The notes beneath the pieces were generated by a model, which was given only the letters and a program-made list of their open reading frames with translations, was not told the DNA's origin and made no database searches. From the NCBI RefSeq assembly GCF_900129785.1, contig NZ_FSRC01000002.1:868001-932000 (forward strand): 64,000 nucleotides of DNA, given 5' to 3'. This document shows, in pieces, positions 1 to 64,000 of the stretch. A program made the position numbers and the translations under genes. Within the stretch, counting starts at the first letter, position 1. Each line of letters begins with the position of its first letter. The DNA is from Algoriphagus halophilus. Its GTDB lineage: Bacteria > Bacteroidota > Bacteroidia > Cytophagales > Cyclobacteriaceae.

Positions 1-504
1 GATATGGGCTAAATGATGTTTGCCATGCCAACTATACATTAATGCTATTTCACTCAGAGGTGCAGAATGCTGTGATTCTGGGTGGAAATAGGTTTTTGAA
101 AAATCAGCAGGAGACATATGATCAAGGATCACTCCCCATTTGAAGTGAATATTTTTAAGGATTCCGATAGATACTTCGATAGGCAATTTATTGTCGGCCA
201 ATTCTGCCCAAGCTGCCTCGTCATAAGGTTTAATCGTAGGGTTTTCTTCAGTTAAAGCTAATTTAAACCTAATAAAGGCATTGATATGACTATCTGCGCA
301 GTGGTGAACTACTTGCCTGACGGTCCATCCTCCTGGTCTATAGGGAGTATCCAATTGATCCTCCGACATACTTTTCACAGTGGATTCCAAGAATTTAGGT
401 AAGGATTTTATTTCTTCAATGGCTTCTGCCAGATCGGATTCCGTAATTTGGTTTGGTATTTGAAATCTACCAATTGGATATTTCAATAATTCAATGTCTA
501 TCAT
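1..504 (-). CDS. DinB/YfiT-like putative metal-dependent hydrolase (bacillithiol S-transferase family), 3' end cut by window
   Basis: The reading frame starts at the ATG whose complement is at 502-504 and runs off the window edge after 168 codons. His67-His68 sit in a WTVRQVVHHCADSH segment, and a W159-H160-xx-H163-H164-xx-H167 motif lies at the end. These are the spaced histidines of the DinB four-helix fold that bind a metal ion in YfiT. YfiT/BstA-type enzymes transfer bacillithiol to electrophiles, and many Bacteroidota make bacillithiol, so that role is plausible but inferred. The start lies 7 bases beyond the comF stop codon, so the two genes are probably co-transcribed. No signal peptide is seen; it should be cytoplasmic. 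Confidence 0.8.
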   Translation of the reverse strand, partial: MIDIELLKYPIGRFQIPNQITESDLAEAIEEIKSLPKFLESTVKSMSEDQLDTPYRPGGWTVRQVVHHCADSHINAFIRFKLALTEENPTIKPYDEAAWAELADNKLPIEVSIGILKNIHFKWGVILDHMSPADFSKTYFHPESQHSAPLSEIALMYSWHGKHHLAHI

Positions 505-511
505 ATGCTCT

Positions 512-1198
512 TTATTTTCCTGCCGCAATGGTGATCAAATCTACAGTTTTTGCACCATTAGCCAAAAGCACATTTGCACATGAGCAAAGTGTCGCCCCTG
601 TAGTCATTACATCATCAACTAATAAAATTCTTCTGCCATCAGTAGGCCTAATTAGAGCAAATACTTCATCTACATTTTCCATCCTTTGAATTCTTGTCTT
701 TTTAGTCTGAGTTTCAGTGAATTTCTTTCTTTCTAACATTTCTTCAATAGGCAATTGCAAGCCATGGGAAAGCCCCTTGGCAAATTCCTCACTTTGATTG
801 TAGCCTCTTCGATATTTTTTTATGGGATGAAGTGGAACAGGAACAATAACATCCCAATTATTTGTCAAATCAACTTCATTTAATTGATTGGAATAGAGTT
901 CACCTAATTGAATTCCTAGCTTTGGCTTATTTCGATACTTAAGACAATGAAGAATTTTTTGACTTTTCCCATTTTTTGTAAACCTTAAAAATGACATGGC
1001 CATACCCACATTTGCGATACCTTTTATTTTTTGAGTCAGGTCATTTTCGCTCGGCATGGCATGATAAAGTGTCCTGGGGAGCGTTCCAATGCATATTTTA
1101 CAAAGACAGGATTCAAAATCGAATAAATTTCTGCCACATAGATCACAGGTTCTGGGAAATATTAAATCGAAAAAATCTTTGAAAAAAAGTAAACGCAT
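512..1198 (-). CDS. comF: ComF family phosphoribosyltransferase-like protein
   Basis: A 228-residue ComF family protein. The N-terminus has a zinc-binding cysteine cluster (Cys18, Cys21, Cys31, Cys33, Cys36), and the C-terminal half has the phosphoribosyltransferase PRPP loop ILLVDDVMTTGATL at about 191-204. ComF proteins are linked to uptake and processing of transforming DNA in competent bacteria; the enzymatic role of the PRTase fold is not settled. I start at the ATG (complement 1196-1198) rather than an in-frame TTG two codons upstream. It leads the downstream DinB-like gene with a 7-base gap. There is no linked comE or comM in this window, so a competence role is only family inference. 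Confidence 0.88.
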   Translation of the reverse strand: MRLLFFKDFFDLIFPRTCDLCGRNLFDFESCLCKICIGTLPRTLYHAMPSENDLTQKIKGIANVGMAMSFLRFTKNGKSQKILHCLKYRNKPKLGIQLGELYSNQLNEVDLTNNWDVIVPVPLHPIKKYRRGYNQSEEFAKGLSHGLQLPIEEMLERKKFTETQTKKTRIQRMENVDEVFALIRPTDGRRILLVDDVMTTGATLCSCANVLLANGAKTVDLITIAAGK

Positions 1199-1241
1199 CA
1201 GCAAAAAGTTCTGTTAGTACAATCCAAGGCCGAATACCTGC

Positions 1242-1249
1242 TATATTTG
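1242..1249 (+). promoter_or_regulatory. Candidate Bacteroidota -7 promoter box (TATATTTG)
   Basis: TATATTTG matches the Bacteroidota sigma-ABfr -7 consensus TAnnTTTG. It lies 32 bases before the ATG at 1282 and would leave a short leader. I do not see a convincing -33 TTTG at the right distance, so this is a partial match only. Confidence 0.35.
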
Positions 1250-1281
1250 CCTGTAAATGTGTATCCTAAACTGTTAATTTA

Positions 1282-1623
1282 ATGAATCTCATAGAGGAAT
1301 TCAATGATTATAGAGCGATGATGAATGAAAAGATCATGGCTGCTGACAATAAAGTATTAAAGAGGATTTTCAATTTGGATACGAATGCCTTTGCGGAAGG
1401 AGCTCTGGATGTTAAAACCAAGGAAATGTTAGGTCTTGCTTGTTCCATGGTCTTGAGGTGTGATGATTGCGTAAAATATCACTTAGGCAAATGCAAAGAA
1501 GTTGGATTAAACAAAACCGAAATTTTTGAGGTATTTTCGATTGCTACTTTAATTGGCGGATCTATTGTAATACCTCATTTAAGAAGAGCTTCAGAATATT
1601 GGGAGGAGCTTGAAAATCAATAG
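1282..1623 (+). CDS. Carboxymuconolactone decarboxylase / AhpD-like family protein
   Basis: A 113-residue all-helical protein with the AhpD-type redox motif Cys60-x-x-Cys63 followed by His67 (RCDDCVKYH). In this family the CxxC plus histidine supports alkylhydroperoxidase or disulfide-reductase activity; true carboxymuconolactone decarboxylases lack the cysteines, so a redox role is more likely here. Length is typical of single-domain members. It begins a closely spaced plus-strand series, with the next gene 8 bases downstream, and has a candidate promoter box at 1242. Cytoplasmic, with no signal peptide. Confidence 0.85.
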   Translation: MNLIEEFNDYRAMMNEKIMAADNKVLKRIFNLDTNAFAEGALDVKTKEMLGLACSMVLRCDDCVKYHLGKCKEVGLNKTEIFEVFSIATLIGGSIVIPHLRRASEYWEELENQ

Positions 1624-1631
1624 TTTACAAT

Positions 1632-1994
1632 ATGTTTAAAAAGGATTTAGATCTAGAAAAAAGGTGGTCCAAACTATTAGAAGGTCTAAAAGAAACGATC
1701 GGAAAAAAACCATCAGATCTAAATGGCGTTTTGTTTCTAATAGGAGTACAAGAATTGGGTCAAGGAAACAAGACTTTTACAAAAGAGCAAAAGCAAGATT
1801 TGATGCATATTGCTATTTGTAAAGTGCTAAGCTACGATGGTTTCTATGAGTTAGATTTTGTTGACCAAGATGGTTGGCCACACTGGAAGTTGGTAAAAGA
1901 ACTTCCTTATTTCGATTTATTGGAACAAGAAAAATTATTAAAAATTCAGGTACTGGAATACTTTGAAAAAGAGTACGAAATAGAAATAAAGTAA
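1632..1994 (+). CDS. Conserved hypothetical protein, 120 aa
   Basis: I do not recognise a named domain. The protein is soluble, rich in Lys and Glu, probably mostly helical, and has no signal peptide or membrane segment. A stretch around residues 70-100 is rich in Asp and aromatic residues (FYELDFVDQDGWPHW). It sits 8 bases after the AhpD-like gene and 2 bases before exonuclease III, so it is almost certainly translated as part of that operon. The tight spacing and frame-long ATG-to-stop reading frame are the evidence that it is a real gene. Function unknown. Confidence 0.75.
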   Translation: MFKKDLDLEKRWSKLLEGLKETIGKKPSDLNGVLFLIGVQELGQGNKTFTKEQKQDLMHIAICKVLSYDGFYELDFVDQDGWPHWKLVKELPYFDLLEQEKLLKIQVLEYFEKEYEIEIK

Positions 1995-1996
1995 GC

Positions 1997-2761
1997 ATGA
2001 AGATTGTCTCCTATAATGTAAACGGCATACGGGCAGCCATGAACAAAGGATTTGTAGAATGGTTACAACAAACAAACCCAGATGTCATTGGTTTACAGGA
2101 AGTTAAGGCATTAGAAAGTCAAATTGACAGTACTATATTTAAGGACTTAGGATATGAAATTTATTGGTATCCGGCAGTAAAAAAAGGCTACAGTGGCGTG
2201 GCTATTTTTACTAAGAAGACTCCTAAATCTATTAAACATGGTATGGGCTTGGACAAATACGATGATGAAGGAAGATTGTTGGAGGTTGAGTTCGATAATT
2301 TTTCATTCATATCTGCATATTTCCCTTCCGGTACCACTGGAGATATAAGACAAGGCTTCAAATATGAATTTCTGGATGATATCTATGGATACATGCAGGA
2401 CTTAAGACAATCGAAACCGAATATCATTTTAAGTGGTGATTATAATATTTGTCACAAAGCGATCGATATTCATAATCCTGTTTCCAATAAAAATAGTTCT
2501 GGTTTTTTACCAGAAGAAAGAGCATGGATGGATAAATTCACTGACTCAGGGTTTACAGACACATTCCGGTATTTTAATGAAGATCCTCATCATTATACCT
2601 GGTGGAGTTATAGAGCCAATGCAAGGGCCAAGAATTTAGGATGGAGAATAGATTATCATATGGCAACCAATGAAATGCAAAATAAACTGAAAAGGTCCGT
2701 AATTTTGCCTGAAGCGAAGCATTCAGATCATTGTCCCATATTATTAGAGTTAACTGATTAA
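1997..2761 (+). CDS. xth: Exodeoxyribonuclease III (AP endonuclease family 1)
   Basis: A 254-residue exonuclease III, which cleaves at abasic sites and removes 3' blocking groups in base-excision repair. The family's catalytic blocks are all present in order: YNVNGIRAA near the N-terminus (Asn7), LQEVKA with the metal-binding Glu around 34, SGDYNICH with the catalytic Asp/Asn near 148-150, RIDYHM, and the C-terminal SDHCPI with the catalytic Asp-His. Length is normal for the family. The ATG follows the upstream stop by 2 bases. Cytoplasmic; a housekeeping gene in the 1282-8128 run. Confidence 0.95.
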   Translation: MKIVSYNVNGIRAAMNKGFVEWLQQTNPDVIGLQEVKALESQIDSTIFKDLGYEIYWYPAVKKGYSGVAIFTKKTPKSIKHGMGLDKYDDEGRLLEVEFDNFSFISAYFPSGTTGDIRQGFKYEFLDDIYGYMQDLRQSKPNIILSGDYNICHKAIDIHNPVSNKNSSGFLPEERAWMDKFTDSGFTDTFRYFNEDPHHYTWWSYRANARAKNLGWRIDYHMATNEMQNKLKRSVILPEAKHSDHCPILLELTD

Positions 2762-2793
2762 ATCATACCTGTTGATCATTGAATAAAATAAAG

Positions 2794-3195
2794 ATGAAAT
2801 CAATAAAAATTTCCATACCCTCATTAATAGAGAATATTAAAATAATCGAAAGTTTTATCGATAACGCTAGAGAAAACTTCGATATCAATGATGATATCTA
2901 TGGAAATATCATGATTTCCGTCACCGAATGCATCAGCAATGCAATTATTCATGGAAATCAACATGACAAGAACAAATTAGTGCATCTGGAACTATTTATG
3001 GAAGATGAGCTCTTAAGGTTCGTTATTGAAGATGAAGGTCCTGGCTTTGATCTCACCGAACTAAAAGATCCTACAGAACCAGAAAACATAGAAAAACCGG
3101 GAGGAAGAGGCATATTCCTAATCAAGCATTTATCAGATGAGGTAAAATTTGAAGAAGAAGGAAGAAAGACCATTTTATCCTTCTATATGAATTAA
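2794..3195 (+). CDS. ATP-binding protein, RsbW/SpoIIAB-like anti-sigma factor kinase family
   Basis: A 133-residue GHKL/HATPase_c protein. The N box (TECISNAIIHGNQHD), G1 box (IEDEGPGFD) and G2 box (GGRGIFLIKHL) are intact, as in serine-protein kinases of the RsbW family that bind sigma factors or anti-sigma-factor antagonists. No sigma factor or STAS-domain partner is encoded next to it, so its partner is unknown. I start at ATG 2794; an in-frame TTG at 2779 would add five residues and is less likely. The gene is followed after 3 bases by ybeY. Confidence 0.85.
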   Translation: MKSIKISIPSLIENIKIIESFIDNARENFDINDDIYGNIMISVTECISNAIIHGNQHDKNKLVHLELFMEDELLRFVIEDEGPGFDLTELKDPTEPENIEKPGGRGIFLIKHLSDEVKFEEEGRKTILSFYMN

Positions 3196-3198
3196 GCC

Positions 3199-3624
3199 AT
3201 GGCTATAAATTTCTTTGAGGAAGAAACCACATTTCGTTTAGACAAAAGACAAAAGCGTAAAAAATGGCTTAAATCGATAGCAGACTCTGAAGAGTTCAAA
3301 ATTCTAGATTTAAATTACATCTTTTGCAGCGATGAATACCTCTACAACATCAATGTTGAATACCTAAATCATGATACCTATACAGATATCATCACCTTTG
3401 ATAATTCTGAAGAAGAAAACAAGATAGAAGGAGATGTTTTTATTAGTATCGATCGAGTTGAAGAAAACTCAAAAAAACTTCAAGTCCCCATAGAAGATGA
3501 ACTAAGCCGAGTAATTAGTCATGGTCTATTTCATCTAATGGGATACAAAGACAAGAAAAAAGAAGAAGTCGAAATGATGCGAACAAAAGAGGAGTTCGCT
3601 ATTAATTTATTTCAAAACATCTAG
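3199..3624 (+). CDS. ybeY: Endoribonuclease YbeY (16S rRNA maturation)
   Basis: A 141-residue YbeY, a metal-dependent endoribonuclease in rRNA 3'-end maturation and ribosome quality control. The metal motif reads H108-GLF-H112-LMGY-K-D118-K. Most bacteria have HGxLHLxGYDH with a third histidine where this protein has Asp118. As far as I know this YKDK version is usual in Bacteroidota, so it is a lineage trait rather than a loss of function. The gene ends in TAG at 3622-3624 and a perfect ParB-site palindrome begins on the very next base. It is the last gene before the parS/mnmG segment. Confidence 0.92.
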   Translation: MAINFFEEETTFRLDKRQKRKKWLKSIADSEEFKILDLNYIFCSDEYLYNINVEYLNHDTYTDIITFDNSEEENKIEGDVFISIDRVEENSKKLQVPIEDELSRVISHGLFHLMGYKDKKKEEVEMMRTKEEFAINLFQNI

Positions 3625-3640
3625 TGTTCCACGTGGAACA
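3625..3640. other. parS-like ParB-binding site 1 (perfect 16-bp palindrome)
   Basis: TGTTCCACGTGGAACA is a perfect palindrome and matches the widely conserved chromosomal parS consensus TGTTnCACGTGAAACA with one change on the right arm. It directly abuts the ybeY stop codon. ParB loads here and recruits SMC for origin segregation in bacteria with ParABS. The parAB genes are not in this window. Confidence 0.82.
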
Positions 3641-3670
3641 GGAGAACAAAACAAGTTCTTTATATTTAAA

Positions 3671-3686
3671 CGTTCCACGTGAAACA
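3671..3686. other. parS-like ParB-binding site 2
   Basis: CGTTCCACGTGAAACA matches the parS consensus TGTTnCACGTGAAACA at all but the first base. It lies 46 bases (centre to centre) from site 1, in the intergenic gap just before the mnmG start codon at 3706. Two such sites within 62 bases make chance occurrence very unlikely. Confidence 0.83.
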
Positions 3687-3705
3687 GTAAACAAAAATAT
3701 AAATC

Positions 3706-5571
3706 ATGTTTCCAAAATATGATGTCATTGTAGTAGGAGCCGGGCACGCGGGTTGTGAAGCAGCGCATGCGGCAGCACAAATGGGTTCTAAGGTATTATT
3801 ATGTACCATGAACATGAATACCATTGCTCAAATGTCATGTAATCCTGCCATGGGAGGAGTGGCGAAAGGTCAAATAGTTAGAGAAATTGACGCATTAGGG
3901 GGAATGTCTGGAATAATTTCAGATAAATCCATGATCCAATTTAGAATGCTAAACAGATCAAAAGGGCCTGCTATGTGGTCTCCACGCTCCCAAAATGATA
4001 GAATGAGATTCGCGGAAGAATGGAGATTAGCACTAGAAAGGACTCCAAACGTTGATTTCTGGCAGGAAATGATTACAGGAATCCTAGTAAAGGACGGAAG
4101 AGCAAAAGGAGTCAGGACTGGAATAGGAATAGAGATTGAGGCAGAAAGCGTGGTTTTAACCAATGGAACTTTCCTGAATGGTCTCATTCATATCGGTGAA
4201 AAACAATTCGGAGGTGGCAGAACCGGGGAGGCGGCAGCAAAGGGGATTACAGAACAATTAGTCTCTTTGGGCTTCGAATCAGGAAGGATGAAGACTGGAA
4301 CCCCTCCAAGAGTAGATGGAAGAAGTTTGGATTACTCCAAAATGGAGATCCAATATGGTGATGAAAATCCAGAGAAATTCAGCTATTCTGATGAAACCAG
4401 CCCTATAAAAGGGCAAAGAACTTGTTGGATTACTTATACCAATAAAGATGTTCACAATACTTTAGAGGAAGGTTTTGACCGTTCTCCTATGTTCAATGGA
4501 AGGATCCAAGGATTAGGACCAAGATATTGTCCTTCTATAGAAGACAAGATTAATAGGTTTGCAGAAAGGGATAGACATCAAATATTCGTGGAACCTGAAG
4601 GATGGGACACAGTAGAAATCTATGTAAACGGATTTTCAACTTCGTTGCCTGAAGACGTACAATACAAAGCTATTCGTAAAATCGCTGGTTTCGAAAACGC
4701 AAAAATGTTTAGACCAGGTTATGCTATAGAATATGATTTCTTCCCGCCAACTCAACTTAAACTTACTTTAGAAACCCAGTTGGTAGAAAACTTGTACTTC
4801 GCAGGGCAAATCAATGGTACAACAGGATATGAAGAAGCAGCCTCTCAAGGGTTGATAGCTGGTATCAATGCAAGTTTGAAAGTGCAGGAAAAAGATCCTT
4901 TCTTATTGAAAAGATCAGATGCTTACATTGGTGTTTTAATTGACGATTTGATCAATAAAGGGACAGAAGAACCATACAGAATGTTTACCTCAAGGGCAGA
5001 ATTCAGGTTATTACTTAGACAAGACAATGCGGATTTACGCCTTACTCAGCTAGGATATGATATTAATTTGGCAAGCCAGGAAAGATTGGATAAAATGCTA
5101 AATAAAAAGAAAGAAACTGCCCGACTAATCAATGATCTTAAACAGAAAAAACTAGCTCCAGAACAAATAAACAAAGGTTTAGAACAAATAGGCACTGCTG
5201 AGATCAAAGAAAAAATAGTGGTTGAAAAACTGCTAAAAAGACCTCAAATTGGTTTGAATGACCTTATGATTTTAGATCCAGAATTAGATAAATTCTTATC
5301 AGGATTTTCTACAGATGTAAGGGAACAAGCGGAAGTTCAAATTAAGTACGACAGTTATATCGAAAAGGAACAGCAGATGGTAGAAAAATTGAGTAATATG
5401 GAAAATTACAAAATTCCACTCAAGTTTGATTACTTAACCATTCCAGCACTTTCTAATGAAGGAAAACAAAAGCTGAACAAAATAAAACCCGAAACCTTAG
5501 GACAAGCTTCAAGAATCAGTGGGGTATCGCCAGCTGACCTCTCGATCCTTACCGTTTATTTAGGAAGATAA
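3706..5571 (+). CDS. mnmG: tRNA uridine-5-carboxymethylaminomethyl(34) synthesis enzyme MnmG (GidA)
   Basis: A 621-residue FAD enzyme that, with MnmE, installs the cmnm5 or nm5 group on wobble uridine 34 of certain tRNAs. The dinucleotide-binding motif VVGAGHAGCEAA is at residues 8-20, GidA signature GPRYCPSIEDK at about 271-281, and the second signature GQINGTTGYEEAA at about 367-379. Full family length. It starts at ATG 3706, 20 bases after a parS-like site, and the next gene follows after 2 bases. gidA is close to the replication origin in many bacteria, which fits the candidate origin 2.5 kb downstream. Confidence 0.97.
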   Translation: MFPKYDVIVVGAGHAGCEAAHAAAQMGSKVLLCTMNMNTIAQMSCNPAMGGVAKGQIVREIDALGGMSGIISDKSMIQFRMLNRSKGPAMWSPRSQNDRMRFAEEWRLALERTPNVDFWQEMITGILVKDGRAKGVRTGIGIEIEAESVVLTNGTFLNGLIHIGEKQFGGGRTGEAAAKGITEQLVSLGFESGRMKTGTPPRVDGRSLDYSKMEIQYGDENPEKFSYSDETSPIKGQRTCWITYTNKDVHNTLEEGFDRSPMFNGRIQGLGPRYCPSIEDKINRFAERDRHQIFVEPEGWDTVEIYVNGFSTSLPEDVQYKAIRKIAGFENAKMFRPGYAIEYDFFPPTQLKLTLETQLVENLYFAGQINGTTGYEEAASQGLIAGINASLKVQEKDPFLLKRSDAYIGVLIDDLINKGTEEPYRMFTSRAEFRLLLRQDNADLRLTQLGYDINLASQERLDKMLNKKKETARLINDLKQKKLAPEQINKGLEQIGTAEIKEKIVVEKLLKRPQIGLNDLMILDPELDKFLSGFSTDVREQAEVQIKYDSYIEKEQQMVEKLSNMENYKIPLKFDYLTIPALSNEGKQKLNKIKPETLGQASRISGVSPADLSILTVYLGR

Positions 5572-5573
5572 TC

Positions 5574-6470
5574 ATGGCTGAAAGACTCAGTAAATGCCCA
5601 CTCTGCAAAAGTGGGCTTTTTCTTAATTACACAGAAATCAAAGATTATGCAGTAAGCAAGGAGACCTTCATTATCTGCCAATGCCAGAATTGCTCTCTAC
5701 TTTTTACTAATCCTAGACCCAAGGAAGATAAAATAGGTCCTTACTATGATTTCCCAGAATATTATTCCCACGAAAAGAATAATAAAAGCATTACCCAATT
5801 CATTTATAATAAGGTAAGGGATTATGCAGTTTCTGAGAAAGTAAAACTGATTACTTCTCTAAAAGGAACAGGCAAACTTTTGGATTATGGCTGCGGAACA
5901 GGAGAATTCCTATATGCCGCTAAACAAAAGGGTTGGAAGATAAAAGGAGTAGAACCTACTAAAAAAGCCCGAGAACAAGCAAATCATTTATTGGAAGATT
6001 CAGTGGTAAGAACCATCGATCAATTAGAAGATAAAAAGAAATATGATGTGATCAGTCTCTTTCATGTTTTGGAACACATCCATACACTAAGGAAAACTAT
6101 AAAAAAACTCATAAACCACTTAAAATCAGATGGTTACATTATATTTGCTGTTCCAAATCCAACCTCTTGGGATGCTCAGAACTATGGCAAAGAATGGGCA
6201 GGATGGGATGTACCCAGGCATTTATATCACTTCAATTCCACAGCTATCAAAAATTTTGAACAACTATTTGATTTAGAGCTTGTTGAAACTAAACCAATGC
6301 CTTTTGACAGCTACTATGTATCCTTGTTATCCGAAGGATATCTTCATCCAGAACAATCTACCATTTCAAAATACCTAAAAGCAGTAATATCAGGATGGAA
6401 ATCCAACAAAGCTGCGAAAAACGAAATGGGACAATACTCCAGTAATCTCTTTATTTTTAAAAAGAAGTGA
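5574..6470 (+). CDS. Class I SAM-dependent methyltransferase with N-terminal zinc ribbon
   Basis: A 298-residue methyltransferase. The N-terminus carries two cysteine pairs (CPLC near 8-11 and CQCQNC near 35-40), likely a zinc ribbon. The SAM-binding glycine motif LLDYGCGTGEFL is at about 101-112, and HVLEHI near 163 matches motif IV-like positions of Methyltransf_23 proteins. The substrate is not evident. It follows mnmG by 2 bases and overlaps the next gene by 4 bases (GTGA), so translation is probably coupled. Cytoplasmic. Confidence 0.85.
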   Translation: MAERLSKCPLCKSGLFLNYTEIKDYAVSKETFIICQCQNCSLLFTNPRPKEDKIGPYYDFPEYYSHEKNNKSITQFIYNKVRDYAVSEKVKLITSLKGTGKLLDYGCGTGEFLYAAKQKGWKIKGVEPTKKAREQANHLLEDSVVRTIDQLEDKKKYDVISLFHVLEHIHTLRKTIKKLINHLKSDGYIIFAVPNPTSWDAQNYGKEWAGWDVPRHLYHFNSTAIKNFEQLFDLELVETKPMPFDSYYVSLLSEGYLHPEQSTISKYLKAVISGWKSNKAAKNEMGQYSSNLFIFKKK

Positions 6471-8128
6471 AATACAGATTATACATATCATTCCTTTTCC
6501 TCGCTTTCCTATTTTATGCATGTGCAAAGCAAAGTACTCCAATGGGTGGGCCAAGGGATCAAGATCCACCCGTGGTTCTAGAAATGTTTCCTTCCAATCA
6601 AAGTTTGAACCAAAGACCTGAGGAAATACTAATCGTATTCGATGAATATATTAAACTTGATAACCCGAATAAAAATATCATCATCACTCCTAAGGTAGAT
6701 AAAGATGAATTGGTAATTACAGCATTAAAAAACACGGTAAAAATAGAATTGAATCAGGATTTAGAAGACAGTACTACTTATGTATTCAACTTCCAAAAAT
6801 CAATTGAGGATTTATCTGAGGGAAACCCAACAGAAAATTTAAAACTTGTTTTTTCTACAGGAGAAACAATTGATAGCCTAAAATTTAGCGGTAAAGTCAA
6901 TAATTACTTCCCAAAAAGAGGTTTTTTATACGAAAATGTAATTATAGGATTATATGAATCAAATGATACAACTGATGTATTTACAGCTCCTCCCTACTAC
7001 CTAAGCCAAGCAGATTCATTAGGAAATTTCTCAATAGAAAACATCAAAGCGGGAAAATATAGAGCTTATGCTTGGCATGATGATAACAATTCACTCAAAG
7101 CAGAATATAAAAGCGAAGCTTATGACTTCATCTTGGATACGATAGATATCCAAGATGAAGTATCAGGAGCAATATTTAATTTATCAAATGCTGACCAAAC
7201 ACAAATAAAACTAACGAGATCATCTACCTCCGGAGGAAACTATGATCTAGTACTCAACAAGGACCCATTAGAAATTGAATTGGCAAATGAAAGAATAGGA
7301 AAAGATATCTTCTATATAGTAACAGATAAAAAAATTACGCTCTATTCAACACAGCCTATTCAAGACAGTGTGAAAATTGATCTTCAACTCCAGGATTCAT
7401 TAAGTTTTAAAGTAGACACTACCATTTATGCCAAGTTTGAGGAGAGCAAAAGAAGAGCTGAAAAATTAACCTATACAGTCAATTCCGGGAAAAACTTTTA
7501 CCAAGACTTATTAATCGAATTAACCTTCAATAAACCAATTGCAGATATATCCTACGATTCTTTATACATCGCGTACGATACAGCATTCCAAATCACTATA
7601 ACTCCTGAAATGATCTCTTTTCAAGACTCCATGAAAAGAGATCAATTGAATATCCAACTTATAATACCCGACTCTTTAACCACTGATATAGTTACTATCA
7701 AAGCTGCAGACTCAACCTTCAGAGATATTGAAGGGCAATTCAATGAAGCAGTTTTAGCAGCAAACTATAGAAAACTTAAAAGAGAAACCCTAGCAGACGA
7801 GTTATCAGGCCAAATTGTAGGGGCTACAGCACCCTATATAGTTCAATTAATTGATTCAAAATCCCAGATAATAAAAGAGCTTTATATAACTGAAGGGAAT
7901 GAATTCAAATTTGAATTATTGGAACCAATTACATACAAAATACGGGTAATCGAAGACTTGAATAAAAATCGTCACTGGGATCCTTCAAATTATTTGGAGG
8001 AAAGGTATGCTGAAAGAGTATTTTATTACGTACATCCAGATACCAATTCACAAGACATAGTTATAAAATCAGGCTGGATTACAGAAGATTTGACCATCGA
8101 AGCAACGCCTAAAACAGGCTTAAATTAA
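6467..8128 (+). CDS. Ig-like (SbsA-type) domain lipoprotein
   Basis: A 553-residue predicted lipoprotein starting with GTG at 6467, overlapping the methyltransferase stop. The signal peptide ends at an SPII site before Cys19 (FLFYAC-AKQ), followed by STPMGGPRDQDPP, an opening I associate with this Bacteroidota family. Residues about 35-115 resemble a bacterial Ig-like domain; the rest is beta-rich, with a second Ig-like repeat near 350-420 and a C-terminal beta-sandwich like a carboxypeptidase-regulatory fold. It likely sits on a membrane surface; its function is unknown. The gene ends directly before the candidate origin. Confidence 0.85.
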   Translation: MKYRLYISFLFLAFLFYACAKQSTPMGGPRDQDPPVVLEMFPSNQSLNQRPEEILIVFDEYIKLDNPNKNIIITPKVDKDELVITALKNTVKIELNQDLEDSTTYVFNFQKSIEDLSEGNPTENLKLVFSTGETIDSLKFSGKVNNYFPKRGFLYENVIIGLYESNDTTDVFTAPPYYLSQADSLGNFSIENIKAGKYRAYAWHDDNNSLKAEYKSEAYDFILDTIDIQDEVSGAIFNLSNADQTQIKLTRSSTSGGNYDLVLNKDPLEIELANERIGKDIFYIVTDKKITLYSTQPIQDSVKIDLQLQDSLSFKVDTTIYAKFEESKRRAEKLTYTVNSGKNFYQDLLIELTFNKPIADISYDSLYIAYDTAFQITITPEMISFQDSMKRDQLNIQLIIPDSLTTDIVTIKAADSTFRDIEGQFNEAVLAANYRKLKRETLADELSGQIVGATAPYIVQLIDSKSQIIKELYITEGNEFKFELLEPITYKIRVIEDLNKNRHWDPSNYLEERYAERVFYYVHPDTNSQDIVIKSGWITEDLTIEATPKTGLN

Positions 8129-8603
8129 GACAAAAAAGACCTGTTGATAACTTGGCATTAACTGTGGAAAAGAGTGAACAAAAACAGGAAAAAAATAGAC
8201 TTATCCCCATACTTGAAAAATGGAAAAAACAAAATCTTACCATTCGGGGATAAGTGCTGAAATGTCCACAGAAGCCCAATAAGTAATCCACAGCTATTTT
8301 ACTAACAGTTAATAAGCAGGAAAAAACTTCAAAATAGTGGATAAAAAATCAGTAACCAGAAAATCAATGATTTACATGTGGAAAAAGCTGGTATAACTGT
8401 TAGGATAAGAAAGAATAAAGCACCAAAGAATCGTGGAGAACTTTTTTAATCTCCTTTGTCCACAAATCCACAGACCTAATAACTGTAATAAGATTTTTAT
8501 TTAAATAAGATATAATAACTATTACCAAGTGGACAATGTGGATAGATTCTAGAATAAGTCATTTTTTCATTAACTTATTTATCCATAACCCAAAAAACAC
8601 AAA
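8129..8603. other. Candidate chromosomal replication origin (oriC): DnaA-box cluster with AT-rich unwinding tract
   Basis: This 475-base gene-free stretch has many sequences within one base of the DnaA box TTATCCACA. By hand: 8142-8150 (-), 8163-8171 (-, TTTTCCACA), 8201-8209 (+, TTATCCCCA), 8284-8292 (+, TAATCCACA), 8336-8344 (-, TTATCCACT), 8377-8385 (-, TTTTCCACA), 8456-8464 (+, TTGTCCACA), 8537-8545 (-, CTATCCACA) and 8579-8587 (+, TTATCCATA). Several weaker ones lie between, e.g. 8262-8270 and 8464-8472. An almost pure A/T tract at about 8478-8528 could be the unwinding element. Neither strand carries a credible gene here. The parS pair 5 kb upstream and nearby mnmG support the call. dnaA is not in the window. 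Confidence 0.8.
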
Positions 8604-10352
8604 ATGGCCTTACATCGATTATTTGATCTCATCCCATATCAGATTAGTGAATACGATAAAGAGATTTCACTAGCTTTTAAGGAAAATGATACTTGGCAAA
8701 CCTACTCTTCCCGAGAAGTAAAGGAAATAATTGATAATTTGAGTTTGGCATTTTTAAAAGCGGGAATATCAAAGAATGATAAAGTTGCCCTTATCTCTCA
8801 AAACAGACCTGAATGGAATTTTGTAGACTTGGCTTTGCAACAAATTGGGGCGATTTCCATTCCTATGTACCCTACGATAACGACTGAGGATTATCGATAC
8901 ATATTCGATCATGCAGAAGTTAAAATGATTTTTGTGGGAGACCAGGAAATTCTAACTAAAGCACAAGAAGCTGCAGACGGAAGAAAAATCTTCTGTTTTC
9001 AGCAATTGGAGGGAGTAGAATTTTGGAGAGATTTTATGGAAACGGGACAAAGTGGAGATCTTGCAGAACTAGAAAAAGCCAAATCTGAAGTTACTGCAGA
9101 TGATCTTTTTACGATTATTTATACTTCTGGGACCACGGGTAGACCTAAAGGTGTTATGTTGACCCATCAAAATGTGCTAAGCAATGTGTTGGCAGTTTCT
9201 GAACGATTACTCCTTGAAAAGGGAACCAGTAAAGTCCTAAGCTTTTTGCCAATCTGCCATATTTTTGAGAGAACAGGTTCATTTTGTTGTTTCTATTTGG
9301 GTATATCGATTTACTATGCAGAAAGCCTTGAAAAAATTGGAGATAATCTAAGAGAAATCAAACCTCATGGATTTAATACCGTTCCCCGACTTTTGGAAAA
9401 AATTTATGATAAGATCGTATCCAAGGGATATGAATTGAAAGGAATAAAGAAGTCACTTTTCTTTTGGGCTTTGAAATTAGGAAATCAATATGATCCGGCA
9501 ACTGATCAAGGAGCTTGGTATAATTGGCAGCTTAAAATGGCCAATAAATTAATATTCAGTAAATGGAGGGAAGCTTTGGGAGGTGAAATAATTCAGATCA
9601 ATTCAGGTGCCTCTGCTTTACAACCTCGATTAGCTAGAATTTTCTGGGCAGCAGGCATCCCGGTTTGTGAAGGATATGGACTTACAGAGACATCTCCGGT
9701 GGTTTCATCCTCAATTTGTAGCCATGAGGAGATTAGAATTGGTTATGTGGGCAAAATCTTAGAAGGAGTTCAAGTGAGAATCGCTGAAGATGGTGAAATT
9801 CTGGTGAAGGGACCCAATGTGATGCAAGGGTATTACAAGCAGGAGGATCTCACGACTGAGGTGCTCCAAAACGACTGGTTCCATACTGGAGATATAGGTG
9901 AGCTCGATGGAGAATACTTAAAGATTACGGATCGAAAGAAAGAGATGTTTAAAACTTCTGGAGGCAAATACGTTGCTCCACAAGTAATAGAAAATAAAAT
10001 CAAGGAATCCAGTCTCATTGACCAGGTAATGGTAGTTGGCGAAAACAGAAATTATCCTGCAGCTTTGATCGTGCCCAGCGAAGATGGCTTGAAAGAATAT
10101 TGCAGGCACAAAGGATATCCATTTACTGAATTGGCCGAAATGGTAGAAAGGCCAGAAGTTATTGCCAAATACGAAAGAATTATAGAGGACATGAACAAGT
10201 ATTTTGCAAAATGGGAAACCATCAAACGCTTTAAAATTCTTCCTGATCCATGGTCTATCGAATCCGGTGAATTAACACCTACCATGAAATTGAAGAGGAA
10301 AATCATCTTGGGTAAGTATGAGAAAGAGGTGGAAACTCTTTATAATTCTTGA
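8604..10352 (+). CDS. fadD: Long-chain acyl-CoA synthetase (AMP-forming)
   Basis: A 582-residue adenylate-forming enzyme that activates long-chain fatty acids to acyl-CoA through an acyl-AMP. The P-loop-like motif YTSGTTGRPKGVMLTH is at about 173-188, the acyl-binding/AMP motif GYGLTETSPV near 357, TGDIGELDG near 428 and the hinge motif DRKKEMFKTSGGKYVAP at about 443-459. Full family length; no signal peptide, so cytoplasmic or peripheral. It is the first gene after the candidate origin and lies upstream of a MarR-led beta-oxidation operon, to which it would supply substrate. The 280-base gap to the regulator suggests a separate transcript. Confidence 0.93.
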   Translation: MALHRLFDLIPYQISEYDKEISLAFKENDTWQTYSSREVKEIIDNLSLAFLKAGISKNDKVALISQNRPEWNFVDLALQQIGAISIPMYPTITTEDYRYIFDHAEVKMIFVGDQEILTKAQEAADGRKIFCFQQLEGVEFWRDFMETGQSGDLAELEKAKSEVTADDLFTIIYTSGTTGRPKGVMLTHQNVLSNVLAVSERLLLEKGTSKVLSFLPICHIFERTGSFCCFYLGISIYYAESLEKIGDNLREIKPHGFNTVPRLLEKIYDKIVSKGYELKGIKKSLFFWALKLGNQYDPATDQGAWYNWQLKMANKLIFSKWREALGGEIIQINSGASALQPRLARIFWAAGIPVCEGYGLTETSPVVSSSICSHEEIRIGYVGKILEGVQVRIAEDGEILVKGPNVMQGYYKQEDLTTEVLQNDWFHTGDIGELDGEYLKITDRKKEMFKTSGGKYVAPQVIENKIKESSLIDQVMVVGENRNYPAALIVPSEDGLKEYCRHKGYPFTELAEMVERPEVIAKYERIIEDMNKYFAKWETIKRFKILPDPWSIESGELTPTMKLKRKIILGKYEKEVETLYNS

Positions 10353-10540
10353 TATTCTTTTGATCCAGATCAATTAATGTTTCTGAAGGTATATGAACTA
10401 AAATTTGAGACTTTGGTATTTAGCCAAACATGATTTGGAAAAGGAAGTATTTCTTAAATTATATTCTGAATATTTTTATTTAACTTAGTATTACTAATAA
10501 ATAGTTTTGTTAATTTAAAAATTACCATTTTTAATTTGTG

Positions 10541-10580
10541 ATGCATGCATAACTTTTTAATCAATATAGTATGCATGCAT
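10541..10580. promoter_or_regulatory. Twin palindromic operator (two ATGCATGCAT sites) upstream of marR
   Basis: The 10-bp palindrome ATGCATGCAT occurs at 10541-10550 and again at 10571-10580, exactly 30 bases apart (about three helical turns). The second extends to a perfect 14-bp palindrome, GTATGCATGCATAC. They lie 53-92 bases before the MarR-family start codon, where an autoregulatory site would be expected. The surrounding region (10353-10632) otherwise holds no gene. Confidence 0.6.
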
Positions 10581-10632
10581 ACAAAATTTTCGTTACATTA
10601 GTTGTCCTTAGAATTTGGACAAAATCTGCAGT

Positions 10633-11103
10633 ATGAAGCGAGAAGAAACAGTTGATTATCATATTAAAAGCGCCTGGCATGCCATTTCTAGAATGTACAA
10701 TCAGAAGGCAGCAGGAGAAGGTTTCACTACTGCGATTGGTTTTGTCCTGATTAATATAAATTCTAAAGAAGGGACACCGGCAACGAAAATAGCGCCGATG
10801 ATGGGTTTGGAAACAAGGAGCCTGACTCGGATGCTGAAAAACATGGAGGAAAAAGGACTCATTTATAAGAAGCCTGATCTTGTAGATAAAAGATCCGTTA
10901 GAATTTTTTTGACGGAGGAAGGAAAAAGAAAAAAAGAAATTTCAATTGCCACTATTAGGGAGTTTAACGAACAGATTCGAGAGGTAGTAAGTGAAGCTGA
11001 TTTGAAAAACTTCTTTCAAATTTTTGAGAAAATTCAATTGGTGATCGATCAGGTTCAGTCCGAAGGATCAGATGAAATCAACAAAATCATATTTGAACTA
11101 TAA
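10633..11103 (+). CDS. MarR-family transcriptional regulator of the beta-oxidation operon
   Basis: A 156-residue winged-helix regulator. The helix-turn-helix region includes KIAPMMGLETRSLTRMLKNM followed by the wing segment ending DKRSVRIFLTEEG, typical of MarR. I start at ATG 10633; a TTG at 10615 is also in frame but less likely. The gene lies 44 bases before the hydroxyacyl-CoA dehydrogenase gene, so it probably leads the fad operon. Twin palindromes at 10541-10580 are its likely binding sites. An acyl-CoA or fatty acid as effector is inferred from context only. Confidence 0.85.
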   Translation: MKREETVDYHIKSAWHAISRMYNQKAAGEGFTTAIGFVLININSKEGTPATKIAPMMGLETRSLTRMLKNMEEKGLIYKKPDLVDKRSVRIFLTEEGKRKKEISIATIREFNEQIREVVSEADLKNFFQIFEKIQLVIDQVQSEGSDEINKIIFEL

Positions 11104-11147
11104 AAAAGAGCCATAAAAGGCCTATAACTACAGAAAAACCCAAAGAA

Positions 11148-13553
11148 ATGAAAAGAACCATAAAAAATGTCGCCATTTTAGGTTCAGGAGTGATGGGGTC
11201 AAGAATTGCCTGTCATTTCGCGAACATAGGTGTACAAGTACTTTTATTAGATATTGTTCCTTTTGAATTGACGGAACAGGAAGAAAAAAAAGGATTAACG
11301 AAAGAGCACCCAATAGTCCGAAATAGGATCGTAAATACGGCTTTGCAAAATACCCTAAAAGCTAAACCATCGCCTATCTATGATAAGGATTTTGCCTCAA
11401 GAATTCAGACGGGAAACTTTGATGATGATTTACCTAAAATCAAAGATTATGACTGGATTATGGAAGTGGTGGTAGAACGATTGGATATTAAGCAATCCCT
11501 TTTTGAAAAGGTTGAAAAATTTCGGAAACCAGGAACCTTGATTACCTCCAATACATCGGGTATTCCGATGCATATGATGTGCGAAGGCAGGTCGGAAGAT
11601 TTTCAAATCAATTTTGCAGGAACTCACTTTTTCAATCCTCCTCGCTATCTCAGGTTATTGGAAATTATACCTGGACCGAAAACAAATCCTGAAATCATCG
11701 AATTCCTGATGGATTTTGGAGATAAATTTTTGGGTAAAGAAACGGTCTTGTGCAAAGATACTCCGGCTTTTATCGCCAATAGAATTGGAGTGTATGCCAT
11801 TATTTCGGCTATGCATTCTATAGAGAAAATGGGCTTAGGAGTTTCCGAAGTCGATAAATTGACGGGAACGGTGATAGGGAGAGCAAAATCAGCCACATTT
11901 AGAACCATGGATGTAGTGGGCTTGGATACCACTGTGAATGTGGCCAATAACCTCTACAAAGCTCTTCCCAATGATGAATCCAGAGAGAAGTTTAAACTTC
12001 CAAAAATAGTTGAAGTTCTCTATAACAATAAGTGGTTTGGAGATAAAACAGGCCAAGGTTATTTCAAAATGATTCGTCATAAAGATGGATCGAAAGAGTT
12101 AAAAGAAATTGACTTCAACACCTTCGAATATAAGGATATTGAAAAGCCAAAATTCAAAGCCTTAGAAGCATCCAAAAGCATTGAAGACCTAAAAGAACGA
12201 ATCAAATTTTTGGTCAATTTCGATGATCAAGCTGGTGAATTTTACCGTACCACATTTTATGACTTGTTCAGGTACTGTTCCAATAGAATACCGGAAATAG
12301 CTGATGAATTGTATAGAATTGATCAGGCAGTGAGTGCAGGTTTTGGGTGGGAATATGGACCATTTGAAAGCTGGGATATTCTTGGAGTTAAGGATACTGT
12401 AGAAAAAATGGAAGCAGCGGGCGAAAAACCAGCAGCTTGGGTTTATGAAATGTTAAACGCTGGCAATTCTTCTTTTTATAAGGTAGAGGCGGGTAAAAAA
12501 CACTATTATGATATTCCAACCAAGACATACAAGGAAGTTCCTGGAATAGAGGATTTCATCATTCTTGATACCTTGAAATCTGCTGGGAAAAAGATTTGGG
12601 GAAATGCTGGAGCTACAGTCTATGATATGGGCGATGAGGTTATCGGATTGGAATTTCATACCAAAATGAATTCCATGGGATCCGAAGTGGTGGAAGGGAT
12701 CAATACCGCGATTGGAATGGCAGAAAAATCTTATAAAGGATTGGTGATCGGAAACGAGGGAGCCAATTTCTCTGCTGGAGCCAACCTTGCCATGTTGTTT
12801 ATGTTTGCCGGGGATCAGGATTTCGATGAGATCAATTTAATGATTGCCCAATTCCAAAACACCATGATGCGAGCTAGATTTTCTTCAGTTCCAGTGGTGG
12901 TAGCTCCTCATAATATGGCCTTGGGAGGAGGATGTGAACTCTCTTTACATTCAGATCATGTACAAGCTCATGCAGAATTATATATGGGTCTAGTGGAAGT
13001 CGGTGTTGGATTAATTCCTGCGGGAGGTGGTACCAAGGAAATGACCCTAAGATTTTCGGATAGCTTGATCAATGGGGATGTGGAATTAAATCAACTACAA
13101 GAATACTTTATGAACATTGCCATGGCAAAGGTTTCCACCTCTGCTCAGGAAGCAAAAGGTTTAGGGTATCTGAGAAAGAGCGATGGAATTACATTGAATC
13201 GTAAGAGACAATTGGCAGATGCCAAATCCAAAGTAATTTCTCTATTTAATGAGGGCTACTCACAGCCTATAGAAAAAAAGGACATCAAAGTACTAGGTAA
13301 GGAATCCTTGGCTTTGTTTGAAGCAGGTATAACCGGAATGCGATACGGAGCCTATATATCTGAACATGATGCTAAAATTGCAAGAAAACTGGCTTGGGTA
13401 ATGTCAGGGGGAGACTTGTCTTCTCCAACAGAAGTATCAGAACGATATTTATTGGATTTGGAACGGGAGGCATTTTTAAGTTTGACCGGAGAGAAAAAGA
13501 CCTTGGAAAGAATCCATAGCATACTCTTCAAGGGAAAACCACTTAGAAATTAA
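11148..13553 (+). CDS. fadN: 3-hydroxyacyl-CoA dehydrogenase / enoyl-CoA hydratase (FadN-like)
   Basis: An 801-residue bifunctional beta-oxidation enzyme. The Rossmann NAD motif ILGSGVMGSRIACHF is at residues 9-23, followed by the dehydrogenase core (THFFNPPRYLRLLEI near 165-180) and the C-terminal dehydrogenase domain. The crotonase part lies at about 490-720, with oxyanion-hole segments NEGANFSAGANL and NMALGGGCELSLHSD. The order dehydrogenase-then-hydratase matches Bacillus FadN and is the reverse of E. coli FadB/FadJ. It hydrates enoyl-CoA and oxidises 3-hydroxyacyl-CoA, feeding the thiolase gene 43 bases downstream. Confidence 0.92.
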   Translation: MKRTIKNVAILGSGVMGSRIACHFANIGVQVLLLDIVPFELTEQEEKKGLTKEHPIVRNRIVNTALQNTLKAKPSPIYDKDFASRIQTGNFDDDLPKIKDYDWIMEVVVERLDIKQSLFEKVEKFRKPGTLITSNTSGIPMHMMCEGRSEDFQINFAGTHFFNPPRYLRLLEIIPGPKTNPEIIEFLMDFGDKFLGKETVLCKDTPAFIANRIGVYAIISAMHSIEKMGLGVSEVDKLTGTVIGRAKSATFRTMDVVGLDTTVNVANNLYKALPNDESREKFKLPKIVEVLYNNKWFGDKTGQGYFKMIRHKDGSKELKEIDFNTFEYKDIEKPKFKALEASKSIEDLKERIKFLVNFDDQAGEFYRTTFYDLFRYCSNRIPEIADELYRIDQAVSAGFGWEYGPFESWDILGVKDTVEKMEAAGEKPAAWVYEMLNAGNSSFYKVEAGKKHYYDIPTKTYKEVPGIEDFIILDTLKSAGKKIWGNAGATVYDMGDEVIGLEFHTKMNSMGSEVVEGINTAIGMAEKSYKGLVIGNEGANFSAGANLAMLFMFAGDQDFDEINLMIAQFQNTMMRARFSSVPVVVAPHNMALGGGCELSLHSDHVQAHAELYMGLVEVGVGLIPAGGGTKEMTLRFSDSLINGDVELNQLQEYFMNIAMAKVSTSAQEAKGLGYLRKSDGITLNRKRQLADAKSKVISLFNEGYSQPIEKKDIKVLGKESLALFEAGITGMRYGAYISEHDAKIARKLAWVMSGGDLSSPTEVSERYLLDLEREAFLSLTGEKKTLERIHSILFKGKPLRN

Positions 13554-13596
13554 ACCGCCTGGTATTAAGAAACTCAATAACTCAAAAAGCATTAAA

Positions 13597-14772
13597 ATGG
13601 AAGCATATATAGTAAACGGATATAGATCGGCAGTTGGTAAAGCCAAAAAAGGAGGATTTAGATTTTATAGACCGGATGATCTGGCAGCTGATGTAATCAC
13701 TCATTTGATTGCTAATACTCCTGGTTTGGAAGTAAAGCACATAGATGATTTGATTGTTGGAAATGCAGTACCCGAGGCAGAACAAGGCATGCAAATGGGT
13801 AGAATGATTTCTTTGCTTGCGCTCGGAATCGATAACCCTGGATTTATCATCAACAGGTATTGTGGCTCCGGATTGGAAGCGATTGCTTTAGCTGTAGGAA
13901 AGGTGAAAGCAGGAATGGCTGATTGCATCATTGCTGGAGGAACTGAAAGTATGTCCTTGGTACCGATGATGGGTTATAAAACGGTTTTGAATTATAAAAT
14001 TGCCACTGAGCATCCATCCTATTATATCAGTATGGGACTGACAGCAGAGGAATTGGCAAAAGAATATGACATTACTAGAGAAGAGGCAGATGCCTTTTCA
14101 GTTCGTTCCCATGAGAGAGCCTTGGCCGCTATTGCCGAAGGGAAATTCAAAGATGAAATCGTCCCTGTAGAAGTAGAAGAAACTTATTTGGACGAAAAAG
14201 GGAAAAAGAAAACCAGAAAATATGTGGTAGACACAGACGAGGGTCCTAGACCTGGTACGACCATGGAAGTTTTGTCCAGTTTGAAGCCTGCCTTTAAAAA
14301 TGGAGGCCAGGTTACTGCAGGTAATTCTTCCCAAACTTCTGACGGAGCTTCTTTTGTTGTGGTGATGTCTGAGAAGTTTATGAAGTCTCTCAACTTGGAA
14401 CCGGTAGCAAGATTAATGTCTTACAGTGTTGCTGGGGTGGATCCAAGAATTATGGGAATTGGTCCAAAGGAGGCTGTTCCAAAAGCCCTGAAGCAAGCAG
14501 GACTTAGTCTTCAAGATATTGATTTAGTAGAATTGAATGAGGCATTCGCTGCTCAGGGTTTGGCAGTTATTAAGTCATTGGACTTGGATCCTGATATTGT
14601 CAATGTCAATGGTGGTGCAGTGGCATTAGGGCACCCACTAGGTTGTACCGGAGCAAAACTATCGGTGCAGATTTTTAACGAGCTAAGAAGACAAAATAAA
14701 AAGTATGGCCTCGTAACTGCGTGTGTTGGTGGAGGCCAAGGAGTCGCAGGTGTGTATGAATTATTGAAATAA
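13597..14772 (+). CDS. fadA: Acetyl-CoA acyltransferase (3-ketoacyl-CoA thiolase)
   Basis: A 391-residue thiolase that cleaves 3-ketoacyl-CoA to acetyl-CoA and a shortened acyl-CoA. The acyl-accepting Cys89 is in NRYCGSG, Asn314 in NEAFA, His346 in GHPLGCTGAK and the proton-transfer Cys376 in ACVGGGQG, so the full catalytic set is present. Length is standard. It lies between the fadN-like gene (43 bases) and acyl-CoA dehydrogenase (45 bases) in one operon. Cytoplasmic. A biosynthetic acetyl-CoA C-acetyltransferase is the alternative, but the operon favours degradation. Confidence 0.94.
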   Translation: MEAYIVNGYRSAVGKAKKGGFRFYRPDDLAADVITHLIANTPGLEVKHIDDLIVGNAVPEAEQGMQMGRMISLLALGIDNPGFIINRYCGSGLEAIALAVGKVKAGMADCIIAGGTESMSLVPMMGYKTVLNYKIATEHPSYYISMGLTAEELAKEYDITREEADAFSVRSHERALAAIAEGKFKDEIVPVEVEETYLDEKGKKKTRKYVVDTDEGPRPGTTMEVLSSLKPAFKNGGQVTAGNSSQTSDGASFVVVMSEKFMKSLNLEPVARLMSYSVAGVDPRIMGIGPKEAVPKALKQAGLSLQDIDLVELNEAFAAQGLAVIKSLDLDPDIVNVNGGAVALGHPLGCTGAKLSVQIFNELRRQNKKYGLVTACVGGGQGVAGVYELLK

Positions 14773-14817
14773 TTCAAGCTTCAAAATCGAAAAAGAAAAA
14801 ATTTAATAGCATTCCAA

Positions 14818-16611
14818 ATGGCAACTTTAGCAAAATCTATCAAAGGAGGAGAATTCCTGGTTCGGGAAACCTCAGCACAAGAAATTTTTATTCCTGAGGA
14901 ATATACGGAAGAACAAAAAATGATGGCACAGGCTTGTCAGGACTTTATTGACACCGAAATCACTCCAAAAATTGAGGAGATTGATAGTATGAAAAATCCT
15001 GATCTAGTTCCCTCCATTTTCAAAAAAGCCGGAGAATTGGGCTTGTTGGGGATCTCTGTACCTGAAGAATATGGAGGGATGGGGATGAATTTCGTCACCT
15101 CCATGTTGATTGCAGACATTATTGGATCAGCAGGGTCATTCTCTACTACTTATGGAGCGCATACCGGAATTGGAACCCTTCCGATTTTGTACTATGGATC
15201 AGAAGAACAAAAGCAAAAGTATCTTCCCAAACTAGCAACCGGTGAGTGGGCAGCTTGTTATTGCTTAACTGAGCCAGATGCTGGCTCGGATGCGAATAGT
15301 GGAAAAACCAAAGCTGAATTGACTCCGGACGGTAAGCATTATTTGATCAACGGACAAAAAATGTGGATTTCCAATGCAGGTTTTGCTGACCTATTTATAG
15401 TTTTTGCTAAGATAGAAGACGATAAGAACCTGACTGCTTTTATTGTTGAAAAAACATTTGGTGGGATTACCATGAATGAAGAGGAGAAAAAGATGGGAAT
15501 CAAAGGCTCTTCTACCCGTCAGGTATTCTTCAATGATTGTAAAGTTCCAGTAGAAAATATGTTATCGGAGCGACAAAATGGATTTAAGATAGCAGTGAAT
15601 ATCTTAAATATTGGAAGAATAAAATTAGGCTCTGGGATTTTAGGAGGTGTAAGAGCTGTCACTACCAAGGCGATCAAATACTCCACGGAAAGAAAACAAT
15701 TCGGAGTAAGTATCAACACCTTTGGAGCAATTAAATCCAAGTTGGCAGAAATGGCCATAAGAACTTACGTTTCAGAATCGCTTTGCTATAGAGCTGGTCA
15801 GGATATAGAGGAGCAGATTAATTCTTTCGTGGCGGAAGGAATGGAGGAAAGTCAAGCCAAATTAAAAGGAGTCGAAGCTTTCGCCATGGAATGCGCCATC
15901 GCCAAAATACATGGGTCTGAAGTATTGGATTATGTAGTGGATCAAGGAGTCCAAGTATATGGAGGAATGGGCTATTCTGCAGAGGCACCAATGGAAAGAG
16001 CTTATCGTGATGCCCGTATCGCCCGTATTTATGAGGGGACGAATGAAATCAACCGGATGTTGATGATCGGAATGCTTTTGAAAAGAGCAATGAAAGGGGA
16101 AATCAACTTATTTGAGCCTGCGATGGCAGTTTCAGCGGAATTGACCTCGGTACCTTCTTTCGAAACCATTGACACTTCTGAGTTATTTGCCTCAGAAAAA
16201 GAAGTGTTGAAGAAGTTGAAAAAAGTATTCTTAATGGTCGGAGGAAAAGCAGCGATGGCATTGCAAGATAAAATAGAAGAGGAGCAGGAAATCATGATGA
16301 ATCTGGCCGATGTGATGATCGAGATTTATGCTGCAGAATCTGCTATTCTTCGAAGTGAGAAACTTGTGAGTATTCAAGGTGAAGAAGCCACTGCAATGCA
16401 GATAGCCATGAGTCAAGTATATTTGGCTGAAGCAATAGATAAAATAAATGCAGCAGCAAAAGAAGCCATCGCAAGTTTTACCAAAGGAGATGAACAAAAA
16501 GTGATGCTTATGGGCCTGAAAAGATTCACAAAAGCGGATTTAGTGAATACCAAGGAACTTAGAAGACAAATTGCCGATTATATGATCGAGCAAGGAAAAT
16601 ACCCATTTTAA
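14818..16611 (+). CDS. fadE: Acyl-CoA dehydrogenase, long form (FadE-like)
   Basis: A 597-residue FAD acyl-CoA dehydrogenase catalysing the first step of beta-oxidation. Residues 30-420 form the usual core, with the signatures AACYCLTEPDAGSDANSGKT and VQVYGGMGYSAEAPMERAYR. The catalytic base is Glu406 in IYEGTNEINRM. About 180 extra C-terminal residues make it the long form, like Bacillus FadE (about 594 residues) and mitochondrial VLCAD, which prefer long chains. It is the last gene of the marR-fadN-fadA-fadE operon, closed by the hairpin at 16633. Confidence 0.94.
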   Translation: MATLAKSIKGGEFLVRETSAQEIFIPEEYTEEQKMMAQACQDFIDTEITPKIEEIDSMKNPDLVPSIFKKAGELGLLGISVPEEYGGMGMNFVTSMLIADIIGSAGSFSTTYGAHTGIGTLPILYYGSEEQKQKYLPKLATGEWAACYCLTEPDAGSDANSGKTKAELTPDGKHYLINGQKMWISNAGFADLFIVFAKIEDDKNLTAFIVEKTFGGITMNEEEKKMGIKGSSTRQVFFNDCKVPVENMLSERQNGFKIAVNILNIGRIKLGSGILGGVRAVTTKAIKYSTERKQFGVSINTFGAIKSKLAEMAIRTYVSESLCYRAGQDIEEQINSFVAEGMEESQAKLKGVEAFAMECAIAKIHGSEVLDYVVDQGVQVYGGMGYSAEAPMERAYRDARIARIYEGTNEINRMLMIGMLLKRAMKGEINLFEPAMAVSAELTSVPSFETIDTSELFASEKEVLKKLKKVFLMVGGKAAMALQDKIEEEQEIMMNLADVMIEIYAAESAILRSEKLVSIQGEEATAMQIAMSQVYLAEAIDKINAAAKEAIASFTKGDEQKVMLMGLKRFTKADLVNTKELRRQIADYMIEQGKYPF

Positions 16612-16632
16612 CTAAACAGGGATTAATTGGTG

Positions 16633-16666
16633 AAACCTCTGGTACTTTGTGCCAGAGGTTTTTTTA
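16633..16666 (+). terminator. Intrinsic terminator of the fad operon
   Basis: A perfect 10-bp stem (AAACCTCTGG at 16633-16642 with CCAGAGGTTT at 16652-16661), a 9-base loop and a run of T residues after it, 21 bases beyond the fadE stop codon. Confidence 0.85.
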
Positions 16667-16733
16667 TTTCTAAAACCAGACAGAAAAACAATATTTTTTT
16701 CTGTATTTAACAAAAACTCCCAAATTAGTATCG

Positions 16734-18413
16734 ATGAAAAAATTAAGTACCCTTTTTTCCGTTTTGACAATTCTTGCTACCCTATCCTGTACTTCAACTA
16801 ATGAAGAAGAGTTTGGTGCAACTATTAGTCAAGACGTTGATCAAATTAAAGCCGGAAAAGTCCTTTTTGATCAGAATTGCTCTACTTGTCATAATTTTAA
16901 CGAGAATGCAATAGGCCCAAACCTAAGTGGTCTTACCCGTCAAGTAGAAACAGATTGGATCAAAAGATTTATCAAAAATCCATCTGAGTTTTTTAAAGCT
17001 AAAGATGAAAGAGCAGAAAGGCTTTTAGCCATCTATAAAAATGAAATGCCTGCATTTCCAAACTTTTCTGAAGCTGATCTAAATTCTATTCTAAGCTATC
17101 TCCATACGTTTGAAACCCTTCCCATTGAAATATTGGGAGATACTACCTCGAATTTAATTCCCGAGAAAATTCAGGATTCAGGAATTAGGTTTGAATTAGA
17201 ATTTTTTGCGCAACTACCCGCTTCAGATACCGTTCCAGCTTTGGCTAAAATGACCAAAATGGAGCCTATCCCTGGTACAAATCGTCTGATGATCAATGAC
17301 CAGCGGATAGGAATCTATGAGTTAGTTGATCAAAAACCACAGCTATATCTCGATCTATTAAAGCAAAGACCTGATATGGTGAGTAAACCAGGTTGGGCAA
17401 CGGGATTAGGCAGTTTCACCTTTCATCCGGAGTTTTTGGAGAATGGGCTATTTTATACAGCTCACACCGAGCCAGGTGGAACACAACCTTCAGATTTTGG
17501 CTATACTGATAGCTTGAATGTATTTATGCAATGGGTTCTGACTGAATGGAAAGCAGACTCTCCAAATTCAAAAACTTTTCAGGGAACCAGTCGGGAAATT
17601 CTGAGAATTGACAATGCTTCTCAAGCTCATGGAATGCAGGAGCTCACATTTAATCCAAATTCGGAAAAAGGAGATGAAGATTTTGGTTTGCTTTATATAG
17701 GTTATGGAGATGGAGGTACAGTGGAAAAACGATTTGCCTATATCTCAGATCATGGAGGAACCGGAGTCTACAGCAGTATTTTAAGAATTGACCCTGCGGG
17801 GAATAATAGTGCTAATGGAAAATATGGGATCCCAAGCATTAACCCATTCTCAGGTATCCAAGGAAAAGCAGGTGAAGTTTTGGCATATGGGTTCCGGAAC
17901 CCAAATAGAGTATTTTGGGATGAAACAGGAAAATTATTTGCAACGGATATTGGGCAGCATAGCATTGAAGAAATCAATCTGATTGAGCCGGGTAAATTTT
18001 ATGGTTGGCCTATCCGAGAAGGAAGATTTATGATTAATCCTTTTGGAAGCTTCCGTACTCTTTACCCTTTGCCAAAGGATGATGATAAAAAGGGGGTAAC
18101 TTATCCTCTTATTCAGTTGGAGCATGATGAAGCTGTAGCGGTAATTGGAGGCTATTTTCTTTCAGAAGGGAAACTTAAAGGGAATTTTGTATTTGGAGAT
18201 ATTCCAACTGGAAGATTGTTTTTTGCTGATTTAGATCAAAATCCAAATCCTGAGGTAAAAAGCATGAAAGTGGTTTTTGAAGGGAATGAAACGACTATGG
18301 AAGAAATAGTTGGCGGTCGAGTAGATTTGAAATTTGGAATTGATGCCGAAAAACAGGTTTACATCATGAGTAAGAATCAAGGAAAAATCTATAAAATCGT
18401 GAATACTCAATGA
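16734..18413 (+). CDS. Cytochrome c-fused PQQ-type sugar dehydrogenase-like lipoprotein
   Basis: A 559-residue lipoprotein with SPII site before Cys19 (ATLSC-TST). Residues about 35-115 are a class I cytochrome c, with heme motif Cys49-STCys52-His53 and a probable Met ligand in EMPAFPNFSE. Residues about 150-555 are a glucose/sorbosone dehydrogenase-like six-bladed propeller (GYGDGGTVEKR, YGFRNPNRVFWDETGKL, DIGQHSIEEINLI). In such proteins the propeller oxidises a sugar or polyol and the cytochrome takes the electrons; the true substrate and PQQ use are unproven. It overlaps the next gene by 4 bases (ATGA). Confidence 0.87.
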   Translation: MKKLSTLFSVLTILATLSCTSTNEEEFGATISQDVDQIKAGKVLFDQNCSTCHNFNENAIGPNLSGLTRQVETDWIKRFIKNPSEFFKAKDERAERLLAIYKNEMPAFPNFSEADLNSILSYLHTFETLPIEILGDTTSNLIPEKIQDSGIRFELEFFAQLPASDTVPALAKMTKMEPIPGTNRLMINDQRIGIYELVDQKPQLYLDLLKQRPDMVSKPGWATGLGSFTFHPEFLENGLFYTAHTEPGGTQPSDFGYTDSLNVFMQWVLTEWKADSPNSKTFQGTSREILRIDNASQAHGMQELTFNPNSEKGDEDFGLLYIGYGDGGTVEKRFAYISDHGGTGVYSSILRIDPAGNNSANGKYGIPSINPFSGIQGKAGEVLAYGFRNPNRVFWDETGKLFATDIGQHSIEEINLIEPGKFYGWPIREGRFMINPFGSFRTLYPLPKDDDKKGVTYPLIQLEHDEAVAVIGGYFLSEGKLKGNFVFGDIPTGRLFFADLDQNPNPEVKSMKVVFEGNETTMEEIVGGRVDLKFGIDAEKQVYIMSKNQGKIYKIVNTQ

Positions 18414-19693
18414 TAAAATCATTAAAGAACCTTCTTTCCATCTCTATTGGTCTCGCTTTACTGCTTAGTTCTTGCACAAAGCAAGAAGAAATCTCAGATT
18501 TTATTGTTAATGAAGGTGCTGTAGCCAGATTGGACTCTACCTTACAAGCCTATGTAAATTCAGGAAATGTAGCAGGTATTTCTGCACTGATTTACGAAAA
18601 GGATCAGGAGGTGTACTTTAATGCTTTTGGTTTTGCCAATAAAGAGAAGAATATCCCGATGGACAGAAATACCATTGTCCAGATCTATTCCATGACAAAA
18701 CCGATTACGGGTACTTCTTTGATGACATTATATGAAGAGGGGAAATTCCAATTAGATGATCCTCTTGAAAAATATGCACCTGAATTTGCCAATATGAAAG
18801 TTTACCAAGGGGTAGATGAAAATGGGAAAATGATTTTGGTAGATGCAGAGAGACCGGTGACAATCCGTGATATTACCAGGCATACAGCTGGCTTTCCAAA
18901 CCGTGATAATATCCCCGGTTTGAGTGAGGTCATGAAGGAAAAAGATGCCAGAAGTTATGAAAATACACTCACTGTAATGGCTGAGAAAATTGGAAGTACT
19001 CCCCTATGGTTTCAACCTGGTACCCAATGGGAATATGGTCAATCTGTAGACGTACAGGCATTTTTGGTAGAACGAATTTCAGGAATTCCTTACAAGGAGT
19101 ATGTTCAGGAGCATGTGTTGGGTCCTTTAAAAATGAACGATACACGATATGTGGTTAGAGAAGAAGATTTGGATCGATTTTCTGCTGCGTATCAGCGAAC
19201 AGGAGAAGGACAGTTGACCCAGATGCCTGATTCTGTAGCCCATGCTTTTAACCTCAAAAAATGGCCTTTGACTCCAGGTGGATTTGGATTGACCTCTACA
19301 TTGGATGACTATATGACCTTTGCGAGAATGCTTGTTAATGAGGGCACTCTAAATGGAACTACAATACTGAAACCAGAAACTGTAAAATTGATGGCTACCA
19401 ACCATCTTCCGGATTCCGTTACAGAAAGATCTTGGCTTCCAAGCAAAGGAAGAGTAGGCTTTGGAATTGACTTTGCGGTAAGGACAGATCCTCCAGCTTC
19501 CGCAGAGGAAATGAATGGTGTGGTTGGAGAGTTTTTTTGGGATGGAGCGGCAAGTACTTTATTTTGGGTAGATCCTGTTAATGAATTGACTGCTGTCATG
19601 TTTGTCCAGTTATTCCCTTATGATGGAATAAGCCTTCATAAAAATTTTAGAGATGCAGTTTACGGGAAAATTGATATGAACCCCACTCCATAG
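18410..19693 (+). CDS. Serine hydrolase, class C beta-lactamase/esterase family lipoprotein
   Basis: A 427-residue lipoprotein (LLSSC-TKQ) of the beta-lactamase-related serine hydrolases (PF00144). The SxxK motif is Ser94-MTK97 in YSMTKPITG, and the second motif is probably the Tyr in WEYGQS near 208. A late HxG/KxG-like region lies in VNGVVGEFFWDGAAST. These enzymes act as esterases, D-aminopeptidases or transpeptidase-like hydrolases; substrate unknown. It overlaps the cytochrome-fused dehydrogenase by 4 bases and is followed 11 bases later by an alpha/beta hydrolase, so the three are one operon outside the cytoplasm. Confidence 0.88.
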   Translation: MIKSLKNLLSISIGLALLLSSCTKQEEISDFIVNEGAVARLDSTLQAYVNSGNVAGISALIYEKDQEVYFNAFGFANKEKNIPMDRNTIVQIYSMTKPITGTSLMTLYEEGKFQLDDPLEKYAPEFANMKVYQGVDENGKMILVDAERPVTIRDITRHTAGFPNRDNIPGLSEVMKEKDARSYENTLTVMAEKIGSTPLWFQPGTQWEYGQSVDVQAFLVERISGIPYKEYVQEHVLGPLKMNDTRYVVREEDLDRFSAAYQRTGEGQLTQMPDSVAHAFNLKKWPLTPGGFGLTSTLDDYMTFARMLVNEGTLNGTTILKPETVKLMATNHLPDSVTERSWLPSKGRVGFGIDFAVRTDPPASAEEMNGVVGEFFWDGAASTLFWVDPVNELTAVMFVQLFPYDGISLHKNFRDAVYGKIDMNPTP

Positions 19694-19704
19694 CACTAAA
19701 TCGA

Positions 19705-22137
19705 ATGATTATGAAGAAATTTTTTAAGAGAATTGGCACCTGGATTAAAGAGAAACTAAACCTCATCAAACCAGGTAGTTTAGCTATTAAAGGTGCTGCA
19801 ATTGGGCTTTTAATTCTGACTTTGATCGTCTTCCTGATTGAAGTTATCGGAATGTCCATCAATTTTAAGGACTCTTGGTTATTGGTTTTTGGGCTGTTGA
19901 TCTTGGTTGCAGTGACACTGGTTTCTTACCTCTCAGTGAAACTCATCAAATTGATTTTTTCAATTCCCCCACTTTATAAACGAGTATTGATTGCAAGTTT
20001 AATTCTCTTAACGCTTGTCCGGTTTGGAGATGAGCGATATATAATTTTTATGATCTTGGTTTTTTCACTTTTTGGAGCTGGGATAGCCATGTTTTGGAAA
20101 GGGCATTTTAAAAAACTAAGTACTCCAAAGAAAGTTGTTTCGATTTTAGGCTTTGGAATTGGTGTCGCAGGAATTGGGTTTTTGATCTATTTTGGAAGTA
20201 TACGTGGATTAGAAATCGATGAACAGATCAATGCTGCCAAACTTACGGAAGCTAAAGTTTCACAGATTGAAGCCCCTTCCCCTTCAGCCAATGGAAATTT
20301 TCAGGTTACCACTTTTACCTATGGTTCAGGAAAGGATCTTCGCAGAGAAGAATTTGCCGAAGGAGTAACTTATCTGACTGAATCTGTTGATGGAAGAGCC
20401 TTTATTGACAACTGGGCAAAATTCAGTGGCTGGTGGCGAGAAAAGTATTGGGGGTTTGATGAAAAGGAATTACCTCTTAATGCAAGAGTTTGGATGCCCG
20501 AAGGAACTGGACCTTTTCCATTGGTTCTGGTGGTTCATGGGAATCATCCTATGCAGGATTTTTCAGATCCGGGATACGACTATCTTGGAGAGTTTTTGGC
20601 CTCCAAAGGAATGATTTTGGCTTCTGTCGATGAGAACTTTATCAATGGATCTTGGACAGACCTATTTGGCCGATTAGAAAAAGAAAATGATGCGAGGGGT
20701 TGGTTGCTGCTTGAACATTTGCGCGTTTGGGATGAATGGAATAAAATGGATACCCACCCTCTTTTTGGAAAAGTCGATATGGATAAAATTGCGCTCATGG
20801 GCCATTCCCGTGGGGGCGAGGCAGTTGGTCATGCTGCCATGCTGAATGCACTGGAGTATTATCCTGATGATGCTTCTATCAAATTAGGGTATGATTTTAA
20901 TATCAAAGGTGTTGTTGCCATAGCGCCGGTAGATGGACAATATAAGCCTGGAGGCTCAGGGACGAAATTTGAAAATGTAAATTATCTCAGTCTTCATGGA
21001 GCACAAGATGCTGACGTGACCTCTTTTGCGGGAGCGATGCAATATGAGAGAATCAAATTCACGGATAGTACTTACCATTTCAAATCTTTGATTTATATCT
21101 CCGGGGCAAATCATGGGCAATTCAATACTTCATGGGGAGATAACGACATATTGGCGACTTTCAAGGGTGTTCTCAATCGTGAACAATTGATGCCAGCTTC
21201 CGAGCAACGGGAAATAGCCAAAGTTTACATTGGGGCTTTCTTGGAGGCAAGCCTGAACCAAAGAGACGAATATCTTCCCTTGTTCTTGGATCCTAGAAAA
21301 GGAAAGGATTGGCTTCCTGAGTCTATTTACTTAAGTCAATTTGAAGATTCCAATACTCGAGTTTGGGCAAATTTTGATGAAGATTTTGAACTGACAACCA
21401 TTTCTTCAGGAGGTAAAGCCAAGGCTGAACATTTAACCGTATGGCGGGAAGGGGAGATAAATATGGAGTATGGCAAAAAGGGAAGCCGAGCCGTTTATTT
21501 AGGATGGAATTACGAAAAGCTAAATGAGGGAATCGATACGCTATGGAAAGATGGTGCAAAACCTTCCATCCCAGATTCGGTTTTGGCAAGCTATACCATC
21601 ACACTGGATTCCATAAGTTTTAGGCCGGACTCAACTTCCATGCTGACTTTTTCTTTAGCAGAATCAACAGAAAGTTCAAATCCAAAGAGTGGAGGAAAAT
21701 GGAAAAATGATAATGATTCCAATGAAGAAGAGGAAGTTGATGTAGAACAAGAAAATGAGGTAGAGGTAGAAGAAAATGATGAGAATAAGGAAGAGGATAA
21801 AAAGGACAAGGACCAGGAAAAAACACCTGATCCCCCTTTAGACTTTAAAATAATTCTTATCGATGAATCAGGAGAGCAAATCGAATTTTTATTGTCAGAA
21901 TTCTCCCATCTCCAGCGGCAGGTTAAATCGAGGGTTTTAAAAATTGACTTTTTGGATAAAAAAGACCATTCTGAAAATATTTTTCAAACATTTACTTATG
22001 ATTTGGAGCAATTAAGAATTGGTAACCCAAATTTTTCTCCGCAATTATTAAAGGAAATTAAATTCCAGTTTGATCAAAATGAAAGTGGAGTAGTGATTTT
22101 GGATCAACTGGGTATTACAAAAAAAATAAATTTATAA
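19705..22137 (+). CDS. Membrane-anchored alpha/beta hydrolase with acidic linker
   Basis: An 810-residue protein with about five hydrophobic helices in residues 25-170, then a large extracytoplasmic alpha/beta-hydrolase domain. The nucleophile elbow is MGHSRGGE with Ser368, and His470 in SGANHGQFN is a likely catalytic base. The domain resembles chlorophyllase/PET-hydrolase-like esterases, so an ester or lipid substrate is plausible but unproven. At about 665-710 there is a very acidic Glu/Asp-rich linker, then a short beta-rich C-terminal domain. It is the third gene of the 16734-22137 operon. A second ATG two codons in (19711) could also start it. Confidence 0.8.
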   Translation: MIMKKFFKRIGTWIKEKLNLIKPGSLAIKGAAIGLLILTLIVFLIEVIGMSINFKDSWLLVFGLLILVAVTLVSYLSVKLIKLIFSIPPLYKRVLIASLILLTLVRFGDERYIIFMILVFSLFGAGIAMFWKGHFKKLSTPKKVVSILGFGIGVAGIGFLIYFGSIRGLEIDEQINAAKLTEAKVSQIEAPSPSANGNFQVTTFTYGSGKDLRREEFAEGVTYLTESVDGRAFIDNWAKFSGWWREKYWGFDEKELPLNARVWMPEGTGPFPLVLVVHGNHPMQDFSDPGYDYLGEFLASKGMILASVDENFINGSWTDLFGRLEKENDARGWLLLEHLRVWDEWNKMDTHPLFGKVDMDKIALMGHSRGGEAVGHAAMLNALEYYPDDASIKLGYDFNIKGVVAIAPVDGQYKPGGSGTKFENVNYLSLHGAQDADVTSFAGAMQYERIKFTDSTYHFKSLIYISGANHGQFNTSWGDNDILATFKGVLNREQLMPASEQREIAKVYIGAFLEASLNQRDEYLPLFLDPRKGKDWLPESIYLSQFEDSNTRVWANFDEDFELTTISSGGKAKAEHLTVWREGEINMEYGKKGSRAVYLGWNYEKLNEGIDTLWKDGAKPSIPDSVLASYTITLDSISFRPDSTSMLTFSLAESTESSNPKSGGKWKNDNDSNEEEEVDVEQENEVEVEENDENKEEDKKDKDQEKTPDPPLDFKIILIDESGEQIEFLLSEFSHLQRQVKSRVLKIDFLDKKDHSENIFQTFTYDLEQLRIGNPNFSPQLLKEIKFQFDQNESGVVILDQLGITKKINL

Positions 22138-22231
22138 AAGCCCTGTTTGAACCTATAATTTTTTCATTAACAGCTATTTCATCCCAATTAAATGCCGTAA
22201 GAAGTATTTTAGGTGGATATATCTTACCTAT

Positions 22232-22248
22232 TTTGTCATATTGACAAA
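22232..22248. promoter_or_regulatory. Inverted repeat upstream of the second cytochrome-fused dehydrogenase
   Basis: TTTGTCA and TGACAAA flank a 3-base centre, a compact operator-like palindrome 38 bases before the ATG at 22286. A second, looser pair (AGGT / ACCT around 22210-22229) lies just upstream. No regulator is encoded next to it. Confidence 0.35.
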
Positions 22249-22285
22249 TTATAACCTGAAACAATTACCCAAAAACAATTGATTT

Positions 22286-25099
22286 ATGAGCCATTTGGTA
22301 AATAAAATTTATAAAGGCCAGATATTTATGGTCTTCTTATTATGCCTGGGTTTGATTTCCTGTAAAGAAACGGAGCCAGCAGATGACCCTACTATCAAAC
22401 CTGAGGAAAATCGCTTCACTAAAGTGGTTTTGACAGAGGGGATGGATGAACCCATGGAAATGACTTTTCTTCCTGGAAAGAGGGTGTTGATCGTAGAAAG
22501 AAAAGGGGGAGTCAAAATACTTGATGAGAATACCGGTGAAATGACGTTGGTAGCTACCATTCCAGTAAATACGAAATACACCAATAAAGAAGGGGCTGTA
22601 CGAGAGGCAGAAGAAGGTTTGATGGGTGTTATCGCACATCCGGATTTTGAAAAAAACCATTGGATTTATCTTTATTATGCAGATCCTGTGGATACGCAGC
22701 ACGTCTTGGCGCGCTATGAATTGGATGGTACAACTCTGAAAGAAGAGACCAAAAAAATTCTTTTGGTTGTTCCCACCCAACGCGAAGAATGTTGTCATAC
22801 CGGTGGAGGGATGGTCTTTGATCAAGAAGGCAATTTATACCTAACCGTGGGCAATAATACTGTAAACCCAAGAACAGGTTCTTCTAATCTGGATGAAAGA
22901 CCGGGTCATGAAAATTCAGATGATCAAAGAGCTCCAGGAAATACCAACGATCTAAGGGGAAAAATTTTAAGAATCCATCCAGAAGATGATGGCACGTATA
23001 CTATTCCTGAAGGAAATTTATTCCCAGTAGGCACAGAGAAAACCAGACCGGAAATCTATACGATGGGACACAGGAACCCTTGGAGGCCTACCTTGGATAG
23101 TGAAACGGGTTACCTGTATTGGGGAGAAGTAGGCCCGGATGCTTCAGTGGATTCCATTTGGGGACCTAAAGGGTATGATGAATTTAACCAAGCCAAAGGT
23201 CCTGGATTTTTCGGTTGGCCTTACTTTATTGCAAATAATAGACCTTACAATAGACATGATCTGGCCACCGATACCTATGGAGCCCCTTATGATGTCAACA
23301 ACCCTGTCAATGAGTCTGTAAATAATACGGGTTTAAGACAGCTACCTACTCCTGTGGTACCTGCATTTATTTATTATCCTTATGGAGTGTCTGAGGAGTT
23401 CCCAATGCTAGGTAGTTCAGGGAGAAGTGCTACAGGTGGACCGGTCTTTAGAAAGAATGACTTTTCAAAAAATGCTCCGTTTGTTTTCCCAGCTTATTAT
23501 GAGGGCAAATGGTTAATAGTAGACTTCATGAGAGGTTGGATCATGGCAGTTACCATGGATGAAAATGGTGATTATCAATCTATGGAGCGTTTTCTTCCCA
23601 ACGATAACTTCAGTTCTGCGATAGATATGGATTTTGGACCAGACGGAGCATTATATGTTTTGGAGTATGGTAGTGCCTGGTTTAGGGGAAATTCCAATTC
23701 TAAATTGGTCAAAATCGAATACAATGCTGGAAATAGAAAGCCTAACGTAAGTGTCTCTGCAGATGTGTTGGCTGGAGCAGTTCCATTTACCACTAATTTT
23801 TCTTCTGAAGGAACCAGTGATTACGATGATTACGATCAAGGCAAGCTTGACTATTCTTGGTCTATATCTTCGGATAACGGCACTAAAGAAGTGCTTCAAG
23901 GAGAAAATGCTTCATATACCTTTGAAACCCCAGGAGTATATAAAGTCCAACTTACGGTGACAGATACCAAGGGAGAGTCAAATGTAGCAAACTTGGAGCT
24001 GATAGCCGGAAATGATCGTCCAGCAGTTAGTATTGATTTTAATGGAAAAAATAGAACCTTCTATTTTGGGGAGAATACATTGGATTACCAAGTAAGTGTT
24101 TCAGATAAAGAAGATGGTTCTACTTCAGATGGATCTATTAAATCTGAGGAAGTGGCCATCACCTTTGATTATGTACCGTCTGGATTTGACCCAATAGAAA
24201 TGGCATCCAATCAAAGTGGTGCAGAGTCTATGGCAGTTTTGAATATTGGAAGAAATTTGATTGAAGCCAGTGATTGTAAATCTTGTCATCAATACGACAC
24301 TACTTCAATTGGGCCAAGCTATACTGCAGTGGCCCAAAAATATTCGAATACTCCTGCTAATGTAGATATGCTGGTAAGTAAGATTATTAATGGAGGTAGT
24401 GGCGTATGGGGAGATCATGCCATGAGTGCTCACCCTCAACTTTCTGAAGCTGATGCCAAAAGAATGGTGGAATATATATTCAGTTTGAATGAAGTGAATC
24501 CAACAGTTACTTCTCTTCCTTTGGAAGGAAAATTGAAACCAGAAATTCCAGCTGATGAAGATGGCCAAGGTGGATTTTTATTAAGAGCTTTTTATACTGA
24601 CAAAGGAGCTGGCAATATTACTTCCTTGACTGGAGAGGATTATGTGGCTTTAAGAAATCCTTTCTTGGATCCACAGCTTTCGGAGTTACGAAAAGGAGTT
24701 CAATTACTGACAACACCTAGTATCAATTTCTTTATGGTAGGTGACCAATCCTACATAGGATTCAAGGATATTGATTTGACAGAAGTAAAGGAAATAGTTC
24801 TTTACCTTGGAATTAGCAGCAGAAACGGAGCCAAAGGAGCATCTGTGGAGGTAAGAGTTGACTCCCCTAACGGAACGATTATTGGTCAAACTGAAAAAGT
24901 TACGGAAGCACCTAATGGAGGTTTCAGACCTCCAGCAGGAGTATCACGTTTGGAATGGAGAAGACAAAATTCTGCCAAACCCACTGCGAAATTATCTGAG
25001 ATAAGCGGGAAGCATGATATATACTTTATATTCAAAAATGCAGATGCGAAATCTGAGGAAATCTTAGCTGCGATAAATGAAATAGAATTCAAAAAATAA
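22286..25099 (+). CDS. Multidomain lipoprotein: sugar dehydrogenase-like propeller, PKD, cytochrome c and carbohydrate-binding-like domain
   Basis: A 937-residue lipoprotein (SPII site before Cys26, LGLISC-KET). Domains in order: glucose/sorbosone dehydrogenase-like propeller at about 45-470, with GEVGPDASVDS and GHRNPWRPT; a PKD domain at about 485-575, ending YKVQLTVTD; a class I cytochrome c with Cys664-KSCys667-His668; and a C-terminal beta-sandwich at about 770-937 resembling CBM6 (FMVGDQSYIGFKDIDL). The build suggests binding and oxidising a glycan or sugar at the cell surface, with electrons passed through the heme. It is a separate transcript from 19705, after a 148-base gap. Confidence 0.86.
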   Translation: MSHLVNKIYKGQIFMVFLLCLGLISCKETEPADDPTIKPEENRFTKVVLTEGMDEPMEMTFLPGKRVLIVERKGGVKILDENTGEMTLVATIPVNTKYTNKEGAVREAEEGLMGVIAHPDFEKNHWIYLYYADPVDTQHVLARYELDGTTLKEETKKILLVVPTQREECCHTGGGMVFDQEGNLYLTVGNNTVNPRTGSSNLDERPGHENSDDQRAPGNTNDLRGKILRIHPEDDGTYTIPEGNLFPVGTEKTRPEIYTMGHRNPWRPTLDSETGYLYWGEVGPDASVDSIWGPKGYDEFNQAKGPGFFGWPYFIANNRPYNRHDLATDTYGAPYDVNNPVNESVNNTGLRQLPTPVVPAFIYYPYGVSEEFPMLGSSGRSATGGPVFRKNDFSKNAPFVFPAYYEGKWLIVDFMRGWIMAVTMDENGDYQSMERFLPNDNFSSAIDMDFGPDGALYVLEYGSAWFRGNSNSKLVKIEYNAGNRKPNVSVSADVLAGAVPFTTNFSSEGTSDYDDYDQGKLDYSWSISSDNGTKEVLQGENASYTFETPGVYKVQLTVTDTKGESNVANLELIAGNDRPAVSIDFNGKNRTFYFGENTLDYQVSVSDKEDGSTSDGSIKSEEVAITFDYVPSGFDPIEMASNQSGAESMAVLNIGRNLIEASDCKSCHQYDTTSIGPSYTAVAQKYSNTPANVDMLVSKIINGGSGVWGDHAMSAHPQLSEADAKRMVEYIFSLNEVNPTVTSLPLEGKLKPEIPADEDGQGGFLLRAFYTDKGAGNITSLTGEDYVALRNPFLDPQLSELRKGVQLLTTPSINFFMVGDQSYIGFKDIDLTEVKEIVLYLGISSRNGAKGASVEVRVDSPNGTIIGQTEKVTEAPNGGFRPPAGVSRLEWRRQNSAKPTAKLSEISGKHDIYFIFKNADAKSEEILAAINEIEFKK

Positions 25100-25186
25100 C
25101 TTCTAAATGTTTGAATCATCTCCCTTTTTAGGGAAAATTACTTGCGACTGAAAGTTCAAGTAAAAGATACAAACCCGAAATAGCCA

Positions 25187-25216
25187 AGCCCCTGACCGAA
25201 AGGTCTGGGGCTTTTT
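25187..25216. terminator. Bidirectional intrinsic terminator between convergent genes
   Basis: An 11-base stem with one T-T mismatch (AGCCCCTGACC at 25187-25197, GGTCTGGGGCT at 25202-25212) closes on a GAAA tetraloop and is followed by T residues. It lies between the plus-strand gene ending at 25099 and the minus-strand gene ending at 25230. Confidence 0.8.
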
Positions 25217-25229
25217 GCTTCCATAAGAT

Positions 25230-28200
25230 TTAGTTTTCTTTGATTTTGGTGGTATCTGGTTTGGTTTCTTTGGGAGCAGATAAAAATCCTTTCAGTAGTT
25301 TTTTAGCTTCGTCCACTGCTTTGTCTTTGGTGACATTTGCCTGCTTTTCAAATTCTTTTTTGACACTATCCTGAACTACTTCTGCCTTTAGCTTCATTTC
25401 TTTCTTGATGCTATCCTGAGCAGCATTGAATTGCTCAGTGGCTTTCGTTTGCAATGCTTGAGTTTCCCCACTTACTCTAGCTTTTAATGCATCTGTCAAT
25501 AAACTTTCTATACTATTTCCTCCTGCCAAAGCTATTTTTGGAGAATTGTATGTGCCTGAAAGATTCAAAGCGATGGGGATTTTGGTGTTTTCATCCACCG
25601 CAGATCCCGAAATGGTAGCCAAAATGGAATTGGCTTGCACGCCAAATTTTCCGGCCGGAACCTGCATATTGACCAAGTAATTAATGGATCCATCAAACCC
25701 AGCTGATCCTTGTACATTTGCTTCATAATCCCAAAGTTTAACATCAAATGGCTTCACATCCATTACCCCATTATCAATGGTAATGGGGATGGAAATATTT
25801 CTCAATTGTAGCGTATTGACATCTTTCAGTTTGGTCAAGCTGGTGATGCCTTCTAAAATTTTACTGTCTTTTAGGGCAGTTTCCGCTATTTTTAACAAAC
25901 CAGAGCCATCCAAACTTGACAAAAGAGGCATCATATCTTGGCCCAGGTTTCCTGAGAAGCTAAGGTTTGAATTGAATTTTCCGGTCAGGTTTTGTGCAAT
26001 AGGTGCAAAAGCTTTGACTGTATTAAATGATTTAAAAGCCTCGGCTATACTTAATTCCACGATATTCAAATCAAAATTAAATTTTGGTACTGTAATATCT
26101 CTAGGGTCATAAGTCCCACTTAATGCAATGCTTCCACCCAATGTATTCATAGAGGCATCACTGAACTTCAACACTCCATCCTTCAAGGTCATGCTCCCCT
26201 TCATATCTCTCAGACTCATGTTGTCATAAATGACTTCATTCGCTGCAACGCTCATGCTAAAATCAATATTTGTTGGAAGCTCAATGACAGTCATTTCAGT
26301 GTTTGAAGTGTCAGGGCTATTGTCCTCTGTCATCCATTCGTTCACATTGAACCGAGTACTTTTGATCGCCAATTGACCTTTTAAAGTACCATTTTCACCT
26401 AGCAGATATTCCATGTAGTTGGACAATGATCCGGTCGCTTGAACAGGACTTTCTCCTAATTTTGAGTCAAATTCTGTTAGCTTAATACTTGCGGGACTAA
26501 ACTCTGCGATTGCTTTGGATATTTCTACACCTTGAGGAACCTCTGATGAGCTGTACTTAAATCCTGATACTTCCATTCTACCTTTGGTGTCTAATTGCTG
26601 ATATTTCCCTGCTTCCAAGGCAGCATAGGATCCCTGAGTTAAAATATCTGCTTGAATTCGTCCTTCTAAATTCATGTCCTCCATAGGAAAAATAGCCATG
26701 ATTTTTTTCAGGTCCACTCCCCCTTTGATTGCTCCCTCCCAATTCAACTTCTCAAAATCAGTGATTTTCATTTCTCCTTGGATTTGCTCTTCTTCCAGTT
26801 CAAAACCAAACTGACTTAGGTTAACCAAGAAATCATTTATGTTGCCACTGTTGTTCTGTATCAAAGCATTCACATTGATATTTTCAATTGGGGCAGGATA
26901 ATCGGTGCTTTTTGCATAGCCATTTGCCAACACTAGTTTTGCATCAATTGCTGGAATCACTCCGGCGATAGAATCATACCTACCTTTTGCAGTGGCATTG
27001 ATCGCAAGGTTTCCTTTCAGCGACAATCCATCAATTGGAAAAATGGAAGTTATTTCTTCTAGGTTCAAATTCCCGTTGATTGCAGCGTCCATTGTGTAGG
27101 AAATCAAATCTTGCAAAAAGAATTTACCTGAAAGCGGATTGCTGCCGAAATCTAAATTGAAAGTAGGGATTGCAACAGAGGTATTGTCCAAATGATCGGT
27201 TTCGTTTAATACTCGAAGGTCAAGACTAACATTTTTGACTGGTGTAGGAAGGTCGGGGTATTGAAACATCCCGTCTGCGATCTTCAAGCTGATATCGAAA
27301 GAGGGGAATTTTGTATCATTATAAACTCCTTTGACAAAACCCGAGAAATCCATGGTCCCAGATGTTTCCAGACTGGAAAAGCTTTCTGAATAGATACCCG
27401 GAACCAGGGAAAGGACACTTTTAAATTCATTGTTTTTTCCAGAGAAAGCTAGATCCAACTCAATATCATCAGCAGGCATAGCCAAGTACCCTGTAAGCCC
27501 AAACAATAAATCATTTAGTTGAAAATCACCTTCTCCTAGCGTAAATTTCATATTACCCATATCAATATTGAGCAAGGTCTCTCCAGAAAAAGTCTTATTG
27601 GAAAGGTAACTGGTCCCTTCATAATTTATTTCAGCAATTAAGGCCTCCAGTTCTATTGGCAATTCATAAACTTCTGATGTAAATTCTCCATTTCCCAAAG
27701 CATTTATATCTCCTAAGGCCATAAAATAACTGAGGGAACGATCGTCATATACCAAGTTAAGATGATTGATTTCAATTTGATCTACTCCAATTCTCATATT
27801 GCTCTCCTCGGAGGGTGTACTTTCTTTTGAGGGATAAGTGATGTCGTAATTGGCAGTCCCATCCTCCAGGACTTTAATATAAAGACTTCCCCCATTTAGA
27901 TGAATACCAGTTAAAGTAGGGTACTCGTCGAAAAGCACTGATTTCAGATTAAAATCTATTTGTAATTCATTTAGTCTAGCGAGTGTATCATTTTCAAAAG
28001 GAGCATTTCCTACGATTCCAAAATCTTTGACATTGGCAGAAATGTCAGGGAAGTTTCTAAAAATGCTAAGACTAATATTATCCAGGTCATAAAGCACCTT
28101 GGCATTCACAGATTGGGCAATTTCTTGGTCAATTCGGGCAGCTATTTTATCCTTGAATATGAAGGGAATGGCGATGGCCGAAGCGATCAGGAATAAAAAT

Positions 28201-28232
28201 ATAGCAGATAGTATTATTAGAGTCTTTTTCAT
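25230..28232 (-). CDS. AsmA-like protein, 1000 aa
   Basis: A 1000-residue protein with one N-terminal membrane anchor (about residues 5-27), then a long, highly beta-repetitive region typical of AsmA/DUF748 proteins. An AsmA-type C-terminal segment lies near 700-900 (FNFDLNIVELSIAEAFKSFN, NGVMDVKPFDVKLWDYEANV). The last 90 residues are a charged helical, probably coiled-coil tail. AsmA-like proteins are now viewed as bridge-like lipid transporters between inner and outer membranes; that role is inferred from the family. It is single-copy here and stands alone, convergent with the 22286 gene and followed by a shared terminator. Confidence 0.85.
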   Translation of the reverse strand: MKKTLIILSAIFLFLIASAIAIPFIFKDKIAARIDQEIAQSVNAKVLYDLDNISLSIFRNFPDISANVKDFGIVGNAPFENDTLARLNELQIDFNLKSVLFDEYPTLTGIHLNGGSLYIKVLEDGTANYDITYPSKESTPSEESNMRIGVDQIEINHLNLVYDDRSLSYFMALGDINALGNGEFTSEVYELPIELEALIAEINYEGTSYLSNKTFSGETLLNIDMGNMKFTLGEGDFQLNDLLFGLTGYLAMPADDIELDLAFSGKNNEFKSVLSLVPGIYSESFSSLETSGTMDFSGFVKGVYNDTKFPSFDISLKIADGMFQYPDLPTPVKNVSLDLRVLNETDHLDNTSVAIPTFNLDFGSNPLSGKFFLQDLISYTMDAAINGNLNLEEITSIFPIDGLSLKGNLAINATAKGRYDSIAGVIPAIDAKLVLANGYAKSTDYPAPIENINVNALIQNNSGNINDFLVNLSQFGFELEEEQIQGEMKITDFEKLNWEGAIKGGVDLKKIMAIFPMEDMNLEGRIQADILTQGSYAALEAGKYQQLDTKGRMEVSGFKYSSSEVPQGVEISKAIAEFSPASIKLTEFDSKLGESPVQATGSLSNYMEYLLGENGTLKGQLAIKSTRFNVNEWMTEDNSPDTSNTEMTVIELPTNIDFSMSVAANEVIYDNMSLRDMKGSMTLKDGVLKFSDASMNTLGGSIALSGTYDPRDITVPKFNFDLNIVELSIAEAFKSFNTVKAFAPIAQNLTGKFNSNLSFSGNLGQDMMPLLSSLDGSGLLKIAETALKDSKILEGITSLTKLKDVNTLQLRNISIPITIDNGVMDVKPFDVKLWDYEANVQGSAGFDGSINYLVNMQVPAGKFGVQANSILATISGSAVDENTKIPIALNLSGTYNSPKIALAGGNSIESLLTDALKARVSGETQALQTKATEQFNAAQDSIKKEMKLKAEVVQDSVKKEFEKQANVTKDKAVDEAKKLLKGFLSAPKETKPDTTKIKEN

Positions 28233-28372
28233 AATCGTTGAAATTGGGCAATTGAGCTGTATAGGGTCTTTTACACAGGATGGAATTGCAATGCTAAATA
28301 CGGAGAAGTAAACCGTAAAGGCTTAATTTAAAGCAAGATTTAAGCCGATCAGCAAGAAAATTTTTGTCTTGG

Positions 28373-28410
28373 AAATAAGAAAGGCCATGATTCAGAAAAA
28401 ATCATGGCCT
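28373..28410 (-). terminator. Intrinsic terminator after the dGTPase gene
   Basis: A perfect 11-bp stem (AGGCCATGATT at 28382-28392 with AATCATGGCCT at 28400-28410) with a 7-base loop, followed on the minus strand by a T-rich stretch. It lies 23 bases beyond the dgt stop codon. Confidence 0.8.
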
Positions 28411-28432
28411 GGGATAGAATGTAGAGTTTAAG

Positions 28433-29776
28433 TTAAGATCCCGGAAAGGAAATCCCTTTGACTCTTCTATATAGATTGACAGCATATTTATCTGTCATTC
28501 CAGATATGAAATCAACCAAAGATCTCAATAATGGATATGGATTCACTTCCGCTCCCCAACCTTTCAATGGAAAGTCTTCAGGTAGCAGTCGTAAGATACT
28601 TTTGTCCTGACCTGAGAATCTTTCAGGAAGATAGAATTGGTGATATAATGCTTGGGAGAATACAGAAAGTAATCCTTCCAGAACCTGAAATCCGGCTGCT
28701 TCTTTTTCAAGTACCACTTTAGAGCGATAAATTTTATCTACAGAGACTTTGGAGATTTGTTGAAGTGCTTTGGCAGAAGGAATGATGTCAGTCAATGCTT
28801 TGTCAAAGTTTCCCTTGCACATGCTCTCCTCATACTGTGCAAAAACTTCTACAGTTTCACGGATTAACTCTCCGATTGCCAATGCCCTTAAGGCTCCCAA
28901 GTTTTGAGAATTGGTCCGATTTTTCAATTTTTTCGGATCAAATTTATCTTTTAAAATAGGAGCTAAAAGCTTGACAGTTTCTTCAAAACTAACCAGTCCT
29001 AGAGTACATCCATCTTCCAAATCAATAATGCTGTAGCATATGTCATCGGCCGCTTCTACCAAAAATGCCAAGGGATGTCGTAACCAACATTCCGGGCTGG
29101 ATTTCTCCATTCCCAAAAAGTTTCCCATTTGCTCAAAATCAACCAGTTGATTGATAAAAAAGCCATATTTCTTCTGACTTCTTCTTGCGATATCCCGATG
29201 TGGAATAAAGCTAGGTCTAGGATATTTAGTAAATGCAGCTAGCGTAGCATAAGTGAGTTTCAGTCCATTGGATTTTGAAACTAACATTCTGAATCCCTGT
29301 GCATTACCCTCAAAGTTGCAAAGGTCTGCCCACTGTTCACCTCTTACATGTGATTCCCAACATTTTCCGGTATCATGAAATTTAAAAAAATCGGAAATGG
29401 CTTCTTCTCCTGCATGTCCAAAAGGTGGATTTCCAATATCATGAGTCAAGGCAGCAGCAGCTACTATCGCTCCTACTTCATATGCTGAAATCCCTGTTTT
29501 TTGCAGATTAGGGTACTTTTCCAATAAAAATTCCCCAGCAGACTTACCTAATGACCTTCCTACGCTTGATACTTCTAGGCTATGCGTTAAACGAGTGTGT
29601 ACAAAAGCCTGTTCGGGTAAAGGAAAGACCTGTGTCTTATCCTGTAGGTTTCGAAAAGGAGCAGAAAAAATGATCCTATCATAATCAACTTCGAATTCAC
29701 TTCTTGTTATTTGAGTTGGAATAAAACCGGGCTCATCTCCAAATCTGCCCCTGGCCAATAACTTTTCCCATTTCAT
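28433..29776 (-). CDS. dgt: Deoxyguanosinetriphosphate triphosphohydrolase family protein (dGTPase)
   Basis: A 447-residue HD-domain enzyme that splits dGTP to deoxyguanosine and triphosphate, controlling dNTP pools. The HD ligands are visible: His in RLTHSLEVSSVGRS, His-Asp in ALTHDIGNPPFGHAGEEA, and a later Asp in AADDICYSIIDLEDG. I start at the ATG giving MKWEKLLARGRFGDE, which matches how homologues begin; in-frame ATG codons one and six codons further upstream are less likely. Cytoplasmic, expressed alone, and closed by the hairpin at 28382-28410. Confidence 0.92.
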   Translation of the reverse strand: MKWEKLLARGRFGDEPGFIPTQITRSEFEVDYDRIIFSAPFRNLQDKTQVFPLPEQAFVHTRLTHSLEVSSVGRSLGKSAGEFLLEKYPNLQKTGISAYEVGAIVAAAALTHDIGNPPFGHAGEEAISDFFKFHDTGKCWESHVRGEQWADLCNFEGNAQGFRMLVSKSNGLKLTYATLAAFTKYPRPSFIPHRDIARRSQKKYGFFINQLVDFEQMGNFLGMEKSSPECWLRHPLAFLVEAADDICYSIIDLEDGCTLGLVSFEETVKLLAPILKDKFDPKKLKNRTNSQNLGALRALAIGELIRETVEVFAQYEESMCKGNFDKALTDIIPSAKALQQISKVSVDKIYRSKVVLEKEAAGFQVLEGLLSVFSQALYHQFYLPERFSGQDKSILRLLPEDFPLKGWGAEVNPYPLLRSLVDFISGMTDKYAVNLYRRVKGISFPGS

Positions 29777-29884
29777 CATCCCCAAAAATAACAAGCTACT
29801 TTTATATTCCGTTTAAAAATCTAAAATTGTAAATTGGCATGGACATTGGACCTTGTCCGGTCAAACTAACCCAACAATTTACAG

Positions 29885-30733
29885 ATGAAGAATCTATTTA
29901 ATTATTTGATGTTGCTTGGAGTAATGCTTTTTGCTGTTGCATGCTCCAATGATGATGAAACTCTAAATGGAGGAAACGCCAGAGTAAATTTTTACTTGGT
30001 AGATGCACCTGGAGATTTCGACGAAGTTTGGATTGAAGTGCTTGCAATCAGGGTTAAAGCAGATGATGATTCCATGGATGATGATGCTCAAGGCAATGAT
30101 GATGATGATGATGGGAATGAATCTGATTGGATAGAAATTCCTTACGATGAAGCTAGCCCCTACGTGAATTTGATGGACCTAACAGGAGAAAATTCCTTAT
30201 TTATTGGTTCGGAAGATTTTCCTGAAGGTGAAATCGATCAATTGCGATTGGTGCTCGGAGATGATAATTATGTTGTCAAAGATGGAGTACGTTCTGATTT
30301 GAATACTCCAAGTGCTCAGCAAAGTGGATTGAAAATTAAGGTAGATGAAGATATCCAAGGAGGAATGAGCTATAATCTAGTGATTGACTTTGACGTTGCT
30401 AAATCTATCGTAGTGGCAGGAAACTCAGGAAACATCAATTTGAAACCTGTATTAAGAGCATACATGGAAGAAGCAGCTTCTGGCGTAATGGGTCAAGTGT
30501 TCCCAGCAGAAGCTCAACCTGTGGCAGTGAATGCCCAAAAAGGTGATGATGAGTACAATACATTTGTCGATGACAACGGTAACTTCAAAATGCTTGGAAT
30601 GGATGATGGAGTCTATACTATTACGTTTACTCCAAATGAAGGATACCAAGTATTGGTGGTAGAGAATGTAGTAGTAGAGGAAGGCGTGGTATTGACGCTT
30701 GATCCGATAACACTTTTACCAATAGAAGAATAA
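29885..30733 (+). CDS. DUF4382 lipoprotein (first of a tandem pair)
   Basis: A 282-residue lipoprotein with SPII site near Cys20 (LFAVAC-SND). The DUF4382 domain starts RVNFYLVDAPGDFDEVWIEV (about 33-52) and runs to about 195. It is interrupted by an Asp-rich insert encoded by GAT repeats at about residues 59-78. The C-terminus (200-282) is a small regulatory-like beta-sandwich (VMGQVFPAEAQ...FKMLGMDDGVYTITF). The role of DUF4382 is unknown; exposure at the cell surface or periplasm is expected. The next gene encodes a diverged copy with the same two-domain plan. A terminator follows at 30741. Confidence 0.85.
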   Translation: MKNLFNYLMLLGVMLFAVACSNDDETLNGGNARVNFYLVDAPGDFDEVWIEVLAIRVKADDDSMDDDAQGNDDDDDGNESDWIEIPYDEASPYVNLMDLTGENSLFIGSEDFPEGEIDQLRLVLGDDNYVVKDGVRSDLNTPSAQQSGLKIKVDEDIQGGMSYNLVIDFDVAKSIVVAGNSGNINLKPVLRAYMEEAASGVMGQVFPAEAQPVAVNAQKGDDEYNTFVDDNGNFKMLGMDDGVYTITFTPNEGYQVLVVENVVVEEGVVLTLDPITLLPIEE

Positions 30734-30740
30734 ATATTGA

Positions 30741-30767
30741 AAGCCGGTTTCGACCGGCTTTTTTTTA
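30741..30767 (+). terminator. Intrinsic terminator with TTCG tetraloop
   Basis: AAGCCGGT (30741-30748) pairs with ACCGGCTT (30753-30760) around a TTCG loop, then seven T residues. It lies 7 bases after the stop of the first DUF4382 gene and separates it from the second. Confidence 0.9.
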
Positions 30768-30828
30768 TGATTTTTTGATCTGTCTTTCAAAGCCTATATT
30801 TTGACTACTTTTAGGCTAAATTTGTAAA

Positions 30829-31632
30829 GTGAAAAGCAGCGTTTTTAATTTCTTAATTGTCCTGATAATTCTATGCTTTTGGGGGTGTAGCGAATTTGAT
30901 TCGAACCCAAAAGGTTTGCTGAACCTTATTCTGATAGACGCACCGGCCCAATGGGATTCTGTTTTTGTGGAGGTCCAAGGGGTAGATGTAGAGTTGATCA
31001 AATCCGGAAGAGAAGATGGAATGATTGAAACCTTTTTTCTTCCTTACGCTCCTGGAGATAAAAAAATTGAAGTGAGTTCCTTGGTTGGTGGCGAAGCCCT
31101 TTTATTAGGTAGGGATGAATTACCTAATGGAAAGGTATTGGGTTTGACCATGAGATTGGGAGATGAATATTTTCTCTATTTAGATGAAAAAAGGTATTCT
31201 ATGAGTTTGGCAGAATCTGCCTCCAATGAAGTTCCCATTGAAATAGAATTGGATATTGAGCAAGGGTTTTCCTATGATATCGTATTGGATTTTGATCTTG
31301 AAAAATCTATAAAAGTCATAGGTGAAGCACCATTGTCTTTGGAATTGAACCCTATCATAAAAGCGTATAAAGGCGCAGGAACAGGAGAAATTACTGGAGT
31401 TGTTAGCCCAACTGCTTTGCAGCCGGCCGTTTATGCAATTCTAGATGGGGATTCAATAAGTACACATACCAACAGTTCTGGAACCTATAATTTTAGACTT
31501 CCTGAGGGAACCTATTCACTTTACTTTGATCCCAAAAATGAGTCTTTTGCAGATACTGTAATTCACAATGTGGAAGTAGTGGCTAGAGAAACAAATTCCT
31601 TGGATTTGGTAACCCTAAAACTGAAGCCTTAG
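30829..31632 (+). CDS. DUF4382 lipoprotein (second of a tandem pair)
   Basis: A 267-residue lipoprotein starting with GTG, with a short signal peptide ending at Cys20 (LCFWGC-SEF). The DUF4382 domain opens LLNLILIDAPAQWDSVFVEV and ends with a C-terminal regulatory-like domain (GEITGVVSPTALQ...YNFRLPEGTYSLYF), as in the gene before it. Corresponding segments such as SYDIVLDFDLEKSIKV and SYNLVIDFDVAKSIVV show the two are paralogues; this one lacks the Asp-rich insert. TAAATTTG at 30817-30824 matches the -7 box but sits so close to the GTG that the message would be nearly leaderless. ribD follows after one base. Confidence 0.83.
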   Translation: MKSSVFNFLIVLIILCFWGCSEFDSNPKGLLNLILIDAPAQWDSVFVEVQGVDVELIKSGREDGMIETFFLPYAPGDKKIEVSSLVGGEALLLGRDELPNGKVLGLTMRLGDEYFLYLDEKRYSMSLAESASNEVPIEIELDIEQGFSYDIVLDFDLEKSIKVIGEAPLSLELNPIIKAYKGAGTGEITGVVSPTALQPAVYAILDGDSISTHTNSSGTYNFRLPEGTYSLYFDPKNESFADTVIHNVEVVARETNSLDLVTLKLKP

Positions 31633-31633
31633 T

Positions 31634-32656
31634 ATGAGCGATGAACTCTACATGCAAAGAGCTTTGGAGCTTGCTGAATTAGGGAGAGGGAATGTAAGTC
31701 CAAACCCTATGGTGGGATGTGTGATTGTGAAAGAGGATTTTATTATTGGGGAAGGATACCATCGGAAATATGGGGAGGCCCATGCGGAGGTTAATGCGGT
31801 AAATGATGTCAAGGATTCCAAACTAATAGAGGGCGCAACTGCCTATGTGACTTTGGAGCCCTGCTCCCATTATGGAAAAACTCCTCCTTGCGCCAATTTA
31901 TTAGTGGAAATGAAGGTGGGAAGAGTTGTCATTGCTGCCGTAGATTCCAATCCTTTGGTTGGGGGAAAAGGAATAACTATTCTAAAGGAAGCGGGAATTG
32001 AGGTGGTGACGGGAATTTTAGAAAAAGAAGCTCGATGGCAAAACCGCAGATTTTTTACCCAAATAGAAAAGAAACGACCTTATGTAATCCTAAAGTGGGC
32101 CCAAACCGCTGACGGCTTCGTTGCCAAGAAAGATTTTTCCTCAAAATGGATAAGTAATTTTTCAAGCCGTCAATTGGTTCATAAGTGGAGAGCTGAGGAG
32201 GATGCAATTATGGTTGGGAAAAACACGGCCAAGTACGACAACCCAGCCCTTAATGTAAGGGATTGGGTAGGTAAAAATCCATTGAGAATCGTAATAGATA
32301 GTAGGATGGAGTTACCAAAGGACCTAAAGCTATTTGATCAAGCGGTCCCTACAATTTGTTATAACACACAAAAATCAGAGGTTCATGGTAATCTAGAGTT
32401 GGTGAAACTAAAATCGGGATTTTCTGTTCAGGATATACTTCAAGATTTGCATCAAAAGAAAATTCAAAGTCTGATTGTCGAAGGCGGAAGTTTCCTATTA
32501 AATAAATTTCTGGAATCTGAACTTTGGGACGAAGCTCGTGTGTTTACCAGCCAAAATAAATTTGAGGAAGGAATTGTTGCTCCAATCATTCAAAAGCCTG
32601 CCTCCGAATTAATTTCAGTTTTAGAAGATCGTCTAGCAATTTATTATCATGTCTGA
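31634..32656 (+). CDS. ribD: Bifunctional riboflavin deaminase/reductase RibD
   Basis: A 340-residue RibD, which deaminates the GTP-derived pyrimidine and then reduces its ribosyl group in riboflavin synthesis. The N-terminal deaminase has the zinc motifs HAEVNAV (about 50-56) and PCSHYGKTPPC (about 76-86). The C-terminal reductase begins near 150 (RPYVILKWAQTADGFVAKK) and contains LIVEGGSFLLNKFL. Slightly short of the usual 360 residues but with all motifs. It starts one base after the DUF4382 gene and overlaps the next gene by 8 bases. No other rib gene is present here. Confidence 0.94.
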   Translation: MSDELYMQRALELAELGRGNVSPNPMVGCVIVKEDFIIGEGYHRKYGEAHAEVNAVNDVKDSKLIEGATAYVTLEPCSHYGKTPPCANLLVEMKVGRVVIAAVDSNPLVGGKGITILKEAGIEVVTGILEKEARWQNRRFFTQIEKKRPYVILKWAQTADGFVAKKDFSSKWISNFSSRQLVHKWRAEEDAIMVGKNTAKYDNPALNVRDWVGKNPLRIVIDSRMELPKDLKLFDQAVPTICYNTQKSEVHGNLELVKLKSGFSVQDILQDLHQKKIQSLIVEGGSFLLNKFLESELWDEARVFTSQNKFEEGIVAPIIQKPASELISVLEDRLAIYYHV

Positions 32657-33131
32657 AAATCTATATATTCCAGAAGCTGCGACCAAGGAAGAGAAATACG
32701 AAGCAGTAATTCCGCAAATTGAAGCATTGATAAGCGGTGAACCAGACTTATATGCCAATTTGGCCAATATTTCTGCTGCTTTGAAAGAGGCTTTCGGCTT
32801 TTTTTGGGTTGGCTTTTATTTGGTGAAGGAAACTCAATTGGTATTGGGTCCATTCCAGGGACCAATTGCTTGTACTCGGATTTCCATAGGAAAAGGGGTT
32901 TGTGGTACAGCTTGGCAAGAAGCCAAAACACAACTTGTTCCGGATGTAGATGCTTTTCCAGGCCATATTGCATGTAGCTCTGCCTCAAGATCAGAAATTG
33001 TAGTTCCCGTATTTAAAGATAAACAGGTTGCAATGATCTTGGATGTTGATTCTGATCAACTGGATGATTTTGATCAAACCGACCAAGAGTACCTAGAAAA
33101 GTTAATGGAATCTTTAGGAAAGACTTTATAA
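32649..33131 (+). CDS. msrC: Free methionine-(R)-sulfoxide reductase (GAF-type)
   Basis: A 160-residue GAF-domain protein with the three conserved cysteines of free Met-R-sulfoxide reductase: Cys75 (IACTRI), Cys85 (KGVCGTAW) and Cys109 (HIACSSASRSEIVVP). These reduce oxidised free methionine with thioredoxin as donor. The family's HIACSSASRSEIVVP block is nearly exact, which separates it from ligand-sensing GAF proteins. It overlaps the ribD end by 8 bases, implying coupled translation, although the two reactions are not directly linked. Cytoplasmic. Confidence 0.92.
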   Translation: MSENLYIPEAATKEEKYEAVIPQIEALISGEPDLYANLANISAALKEAFGFFWVGFYLVKETQLVLGPFQGPIACTRISIGKGVCGTAWQEAKTQLVPDVDAFPGHIACSSASRSEIVVPVFKDKQVAMILDVDSDQLDDFDQTDQEYLEKLMESLGKTL

Positions 33132-33164
33132 TCCATTTGATAGGGTCTTTTGATCAAGGATTAA

Positions 33165-33932
33165 TTAGGTTAGGCTTTTGGCAAAAGAACGGATGATCTC
33201 AATCGTTTCTTCCTTTCTTTCAATCATTCCTACATGCCCAGTGGCTGGAAGTTCAACATAGTTGGTGACAGCTTTTTGATGTTTTCTACTCGCTTCTATA
33301 GGTACTGCTGTATCCAATTCACCAGCAATCATCAATTTAGGACCCTTGAAATTTGCCAAAACTTCAAAGCGATCTTTTCGATCTCTCATTGCTTTGGTAA
33401 GCGCGATTAATCCCTCTAGCGAACAATTTTTTCCTTGTTCGATGGCTTGTTTGATGTCTGAATTTAATTCCTCTCTTCTAGTTTCCGGAAAAAGAGGTGG
33501 AACAAAGGAGGTAACAAAGGTTTCTACTCCATATTTCTGAAGGAAAATCACGGTGCGGTCTCGCATTTCTTTTTTTTCCTGACTGTCTGAAAATGCAGTA
33601 GAATTAAAAAGGCCTATGGCTTTTAACTTTTGCCCCATTAAATCTGTGAGCGCCAAAGTAACGTAGCCTCCCAATGAATGTCCTATTACTATAGGGTTTA
33701 AAATGCCTTCTTCCTCCATCCAATTTTCCAATAAAACGGCGATCTCTTCCATTGTCAGAATAGATTGCTCAAGGTTGGAATTTCCTATCCCAGGAAGGTT
33801 TGGACAAATGATTCTAAAATCCTCGGATAAGGAATTGGCAAAATCATTCCACATTTCTGCTATTTCACAAAAACCATGGATCAGGACGATAGGCTGACCC
33901 TGTCCTTTTTCAAAAAATTCAATACCAGACAT
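33165..33932 (-). CDS. Alpha/beta hydrolase
   Basis: A 255-residue alpha/beta hydrolase. An oxyanion-hole HGF motif (VLIHGFCEIAEMW) is near 15-27, the nucleophile elbow is GHSLGGY at about 83-89, and a late Asp (AGELDTAVP) and His (ATGHVGM) complete the triad. No signal peptide. It resembles menaquinone-pathway or carboxylesterase-type hydrolases, but the sequence does not fix the substrate. It starts 11 bases after the dxs stop, so the two genes are probably one transcript. Confidence 0.85.
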   Translation of the reverse strand: MSGIEFFEKGQGQPIVLIHGFCEIAEMWNDFANSLSEDFRIICPNLPGIGNSNLEQSILTMEEIAVLLENWMEEEGILNPIVIGHSLGGYVTLALTDLMGQKLKAIGLFNSTAFSDSQEKKEMRDRTVIFLQKYGVETFVTSFVPPLFPETRREELNSDIKQAIEQGKNCSLEGLIALTKAMRDRKDRFEVLANFKGPKLMIAGELDTAVPIEASRKHQKAVTNYVELPATGHVGMIERKEETIEIIRSFAKSLT

Positions 33933-33943
33933 GTTTGTGATTT

Positions 33944-35857
33944 TTAGAGAGATTTGACCACTTCTGTCATACTTCTCACAGCATCTGCAATTCCATCAGG
34001 ATCAAAACCACACTCTTTCTGCAATTCAATTTGCTCACCATGTTCGATGACCTCATCTGGAATCCCCAAACGTTTTATTTGTGAATGATAGCCATGGTCC
34101 ATCATCCATTCAAGCACTGCCGATCCGAAACCACCCATGAGACAACCATCTTCTACGGTGATGACCTTCTTGAATTTGCCAAACACCTCATGGAGTAATT
34201 CTCCATCTAAAGGTTTCACAAATCGCATGTCATAGTGCGCAGGATTTAGACCTTCTTTTTGTAGAGTTTCACAGGCTTCAACAGCGTAGTTTCCAATGTG
34301 GCCCAAAGTTAAAATGGCTACTTCCTCTCCTTCTTTAATGATTCGTCCCTGACCTGCAGGAATTTGCCTTAATGGAGTTTTCCATTCCGGCATTACTCCT
34401 TTACCTCTAGGGTATCGGATGGAATATGGACCGTTATGCAAAGAACCCGAATACATCATATTTCGGAGCTCTTCCTCATTCATTGGTGCAGAGACCACAA
34501 GATTTGGAATGCATCTGAAATAGGCAATGTCATAGGCACCGTGGTGAGTAGGGCCATCGGCTCCAGCAAAACCAGCTCGATCCAGACAGAGAACTACTGG
34601 AAGATTTTGAAGACATACATCATGAACCACTTGATCATAAGCACGCTGCATGAACGTGGAATAGATATTACAAAATGGTACTAACCCTTGTGTCGCAAGA
34701 CCAGCCGAAAATGTAACGGCATGCTGCTCCGCAATACCCACATCAAATGCTCGGTCAGGCATGGCTTTCATCATGATATTCATGGATGATCCCGATGGCA
34801 TGGCTGGTGTTACACCCATGATTCTATCATCCATTTCTGCTAATTCCACTAAGGTGTTTCCAAAAACATCTTGATACTTTGGAGCTTGGGGAACTGAAGG
34901 AGTTTTCTTGAAAATTTCTCCTGTTACTTTATCGAAAGTACCTGGCGCATGCCAAGTCGTTTTGTTTCCATTTTCGGCAGGCGCATACCCTTTTCCTTTG
35001 ACTGTGACACAGTGCAAAATTTTAGGACCAGGAATATCTTTCAAATCCTTGAGTATTTCCGCCAAATGATTTACATCATGCCCATCTACTGGACCAAAGT
35101 ATCTCAAATTCAAGGATTCAAATAAGTTACTTTGGTGAAGTACTGCAGATTTGATGGCTCCTTCTACTTTTGAGATTACTTCTTGAGCACTTGAACCGAA
35201 TTTGCTGAATTTTCCCAAGAGCTTCCATACTTCATCTTTTACTTTATTGTAAGTATGAGAAGTAGTAATATCTGTGAGGTAGTCCTTGAGTGCTCCGACA
35301 TTAGGATCAATGGACATGCAGTTATCATTCAAAATGATCAGGACATTGGAATCACTGACTCCTGCATGGTTCATAGCTTCAAATGCCATTCCTCCAGTCA
35401 TAGATCCATCGCCAATGACAGCGACATGTTGCTTGTGAACTCCTTTGTATTTGGAGCCTACAGCCATTCCCAAAGCAGCAGAAATGGAAGTGCTGGAATG
35501 TCCTACACCAAATGTGTCGTATTCGCTCTCTTTTCTTTTAGGGAATCCGGAGATACCTCCGTACACGCGATTGGTATGAAATTGATCTCTACGGCCAGTT
35601 AGGATTTTATGCCCATAGGCTTGATGGCCTACATCCCAAACCAATTGATCTTCAGGAGTATTTAAAACGTAATGAAGAGCCACGGTCAGCTCTACTACAC
35701 CTAAACTTGCACCAAAATGTCCCCCGTACACGGAAACGTTGTCTACTATAAATTGACGCAATTCATCGCATATCTGAACGAGTTTTTCCTTAGGAAACTT
35801 CTTCAGGTCAGCAGGGCTGTTGATTTGCGCTAATAATTCTCCTGGTTGAATCAACAT
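33944..35857 (-). CDS. dxs: 1-deoxy-D-xylulose-5-phosphate synthase
   Basis: A 637-residue thiamine-diphosphate enzyme joining pyruvate and glyceraldehyde 3-phosphate in the first step of the MEP isoprenoid pathway. The ThDP-binding motif begins GDGSMTGGMAFEAMNHAG, with the closing Asn in ILNDN. The transketolase pyrimidine domain holds GIAEQHAVTFSAGLA (catalytic Glu) and DRAGFAGADGPTHHGAYD. Full family length. It is divergent from scpA, with 178 bases between, and leads the alpha/beta hydrolase gene. Cytoplasmic. Confidence 0.97.
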   Translation of the reverse strand: MLIQPGELLAQINSPADLKKFPKEKLVQICDELRQFIVDNVSVYGGHFGASLGVVELTVALHYVLNTPEDQLVWDVGHQAYGHKILTGRRDQFHTNRVYGGISGFPKRKESEYDTFGVGHSSTSISAALGMAVGSKYKGVHKQHVAVIGDGSMTGGMAFEAMNHAGVSDSNVLIILNDNCMSIDPNVGALKDYLTDITTSHTYNKVKDEVWKLLGKFSKFGSSAQEVISKVEGAIKSAVLHQSNLFESLNLRYFGPVDGHDVNHLAEILKDLKDIPGPKILHCVTVKGKGYAPAENGNKTTWHAPGTFDKVTGEIFKKTPSVPQAPKYQDVFGNTLVELAEMDDRIMGVTPAMPSGSSMNIMMKAMPDRAFDVGIAEQHAVTFSAGLATQGLVPFCNIYSTFMQRAYDQVVHDVCLQNLPVVLCLDRAGFAGADGPTHHGAYDIAYFRCIPNLVVSAPMNEEELRNMMYSGSLHNGPYSIRYPRGKGVMPEWKTPLRQIPAGQGRIIKEGEEVAILTLGHIGNYAVEACETLQKEGLNPAHYDMRFVKPLDGELLHEVFGKFKKVITVEDGCLMGGFGSAVLEWMMDHGYHSQIKRLGIPDEVIEHGEQIELQKECGFDPDGIADAVRSMTEVVKSL

Positions 35858-35987
35858 GATCTAATTTCTGGTGTCAAAAAGAAATAACTCTCCTTTTAAG
35901 TATTTGTTCTAAAATCAGTTAGGATTTCTTTTTGCCTACCTTTTTTCATTCTTTGGCCTAAGTCCAATTAATTTACGCTTAATTGAA

Positions 35988-35995
35988 TATCTTTG
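35988..35995 (+). promoter_or_regulatory. Candidate Bacteroidota -7 promoter box for scpA operon (TATCTTTG)
   Basis: TATCTTTG fits TAnnTTTG and lies 40 bases before the TTG start of scpA, giving a short leader. The -33 element is weak. The rest of the 35858-36035 gap, shared with divergent dxs, shows nothing else clear. Confidence 0.4.
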
Positions 35996-36035
35996 GCTAC
36001 AAGGTTGCAAAATTAACCAATAATTTAAATATCCC

Positions 36036-36785
36036 TTGAGTTTCGAAATCAAATTACCGCTTTTCGAGGGCCCGTTCGATTTGATGTTATTCTTCATTGA
36101 GCGGGACGAGTTGGATATATATGATATTCCTATCTCCAAGATAACCAATGATTTCTTAGACTACCTACATCATCTGGAAAAAATGGAGATAGAAGTAGCA
36201 AGTGATTTTATTCTCTTTGCAGCAACTTTAATGCGAATTAAATCCAAACTTTTGCTTCCAAGACCTGAATTAAATGAGCAAGGTGAAGAAATAGACCCTC
36301 GCGAAGAATTGATCAGAAACCTTTTGGAGTATAAAAAGTACAAATCTGTAATACAGGATTTAGCTAGTTTAGAAGAGACTAGATTAACCAAGGAAAAGAG
36401 AGGAAATTTGCTTTTTGAGCTGCAGGAATTAAGTAAGGTAGAGGACGTTGATGCTGAAATGCAGCACGTGGATTTATACAAACTGCTCAAAGTGTTTCAG
36501 CGGAGTATGGCCAAATTGGCAGCAAGAAGGGATGAAACAAAACATACGGTCATCCAGTACCCTTATACCATAGAGCAGCAAAAAGACTTCGTATTGGAAA
36601 GAATTAGTTTTAAAAAACAAGTACCATTTTCAGAATTTATCACCTATAAACCAGACAAAATTTTTGTGATTTATACCTTTCTGGCTATTCTAGAATTACT
36701 TCAGCTTTCGAAAGTCACCATTATCATTGGTGAAGGCTTTAATAATTTTTGGGTGGAAAAGACTGAGCCAATCGCTGCGGGCTAA
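36036..36785 (+). CDS. scpA: Segregation and condensation protein A
   Basis: A 249-residue kleisin that bridges the SMC heads together with ScpB in chromosome condensation and segregation. The N-terminus (FEIKLPLFEGPFDLMLFFIE) and DELDIYDIPISKITNDFLDY are the family signature, and the C-terminal winged helix (FVIYTFLAILELLQL) binds the SMC cap. The start is TTG: an in-frame TAA lies five codons upstream, and the conserved sequence begins at the second codon, so no ATG is available. The next gene follows after 2 bases. smc and scpB are not in the window. Confidence 0.93.
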   Translation: MSFEIKLPLFEGPFDLMLFFIERDELDIYDIPISKITNDFLDYLHHLEKMEIEVASDFILFAATLMRIKSKLLLPRPELNEQGEEIDPREELIRNLLEYKKYKSVIQDLASLEETRLTKEKRGNLLFELQELSKVEDVDAEMQHVDLYKLLKVFQRSMAKLAARRDETKHTVIQYPYTIEQQKDFVLERISFKKQVPFSEFITYKPDKIFVIYTFLAILELLQLSKVTIIIGEGFNNFWVEKTEPIAAG

Positions 36786-36787
36786 GT

Positions 36788-37855
36788 ATGAAATTGGACA
36801 ACAAAAAAATCTTTCAAACATTAAACCCAAATAAGGTTTGGGTGCCTATTATCATAGGTTTGGGGATCGTTTTTGCGATGTTTTATTTTGATCCCTCTAT
36901 CAATGCCGAAACCTTAAGTGTCGTTTTTGATGCATCCTTGACTTGGATTTTCTTGGCTGTCGTAGTCATTCTTTTTAGGGATGCTGGATACATCTATCGG
37001 ATTCGGGAAATCACCAATAGAGAACTTACCTGGACAAGGTCTATTTATGTGATCATTTTATGGGAATTTGCTTCTGCAGTAACCCCTTCTGTCGTTGGAG
37101 GTACCGCAGTGGCCATCTTCATATTGAACAAAGAAGGAATCAAGTTAGGAAGAGCGATTGCCTATGTCATGGTGACAGCGATTTTGGATAACTTATTTTT
37201 TGTCATAGGAGCTCCAGTAATCTTGTTTTTTGCAAAGGGAAATATATTTCCAGAAAGCAAGGTTCTGGAAACCCAGATGCAAAGTAGTATGGAGGCAATT
37301 TTCTGGATTAGTTATGCCCTCTATGCTACCTATAGCTTAATCATGGCAGCGGCATTATTTTATAGACCTAGAGTTTTCAAATGGGTGTTGATCAAACTTT
37401 TTTCTATCAAATGGCTCCGGAAATGGAAGCATGATGCAAGTGAATATGGGAATCAAATCATTGAAGCATCTAAAGAATTGGCGGGAAAAAACTTCAAATA
37501 TTGGCTCCCTATTGTAGCAGCTACGATCTTTATTTGGACTTCCAGGTATTTAATGTTGAATGCGCTAATCTCTGCCTTTGTGCCTTTGAGTCTCAATGAT
37601 CATATCATCGTATTTGCAAGACAGGTCATCATGTGGATTGTAATGATGATTTCCCCTACTCCTGGTAGCAGTGGTACAGCTGAGTTTTTCTTTGCGCAAT
37701 TCTTCACGCAATTCTTGACTATCTACACCTTTGTGACGAGTATCGTGTGGAGGCTACTTTCTTATTACCCTTACTTGATTCTTGGGGCACTATTCTTGCC
37801 TAGATGGATTAAACAGGTGTTTTTTAAAAAAAAGGAGAATGAAACGCTAGAGTAA
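36788..37855 (+). CDS. Lysylphosphatidylglycerol synthase/flippase-like (UPF0104) membrane protein
   Basis: A 355-residue integral membrane protein with about seven to eight hydrophobic helices, in the LPG_synthase_TM (UPF0104) family. The segment AVTPSVVGGTAVAIFILNKEGI and the late SPTPGSSGTAEFFFA are the family's two conserved loops. Relatives flip or build glycolipids and aminoacyl lipids; here the catalytic GNAT domain of MprF is absent, so a lipid or isoprenoid-linked flippase role is the best inference. It sits between scpA (2 bases) and murF-alr (1 base) in one operon. Confidence 0.82.
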   Translation: MKLDNKKIFQTLNPNKVWVPIIIGLGIVFAMFYFDPSINAETLSVVFDASLTWIFLAVVVILFRDAGYIYRIREITNRELTWTRSIYVIILWEFASAVTPSVVGGTAVAIFILNKEGIKLGRAIAYVMVTAILDNLFFVIGAPVILFFAKGNIFPESKVLETQMQSSMEAIFWISYALYATYSLIMAAALFYRPRVFKWVLIKLFSIKWLRKWKHDASEYGNQIIEASKELAGKNFKYWLPIVAATIFIWTSRYLMLNALISAFVPLSLNDHIIVFARQVIMWIVMMISPTPGSSGTAEFFFAQFFTQFLTIYTFVTSIVWRLLSYYPYLILGALFLPRWIKQVFFKKKENETLE

Positions 37856-37856
37856 T

Positions 37857-40316
37857 ATGCTGCAGGAAATGACCATCAAGCAAGTTGCTGAAATTACTAA
37901 AGGAGAACTTTTAGGAAATTTGGAAAGCAATTTGATTTCTCAATTAGCGATTGATTCCCGTCAGATTATACATCCCAGTCGTAGCTTGTTTGTTGCCTTG
38001 AAAGGCGCAAAAGCGGATGGAACAGTATTTATCCCCCAACTTTTTGAGTTGGGCGTTCGATGTTTTCTGGTTCCAAAAAATTATAAGCCCAAGGAAGACA
38101 CAGCCTCTTATGTAGCAGTAGAAGATACCAGAGCAGCTTTACAGGCGCTTGCTGAATTTCAACGAAACCAGTTCCAAAAGCCAATAGTTTCCATCACGGG
38201 AAGCAATGGCAAAACCATTGTCAAAGAATGGTTAGGTCAGGTCCTAAGCCAAAAATTTCATGTAGCCAAAAGCCCTAAAAGTTATAATTCTCAGGTTGGA
38301 GTTCCCCTTTCCATTTTTGGAATCGAAAAGGATCACCAAGTGGCAATTCTTGAAGCAGGAATTTCAAAATCCGGAGAAATGGCAGCTTTGGAAAAAATGA
38401 TTCAACCGAGTTTAGGGATCTTTACCAATATTGGGACTGCTCACCAAGAAGGGTTTGAAAATCAAGAGCAAAAAATTTCGGAGAAACTTAGCCTTTTTGA
38501 GCATTCAAAACTGTTGATTTACTGTAAAGACCATTCCTTCTTGGCTTTCCAGATTGCCAATACATTCCCAGAAGATAAATTGATAGCTTGGTCAGATGAG
38601 CCCGGTTCAGATTTTACCAGATCTGTTAAAATCAGTGATCATCAAACTAAAATATTCCTATTAAAATCTGATTTAAGCACCTATACTTTTCACGTTCCTT
38701 TTAGAGATCCAGCCTCTATTGAGAATATTACCCATGTTTTAGTAGCGGCCTTAACATTGGGTCAATCTTCAGAATCTATCCAAGAAGGATTGCATCATTT
38801 GAAATCGATCGATATGCGCTTGACTTTGAAGCCAGGAGTGCATGAATCTATAATAATTGATGATACCTATAATAACGATTTGGCCGGCTTGAAAGTAGCG
38901 CTGGATTTTATGCAGCAGCAGCGTCCCAAAAACAGAAAGGTCTTAATCCTTTCTGATTTATTGCAACAGGGAGAACCAGACCGGGTTTATTCCATGGTCT
39001 CAGATTTGATCGTGAATTATCCCTTAGATAAAATTATCGGGGTGGGTGAAGACATTGCACGAATCGGGAATCATTTTCAGGGAAAGTTTGAGATGTATCC
39101 AAGAACAGAAGATTTGCTTGATGCCCTAGACCCTGAACAATTCACCAATGATTTGATTCTGGTCACAGGAGCACGCCCCTTTGGTTTTGAAAGAGTTGTC
39201 AATAGACTCCAGCAGCGAATTCATGGGACAACTTTAGAGATCAACCTCAATGCTCTTACACATAATTTTAATTTCTATAAAAGGCTGGTTAAACCTGAAA
39301 CCAAAATGATGGTCATGGTAAAAGCTTTTGCCTATGGGGGTGGAGCAGTAGAAATTGCCAATCATTTACAAACCATGGGCGCAGATTATTTGGCTGTGGC
39401 TTTTACCGATGAAGGGGTTGCGTTAAGAAAGCATGGAATTTCTTTACCGATTATGGTTCTGAACCCCCTAGAGGAGTCCATTGATTTGTGTCATGAGTAT
39501 GCTTTGGAACCAGTGGTTTTTAGTCCTGAATTTTTCAAAAAGGTCAACCAATATTGTGAGGTTAATGAACGATCCTTATCAATCCACCTGGATTTGGATA
39601 CCGGAATGCACCGACTGGGTTTTGAGGAGAAACATCTGGAAGAATTAAAAGAGCTGATTTCGAAATCAAAACATCTAACAATAGCATCTGTGTATACCCA
39701 TTTGGTGGGTGCTGACGAAGAGCTCCATCGTGATTTTTCATTAGAACAAATCCATAGTTTCCAGCGAATGAAATCAGAATTGGAGCAAATTTTACCTCCT
39801 AATACCCTATTTCACGCTCTTAACTCTGCGGGTATAGCAGCATTTCCAGAATATCAATTTGATATGGTCAGACTTGGAATAGGCTTGTATGGAGTAGAGG
39901 TAACCGGTAAATATGGAAATTCGCTTCGGTCCATTAGTACCTTAAAAACTACTATTTCTCAGGTGAAAACCTTGAATCCAGGAGAAACAGTTGGTTATTC
40001 TAGGAAAGGAGCTTTACCTCAGGGAGGGAAAATAGCTACCCTCGGAATAGGTTATGCAGATGGCTATGACAGAAGATTTTCAAATGGAAAAGGATATGTC
40101 TTGATTCAGGGGAAAAAAGCTCCGGTAGTAGGAAACGTTTGTATGGATATGTGCATGGTAGATGTGAGCGATTTGGATGTCAAACCAGGAGATGAAGCAA
40201 TTATCTACGGAGAGCAGATTTCTTTGAAAGAACTCGCAAGCCAAATAGGAACCATTCCTTATGAGTTATTAACCAACATCAGCACCAGAGTAAAACGTGT
40301 ATACTATTTAGATTGA
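37857..40316 (+). CDS. murF: Bifunctional UDP-MurNAc-tripeptide:D-Ala-D-Ala ligase / alanine racemase (MurF-Alr)
   Basis: An 819-residue fusion of two peptidoglycan steps. Residues 1-450 are MurF: an ATP-binding loop SITGSNGKTIVKEWL at about 118-132 and IIDDTYNNDLAGL in the central domain. Residues 455-819 are a PLP alanine racemase: LEINLNALTHNF, the PLP Lys489 in MVMVKAFAYG, LDTGMHRLGF, and the catalytic Tyr in VGYSRKG. Racemase supplies D-Ala and MurF adds D-Ala-D-Ala to the precursor. The fusion is known in Bacteroidota. The racemase is alr-like. It follows UPF0104 after one base. Confidence 0.95.
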   Translation: MLQEMTIKQVAEITKGELLGNLESNLISQLAIDSRQIIHPSRSLFVALKGAKADGTVFIPQLFELGVRCFLVPKNYKPKEDTASYVAVEDTRAALQALAEFQRNQFQKPIVSITGSNGKTIVKEWLGQVLSQKFHVAKSPKSYNSQVGVPLSIFGIEKDHQVAILEAGISKSGEMAALEKMIQPSLGIFTNIGTAHQEGFENQEQKISEKLSLFEHSKLLIYCKDHSFLAFQIANTFPEDKLIAWSDEPGSDFTRSVKISDHQTKIFLLKSDLSTYTFHVPFRDPASIENITHVLVAALTLGQSSESIQEGLHHLKSIDMRLTLKPGVHESIIIDDTYNNDLAGLKVALDFMQQQRPKNRKVLILSDLLQQGEPDRVYSMVSDLIVNYPLDKIIGVGEDIARIGNHFQGKFEMYPRTEDLLDALDPEQFTNDLILVTGARPFGFERVVNRLQQRIHGTTLEINLNALTHNFNFYKRLVKPETKMMVMVKAFAYGGGAVEIANHLQTMGADYLAVAFTDEGVALRKHGISLPIMVLNPLEESIDLCHEYALEPVVFSPEFFKKVNQYCEVNERSLSIHLDLDTGMHRLGFEEKHLEELKELISKSKHLTIASVYTHLVGADEELHRDFSLEQIHSFQRMKSELEQILPPNTLFHALNSAGIAAFPEYQFDMVRLGIGLYGVEVTGKYGNSLRSISTLKTTISQVKTLNPGETVGYSRKGALPQGGKIATLGIGYADGYDRRFSNGKGYVLIQGKKAPVVGNVCMDMCMVDVSDLDVKPGDEAIIYGEQISLKELASQIGTIPYELLTNISTRVKRVYYLD

Positions 40317-40351
40317 ATGGTGAAGGCTGATATTTTTTCCTAAATTCATTT

Positions 40352-41161
40352 ATGAAAATCACTAAAAAGCGGCTTGCGCATATAGTTTTTGAGTCGGATG
40401 ATTGGGCATCTAAGACGTTCGACATTGTATTGCTTTTTTTGATTTTTGGAAGTATTCTTATTTCCATTCTAGACTCGGTGGCAAGTCTTCGTGCTGCCTA
40501 TGGAGACTTGTTTTGGTGGTTAGAATGGGTATTTACGATTTTATTTACAGTAGAATATGTACTCCGGGTTTGGTTATCCAGAAAACCCAGAGGCTATATT
40601 TTTAGCTTTTATGGCTTGGTAGACTTGCTTGCCATTTTACCTTCTTATTTGAGCTTTTTTGTTGTGAATTCCCAGCTTCTGGCGGTGGTAAGAGCCTTAC
40701 GGTTGTTGCGGGTCATCAGAATTCTAAAATTAGGGAGGTATGTTTCCGAGGCTGAATATTTACAAAGGTCCCTTCGTGCCAGTTCACATAAAATAATGAT
40801 TTTTATAGGGTTTGTAGTGACTATTGTATTGATCATGGGAACCCTGATGTTCATCATTGAAGGTCCGGAACATGGATTTACGAGCATCCCCGTTGGAATG
40901 TACTGGGCGATCGTTACCTTGACTACGGTAGGTTTTGGGGACATCACTCCTGCTACTCCTTTAGGCCAGTTTGTCTCCTCTATTATTATGCTTCTAGGAT
41001 ATGCGATCATTGCTGTACCTACGGGTATCGTAAGTACGGAAATGGCTTCTCAGCGGAAGAAAGCTGATAGACCCAAGTTGGTTACTTGTCCAAATTGCGG
41101 CAAAGACGATTTGAAACCTGCAGATAATTTCTGTGGAAATTGTGGGATCAGCCTACGCTAA
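40352..41161 (+). CDS. Voltage-gated potassium channel family protein with C-terminal zinc ribbon
   Basis: A 269-residue six-helix channel subunit. S4 is the Arg-rich segment VVRALRLLRVIRILKLGRY at about 108-126, and the selectivity filter TTVGFGD is at about 191-197. The C-terminus (about 247-269) holds two CxxC pairs, CPNCGKDD and CGNCG, forming a zinc ribbon after S6. That could be a cytosolic redox or metal-sensing gate, by inference. It starts 35 bases after murF-alr and overlaps the convergent TrkA-like gene by 4 bases. A K+ block with KtrA/KtrB follows. Confidence 0.9.
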   Translation: MKITKKRLAHIVFESDDWASKTFDIVLLFLIFGSILISILDSVASLRAAYGDLFWWLEWVFTILFTVEYVLRVWLSRKPRGYIFSFYGLVDLLAILPSYLSFFVVNSQLLAVVRALRLLRVIRILKLGRYVSEAEYLQRSLRASSHKIMIFIGFVVTIVLIMGTLMFIIEGPEHGFTSIPVGMYWAIVTLTTVGFGDITPATPLGQFVSSIIMLLGYAIIAVPTGIVSTEMASQRKKADRPKLVTCPNCGKDDLKPADNFCGNCGISLR

Positions 41162-41847
41162 TCTTCCAGATTCAGGAACTCCTGGATGTTTTTAATCTTT
41201 CCGAATAGTAAAAGTATATCTCCTTCTTCCAGCAAATACTCTGGGGTGATGACCCCTATTACTCTTTTTTCCTGAGTTTTAAGACCTAGCAAGTTGGTTT
41301 TATCTTCTAATTTGATGACTGTCAAAATGTTTAAAAAGAACTCCTTTCGAATGTCGGCCTCGGATACTTTCATTCCGAAATAGCGCTTCGGCAATTTTAC
41401 TTCTATAATGTTGTATTCATCCGAAATCTCCAATGAGTCCATCACTCCTTTCAATTCCAACCTTTTTGATAATCGATCAGCAGTTTCTTCTTCTGGATGG
41501 ATAATTTCATCAACTCCAATACTTCGAATGACGGTCTCATGTAAATCATTAATGGCTCTAGCGATGATCCGTTTTACCTGAAGCTGTTTAAAAATAGCAG
41601 TAGACATGATGGAAGCACCGACATCTTCTCCAATGGCAATAATGACCACATCACAGTCTTTGAGGGGTAAGTTTTTCACTGCTTGTGCGTCTGTAGCGTT
41701 CATCGTCACCGCATGGGTGATTTTGTTACTGATCAGGTCAATGCGGTTTTCGCTATTATCTACTCCGATTACCTCATGGCCTAAATCGGTAAGTCTCATG
41801 GCGAGATACCCGCCAAAGTTTCCCATTCCAACAATGATGTATTTCAT
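41158..41847 (-). CDS. TrkA/KtrA family potassium uptake regulatory protein
   Basis: A 229-residue cytosolic regulator with an N-terminal RCK Rossmann domain (IIVGMGNFGGYLAMRL, GHEVIGVDNSE) and a C-terminal RCK_C domain from about 140. It forms a ring under the membrane that gates the KtrB/TrkH pore in response to nucleotides. Length matches KtrA. The partner pore gene lies 101 bases upstream on the same strand, supporting the pairing. Expressed with, or shortly after, that gene. Confidence 0.92.
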   Translation of the reverse strand: MKYIIVGMGNFGGYLAMRLTDLGHEVIGVDNSENRIDLISNKITHAVTMNATDAQAVKNLPLKDCDVVIIAIGEDVGASIMSTAIFKQLQVKRIIARAINDLHETVIRSIGVDEIIHPEEETADRLSKRLELKGVMDSLEISDEYNIIEVKLPKRYFGMKVSEADIRKEFFLNILTVIKLEDKTNLLGLKTQEKRVIGVITPEYLLEEGDILLLFGKIKNIQEFLNLED

Positions 41848-41948
41848 GTGTTTATAATTTGATTTTTAAAGGCCACTTGGAATCTTTTAAGTATTAAAGT
41901 TCCATTTATGGTGTATGGTTTTATGCTTGGTTTCAATGCATAAAAGAT

Positions 41949-43763
41949 TTACGTAATAAAAACATTTTCCTCTGGATATTTATAGCGATGCTGGCCTGCT
42001 TTTCTGACAATAGCAATCAATACTGTCAACGTGCCTACCCTACCCATAAACATACAAATCATGATCACCAATTTACTGGCTGTCCCTAGCTGGGAAGTAA
42101 TTCCCAAACTCAACCCTACGGTTGAAAAGGCACTAAATACTTCAAAAGCGACATCGATCAAGGGCAGATGAGGGTCAAAAAGCATAACTAAGAAAATTCC
42201 TAAACCAATTACTAAAAAGGATAAGGCAATTACAGCAAAAGCTTTTTGGATGGTTTCATAAGAAATTTGCCTCATAAAAACTTCCACACGCTTTTTACCA
42301 GTAGCAATGCTAAGCGTATTTAATAGAGCGACAGCAAATGTGCTTGTTTTAAGTCCTCCTCCAGTTGAACCCGGTGAAGCACCTATCCACATCAGGATCA
42401 AATAAATCAAGATAGTAGGCACGGTGAGCAAGGTCATATCTACGGTATTGAACCCAGCCGTTCTTGGGGTAACTGCTCCAAAAACTGCTGTTGCGAATTT
42501 TCCATAAGGACTCAACCCTTCAAGGGTACTTTCACTTTCAAATACCCAGAAGGTGATAAAGCCAACAACCAATAGAACTCCTGTGGTATACAAAGAAAGC
42601 TTGGTGCTGACATTTGAAACCCTAGGAACGTGTCTATAGGATTCTATTCCCAAGAGTTTTTTGGTTCCTCCGACTACTACGTGTTTTAAATAGTTGTAAT
42701 AGTTGATAAATACGGGAAAGCCGATGCCTCCTAAAATGATGGCTAAAGCCAAGACCAAATGCATGGAATAGGCCTCTCTAAACCCTGATTCATAAAGTCC
42801 ATTGCTCAAAGTGGAAAAACCTGCATTACAGAATGCTGAAATAGCATGGAAAGCGGCAAAAAATAGTTGTTCACCCTTTGAGCTAAACAAGGTGTCTGCT
42901 GTGAAATGGTAAATTAGGAAAGCTGCTATTACCTCCGTCAAAACCGTAAAAAAGATGATTTTCAATAGAGTGGAATAAATCTCTCCTACGTTGTTTTCAT
43001 TAATGTAATCCCTGATGAATAGCTGGTTTTCTATGGAGAAGCTACCCTTAAAAAAGAAACCAAAAAAACTGGTAAAGGTCATCATTCCCAATCCTCCTAT
43101 TTGAAAAAGGATCATGATGATGGTCTGACCAAAAAATGTGAAATCCTTTGCGGTGTCTAGTACGATCAGACCTGTCACACATACCGCAGAAGTGGAGGTA
43201 AATAGGGCGTCAATCAAGGAAATGCCATTTTGAGTGGCATGAGGAAGGCTTAATAAGATGGCTCCAATACAGATCAAGATGAAGAAACTCAAAATAAAAA
43301 CCAGGGTTGGGCTGGCTTTTAATCGATTGATGCTTAGACTAAACTTGCTGATTTCTATAAAAAACAGAATGGCAACGAGGATATTTACCAGGAAATACTG
43401 ACGTGAGTAGTTTAGAATTCCTTCAGAAAACTCCATTCCAAATGCATCCCACCTCAATAAGGAAAACCCGATTAAGAATAGGGAAAGCAGTAGCTCCAAT
43501 AATACCCTGCCGACTAAAATGGAGGGTTCATTGAGTAGGATTTTTAAGATATATCCTATCCCTATCAAGATCAAACAAAGCGTAAATATAAAGGAGGTGA
43601 TTGCATAGGAACCTGAAGAGGGTTCATATCCCAAATGATACAATAAAATGCCGAAGCTGATAAAGCTACCGTAACGAACTACACCTTCTACAATTGATTT
43701 CAGCTTTCGTGTGAAATACAAATTGCGAACGGGATTGGAAAAAAATTTAAAATTCAGTTTCAT
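41949..43763 (-). CDS. TrkH/KtrB family potassium transporter with long N-terminal extension
   Basis: A 604-residue membrane protein. Residues about 150-600 carry the four P-loop repeats of KtrB/TrkH: STSAVCVTGL, SAFCNAGFSTLSNG, AVTPRTAGFNTVDM and SAFSTVGLSLGI, with the glycines of the K+ filter in each. About 145 extra residues at the N-terminus contain four more hydrophobic helices; typical KtrB is about 450 residues. It imports K+ driven by Na+ or H+ gradients and is regulated by the KtrA-like protein encoded next. Confidence 0.92.
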   Translation of the reverse strand: MKLNFKFFSNPVRNLYFTRKLKSIVEGVVRYGSFISFGILLYHLGYEPSSGSYAITSFIFTLCLILIGIGYILKILLNEPSILVGRVLLELLLSLFLIGFSLLRWDAFGMEFSEGILNYSRQYFLVNILVAILFFIEISKFSLSINRLKASPTLVFILSFFILICIGAILLSLPHATQNGISLIDALFTSTSAVCVTGLIVLDTAKDFTFFGQTIIMILFQIGGLGMMTFTSFFGFFFKGSFSIENQLFIRDYINENNVGEIYSTLLKIIFFTVLTEVIAAFLIYHFTADTLFSSKGEQLFFAAFHAISAFCNAGFSTLSNGLYESGFREAYSMHLVLALAIILGGIGFPVFINYYNYLKHVVVGGTKKLLGIESYRHVPRVSNVSTKLSLYTTGVLLVVGFITFWVFESESTLEGLSPYGKFATAVFGAVTPRTAGFNTVDMTLLTVPTILIYLILMWIGASPGSTGGGLKTSTFAVALLNTLSIATGKKRVEVFMRQISYETIQKAFAVIALSFLVIGLGIFLVMLFDPHLPLIDVAFEVFSAFSTVGLSLGITSQLGTASKLVIMICMFMGRVGTLTVLIAIVRKAGQHRYKYPEENVFIT

Positions 43764-43803
43764 TCAGGCTTGATTCTATTACCTAAAGATAGACTTTAGT
43801 GTT

Positions 43804-45060
43804 TTACTTTTTAAACCATCGACTCGATGAAAAAAGGCTTTTTGAGGGAAAGATGAGAATTTTGCCTTCCAAATTTTGGGCAGAATAGATACTGGATCGG
43901 CCACTAAACAGATAAGCAATAAGACAGGCCACTGCCAAATAAAGCCCAGACTCTACTCCGAATAATTCCATTCCCATTACAGTACAAGCCATAGGCGTGT
44001 TGGTAGCTCCGGAGAAAACACCTACAAAGCCCATTCCTGCTAATAATGCCAAAGGTAAAGGGATCCAGGTAGATAAGGCATTTCCTAAAGTTGCTCCGGT
44101 GAAGAACAAGGGAGTAACTTCGCCTCCTTTAAACCCTGCACCTAGAGTGAAACCTGTCATTCCTGTTTTTACCAACCAATCGTACCATGGTAAGGGTGTT
44201 TCAAAAGCTTCAACAATCCTTGGTACACCCAAGCCGATATAGGTAGTAGTGTCCGATATCCATACAATTAGGGCAATTAAAAGTCCGCCAATGAGCGGAC
44301 GAAAAGGAGGATAAGAAACCCATTTTGAAAATACATGAGAAAAAAAATGCGTGGTTTGGGCAAATAACCTTCCTGAAAATCCAAAGGCAATTCCTGCAGG
44401 AATGATCCAAAGAAAATTGATTATTGAAAATGAAGGTACCTCTGGAATCATGTAATGAGTATGGCCTACCCCCCACAAATCTGCGCATACAAAATTTGCT
44501 ACAAGTCCTGTCCAGAAAGCAGGAAAAACTGACTTCCATCTAAATTTTCTATTGAGCATCCACTCCAAAGCGAAGATTGCTCCAGCCAATGGAGTTCCAA
44601 AAACAGAGGCAAAACCTGCTGACACTCCGGCAATTAAAACGATCCTTCTATCCTCTTTTGCCAAATGAAACCATTTGGTCAATTGGTCCGCTAAAGAGCC
44701 CCCCATTTGCACTGCAGTGCCTTCTCGGCCTGCTGAACCCCCAAATAGATGGGTAGCGATCGTCCCAAAAAGTACCAAGGGAGTCATTCGTAAAGGAATG
44801 GGTTGATGGGTTTGGTAAAGTTCCTCCAGTAAAAGATTATTTCCTCTTACAGAAGACTCGGCATACTTATAATAGGTCCACCCAATGAGAAAACCTCCCA
44901 GTGGTAACAAGGCAATGATCCAAAGGTTACTTTCACGGGTTTGACCAGCCCATTCTAAGGCTACTAAAAAGAAGGCAGAAGCTGTTCCTGCGAGTAGCCC
45001 TATCAATAAACCAAATCCTGTCCAACGAAATAAATAAGTAACCAGTGATGTGAAGTTCAA
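43804..45060 (-). CDS. CLC-family transporter with fluoride-exporter (CLC-F) signatures
   Basis: A 418-residue CLC protein with about ten membrane helices. The usual chloride-coordinating GSGIP loop is replaced by GNNLLL, the second motif is GSAGREGT rather than GREGP, and the later loop is GGEVTPLFFTGA. From memory these three are features of CLC-F fluoride/proton antiporters, so fluoride export is more likely than chloride flux. The start is TTG: an in-frame TAA lies four codons upstream and homology begins at once. I see no fluoride riboswitch in the 128-base upstream gap. A plain chloride channel is the alternative. Confidence 0.78.
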   Translation of the reverse strand: MNFTSLVTYLFRWTGFGLLIGLLAGTASAFFLVALEWAGQTRESNLWIIALLPLGGFLIGWTYYKYAESSVRGNNLLLEELYQTHQPIPLRMTPLVLFGTIATHLFGGSAGREGTAVQMGGSLADQLTKWFHLAKEDRRIVLIAGVSAGFASVFGTPLAGAIFALEWMLNRKFRWKSVFPAFWTGLVANFVCADLWGVGHTHYMIPEVPSFSIINFLWIIPAGIAFGFSGRLFAQTTHFFSHVFSKWVSYPPFRPLIGGLLIALIVWISDTTTYIGLGVPRIVEAFETPLPWYDWLVKTGMTGFTLGAGFKGGEVTPLFFTGATLGNALSTWIPLPLALLAGMGFVGVFSGATNTPMACTVMGMELFGVESGLYLAVACLIAYLFSGRSSIYSAQNLEGKILIFPSKSLFSSSRWFKK

Positions 45061-45188
45061 TTCCTTTTTTTAAAGTTTGGCCCAAATTAGGCATAGAAAA
45101 TGAAATGGAATAAACAGTCGGACAGTAATGTCAGATTTTGAAATTAACAATTTCCCGAATTTCGGGTTAACTTCGAATAAATCGCCCT

Positions 45189-46079
45189 ATGCAAAATATC
45201 CTTATCACCGGAGGTTCAGGTCTAATTGGACAAAGAATCACTGCTTTGTTGGAAGCACAGGGGAAATCTGTGGCTTGGCTCAGCAGAAGTAAACAATCTC
45301 AAAAATCTTTTATTTGGGATATTGAAAAAGAAAGCATCGATCCTGAAGCAATGGAGTGGGCGGATGCCATTATCCATTTAGCAGGTGCTGGCGTCGCAGA
45401 TAAAAGATGGACGGAGGAACGGAAAAAATTGATTCTGGAGTCCAGGACTAAATCCACTCAACTTATTTATAAAGCAGTAGCAGCTGCAACCAACCAACCA
45501 GATACATTGATCTCAGCCTCAGCTGTTGGGGTTTATGGGTTCAACACCTATACAGATTTGATGGAGGAATCATCTCCAGAAGGAAATGATTTTTTAGCTA
45601 ATGTGGTCAAAGCTTGGGAGGCAGAAGTAAAAAAAATAGAAAGCCTTCATTTGAGAACCGTGATCTTAAGAATTGGGATTGTTTTGGATGAGCACGGAGG
45701 GGCTTTAGGAGAAATGTTGAAACCGCCTGTGGCAGCTCCTTTAGGAAATGGAGACCAATGGATGAGTTGGATTCACATTGAGGATTTAGCAAAAATGTTT
45801 GTTTTCGCGCTAGAAAAAACCACCTTACAAGGTGTGTTTAATGCGGTTTCACCCAACCCGGCTACGAATTTTAGATTAACCCAAGAAGCAGCAAGAGCAA
45901 AAGGAAAACCCTTTATTGGAATTGGGGTCCCTGCATTTTTACTCCGCCTAATCTTAGGAGAGATGGCTGTGATGGTTTTGGGTGGCAATCGGGTTTCTTC
46001 TTCAAAAATTCAAAAATCCGGTTTTGAATATGAGTTTCCAATGCTCATTCCAGCATTAAAGGATATTTTCCACCGCTAG
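45189..46079 (+). CDS. TIGR01777 family NAD-dependent epimerase/oxidoreductase (YfcH-like)
   Basis: A 296-residue short-chain dehydrogenase-fold protein of the TIGR01777 family. The cofactor motif ITGGSGLIGQRIT starts at residue 5, HLAGAGVADKRWTEERK is near 61-77, the family box ISASAVGVYG near 109, and WMSWIHIEDL near 195. The C-terminal DUF1731 region follows. The reaction is not established for this family (E. coli YfcH, plant GC1 relatives). It is transcribed alone, with a short inverted repeat (CCCGAA / TTCGGG) upstream at about 45153-45165. Confidence 0.88.
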   Translation: MQNILITGGSGLIGQRITALLEAQGKSVAWLSRSKQSQKSFIWDIEKESIDPEAMEWADAIIHLAGAGVADKRWTEERKKLILESRTKSTQLIYKAVAAATNQPDTLISASAVGVYGFNTYTDLMEESSPEGNDFLANVVKAWEAEVKKIESLHLRTVILRIGIVLDEHGGALGEMLKPPVAAPLGNGDQWMSWIHIEDLAKMFVFALEKTTLQGVFNAVSPNPATNFRLTQEAARAKGKPFIGIGVPAFLLRLILGEMAVMVLGGNRVSSSKIQKSGFEYEFPMLIPALKDIFHR

Positions 46080-46085
46080 GAATCT

Positions 46086-46259
46086 TTAAATTCTTTTTCC
46101 TCTTCCGATCAAAAACCATAGGATGGTTCCTAGAAAAGGGACCAAAACTACGATCAGTAGCCAAATGAGCCTGTCAGTTGAATTATGAAAGTTACTGATG
46201 ACCACATCATAGATGGTGTATGCATAGATGGCAAGGCCAATAATTCCTATTCCAAACAT
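46086..46259 (-). CDS. PLDc_N-domain small membrane protein, 57 aa
   Basis: A 57-residue membrane protein with two hydrophobic helices (MFGIGIIGLAIYAYTIYDVV and LIWLLIVVLVPFLGTILWFL). It matches the PLDc_N (phospholipase-nuclease N-terminal) domain pattern, including VPFLGTILWFLIGRGKR. Only the N-terminal domain is present, without the catalytic HKD part. I start at the ATG at 46257-46259; a longer frame would overlap the gene upstream. It is the third in a row with the 74-residue protein and a broken sister gene. Confidence 0.75.
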   Translation of the reverse strand: MFGIGIIGLAIYAYTIYDVVISNFHNSTDRLIWLLIVVLVPFLGTILWFLIGRGKRI

Positions 46260-46263
46260 ATTT

Positions 46264-46488
46264 TTAACTTGTTTTCGTGCTTTTTCCCAAGATAAGATAA
46301 ATGATAGGCCCAATAACCTGGGCAAATAAGATAATGATTAACCATATCAGTTTCATGTTCGCATCCTTGTACTCTGATCGAATGATGTCAACCAAACAAT
46401 AAATCCATAATATGGTGTAAATCAGGCCAAAAATCATAAAGAAGAAGATCAGTCCTCCTCCCATGTTTTGAATAAAGTGAAATGTCAT
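46264..46488 (-). CDS. PLDc_N-domain small membrane protein, 74 aa
   Basis: A 74-residue two-helix membrane protein of the PLDc_N type: LIYTILWIYCLVDIIRSEY, then DANMKLIWLIIILFAQVIGP and IIYLILGK. The IIRSEYKD...MKLIW loop is shared by the broken neighbour (LIRSDFRGHPMKLIW). It is 3 bases from that neighbour and 4 bases from the 57-residue gene, so all three form one minus-strand transcript. Function unknown; probable inner-membrane protein. Confidence 0.78.
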   Translation of the reverse strand: MTFHFIQNMGGGLIFFFMIFGLIYTILWIYCLVDIIRSEYKDANMKLIWLIIILFAQVIGPIIYLILGKSTKTS

Positions 46489-46491
46489 GTA

Positions 46492-46755
46492 TTAATTTCT
46501 GTGTTTTGAAAAATTAGGCTCAAACCTTCTAAAATCCTTTTTGGTCATTTGATTCATCCTGATGTAAAGAAATGTACCAAGGGTAGGGACCATTAAAATC
46601 ACCAGTGCCCAAATCAATTTCATAGGATGGCCTCGGAAATCAGATCGAATCAGATTGGTGAGGACATATCATGTAAATCCGAAATAGCCGACTAGAAATA
46701 ATAAACTTCCGAGTTGCCAGAAGGATAGACCATTTGATGGTACTATCAAATCCAT
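46492..46755 (-). pseudogene. PLDc_N-domain small membrane protein interrupted by an in-frame TGA
   Basis: From ATG (46753-46755) the frame reads MDLIVPSNGLSFWQLGS, then a hydrophobic helix, then TGA at 46669-46671 after codon 28, then continues for 58 codons to TAA at 46492-46494. The downstream part (NLIRSDFRGHPMKLIWALV, ILMVPTLGTFLYIR) aligns with the two adjacent genes. A TGG in place of TGA would restore an 87-residue protein. It may be a recent nonsense mutation, a sequencing error, or recoding; it is otherwise intact. It is the first of three tandem PLDc_N genes. Confidence 0.65.
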
Positions 46756-46939
46756 AGGGCTTCTTCAATTATTTTAACCATTAAACCAATTTAGTTTTTT
46801 TTAAAGAATGAAAGTAGGAATTTAGTCGAAAGTTTTAATCCATCTATCTATATGAAATCGAGCATAAACCTTGTTGGACAATGGTTTGAATACCCAATCT
46901 GCGAGATTCCATGTGGCTCATTTAAATCAATTTAATCAC

Positions 46940-49495
46940 ATGAAAAAGGCTGTTTTGTCGTTTTTATTGACCGTTTTTGCCCTTTTTAGCTATGCTCAAG
47001 TGGACTTGAGCTATTATTTGCCGAAAGGTTTTACCTATGATTCCAATATTCCTACACCGAAAGAGGTGCTGGGTTATGAGGTGGGTGAATGGCATGTGAG
47101 CCATGACCAGTTAGTAATGTATATGAAGGCAGTAGCAGAAGCCTCTGATCGAGTGACGATCGAAGAAACCGGAAGAACTTATGAAAAAAGGCCTCAGGTT
47201 TTACTGACCATCACTTCTCCTGCCAATCATGGTAAAATTGATCAAATCAAGGCAGAAAGAGCCAAACTTAGAGATCCAGCGGCTTCTGTGGATATTAACT
47301 CCATGCCAATAGTCATGTTTATGGGATATTCAGTCCACGGAAATGAACCAAGTGGTGCAAATTCTTCCCTATTGGCTATCTACCATTTTGCAGCTGCCAA
47401 TGAAGTGGGACCTGAATTGGATAACATCATTTTACTTTTAGATCCGGCAATCAATCCAGATGGACTAAACAGATTTGCCTCATGGGTCAATTCTCATAAA
47501 TCTTACAACCTAAATGGAGATCCGAACGGAAGAGAGTATAATGAAGCTTGGCCAAGAGGAAGAACCAATCATTACTGGTTTGACTTAAATAGAGATTGGT
47601 TGCCAGTTCAGCATCCTGAATCCAGGAATCGCGTGAGGGTGTTTCAGGATTGGCTTCCTAACATCCATTTGGATTTCCATGAAATGGGAAGCAATAGTAC
47701 ATTCTTTTTCCAGCCGGGAGTTCCTGCAAGAATGCACCCTCTTACTCCACAAAAGAATTTTGAGTTAACCAAAAAGATCGGTGAGTACCATGCCAAAGCC
47801 TTGGATCAAATAGGTTCCTTGTACTATAACCAAGAGAACTACGATGATTTCTATTATGGAAAGGGCTCTACTTACCCAGATGTGCAAGGCTCCATCGGTA
47901 TTTTATTTGAGCAGGCAAGTTCCAGAGGACACTTACAAAAAACTGACTATGGAATGTTGAGCTTTCCATTTACCATTAGAAACCAGTTTACAGCTAATCT
48001 ATCCTCCTATCAGGCTGCTAAAGAAATGCGTGAGGAGCTGAATCAATGGATGAAGGATTTTTATTCTGAGATCAAAACCGAAAGTGATGCGGATGTTAAC
48101 AAAGCCTACATTTTTGGGAGCAAAGAAGATCTAGCTCGAAGCTATCACTTAGCGGATTTAATTCTCCAGCATGATATCGAAGTGTACAGTCTCAAAGAAG
48201 ATGTGACTTTGAATGGGCAGGAATTTAAGAAAGAGAATTCTTATATAGTTCCGGCCAATCAACCACAATACCGTCTAATTAAGGCCATGTTTGAAACCAG
48301 AACCTCTTTTCAGGACAGCCTTTTCTATGACATTTCTGCTTGGACTTATCCTATGGCTTTCAACCTGGATTATCAGGCCTTAAATAGTCGAATTTTGAAT
48401 TTGGCAAATGTTGAAAAGGTGGATAAAAGTAATTTGGTTCTGGCTCCAGGAAAGGTAATTGGAGCCCCAGGTGCTTATCAGTATGCTATGGAATGGACAG
48501 GGTACTATGCCCCAAAGGCAGCAAACAAACTAATGAATGCAGGATTTTTGGTGCGGGTGGCCCACGCGGAATTCAGTACTCCTGATGGTAAGACTTTTGG
48601 AAGAGGTACCATTTTAATAGGTAAAGGAGATTCTGGATTGGATGAAAATGCCATGTATCATAAATTAAATGAAATCGCAGCATCTTCCAATGTGGATATC
48701 TTCGCGATCAATACGGGATATACCTCTGGAATTAATATGGGTTCCACTTTTACTGAGCCGTTAGACAAACCGGAAATCGCTTTGTTGGTTGAGGGTGGAG
48801 TTAATAGTTACGAAGCTGGAGAGATATGGCATTTATTGGACCAACGAATGGGAATGGCGATAACTTTACTCCCTATGGATGCCATTGGTGGGAATACCTT
48901 GGATAAGTATAATGTTGTATTAATGCCTGATGGGCGATATAATGGCTTAGGTAAGTCTGGTGCAGCAGTTTTAAAAGAATGGGTGTCCAAGGGAGGAACG
49001 TTGGTTGCCAAAGGAGGAGCTGTCCGTTTCCTTGCTCAAAATGAAGTAGGATCTTTTTCTTTTAAAGAATTGCCAGAGACTGAACAAGGACTACAAAAAA
49101 GCTATGCAGATTATGATAATGCTACTGGAGCAAAGGTAACAGGTGGCGCTATTTTTAATGCGAAACTGGACATTACGCATCCAATAGGTTATGGGTATAC
49201 AGATGCGGATATTCATACATTCCGAAATGATAATCAATTCATGGAACCTTCGGAGAATCCTTATGCAAATCCACTAGTTTACACGGACAATCCTTTGGCC
49301 TCTGGGTATATCCACCCGTCAAACTTAGAAGGATTAAAAAATGGTGGAGTGATACGTATATCTTCTTTAGGTGGAGGAAGAATTGTTGGGTTTGCTGATA
49401 ATATGAATTTTAGGGCTTTTTGGTTTGGAACCAATAAGTTGTACCTGAATGCAATATTTTTTGGACAAACCATTCAAAGAGGAACTGGAAGGTAA
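46940..49495 (+). CDS. Secreted M14 family zinc metallopeptidase
   Basis: An 851-residue secreted peptidase. I start at ATG 46940 because it gives a normal SPI signal peptide (about 20 residues, FALFSYAQ); an upstream in-frame start at 46871 would hide it. Zinc ligands are His133 and Glu136 in SVHGNEPSG and His247 in DFHEMGS; the catalytic Glu is likely Glu324 in GILFEQASSRGH. The catalytic domain spans about 40-400. The remainder includes a glutamine-amidotransferase-like region (about 610-720) and a C-terminal beta domain. It probably trims peptides outside the cell or in the periplasm. A terminator lies 21 bases after the stop. Confidence 0.9.
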   Translation: MKKAVLSFLLTVFALFSYAQVDLSYYLPKGFTYDSNIPTPKEVLGYEVGEWHVSHDQLVMYMKAVAEASDRVTIEETGRTYEKRPQVLLTITSPANHGKIDQIKAERAKLRDPAASVDINSMPIVMFMGYSVHGNEPSGANSSLLAIYHFAAANEVGPELDNIILLLDPAINPDGLNRFASWVNSHKSYNLNGDPNGREYNEAWPRGRTNHYWFDLNRDWLPVQHPESRNRVRVFQDWLPNIHLDFHEMGSNSTFFFQPGVPARMHPLTPQKNFELTKKIGEYHAKALDQIGSLYYNQENYDDFYYGKGSTYPDVQGSIGILFEQASSRGHLQKTDYGMLSFPFTIRNQFTANLSSYQAAKEMREELNQWMKDFYSEIKTESDADVNKAYIFGSKEDLARSYHLADLILQHDIEVYSLKEDVTLNGQEFKKENSYIVPANQPQYRLIKAMFETRTSFQDSLFYDISAWTYPMAFNLDYQALNSRILNLANVEKVDKSNLVLAPGKVIGAPGAYQYAMEWTGYYAPKAANKLMNAGFLVRVAHAEFSTPDGKTFGRGTILIGKGDSGLDENAMYHKLNEIAASSNVDIFAINTGYTSGINMGSTFTEPLDKPEIALLVEGGVNSYEAGEIWHLLDQRMGMAITLLPMDAIGGNTLDKYNVVLMPDGRYNGLGKSGAAVLKEWVSKGGTLVAKGGAVRFLAQNEVGSFSFKELPETEQGLQKSYADYDNATGAKVTGGAIFNAKLDITHPIGYGYTDADIHTFRNDNQFMEPSENPYANPLVYTDNPLASGYIHPSNLEGLKNGGVIRISSLGGGRIVGFADNMNFRAFWFGTNKLYLNAIFFGQTIQRGTGR

Positions 49496-49516
49496 TTCTA
49501 TTGCAATACAATCATT

Positions 49517-49549
49517 AAGTCCCAAGTTATTCAGCTTGGGACTTTTTGT
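49517..49549 (+). terminator. Intrinsic terminator after the M14 peptidase gene
   Basis: A perfect 10-bp stem (AAGTCCCAAG at 49517-49526 with CTTGGGACTT at 49535-49544) with an 8-base loop and T residues following. Confidence 0.87.
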
Positions 49550-49668
49550 TTATTTTGTGTTTTTTCAAGAAAGTTCCAACCAAAATTTAAAAGCATTCGT
49601 TTCACAAGTTATTGTTTTGTGATTAATTAATTTTCAGCCAAATAGTTTACTTACACCCTTCTTCCTTT

Positions 49669-50799
49669 ATGAAAAAATCTATACTTCTCAATTTTAGATG
49701 GTATGCAGCCGCAATTTTTATAGGATTTTCCACCGTTTCCAAAGCTCAAGAAATGAGTTTTGAAGAGTACAATCCGCCATCCACCCTCAAGGTGCCTGAG
49801 CATCCAGTTCAAAGAGCCAAATACCCTTTTGTAGATATTCATAGTCATCAAGGGGGAATCAATGAGCAGAAAATAGATCAACTGGTTTCCGAGATGGATG
49901 AACTCAATATGGGTGTTTTGGTCAATCTGAGTGGGCGAGGTTTTGGACGAGGGGACAGTAATTCCCAGCAGGAATATATCAAATCCATGATCCAAGAATT
50001 TAATACCTATGCACCTGGGAGATTTATGGTATTTACCAATTTGAATTTTGCCGGTTTTGGAGATGAAAACTGGACAAGAATTGCAGTTAAAGAACTGGAA
50101 GAGGATGTTCAAGCTGGTGCCAGTGGATTAAAAATTTATAAAAGTCTCGGTTTGAATGTAAAAGACATCAATGGGAATCGGGTTCCAGTAGACCATCCTG
50201 ATTTAGACCCTGTTTGGGCAAAAGCGGGTGAATTAGGAATTCCTGTGATTATCCACTCAGCGGATCCAGCTCAATTTTGGCAGGAAATGGACGCCAATAA
50301 TGAACGTTGGTTGGAATTGAAGACACATCCCAACCGGAAAAGAGGGGATGATAATCCGGCTCCTTTTGAACAAATCATTGCAGAGCAGCACCATGTTTTT
50401 GAAAAGCATCCTGAAACGACCTTTATCAATGCTCATATGGGTTGGATGGCGAATGATTTAGATGCAGCTTCCGCACATTTGGATAAATTTCCCAATGTGA
50501 ATTTCGGAATAGGTGCTGTCATTGCAGAATTTGGAAGACAGCCTAAAAGAGCCCATGAGTTTTTTGAGAAATATCAGGATAGAGTACTTTTTGGAAAAGA
50601 TGCCTACAACAAGGAAGAGTATTATACTTATTTCAGAGTACTGGAAACGGACGATGAGTATTTCCCCTACTACAAAAAATATCATGCCTTTTGGGCAATG
50701 TATGGCTTAGGACTTTCTGATGAAGTGTTAAAGAAACTGTATTACAAAAATGCCCTTCGCATCGTACCAGGAATGGATAAAAGTGTGTTTCCGGACTAA
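49669..50799 (+). CDS. Secreted amidohydrolase family protein (TIM-barrel metal hydrolase)
   Basis: A 376-residue protein with a signal peptide (cleavage near TVSKAQ). The TIM-barrel metal site opens with His58 and His60 in VDIHSHQ, with later ligands likely in VIIHSADP, FINAHMGW and the Asp of LFGKDAY. It fits the amidohydrolase_2 group, whose members hydrolyse or decarboxylate cyclic and aromatic substrates; this one's substrate is unknown. Its export to the periplasm is unusual for a small-molecule amidohydrolase. Single-gene transcript, 173 bases after the M14 gene. Confidence 0.85.
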   Translation: MKKSILLNFRWYAAAIFIGFSTVSKAQEMSFEEYNPPSTLKVPEHPVQRAKYPFVDIHSHQGGINEQKIDQLVSEMDELNMGVLVNLSGRGFGRGDSNSQQEYIKSMIQEFNTYAPGRFMVFTNLNFAGFGDENWTRIAVKELEEDVQAGASGLKIYKSLGLNVKDINGNRVPVDHPDLDPVWAKAGELGIPVIIHSADPAQFWQEMDANNERWLELKTHPNRKRGDDNPAPFEQIIAEQHHVFEKHPETTFINAHMGWMANDLDAASAHLDKFPNVNFGIGAVIAEFGRQPKRAHEFFEKYQDRVLFGKDAYNKEEYYTYFRVLETDDEYFPYYKKYHAFWAMYGLGLSDEVLKKLYYKNALRIVPGMDKSVFPD

Positions 50800-50861
50800 G
50801 TCTATTTCCCGTAGGTGATCGTAAAAAATTTTACCATTCCATTCTTCCTAAAAACATTTAG

Positions 50862-51368
50862 GTGCCTAACCCCAAAATCGAATTGTCCCAATTCAATCAC
50901 AAAAATGAAACGGCTGGAATCATGGGGCCCCGTTTATTGGGCCTCATTTTAATCGCGGCAGGAGCTCTTGTATTAATTGTTCCATTTTTTATTGTGGTAA
51001 GTACAGAACCACAAAAAATAGGATTGGTGGGAGGCGGAGCATTGATAATAGGGCTGATCATGGTTTCAATTTATTCCGGAACCCTCCTTGATTTTGACAA
51101 AAGAAGGTATAAAGAATATCAAAGCATCTTTTGGATTAAATTAGGAACATGGCAAGAACTACTACCAATTGAGAGAGCAGAACTGGTAATACATAGTTAT
51201 AGAAGTAAAAATACTCCAAACGGAATTAGTCCTACGTTAGTACAAGATATCACAATCTACAAGTGTGTTTTAATTGCTAATGGAACCAAGTTTTTAGCAC
51301 TTGATTTTGCAAAAGAAAAGGATGCAGTTGCTGCTTTAGAAAGAATAAAGAGGGGATTGGAGATTTGA
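50862..51368 (+). CDS. Hypothetical two-helix membrane protein
   Basis: A 168-residue protein with two adjacent membrane helices (LLGLILIAAGALVLIVPFFI at about 23-42 and LVGGGALIIGLIMVSIYSG at about 52-70), followed by a soluble region of about 95 residues (DKRRYKEYQSIFWIKLGTW). I recognise no family. The start is uncertain: GTG 50862 gives 168 residues, and ATG 50919 would give 149. No operon partner: it is convergent with the TonB receptor gene, 78 bases away. Confidence 0.65.
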   Translation: MPNPKIELSQFNHKNETAGIMGPRLLGLILIAAGALVLIVPFFIVVSTEPQKIGLVGGGALIIGLIMVSIYSGTLLDFDKRRYKEYQSIFWIKLGTWQELLPIERAELVIHSYRSKNTPNGISPTLVQDITIYKCVLIANGTKFLALDFAKEKDAVAALERIKRGLEI

Positions 51369-51446
51369 CCTGTACATCTTCGTGATGGAAAAAAAGCACT
51401 GATTTTCCCAAAATTTTTGGAGAAATTCAGTGCTTTGACTTTTTAC

Positions 51447-53837
51447 TTAAAACTTCAAATTCAATCCCAGCATAAAATTGGTTCCAGCCATCGGGTAATA
51501 ATAGTTTTCTGTAACCAATTCTCTTCCAGAATCTCCAGGAATGTAATAGCTAAACGTATAGCCATTCGGCTCATACATTTCATTGAAAATATTATTGACC
51601 AAAAGATTTACTTCTAAACTTTTGAAGAACCTAGGCTGAACTTGGTAGCTAATTCTAAAATCATTTGTAAAGAATGAGTCAAGAGATCTGGCATCATTAC
51701 TAGTATTGTCCAGGTATTGCTTTCCTACATATTTAGACATCCAGTTGATGGATAAATGATCAATAGGTTTGTATTCTATTGTAGCAGAAGCAATGGTGTT
51801 AGGAGAAAATGCGATGTCAGTATTCTCATAGGTATTCGAAATCTGCTGGAATTCGGACTCGCTGTAATCGTCTATGTACTCCGTAAAATTTTTGATTTTG
51901 TTTTGACTGAAGGTAACATTTCCTCCCAAGACCCAAGCCTTTGCTACTTGAATAGCACCTGAAAGCTCTATTCCTGCACGGTAAGAATCAGCTACATTTT
52001 CTCGAATATAGGCTCCGACATCATTGATCTGACCTGTTAAAATCAATTGGTCTTTGTAGTCCATATAATAGAAGTTGGCATTGTAGCTAAACCTTCCTTT
52101 TTGTGCTCTTACACCTGCTTCAATGTTATTGAGGCGTTCTGGTTTTGGAATTTCTGTAATAGGATTATCAGTAAAATCAGATCTTTTTGGCTCTCTATTG
52201 GCGACAGCATAGCTGGCATACCACACTTCCCCTGAGCTTTGTTCGTAGCTAAAACCAAACTTAGGGTTGAAGAAGGTATAGCTTTGTTGACCATCCACAA
52301 TCCGTTGGTCATCATTGACTCCATAAAATGTGTAATCAATATTGCGCACTTGCAAGTCTCCAAATAGGTTCAAACCAGGGCTAAGTTCATAGGTCCCTTT
52401 TAAGTAGATATTTCGATCATCTTTGACTGCATTGTTGAAATAATATTGATCTCGTATTTGTGTAGCTCCTGCTATTCTTGCCCAAATAATTTCTCCAAAG
52501 TGATCTCCATCGTATCGATTGGCTCCCCCACCAAGAATCACGTCCCATTTTCCATTATCTGAGATATAATTGATGGAGGCAATTCCTCCGAAGAAATCGT
52601 TATCCAACCATCTTCTTCTAATAATATCGGTACTGGAAATGATCTCTTCTCCAATCACGACATCAGGTAAGCCATAGCTTGCAAAATCATCATCTTCACG
52701 GTATTGTTCATAGTATCCACGTCCATAGGTATAGTGAAGTGCTGCATTGGTTTTCCAATTGGAACCAATTTTACCAGTATAAATTAATTGGTAATGATCC
52801 TGTTGGTAATTATCAGTTTCATTATCATAGGTGTAATAATTCCAGGTTCTATCATCCTCTAATTTTGATTCCGGTAGGCCCCACCAGGATTGATAGGTTT
52901 GTTCTTTTCCAGAGAACACATTCAATTTCAGGACATGGTTTTCTCCATAATATCCAGCTGAAACAAAAAAGGATTTTAAATCGGAAAATGCACGATCTAC
53001 ATAGCCATCAGAAGTTATTTTGGAAAGTCGAGCATCTACCGCAAAACGATTGTTCAAAAGACCCGTTCCTGCCTTTACAGTATGTCTCCAAGAGTTGAAT
53101 GATCCAACAGAATTGGAAATCTCGGCATACGGATCATCTTGACGTGTATCTGTCTGAAAATTCAAACTTGCTCCAAAGGTAGCCGCTCCATTGGTAGAGG
53201 TACCTACACCTCGTTGAATTTGAAGATTGTCTACCGAAGAAGCGAAATCAGGCATATTTACCCAAAACACCCCATGAGACTCCGCATCATTCATGGGAAT
53301 ACCATTTACGGTAACGTTGATTCTGCTTTGGTCAGATCCCCGGATCCGCAATCCAGTATATCCAATTCCTGCTCCTGCATCTGAATGAGTCACCACGGAA
53401 GGAGTAAAATTGAGGAGAATAGGGATGTCTTGCCCTAAGTTTCTTTTGGAGAGTTCTGCTTTGTCGATGGTCTGAAAAGTAGTCGGTGTAGTAGCTGAAG
53501 CTCTTGTAGCAGAGACAATAAACTCCTCTGTCAGTAGCTCTGTAGGTTGGAGTTTTAAAATCAAATCACCTGAGTAAGGTAACGTCAAACTTTGTTTTAA
53601 GCTTTCAAACCCTACATAAGAAACCCGAAGTTGGATCTCCCCTGCCTTCAGCTTGGTGATCGAGAAATTTCCGTTTTCATCCGTTACGCTTCCTCTACCT
53701 TGAGTTTCGGCCCATACAGAAGCACCGATTAATGGTTCTCCGGAACTTGCGTCCAAGATTTTTCCTTTTAGACTTTCCTGTGCCCAAGCAGAAACTGCCA
53801 ATAGACAAAAAGCCAGATTTAGCATTAATTTTTTCAT
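51447..53837 (-). CDS. TonB-dependent outer-membrane receptor, probably for thiamine or a thiamine precursor
   Basis: A 796-residue receptor starting at ATG 53835-53837, with a signal peptide ending near VSAWAQ. A carboxypeptidase-regulatory-like domain (about 25-105, LKGKILDASSGEPLIGASVW) precedes the plug (GLRIRGSDQSRINVTVNGIP near 185-205) and a 22-strand-type barrel to the C-terminal Phe (GTNFMLGLNLKF). It takes up a ligand across the outer membrane using TonB energy. A TPP riboswitch upstream points to thiamine or its pyrimidine or thiazole precursors as ligand. It lacks a neighbouring SusD, so it is a small-molecule receptor, not a glycan one. No PnuT gene is adjacent. Confidence 0.9.
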   Translation of the reverse strand: MKKLMLNLAFCLLAVSAWAQESLKGKILDASSGEPLIGASVWAETQGRGSVTDENGNFSITKLKAGEIQLRVSYVGFESLKQSLTLPYSGDLILKLQPTELLTEEFIVSATRASATTPTTFQTIDKAELSKRNLGQDIPILLNFTPSVVTHSDAGAGIGYTGLRIRGSDQSRINVTVNGIPMNDAESHGVFWVNMPDFASSVDNLQIQRGVGTSTNGAATFGASLNFQTDTRQDDPYAEISNSVGSFNSWRHTVKAGTGLLNNRFAVDARLSKITSDGYVDRAFSDLKSFFVSAGYYGENHVLKLNVFSGKEQTYQSWWGLPESKLEDDRTWNYYTYDNETDNYQQDHYQLIYTGKIGSNWKTNAALHYTYGRGYYEQYREDDDFASYGLPDVVIGEEIISSTDIIRRRWLDNDFFGGIASINYISDNGKWDVILGGGANRYDGDHFGEIIWARIAGATQIRDQYYFNNAVKDDRNIYLKGTYELSPGLNLFGDLQVRNIDYTFYGVNDDQRIVDGQQSYTFFNPKFGFSYEQSSGEVWYASYAVANREPKRSDFTDNPITEIPKPERLNNIEAGVRAQKGRFSYNANFYYMDYKDQLILTGQINDVGAYIRENVADSYRAGIELSGAIQVAKAWVLGGNVTFSQNKIKNFTEYIDDYSESEFQQISNTYENTDIAFSPNTIASATIEYKPIDHLSINWMSKYVGKQYLDNTSNDARSLDSFFTNDFRISYQVQPRFFKSLEVNLLVNNIFNEMYEPNGYTFSYYIPGDSGRELVTENYYYPMAGTNFMLGLNLKF

Positions 53838-53984
53838 GTGTTTTTCCCTTGCGGGATATTGAGGTGAAACATGAGAAAACTTAGGGGAAGTCTTCCTTGA
53901 TTGTTTACCCGAATGCACAACTTGTACAAAATTGAAAGCGCAACGGCGCCTGTTTGCGAATTCGATTTGGTACTATGTTATGCT

Positions 53985-54068
53985 GCTCACTTCCCTTCGC
54001 CGGCATTACCCGGATCAGGTCTTATGGGTATGATCTCAGCCCGAATTATTTAGGCACCCCTTATGATC
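53985..54068 (-). ncRNA. TPP riboswitch (THI element)
   Basis: On the minus strand the conserved TPP aptamer blocks appear in order: GGGGTGCC (from 54060), GGGCTGAGATCATACCC, GACCTGATCCGGGTAATGCC, then GGCGAAGGGAAG. CTGAGA (P2-P3) and CCTGATC...GCCGGCGAAGG (P4-P5) are the core TPP contacts. It begins just after a promoter box and lies 147 bases before the TonB receptor start. Within that spacer, CCCGCAAGGG sits next to the start codon and could be the expression platform; that is inference. Confidence 0.92.
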
Positions 54069-54074
54069 TTGTTG

Positions 54075-54104
54075 CAAAGGTAATGGGGAAATGGGTTTTT
54101 GCAA
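54075..54104 (-). promoter_or_regulatory. Promoter for the TPP riboswitch-receptor transcript
   Basis: On the minus strand, TTG (54104-54102), a 19-base spacer and TACCTTTG (54082-54075) fit the Bacteroidota -33/-7 promoter pattern (TTG, N19, TAnnTTTG). Transcription would begin near 54069, right at the 5' end of the riboswitch aptamer, as expected. Confidence 0.6.
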
Positions 54105-54189
54105 TCCTTTATTGTCAAATTCAGCTGATCATTCGATAAGCTTCCCAATTCTTTTCATTAAATTTCTTGTTCAACAAACCCTTAAACCT

Positions 54190-55035
54190 ATGAAAATCTA
54201 CAAACTTCCTTCGGGAACACTTCTTGAAAAGGATGCTACCTATTTTTTGGGCCCTAGTCTTCATTGGAATGAACTATTGGGAAGAGAAAATTTGAAGGAA
54301 TATTTAAATTTTGAATCCAAAGGTTGGCGTGAATTAAAAGAGGAAGAAGCCCAAAAACTGCTGGATGTAGGTTTATTATCTCCAATGGGGGATCAGGAAA
54401 TCTGGGCTGCTGGTGTTACTTATTTTCGAAGTAGAACTGCCAGAATGGAAGAAAGCCAAGATGCTGGGGGAGCAGATTTTTATGATAAAGTTTATGCAGC
54501 TGATAGACCGGAGCTTTTTTTCAAAGCTACAGCAAGTAGGGTTTCACCTCCTGGGGGGAAACTAAATATTAGGAAAGACTCAACATGGGACGTGCCTGAG
54601 CCTGAACTTACGCTATTGATTTCGCCGGCAGGTAGAATTCAAGGATTTACCGTTGGTAACGACATGAGCAGTCGAAGTATAGAAGGAGAAAATCCATTGT
54701 ATTTGCCTCAAGCTAAGGTATATCAAGGATGTGCTGCCATTGGTCCTTGCATTTTAGTTCAAGATGAGATCTTAGCTGAAGATGTAAAAATCAGGTTGGA
54801 AATATTTCGTGAGGGTCAGTTGGCATTTACGGGAGAAACGGCACTATCTCAATTGAAGCGAAAGCCTCAAGAATTAGCTGAATGGCTTTTTAGAGCCAAT
54901 ACATTCCCAATAGGATGTTTTCTAATGACTGGAACCGGGATCGTTCCTGATGAATTTACCTTGGAAGAAGGTGATCGGGTTAGGATAGGTATAGATGAGA
55001 TTGGGGTACTTGAAAACTTTATTTCCAAAATTTAA
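54190..55035 (+). CDS. Fumarylacetoacetate hydrolase family protein
   Basis: A 281-residue FAH-fold enzyme. I start at ATG 54190 (MKIYKLPSGTLLEK); the frame is open 99 bases further upstream, but homologues begin here. The C-terminal FAH domain carries FFKATASRVSPPGG, the metal-binding Glu pair in WDVPEPELTLLISP, and NDMSSRSIEGENPLYLPQAKVYQG. FAH-family proteins cleave 3-oxo acids or oxaloacetate; related bacterial forms act in sugar-acid or 2-keto-3-deoxy-acid catabolism. Substrate unknown. It follows the divergent TPP promoter. Confidence 0.87.
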   Translation: MKIYKLPSGTLLEKDATYFLGPSLHWNELLGRENLKEYLNFESKGWRELKEEEAQKLLDVGLLSPMGDQEIWAAGVTYFRSRTARMEESQDAGGADFYDKVYAADRPELFFKATASRVSPPGGKLNIRKDSTWDVPEPELTLLISPAGRIQGFTVGNDMSSRSIEGENPLYLPQAKVYQGCAAIGPCILVQDEILAEDVKIRLEIFREGQLAFTGETALSQLKRKPQELAEWLFRANTFPIGCFLMTGTGIVPDEFTLEEGDRVRIGIDEIGVLENFISKI

Positions 55036-55040
55036 GGACC

Positions 55041-55397
55041 ATGGCTTACGATGAATTTCTTGCGGAAAGAATGATTCAAAGCCTACAAGGCAGAGGACTT
55101 AATTTTGAGGCGAAGAGGATGATGGGAGGATTGGTGTTCATGGTGAATGAAAAGATGTGCATGGGCCTCAATAAAGATAAGAATACTGGAAAAGACCAGC
55201 TCATGGTTAGAGTGGGTGAATCTGCACAGGAAATGTGTATGAAAAGGACAGGTTGTCGAAGTATGGAATTTACTGGTAGGCCAATGAAAGGGTTTGTTTT
55301 TGTTGATCCTGAGGGATTTGACCTTGATGCAGATTGGGATTTTTGGGTGGAAATGGCCTTAAAATACAATCCGGAGGCGAAAAAAAGCAAGAAATAA
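55041..55397 (+). CDS. TfoX/Sxy family protein (N-terminal domain)
   Basis: A 118-residue protein with the TfoX N-terminal domain pattern (RMMGGLVFMVNEKMCMG, LMVRVGESAQE, GFVFVDPEGFDLDADWDFWV). In gamma-proteobacteria TfoX drives competence; Bacteroidota copies with only this domain have no established role. It begins 5 bases after the FAH gene, so the two are co-transcribed. Cytoplasmic. Confidence 0.87.
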   Translation: MAYDEFLAERMIQSLQGRGLNFEAKRMMGGLVFMVNEKMCMGLNKDKNTGKDQLMVRVGESAQEMCMKRTGCRSMEFTGRPMKGFVFVDPEGFDLDADWDFWVEMALKYNPEAKKSKK

Positions 55398-55476
55398 TAA
55401 TGTGAATCAAGGGTTGGAATAATCTTGGCAAAGAACTTGAGTAAAATCGAATGCGCTTACTCAAAAGATTAAACCA

Positions 55477-55890
55477 ATGAAACAGTCCCTTATTTTTGCA
55501 TTCCTTGTACTTATTGCCTTTTCCTGTGATTTTAATGATATGCCCGAGCCTCGGGATGAGACTCAAAAATGGGCTTTGGCGGGTTATCAAGTGGAGGTTT
55601 CAGGAGATTTAGAATATACCAATATTCAAGATTCAGCCTACGTTTATTCTCTATTGCCTGATGGTAGTTTTTCCAAAAAAGTAGGAGAATATGAATTGAA
55701 GGGTACCTATGAGGAAAGCTTTTCCGATGGTCTGAAACGTTATAAATTCATGTATACCTCGAAAAACAGCTTATTGATTCATAGCTGTGCCACCAGTACG
55801 GAGGATTATTTCATTAACAGCAAAGGACAATTGACGGGTACCTGGGATGCTTGTGAGGGCCCCAAGTTATATTTCAATAAACAAAATTAA
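55477..55890 (+). CDS. Small hypothetical lipoprotein
   Basis: A 137-residue predicted lipoprotein with SPII site near Cys17 (LIAFSC-DFN). The mature part is beta-rich and contains a tryptophan-led lipocalin-like pattern (KWALAGYQVEV...LTGTWDACEGPKLYF). Two further Cys (near 108 and 130) could pair. I recognise no named family. It stands alone, with a terminator right after it. Confidence 0.7.
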   Translation: MKQSLIFAFLVLIAFSCDFNDMPEPRDETQKWALAGYQVEVSGDLEYTNIQDSAYVYSLLPDGSFSKKVGEYELKGTYEESFSDGLKRYKFMYTSKNSLLIHSCATSTEDYFINSKGQLTGTWDACEGPKLYFNKQN

Positions 55891-55895
55891 GCTAG

Positions 55896-55919
55896 AGGAG
55901 GGTTAGACCTCCTTTTTTT
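55896..55919 (+). terminator. Intrinsic terminator after the small lipoprotein gene
   Basis: A 6-bp stem (AGGAGG at 55896-55901 with CCTCCT at 55908-55913), a 6-base loop and a T run, 5 bases after the stop codon. Confidence 0.72.
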
Positions 55920-55947
55920 ATTTAGTTTGGAGAATTTACATTTGGGA

Positions 55948-56379
55948 ATGACCAAGTTTTTTCAGCAAAAAATACGATTGTCGCCTTATCCTGCGGGATA
56001 TCACTTAATCACCGATATAATCGAAGGCGAATTTCCGGAAATCAAGAAGATAAAAGTCGGGTTTCTCCAAATCTTCATTCAGCATACATCTGCTGCTCTC
56101 ACAATCAATGAAAATGCGGACCCCACTGTAAGAACTGATTTCAAAACCTTTGTGGATGAATTGATTCCGGAGGACTACCCACGGTTTATTCATACCTATG
56201 AGGGACCAGATGATATGCCGGCTCATATAAAAGCCAGTTTTTTTGATTCACACTTGCAAATTCCCATTTCGAATGGAAAATTAGGGCTAGGTATGTGGCA
56301 AGGAGTGTATTTATGTGAATTTAGGCTTCATGCGTCACCAAGAAATTTAATCCTTACTGCTTTTGGAGAGCCGTATTAA
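55948..56379 (+). CDS. YjbQ family protein (secondary thiamine-phosphate synthase type)
   Basis: A 143-residue UPF0047/YjbQ protein. The family blocks LQIFIQHTSAALTINENADPTV (positions about 41-62) and the C-terminal LGMWQGVYLCEFR are nearly complete. The family has weak thiamine-phosphate synthase activity in vitro, hence its name; its main role is unclear. I start at ATG 55948, since the TTG at 55927 is unlikely. It lies 2 kb from the TPP-riboswitch receptor but on the other strand, so any thiamine link is only suggestive. Confidence 0.9.
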   Translation: MTKFFQQKIRLSPYPAGYHLITDIIEGEFPEIKKIKVGFLQIFIQHTSAALTINENADPTVRTDFKTFVDELIPEDYPRFIHTYEGPDDMPAHIKASFFDSHLQIPISNGKLGLGMWQGVYLCEFRLHASPRNLILTAFGEPY

Positions 56380-56447
56380 AATGGCTCCCTAAAATTATAA
56401 AATATCGCCATTGGTATAATAAAAGTAAGATCGTAATGGATTGACGA

Positions 56448-56455
56448 TACTTTTG
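56448..56455 (+). promoter_or_regulatory. Candidate Bacteroidota -7 promoter box (TACTTTTG)
   Basis: TACTTTTG fits TAnnTTTG and lies 17 bases before the ATG at 56473. I see no clear -33 element at the right spacing. Confidence 0.35.
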
Positions 56456-56472
56456 TAAGGTATCCCCGAACT

Positions 56473-58683
56473 ATGCGAACTTATATTTTCCTTTTATTTG
56501 CATTCCTTGTTGGAATGGGAACGGCGTTTTCTCAAAATAAACAAAACGCTAATGCTTTTGCATTTAAGCTAAATCAACCCATTGATTTAGATGGAGAATT
56601 GGACGAGGAGATATGGTTGGACCCAGAAGGTTGGAATACAGATTTTATGCAGTATTTTCCTTCGGATACATCTTTGTCTGTGGTCAATACACAAGTGAAG
56701 ATTGCCTTTGATGATAACAACCTATATATCGCGGCAATCATGGAAAACAATGGCCCAAGAGAATATGTCTCTACTTCCTTGAGGAGAGATTATCGGGGTC
56801 AGCAGAACGATGGGATTACCTTTGTATTTGACACATTTAATGATAAAACCAATGCATTTCAATTTGGAGTCAACCCCTATGGCGTTCAAAGAGAAGGGCT
56901 TTTGGCCAATGGAGGAATTAGAAGTGAAGATTTGAGTTTAGCTTGGGATAATAAATGGTATGCCGAAGCAAAAATTTATGATACCCATTGGCAAGTAGAA
57001 GCCATCATCCCATTATCCACTATTCGTTTCAAGGATGGAACACAAAACTGGAATGTGAATTTTTATCGGATAGATAGCCATACCGGAGAGCGAAGTACAT
57101 GGTCACCAATTCCTAGAAACTTATCCATTATTTCTACTGCATTTAATAGGAAATTGATCTTTGAAGAACCTCTACGGAAAAACTCGGCAAATATTTCCTT
57201 GATTCCTTATGTGGCAGGGAAAACTTCTAAAAATTACCTGGAAAATACTTCTGAGAGTTTTTCTCCAGCTTTCGGGGGAGATGCAAAGGTCGGAATTGGC
57301 CCGGCAATGAATTTAGATTTGACATTCAATCCGGACTTTTCACAAGTGGAAGTGGATCAGCAGGTGACGAATTTGGATCGTTTCGAAATCTTCTTTCCAG
57401 AGCGAAGACAATTTTTCCTAGAAAATGCCGACCTCTTTGACAGTTTTGGCTCTAGACAATCCAGACCATTCTTCTCCAGAAGAATTGGAGTGGATATCGA
57501 TTCAGCTACAGGCCAAAATGTCCAAAGTAAAATTATTTATGGTGCCCGATTGAGTGGTAAAATCAATGAAGATTGGCGTTTGGGTGTGATGAATATGCAA
57601 ACTGCCACGGATAACGAGGCAGGAATTTCAGGAAAGAACTTCTCTGTGGTTGCCCTTCAAAAAAAGATTTTTACCCGCTCCAATATTGGGGTGATCTTCG
57701 TAGATCGTGAATCCCTTGCCCTGGACGAAAATCAGTCGCTATTCAACCCCAATGAATACAACCGTTTATTGGGTGTGGATTATAACCTGAATTCAGCGGA
57801 CGGAAAATGGACTGGGAAAGCATTCTATCACAGGACTTTTGAGTCTAAGGAAACGGTAAAACCCTACTCTTTTAATGCATATATCTTATTCAATGATATC
57901 CATTGGGCCTGGAGTTTGAGCTACAGAGATGTAGGAGAAGATTTTAATCCTGAAGTCGGATATGTTCCCAGGTCAAATTATAAGCGATTTAACCCAGATA
58001 TAGCCTATTTATTTTACCCAAATTCTAACTTGATCAATCGACATGGACCAAAGGTGGAATATGAAGGCTTGTGGAATGAAACTATTGGGACAACTGATAG
58101 AGATATCAATTTGAGTTATAATGTGCAATTCAATTCCTTTTCTACTATTACACTGACTCAAAAAAACAGGTATGTCTATCTCTTTCAAGATTTTGACCCA
58201 ACTCGGACTGGTGGAGAAAAACTTCCTGCAGGCACAGATTATAAAACCAAAACACTTCAATTGGAATACAGTAGTAATCCGAGAAATCTGTTTTTAATAA
58301 AACTAGAGGCTGAGGCTGGTCAATACTATACAGGTGATTTTCAGCGAGTAGTTAGTGAGATGGGACTTAGAATTGGAAATAAAGCTAATATTTCCATGAA
58401 CTTTAATTATGCAAGAATCCGACTTCCAGAGCCTCAAAATGATGCCGACCTGGTATTGGTAGGACCTAGGATAGACTTGACCTTTACCAAGAAACTCTTC
58501 TGGACCACCTTCATCCAATACAATAATCAAATTGATAATTTGAACATCAATACGCGTTTGCAATGGAGATTTGCCCCTGTTTCAGACTTCTTCCTCGTTT
58601 ATACGGATAATTATTTCCCTGATTCTTTTACCCCAAAACAGCGTTCTTTGGTATTTAAACTGAATTATTGGCTGAATCTTTAA
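56473..58683 (+). CDS. DUF5916 protein with CBM9-like N-terminal domain (outer-membrane barrel-like)
   Basis: A 736-residue secreted protein. After a signal peptide (about 20 residues, GTAFSQ), residues 25-225 form a carbohydrate-binding family 9-like sandwich (QPIDLDGELDEEIWLDPEGW, DNNLYIAAIMENNGP). The rest is DUF5916, beta-rich with an amphipathic-strand pattern and a terminal aromatic segment (VFKLNYWLNL), consistent with an outer-membrane barrel. The segment NPDFSQVEVDQQVTNLDRFE is a strong family marker. Function unknown; often in polysaccharide or peptide uptake settings. Its last 29 bases overlap the convergent gene. Confidence 0.86.
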   Translation: MRTYIFLLFAFLVGMGTAFSQNKQNANAFAFKLNQPIDLDGELDEEIWLDPEGWNTDFMQYFPSDTSLSVVNTQVKIAFDDNNLYIAAIMENNGPREYVSTSLRRDYRGQQNDGITFVFDTFNDKTNAFQFGVNPYGVQREGLLANGGIRSEDLSLAWDNKWYAEAKIYDTHWQVEAIIPLSTIRFKDGTQNWNVNFYRIDSHTGERSTWSPIPRNLSIISTAFNRKLIFEEPLRKNSANISLIPYVAGKTSKNYLENTSESFSPAFGGDAKVGIGPAMNLDLTFNPDFSQVEVDQQVTNLDRFEIFFPERRQFFLENADLFDSFGSRQSRPFFSRRIGVDIDSATGQNVQSKIIYGARLSGKINEDWRLGVMNMQTATDNEAGISGKNFSVVALQKKIFTRSNIGVIFVDRESLALDENQSLFNPNEYNRLLGVDYNLNSADGKWTGKAFYHRTFESKETVKPYSFNAYILFNDIHWAWSLSYRDVGEDFNPEVGYVPRSNYKRFNPDIAYLFYPNSNLINRHGPKVEYEGLWNETIGTTDRDINLSYNVQFNSFSTITLTQKNRYVYLFQDFDPTRTGGEKLPAGTDYKTKTLQLEYSSNPRNLFLIKLEAEAGQYYTGDFQRVVSEMGLRIGNKANISMNFNYARIRLPEPQNDADLVLVGPRIDLTFTKKLFWTTFIQYNNQIDNLNINTRLQWRFAPVSDFFLVYTDNYFPDSFTPKQRSLVFKLNYWLNL

Positions 58684-59257
58684 TCCTTTTAAGTATAGGG
58701 ATTAATCGGGCTCGATGGGTTCTTTGAAGGAGAATCGGGTAAAAATTAGCTAAAACATTCATTATTAGGTTGATGAAGGCCATTTTCCAAAAGCCCAATA
58801 GCAAGCTCCAAACGCTTAATAGAAATAGGAGGATGAAAGGAATTAGATGGCCAAACTCTGCCTTTTTTGACTCCATGATCCAATGGTTTATTCCTGATTT
58901 GGTCCCATTGAAATAGGCTCGCCGTTGGTCCTTATTTCTCCAAAAAGTATTCAAGAGGAATTTTTGGTAGATCCCGATTCCTATTTTTCTTGAAAATGAA
59001 ACCAACCCATGTGGATTCTTGATTTTATAGTACTTTTCTGGAAGGAGTTGATAGGTAGGCCAAGCAAATCCTGCAAAAGCAAATGCACCCAATATGAAGA
59101 GGTTTGCTAAAAATGAAATAATTAGAGCCTCTACACTGTCATGGGATTGAGCTTTATTCCAGCCCATCACCAGTTCTCCTGATCTGTAAAACAAGAAGAT
59201 ACTTCCAATTGTCAATAGGCCTTTTCTTAAAAGATCCCTCAGATTAATTCTTTTCAA
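58655..59257 (-). CDS. Membrane protein, possibly CrtO-like (glycosyl-diaponeurosporenoate acyltransferase family)
   Basis: A 200-residue protein with about four hydrophobic segments. The C-terminal NFYPILLQRTHRARL resembles the N-x-YP-x-x-x-QR-x-x-R-x-R motif of CrtO-type acyltransferases in carotenoid modification, so membership is possible; I could not check it by search. The start is TTG, because an in-frame stop lies two codons upstream and no early ATG exists. It overlaps the DUF5916 gene tail by 29 bases and follows the deacetylase gene after 3 bases, forming an operon with it. Confidence 0.6.
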   Translation of the reverse strand: MKRINLRDLLRKGLLTIGSIFLFYRSGELVMGWNKAQSHDSVEALIISFLANLFILGAFAFAGFAWPTYQLLPEKYYKIKNPHGLVSFSRKIGIGIYQKFLLNTFWRNKDQRRAYFNGTKSGINHWIMESKKAEFGHLIPFILLFLLSVWSLLLGFWKMAFINLIMNVLANFYPILLQRTHRARLIPILKRIKDSANNSV

Positions 59258-59260
59258 ATG

Positions 59261-60208
59261 CTAGAGTATTTTCCCTATTTCCTTCCAGGTGATCAGCTTA
59301 ATGTTATTTTCCTGAATCAGTTTTTTTGCCTGATCGCTTGTGAAGAAATTAAAATCTTCTTGTCGCCATGGGGCATGGTAGGTAGTATGACCTGCGGTTA
59401 TGGCGTTCATTTCCTCATCATCAAATGCCAAATGCACCAAAAGCACATGTACTCCTGGTTTTAGATTTTCTAATTTATTGGTGTAAAACTCTTCCATTCC
59501 AGCTTCATAATCCTCTGGATTGGCCATGATGATTTCATTGATGACCGGAATTTTCTCCAAGTTGATCCCTTCAAATAGCGCTTGGTTGGGTTTGATTATT
59601 CCTTCCATCATTTGTGTATTGACCATTGCTGGGATCTTCAGTTCTTGAGCAATTTTCAAATAGGACTTCATATATTCAGGTCTACCATAAAAAATGCAGC
59701 CCATATGGGAATCCAAATGGGTAGGTTGTATTCCCATTTGATTAGCGGCTTTGATTTGTGCTCTGATTTCAATCTCTACTTCTTCTGGGCTGGCATTTTT
59801 TGTGACTGGAGGACAATCTGGGTACATGAATCCTTGTTCGTTGCTTAGTCCAGGCACCATTGACCTTCCTGCTTTTGGAGGCCAATTGAAGTTTTCCCAT
59901 TCGTTTGTCAAGGTGATATGAATACCAATATCTGCATCTGGAATATCTTTCGCCAACACCTCTACTTCTGCAGACCAAGCCGGAGGAACCATCATACTGG
60001 TGGAAGTGACCAAGCCCTTTTTCAAAGCCTCAAAGGTGGCCATATTTTGAGAGTGAGCTACTCCTACATCATCTCCATGGATGATGAGTAATTTATCTTC
60101 TTTGGAATAGCCTAATTTTTCTGCCAATGTTTGGGAGATTGCGCCATAAGGAAGTGCGAAAAGCAAGGCGATAAAAAGTGGTTGTTTGGGTAGCTTGGGA
60201 AATTGCAT
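59261..60208 (-). CDS. Secreted ChbG/HpnK (YdjC-like) deacetylase
   Basis: A 315-residue protein with a signal peptide (about 25 residues, PYGAISQT). YdjC-type features are the Asp pair in LIIHGDDVGVAHSQN (about 43-57), GIHITLTNEWENFNW, and the metal-binding HLDSHMGC near 165. Family members are metal-dependent deacetylases of chito-oligosaccharides or hopanoid glycans. Here export suggests an extracytoplasmic glycan substrate, which is inferred. A divergent gene begins 69 bases away at 60278. It is co-transcribed with the CrtO-like gene. Confidence 0.87.
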   Translation of the reverse strand: MQFPKLPKQPLFIALLFALPYGAISQTLAEKLGYSKEDKLLIIHGDDVGVAHSQNMATFEALKKGLVTSTSMMVPPAWSAEVEVLAKDIPDADIGIHITLTNEWENFNWPPKAGRSMVPGLSNEQGFMYPDCPPVTKNASPEEVEIEIRAQIKAANQMGIQPTHLDSHMGCIFYGRPEYMKSYLKIAQELKIPAMVNTQMMEGIIKPNQALFEGINLEKIPVINEIIMANPEDYEAGMEEFYTNKLENLKPGVHVLLVHLAFDDEEMNAITAGHTTYHAPWRQEDFNFFTSDQAKKLIQENNIKLITWKEIGKIL

Positions 60209-60277
60209 ATTCTAAATATAAATGATTTGAAGAATTCCTTCCTTAAATTAGGCTTTTGGTGCTTATCCACATCCGAG

Positions 60278-60886
60278 ATGATCAAAAATTTACTGCTTTT
60301 AGCCTTTGTGTTTTCCTTTCTTTCTGTTTCAGCCTTGGGGCAAGAATATATCCAATCAATTTCAGAATTTCAGGAAGCGCTTAATGCAGAATTTAAAAAT
60401 CCGGATGAATCACCTCTTTCTTCCAAGGAAAGAAAGGAGTTTAAAGGACTTCCTTTTTATCCTGTTGATGAACACTTTAGAGTTATTGCAAAATTTGATA
60501 AACTTCCGCCAAGAAGTCTATTTCAAATGAAAACAACCGCAAATTCTATCAAAGATTATGATGTGTATGGAGTATTGATCTTTTCATTGGAAGGGAAGGA
60601 ATATCGCTTAAATGTTTATCAAAGCCATGTCTTAAGGACCCAGGAAAAGTATGAGGACTACCTTTTTCTACCCTTTACAGATTTGACGAATGGAACTGAA
60701 ACCTATGGTGGAGGCAGATATATGGATTTGAAAATTCCTTCTGGCGATACCATGGAATTGGATTTCAATAAAGCCTATAATCCATTTTGTGCCTATTCCG
60801 ATGGGTATGCCTGTCCCATTCCTCCAAGAGAAAATGACTTGCAATTGGCAGTTCGTGCTGGAGTCATGTATTCTCCCAAAAAATAA
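60278..60886 (+). CDS. DUF1684 secreted protein
   Basis: A 202-residue secreted protein, with signal peptide MIKNLLLLAFVFSFLSVSAL then GQE. I start at ATG 60278 because it places the signal peptide at the N-terminus; an in-frame upstream start at 60203 would overlap the divergent gene. DUF1684 markers: RLNVYQSHVL, LFLPFTDLTNGTETYGGGRY and DFNKAYNPFCAYSDGYACPI, plus a late ENDL. Function unknown; the conserved Asn-Pro-Cys/Cys cluster suggests a metal or redox site. Convergent with the small membrane gene after 2 bases. Confidence 0.85.
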   Translation: MIKNLLLLAFVFSFLSVSALGQEYIQSISEFQEALNAEFKNPDESPLSSKERKEFKGLPFYPVDEHFRVIAKFDKLPPRSLFQMKTTANSIKDYDVYGVLIFSLEGKEYRLNVYQSHVLRTQEKYEDYLFLPFTDLTNGTETYGGGRYMDLKIPSGDTMELDFNKAYNPFCAYSDGYACPIPPRENDLQLAVRAGVMYSPKK

Positions 60887-60888
60887 AC

Positions 60889-61128
60889 TCATTTTCGAAA
60901 AGACTTAGCCTTAGCTCGATACACCCAGAGATAAGAGAAAAACCCCAGGATTACCTGAATGAAGATAAAATAAAACCATGTGGAAGGTTGGGATAGTGGT
61001 TCAGAATTGATTGTACCGTTATAATATAGTTTCGATACGGTCAAGGCAGCAATACAAGCAGGAAGTACAATAACCAACCAGAATTTAAAGAAGGATTGGT
61101 AGATAAATGGAGGCTTTTTAGAATTCAT
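60889..61128 (-). CDS. Small two-helix membrane protein (sister of the next gene)
   Basis: A 79-residue protein with two membrane helices (FWLVIVLPACIAALTV and WFYFIFIQVILGFFSYLWVY). Its layout (F..FxxFWxxIxLPA near the N-terminus, two helices, short basic tail) repeats that of the 83-residue gene just upstream, so they are likely paralogues. I recognise no named family. It overlaps that gene by 11 bases, implying coupled translation. It is the last gene of the five-gene minus-strand operon. Confidence 0.68.
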   Translation of the reverse strand: MNSKKPPFIYQSFFKFWLVIVLPACIAALTVSKLYYNGTINSEPLSQPSTWFYFIFIQVILGFFSYLWVYRAKAKSFRK

Positions 61129-61369
61129 TTTTCTTGTTTTGTCCTAGGTTGGGTTTATAAATGAAGTAATAATTCCCAATGGACCATACTATTAGCAATG
61201 CGAAAAAAATGAGGTAAAAATCCGAATCTTTTAGAAAATCAGAGGAAAATGTTCGGTGTTTAATCGAATAATATCCAAAGGTCCAAAATATGGCTCCAGG
61301 CAAAGTTATTTTACTCCAAAATTTAATATGAGGAGTAAATGAACGTTGGAATCTGGTTTTTCTTTCCAT
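61118..61369 (-). CDS. Small two-helix membrane protein (sister of the previous gene)
   Basis: An 83-residue protein with two membrane helices (FWSKITLPGAIFWTFGYYSI and FYLIFFALLIVWSIGNYYFI) and charged ends. The ATG at 61367-61369 shares its first base with the TGA stop of the upstream lipoprotein gene (TGATG), a stop-start overlap typical of coupled translation. No family recognised; possibly an accessory or immunity-like membrane partner of the serine hydrolase, which is only a guess. Confidence 0.68.
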   Translation of the reverse strand: MERKTRFQRSFTPHIKFWSKITLPGAIFWTFGYYSIKHRTFSSDFLKDSDFYLIFFALLIVWSIGNYYFIYKPNLGQNKKNEF

Positions 61370-62601
61370 CAATAATCAAACTTAAATTCACTCAAGTCTG
61401 GCTGAATTAATTTCTTTCTATCCAACTCCTTTTGGTACAGGTATTCCCCCAGCTCGGCAAAAAATGGTTTTCCAATCTCCTCATATTCATAGATGTTGTC
61501 ATTGAGAGTTTCATTTTCATTGGAATAAACGATGGCTGAAACGAAAAACTCTACTCCTTTTTCCAGGTCCAAAAAGTAACTTCCGTCTATCATGTAGCCA
61601 TAAGACCAACCTGTTTTATTGAAAATTCTAAAGTTTTTTGGAATAGGATTTTCTGAATTTCCGAATTTGAAAAACTTAGAATATCCGTCGTAAAATTCGG
61701 ATGAATCATACTTCGGAATGTCACTTTCTCCAGGAAACATACTCATATATTTCAACGCAAATTTTCTATTTCCCTCAGAAATATGAAAACGTTCACTTTC
61801 TAGAAATGCATTGGGAAAAACAATTCTTTGGACTACTCCATGTAGATCAGAAAGAGCAAATTTATTTTTGTAGGTAAAGTCCATGGGCTCATTGATCAAG
61901 GAATCTCCTACCATATGTGCCTTTCCCAACAAGGGTTTTGGATCCACGGAATAGATTTTTTCTGTATGTCTTTCAGGAATTTCCAAAAGTGTATTTCCTG
62001 ACTTATCCACAAAGCGAATAGGATTAAAATACCGATTTTCTTCGGCCGAAATTGGAAATGAAAGTCGTTGGCTAATGACAGTTTTCCACAGGCCTTTCTC
62101 TTTCAGTTTTTCATTGATATATTCTTGTCCTAGAAGTTCATAGAGCCGATTATTGGCATCGTTATCAGAAACCAAAAGTATTTTTTTGATGTAATGAGCA
62201 ATACTTGGAAGAGAGTCATTAGAAGAATTATCCACATAGGCTGGAATTTGGGATGGACGAACCGAATCGACCAAGAAAATCGTTTCTTTATCCAAGTTAT
62301 CCACAGCGTTTTCCTCCAGCCATTCCAAAGCAAGCAAGGCGATCGGAAGTTTTACCGTTGAGGCTGGATAAAAATACCGATCATCATCTAGGTTGAAACT
62401 ATAATTGGTAAACATGGGAATGCCATGTTCATTTCTGTCAATTTGGGTAAAGAGTATTTGTACTTGATATTGTTCTTTGTTTTCCAATACTTTTTGAAGA
62501 ACAGGGTAGTTGCTTACATCACCTTCGAATGGATTTTCAGGTTCTGAAGTGCAAGAAGAAAAACAGTAAATCGAGAGAATAATGAAAACAAACTTTTTCA
62601 T
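61369..62601 (-). CDS. Class A beta-lactamase-like serine hydrolase lipoprotein
   Basis: A 410-residue lipoprotein (SPII site before Cys17, CFSSC-TSE). The full class A motif set is present: Ser81-TVK84 in PASTVKLPI, Ser145-Asp-Asn147 in VSDNDANN, and NKTGWSYGY near 330. The protein is over 100 residues longer than a true class A enzyme and has inserts, so it belongs to the beta-lactamase2/hydrolase group; a lactam-degrading role is not shown. The Glu166-type motif is not obvious to me. It follows the AONS-like gene after 9 bases and overlaps the small membrane gene. Confidence 0.87.
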   Translation of the reverse strand: MKKFVFIILSIYCFSSCTSEPENPFEGDVSNYPVLQKVLENKEQYQVQILFTQIDRNEHGIPMFTNYSFNLDDDRYFYPASTVKLPIALLALEWLEENAVDNLDKETIFLVDSVRPSQIPAYVDNSSNDSLPSIAHYIKKILLVSDNDANNRLYELLGQEYINEKLKEKGLWKTVISQRLSFPISAEENRYFNPIRFVDKSGNTLLEIPERHTEKIYSVDPKPLLGKAHMVGDSLINEPMDFTYKNKFALSDLHGVVQRIVFPNAFLESERFHISEGNRKFALKYMSMFPGESDIPKYDSSEFYDGYSKFFKFGNSENPIPKNFRIFNKTGWSYGYMIDGSYFLDLEKGVEFFVSAIVYSNENETLNDNIYEYEEIGKPFFAELGEYLYQKELDRKKLIQPDLSEFKFDY

Positions 62602-62610
62602 AAATAAGAC

Positions 62611-63681
62611 TTATATGCTATTTGATATTTCTTTAAGATGAAACCAAAGCGTATCAATATCGCGCGCTGTATGAAATGCAGATAAAATAATTCTATTGAC
62701 GGTTTGGTCATCGGAGGTAGGATAAGGAAAAGAAGAGGTGATGTAATTTTTCTGTTCCAGTTTTTCAGCCCAACTCCCAGGTTGATAGGTAAAAGTTGGA
62801 TAATTGCTTAAGCCATAAACATGCTCAGGCATCTCATTTTTTTGTCCAAAATATTTGATCAGCTGGAATAAGCGACTTCTTCTGTCTTTATAAATCTCTT
62901 GTGATTTCAAAAACGCATGAAGGTATGCTGGAGGACAAGGAGAGGCACCTCCATAGATTTGAAGTTGTTTTATTTCATCAATCATTTGTTGATTGGAAAG
63001 TATTATGCCAGCTGGCAGCCCCAGCGCTTTTCCAAGAGATCCTGTAACCATCAAATGGATGGGTAAATCCTTCCATTGAGAATAGGTGCCAAACACTTCG
63101 TATCCCAAAACTCCAAATGCATGGCTATCATCCAAGAGTAAGGTTACTTCGTTGGATTGAGCAAGAACCTCTAACCAGCTGTAATCATGAATTTCAGGGA
63201 TCATGGGATTAACAGCATTGCCTAAAATCAGTATTCTTTGATCTTTTAGGGATTTTGATTTTTCAATACAGGAATCTTTCCAATCCTGAAAACTTTGTTT
63301 GGGGCTTGGTTTTAGATTAATGGGTAGAATCGCAGGGTGTGTATCTGGAGCAACCCATATTTGCTGAGCTTTTGGCTTCAGATATTGTAAGGCCGCCATC
63401 CCAGATAGGTAACCGCTACTCATGACAATAGCTGCTGCTGCACCTGCTTCTTTAGCAAAAAAGTCTTCAAATTCTTCAAAAATTTGAAGCCGTATGTTGT
63501 TTATCCGGCTTAGACCATGGTTTAATCCATATTGGTCCATGCCGATAATTAGATTTTCTCGAAACTCAGGAACAAGATCAATTCCCAAATAGGAGGTTCC
63601 ACTGAAATAATAGAGCACTTGGTCTTGGTAAATGATTTTCCTGTTTATCTTATTTTGTAGATAAAAAGTCTTCAATCTCAA
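62611..63681 (-). CDS. AONS-like PLP-dependent aminotransferase/acyltransferase
   Basis: A 356-residue fold-type I PLP enzyme of the alpha-oxoamine synthase group (8-amino-7-oxononanoate synthase/KBL-like). Markers: YYFSGTSYLGI (about 26-36), DDSHAFGVLGYEVFG and the PLP Lys in VTGSLGKALGLPAG. The start is uncertain: I use TTG at 63681 because it lies 5 bases after the previous stop and avoids overlap; a longer frame starts within the VOC gene. Other biotin genes are not visible, so a biotin role is not proven. Alternatives are 2-amino-3-ketobutyrate ligase-like enzymes. Confidence 0.83.
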   Translation of the reverse strand: MRLKTFYLQNKINRKIIYQDQVLYYFSGTSYLGIDLVPEFRENLIIGMDQYGLNHGLSRINNIRLQIFEEFEDFFAKEAGAAAAIVMSSGYLSGMAALQYLKPKAQQIWVAPDTHPAILPINLKPSPKQSFQDWKDSCIEKSKSLKDQRILILGNAVNPMIPEIHDYSWLEVLAQSNEVTLLLDDSHAFGVLGYEVFGTYSQWKDLPIHLMVTGSLGKALGLPAGIILSNQQMIDEIKQLQIYGGASPCPPAYLHAFLKSQEIYKDRRSRLFQLIKYFGQKNEMPEHVYGLSNYPTFTYQPGSWAEKLEQKNYITSSFPYPTSDDQTVNRIILSAFHTARDIDTLWFHLKEISNSI

Positions 63682-63686
63682 ATAAT

Positions 63687-64000
63687 TTATTTCGCGAAAA
63701 TTTGAGTTTCGTCTTGAAAGGATTTGAATTCCAATGCATTGCCACAAGGATCAAGGAAAAACATGGTAGCTTGTTCCCCTACTTCACCCTTAAATCGGAT
63801 ATAGGGTTCGATCACAAATTCAATTCCATGGTCCTTCAATTTATCTGCCAAAGCATGCCATTCATCCCAAGGTAAAATCGCTCCAAAATGGCGAACAGGC
63901 ACATTTTTTCCATCTACTGCATTGGTTTTGGCAAGTGCTAGCTCTTCTGGTTTGATATGTGCAGAAAGTTGGTGACCGAAAAAATTGAAATCGATCCATT
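63687..64000 (-). CDS. VOC (glyoxalase/bleomycin-resistance-like) family protein, 5' end cut by window
   Basis: The visible C-terminal 104 codons read [14 protein letters not shown] onward, ending at TAA 63687-63689. [18 protein letters not shown], then [19 protein letters not shown], is the second beta-alpha-beta-beta-beta VOC module. The terminal Glu in the ALEFK strand is the usual metal-ligand position. The 5' end lies beyond 64000. Substrate unknown. It leads the five-gene operon, 5 bases before the AONS-like gene. Confidence 0.82.

Follow-up and report, generated by a model that had tools for sequence, protein, structure and literature searches.

A very probable chromosomal replication origin near gidA in an Algoriphagus species, and an origin-proximal field of exact DnaA boxes

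The gene-free gap at positions 8129-8603 of the window is very probably the oriC of the main chromosome of this Algoriphagus species. The window is the whole stretch of DNA analyzed, 64,000 nucleotides at C2:868001-932000 of genome G000, which comprises 4,976,387 bp in eight contigs; contig C2 measures 1,127,893 bp. We favor this reading, already proposed in an earlier note, because the densest DnaA box cluster on C2, a GC skew switch, a change in third-codon-position skew, a conserved gene placement, a conserved predicted unwinding core, and a pair of parS-like sites all agree.

DnaA boxes cluster in a gene-free gap

Nine sites at one mismatch to the DnaA box TTATCCACA were located between 8142 and 8587, four on the plus and five on the minus strand, and a recount agreed exactly with the earlier claim of nine near-boxes on both strands in 475 gene-free bases. 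None of the nine is an exact copy of TTATCCACA. A further six sites in the gap have two mismatches, and no open reading frame (ORF) of 80 amino acids or more was found between 8128 and 8604.

8129-8603, no strand: oriC gap, gene-free, between the lipoprotein gene and fadD (from box count, ORF list, density, and conservation)
8142-8150, minus strand: DnaA box TTATCAACA, one mismatch
8163-8171, minus strand: DnaA box TTTTCCACA, one mismatch
8201-8209, plus strand: DnaA box TTATCCCCA, one mismatch
8284-8292, plus strand: DnaA box TAATCCACA, one mismatch
8336-8344, minus strand: DnaA box TTATCCACT, one mismatch
8377-8385, minus strand: DnaA box TTTTCCACA, one mismatch
8456-8464, plus strand: DnaA box TTGTCCACA, first box of the tandem unwinding unit, one mismatch
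8537-8545, minus strand: DnaA box CTATCCACA, one mismatch
8579-8587, plus strand: DnaA box TTATCCATA, one mismatch

Membership of bacterial oriC requires a cluster of DnaA boxes far above background, and the gap contains one. The whole window holds 31 sites with at most one mismatch versus 20.9 expected, and approximately 0.16 would be expected per 475 bp. The earlier note had named equal box density elsewhere as evidence against an origin; on C2, the gap is the densest 475-bp stretch with nine sites, and the next clusters hold five and five (475 sites on the entire contig). Thirty permuted words on C2:600001-1127893 reached a maximum of five per 475 bp.

The dnaA gene is not adjacent to the gap but on another contig, at C1:194956-195441, as anticipated by the earlier description of a gap flanked by an Ig-like lipoprotein gene and fadD. 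Many bacterial origins adjoin dnaA or dnaN, though this is no requirement. The best box count in the dnaA surroundings (C1:140001-240000) was three. Three boxes per 475 bp were absent from all 19 sampled 20-kb stretches of C1, and the closest pair of exact boxes on that contig was never less than 2.3 kb apart.

The gene neighborhood and the box cluster are conserved

The expectation that gidA and parS would be close by was borne out by the genes and sites listed here.

3199-3624, plus strand: ybeY
3625-3640, no strand: parS-like palindrome TGTTCCACGTGGAACA (C2:871625)
3672-3685, no strand: second parS-like site GTTCCACGTGAAAC (C2:871672)
3706-5571, plus strand: gidA/mnmG
5574-6470, plus strand: methyltransferase (Methyltransf_23)
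6467-8128, plus strand: Ig-like (Big_5) protein, probably a lipoprotein; left neighbor of oriC in relatives
8604-10352, plus strand: fadD-like acyl-CoA ligase (AMP-binding), right neighbor of oriC

C2 has no other match to GTTNCACGTGNAAC than the sites at 3625 and 3672, which lie between ybeY and gidA and are putative parS by the consensus. Conservation was assessed in the best 80 of 581 relatives found by GidA, with Algoriphagus lutimaris (98%) the nearest named species among the matches listed. At least two parS-like sites occur within 300 bp before gidA in 74 of the 80 loci, with one site in three loci and none in three. Five copies were seen in L079, L115, and L128.

Removal of three loci without a lipoprotein hit and four with a contig ending within 600 bp of that gene left 73 usable loci. 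The genera among the loci include Algoriphagus, Echinicola, Belliella, Cyclobacterium, Roseivirga, Fulvivirga, and Arcicella. The densest 500-bp box cluster starts behind the lipoprotein gene in 73 of 73 loci, which are mutually non-independent as relatives. Between three and 12 boxes were counted in the 750 bp behind that gene, and box density was 9.2 per kb there versus 0.36 elsewhere in the loci. The right neighbor is fadD in 39 of the 73, and 25 have no fadD hit in the locus; the cluster is kept in all.

A predicted unwinding core adjoins the tandem boxes

A probable AT-rich unwinding element, also required for membership of bacterial oriC, was found adjoining the tandem boxes.

8464-8472, plus strand: weaker box AAATCCACA, second of the tandem unit; two mismatches, one-base overlap with the first
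8477-8494, plus strand: DnaA-trio-like run TAATAA-CTG-TAATAAGAT
8478-8528, no strand: AT-rich tract, 51 bp, 86% A+T; probable duplex-unwinding element
8519-8545, minus strand: mirrored unit of boxes CTATCCACA and TTGTCCACT, then TAATAG, aimed into the AT tract

The tract had been described as almost pure A/T, which overstates the measured 86%. It is not the AT-richest part of the window: its best 50-mer is equaled or exceeded at 56 start positions, those in the gap included. In an alignment of 30 close origins, a strongly conserved core block runs from two tandem boxes over a short spacer to TAATAA, then through three bases and usually TAATAR to the AT tract. With up to three mismatches allowed, the whole 4.98-Mb genome contains this pattern once. 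The published rule for a basal unwinding system (BUS) asks for a box with at most two mismatches, a spacer of 0-16, and at least three NAN trios. The unit here falls only just inside it, with the weaker box 8464-8472 at two mismatches, a spacer of 13, and the three trios TAATAAGAT; tandem boxes in a BUS lie at most 3 bp apart, and the two here overlap by one base.

A strict tandem-plus-trio unit was present on the same strand in 65 of the 73 relatives' loci and missing from eight, with three hits outside the gaps, both strands counted. Fifty of those 65 relatives carry a minus-strand box (at most one mismatch) 30-150 bp downstream of the core, and a tandem minus pair lies downstream in 19 of 65 versus six of 260 control stretches. 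A minus-strand strict unit was found anywhere in the gap in eight of 73 loci, two of which (L075 and L082) have it on the far side of the core. The exact core pattern was found in seven of 291 genomes of the order, a count that we do not read as absence elsewhere since the pattern was judged too tight (spacers of three or four bases, variable boxes). A looser fixed-spacer pattern was found in two of eight genomes, with one of its three hits away from oriC (contig C8 of A. kandeliae, G293). Outside the training set, a weight matrix built from the 30 close origins scored highest behind the lipoprotein gene in 33 of 44 loci; the window was among the training origins, which makes the matrix's high score on C2 partly circular. 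Rfam at gathering scores gave no match in window positions 3500-12000.

GC skew switches near the gap

Cumulative GC skew on C2 is lowest at ~869 kb, ~7 kb to the left (gidA side) of the gap. On C1, 24 samples of 20 kb changed from positive to negative at ~1.6-2.0 Mb, a maximum as at a terminus; the one sample from C3 was positive. Two relatives assembled as single contigs gave the same picture. In G307 (4,816,080 bp), nine boxes starting at 4399875 are flanked by the two genes seen in the window, and a local skew minimum lies at ~4393 kb (within 4380-4580 kb), ~7 kb from the boxes. G329 (6,378,979 bp) has seven boxes from 5195960, again between these genes, and a local minimum at ~5189 kb (within 20 kb), also ~7 kb away. 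G307 samples had positive skew between 0.1 and 1.6 Mb and negative skew between 2.1 and 4.38 Mb, but those to the right of the gap at 4420001, 4540001-4580000, and 4700001 were negative as well. Across 64 relatives, the total-skew minimum lay 6.9 to 8.4 kb to the left of the gap in 31 and at a greater leftward distance in 28; in the other five it was no more than 0.7 kb from the gap.

Skew at third codon positions changes at the gap itself. Among 39 relatives with both neighbors, the lipoprotein gene was negative in all 39, fadD was above it in all 39, and fadD was positive in 35. In the window, every gene between 2779 and 8128 other than gidA (0.05) has negative skew, each of the eight genes measured beyond the gap on the right has positive skew, and three small genes at 1282-2761 have values of 0.20, 0.31, and 0.02. 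Because third-position skew is negative to the left and positive to the right of the gap, the 7-kb offset of total skew probably reflects G-richness of the sense strand in the rightward run of genes that includes gidA. The negative-to-positive switch that marks a bacterial oriC is found here, across the gap at third codon positions and ~7 kb away in total skew. The earlier note had expected the skew minimum within a few kb of 8.3 kb; a switch near the gap was confirmed, but the minimum itself lies ~7 kb to the gidA side in C2, G307, and G329.

Replication might instead begin where gene direction switches, near 1.2 kb, at the total GC skew minimum ~7 kb left of the gap. The position of the minimum in this genome, G307, and G329 and the positive third-position skew of the three small genes speak for such a site, but window positions 1-8141 lack any site within one mismatch of the box, and third-position skew is negative from 2779 up to the gap, gidA excepted, and positive in the eight genes measured to its right; we regard initiation there as very improbable. 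It is just as hard to credit that the gap is a DnaA-binding regulatory locus, either datA- or DARS-like or a DnaA-controlled fadD promoter. Box clusters that are not origins do exist, in E. coli and B. subtilis according to passages of a review (PMC5295017) and in this genome. The trio-like run and AT tract adjoining the tandem boxes, the skew switch near the gap in single-contig relatives, and the lack of any other C2 cluster above five boxes argue against a regulatory locus, and a fadD promoter fits poorly with a cluster that persists in all 73 loci when fadD is the neighbor in just over half of them.

If the gap is oriC, DnaA-ATP would occupy the left array of moderate boxes, and the tandem boxes at 8456-8472 would position DnaA so that a filament could spread onto the trio-like run at 8477-8494 and melt the AT tract at 8478-8528. 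A contribution from the opposite side may come from the mirrored unit at 8519-8545. Helicases would then load and two forks depart; segregation of the new origins would fall to ParB acting at the parS-like pair, 4.5 kb left of the gap.

Exact DnaA boxes are enriched in the wider surroundings of oriC

The genome contains 74 exact boxes compared with 44 copies of a control word. Thirty-two lie within 250 kb of oriC versus 42 in the remaining 4476 kb, a 6.8-fold excess, and none was found within 50 kb of oriC. Enrichment of 4- to 11-fold within 250-300 kb of oriC was seen in five Algoriphagus genomes (for G307 and G329, among the matches listed). In A. formosus (G294), 43 of 74 exact boxes are within 250 kb (11-fold), and in A. 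kandeliae 36 of 63 (9-fold), both calculated with a rounded genome size. Among the matches listed, G307 has at least 47 of 103 exact boxes within 284 kb (6.3-fold) and G329 at least 36 of 121 within 300 kb (4.1-fold). In Litoribacter populi (G295), at least 54 of 130 lie at 184-337 kb, with oriC at ~167 kb; in Echinicola pacifica (G292), where oriC is at ~665 kb, the 590-655 kb stretch holds at least 25 of 126, and C13 carries a further dense stretch among the matches listed. A total excess is absent from A. zhangzhouensis (G291; 63 versus 60 control words) and Roseivirga (23 versus 45) and small in Parachryseolinea (43 versus 34) and the MAG SSF30 (35 versus 26).

Most of the near boxes (27 of 32; C2, 50-260 kb from oriC) are inside genes, where 40 synonymous resamplings averaged ~5.0. 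By distance, nine coding boxes were found at 50-100 kb (resampling maximum, four) and 12 at 100-175 kb (maximum, six). The 175-260 kb bin held six against a maximum of seven and is not significant alone; the 0-50 kb bin held none versus 1.6 expected. Of 300 permuted words, two were as numerous near oriC and one had a higher near/far ratio, with five and zero copies.

The right end of the window reaches into this field.

60263-60271, plus strand: exact DnaA box of the origin-proximal field
61369-62601, minus strand: serine-hydrolase-like ORF (Pfam Beta-lactamase2) carrying the box cluster
62003-62011, plus strand: exact DnaA box in this ORF, position kept in relatives
62082-62090, plus strand: near-exact box TTTTCCACA
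62228-62236, plus strand: exact DnaA box, position kept in relatives
62297-62305, plus strand: exact DnaA box, position kept in relatives

The ORF at 61369-62601 has matches in 51 of 59 genomes of the genus, and 30 sequences, its own included, were compared; the relatives are 64-78% identical. These contain 58 exact boxes versus 8.2 expected, counts that relatedness inflates, and three alignment columns carry an exact box in 13, 14, and 21 of the 30. Eight sequences have none (L166, L172, L177, L181, L183, L185, L189, and L191). In G307, the source of L166, exact boxes flank oriC left and right, away from the orthologue of this ORF, so the field may move between genes.

The exact boxes at C2:928263-930305 (window 60263-62305) and C2:933390-933575 fall within coding ORFs. 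Around the orthologous genes, 20-kb stretches contain 17 exact boxes in A. formosus and 14 in A. kandeliae. At C2:1039183-1039632 (L017), a 450-bp stretch holds four exact boxes plus a near-exact one; it is inside a 521-aa ORF that adjoins an ORF resembling, by eye, an AAA+ ATPase. A second origin at the 62003-62305 cluster was considered and rejected, because the boxes sit in a coding ORF and the skew switch is ~60 kb away.

A conserved box triple lies between presumed clc and mtgA genes

A triple of exact boxes occupies C2:763414-763519, 113 kb from oriC; a further box, at 763362, has one mismatch. The flanking convergent ORFs are presumably clc and mtgA, judging by their sequences; because the genes converge, a promoter role for the boxes is disfavored. 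Of 341 genomes from the order, 41 carry the spaced box triple: all 20 sampled from the same genus (own included), each with both clc and mtgA flanking, five of 39 from the family's other genera, and 16 elsewhere. Eight of the 16 and two of the five were inspected, and all ten lacked clc/mtgA neighbors within 1.5 kb. Rfam at gathering scores returned no match for the element (L007:2500-4500); the flank is conserved.

Discussion

The E. coli oriC combines a box array with an AT-rich element, and the Algoriphagus gap, like gammaproteobacterial origins, has both and is near gidA; here, however, methyltransferase and Ig-like lipoprotein genes separate gidA from oriC, parS-like sites precede gidA, and the tandem-box/trio unit is conserved. 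Passages of PMC10225481 place the origin of E. coli and of Y. pestis KIM+ at gidA-mioC. As in the BUS of B. subtilis, described in parts of PMC8287927 and PMC6669920, tandem boxes stand beside trio-like repeats and AT-rich DNA, whereas here the boxes overlap by one base, CTG interrupts the trio run, and a mirrored second unit faces the first. B. subtilis requires boxes 6 and 7 in one direction, according to a passage of PMC6669920.

The earlier note held that methods expecting dnaA beside oriC would miss this site. Because Ori-Finder 2022, as outlined in PMC10225481, relies on skew, boxes, and lineage-specific indicator genes, it may well find the 8129-8603 gap. The top open-access literature matches, which leave out most subscription journals, included no work on an oriC from Cytophagales or Algoriphagus, and DoriC may hold predictions for Cytophagales origins. 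An oriC near gidA is known in gammaproteobacteria. We consider the field of exact boxes more novel than the origin itself.

The exact-box field and the clc-mtgA element resemble DnaA-titration sites. Conserved boxes of presumed high affinity near oriC, the mark of a datA-like site, are found in the clc-mtgA element and at window 60263-62305, with affinity judged from the exact match. Extra DnaA-box clusters outside oriC are described in B. subtilis (passages of PMC5295017; Okumura 2012, via that review) and at E. coli datA (part of PMC4585315). The clc-mtgA element is likewise non-coding and conserved, with several boxes, whereas most boxes of the field are within coding sequences. In E. coli and Salmonella, boxes are denser around oriC and were proposed to titrate DnaA (Olivi et al., 2025, PMC12371093, in the sections available); here, in another phylum, it is the exact boxes alone that are enriched, 4- to 11-fold over 250-300 kb, and some sit at the same codons across species.

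An evenly balanced proposal is that Algoriphagus and its relatives regulate initiation by titrating DnaA with perfect boxes in origin-proximal coding sequences and the clc-mtgA element, the boxes of oriC being weaker, so that early duplication of the field would block re-initiation. It is rather unlikely, but still a serious competitor, that the exact words are sites for another origin-proximal factor (nucleoid occlusion or condensin loading) or a by-product of codon use. In its favor, the argument for titration by DnaA is drawn from sequence, A. zhangzhouensis has no whole-genome excess, and the 175-260 kb bin is within the resampling range. The exact word is nevertheless the standard DnaA box, which weighs against another factor, and codon use predicts ~5 coding copies at 50-260 kb where 27 were observed and falls far short of the 58 boxes in the serine-hydrolase-like ORF.

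In this genome, dnaA is no guide to the origin. The conserved order of parS, gidA, methyltransferase, lipoprotein, and oriC can be used to orient genomes and to estimate growth rates from coverage in Cytophagales. With the field of exact boxes, some of which keep the same codon positions although the genes have diverged, initiator titration could be tested as a model beyond E. coli and B. subtilis.
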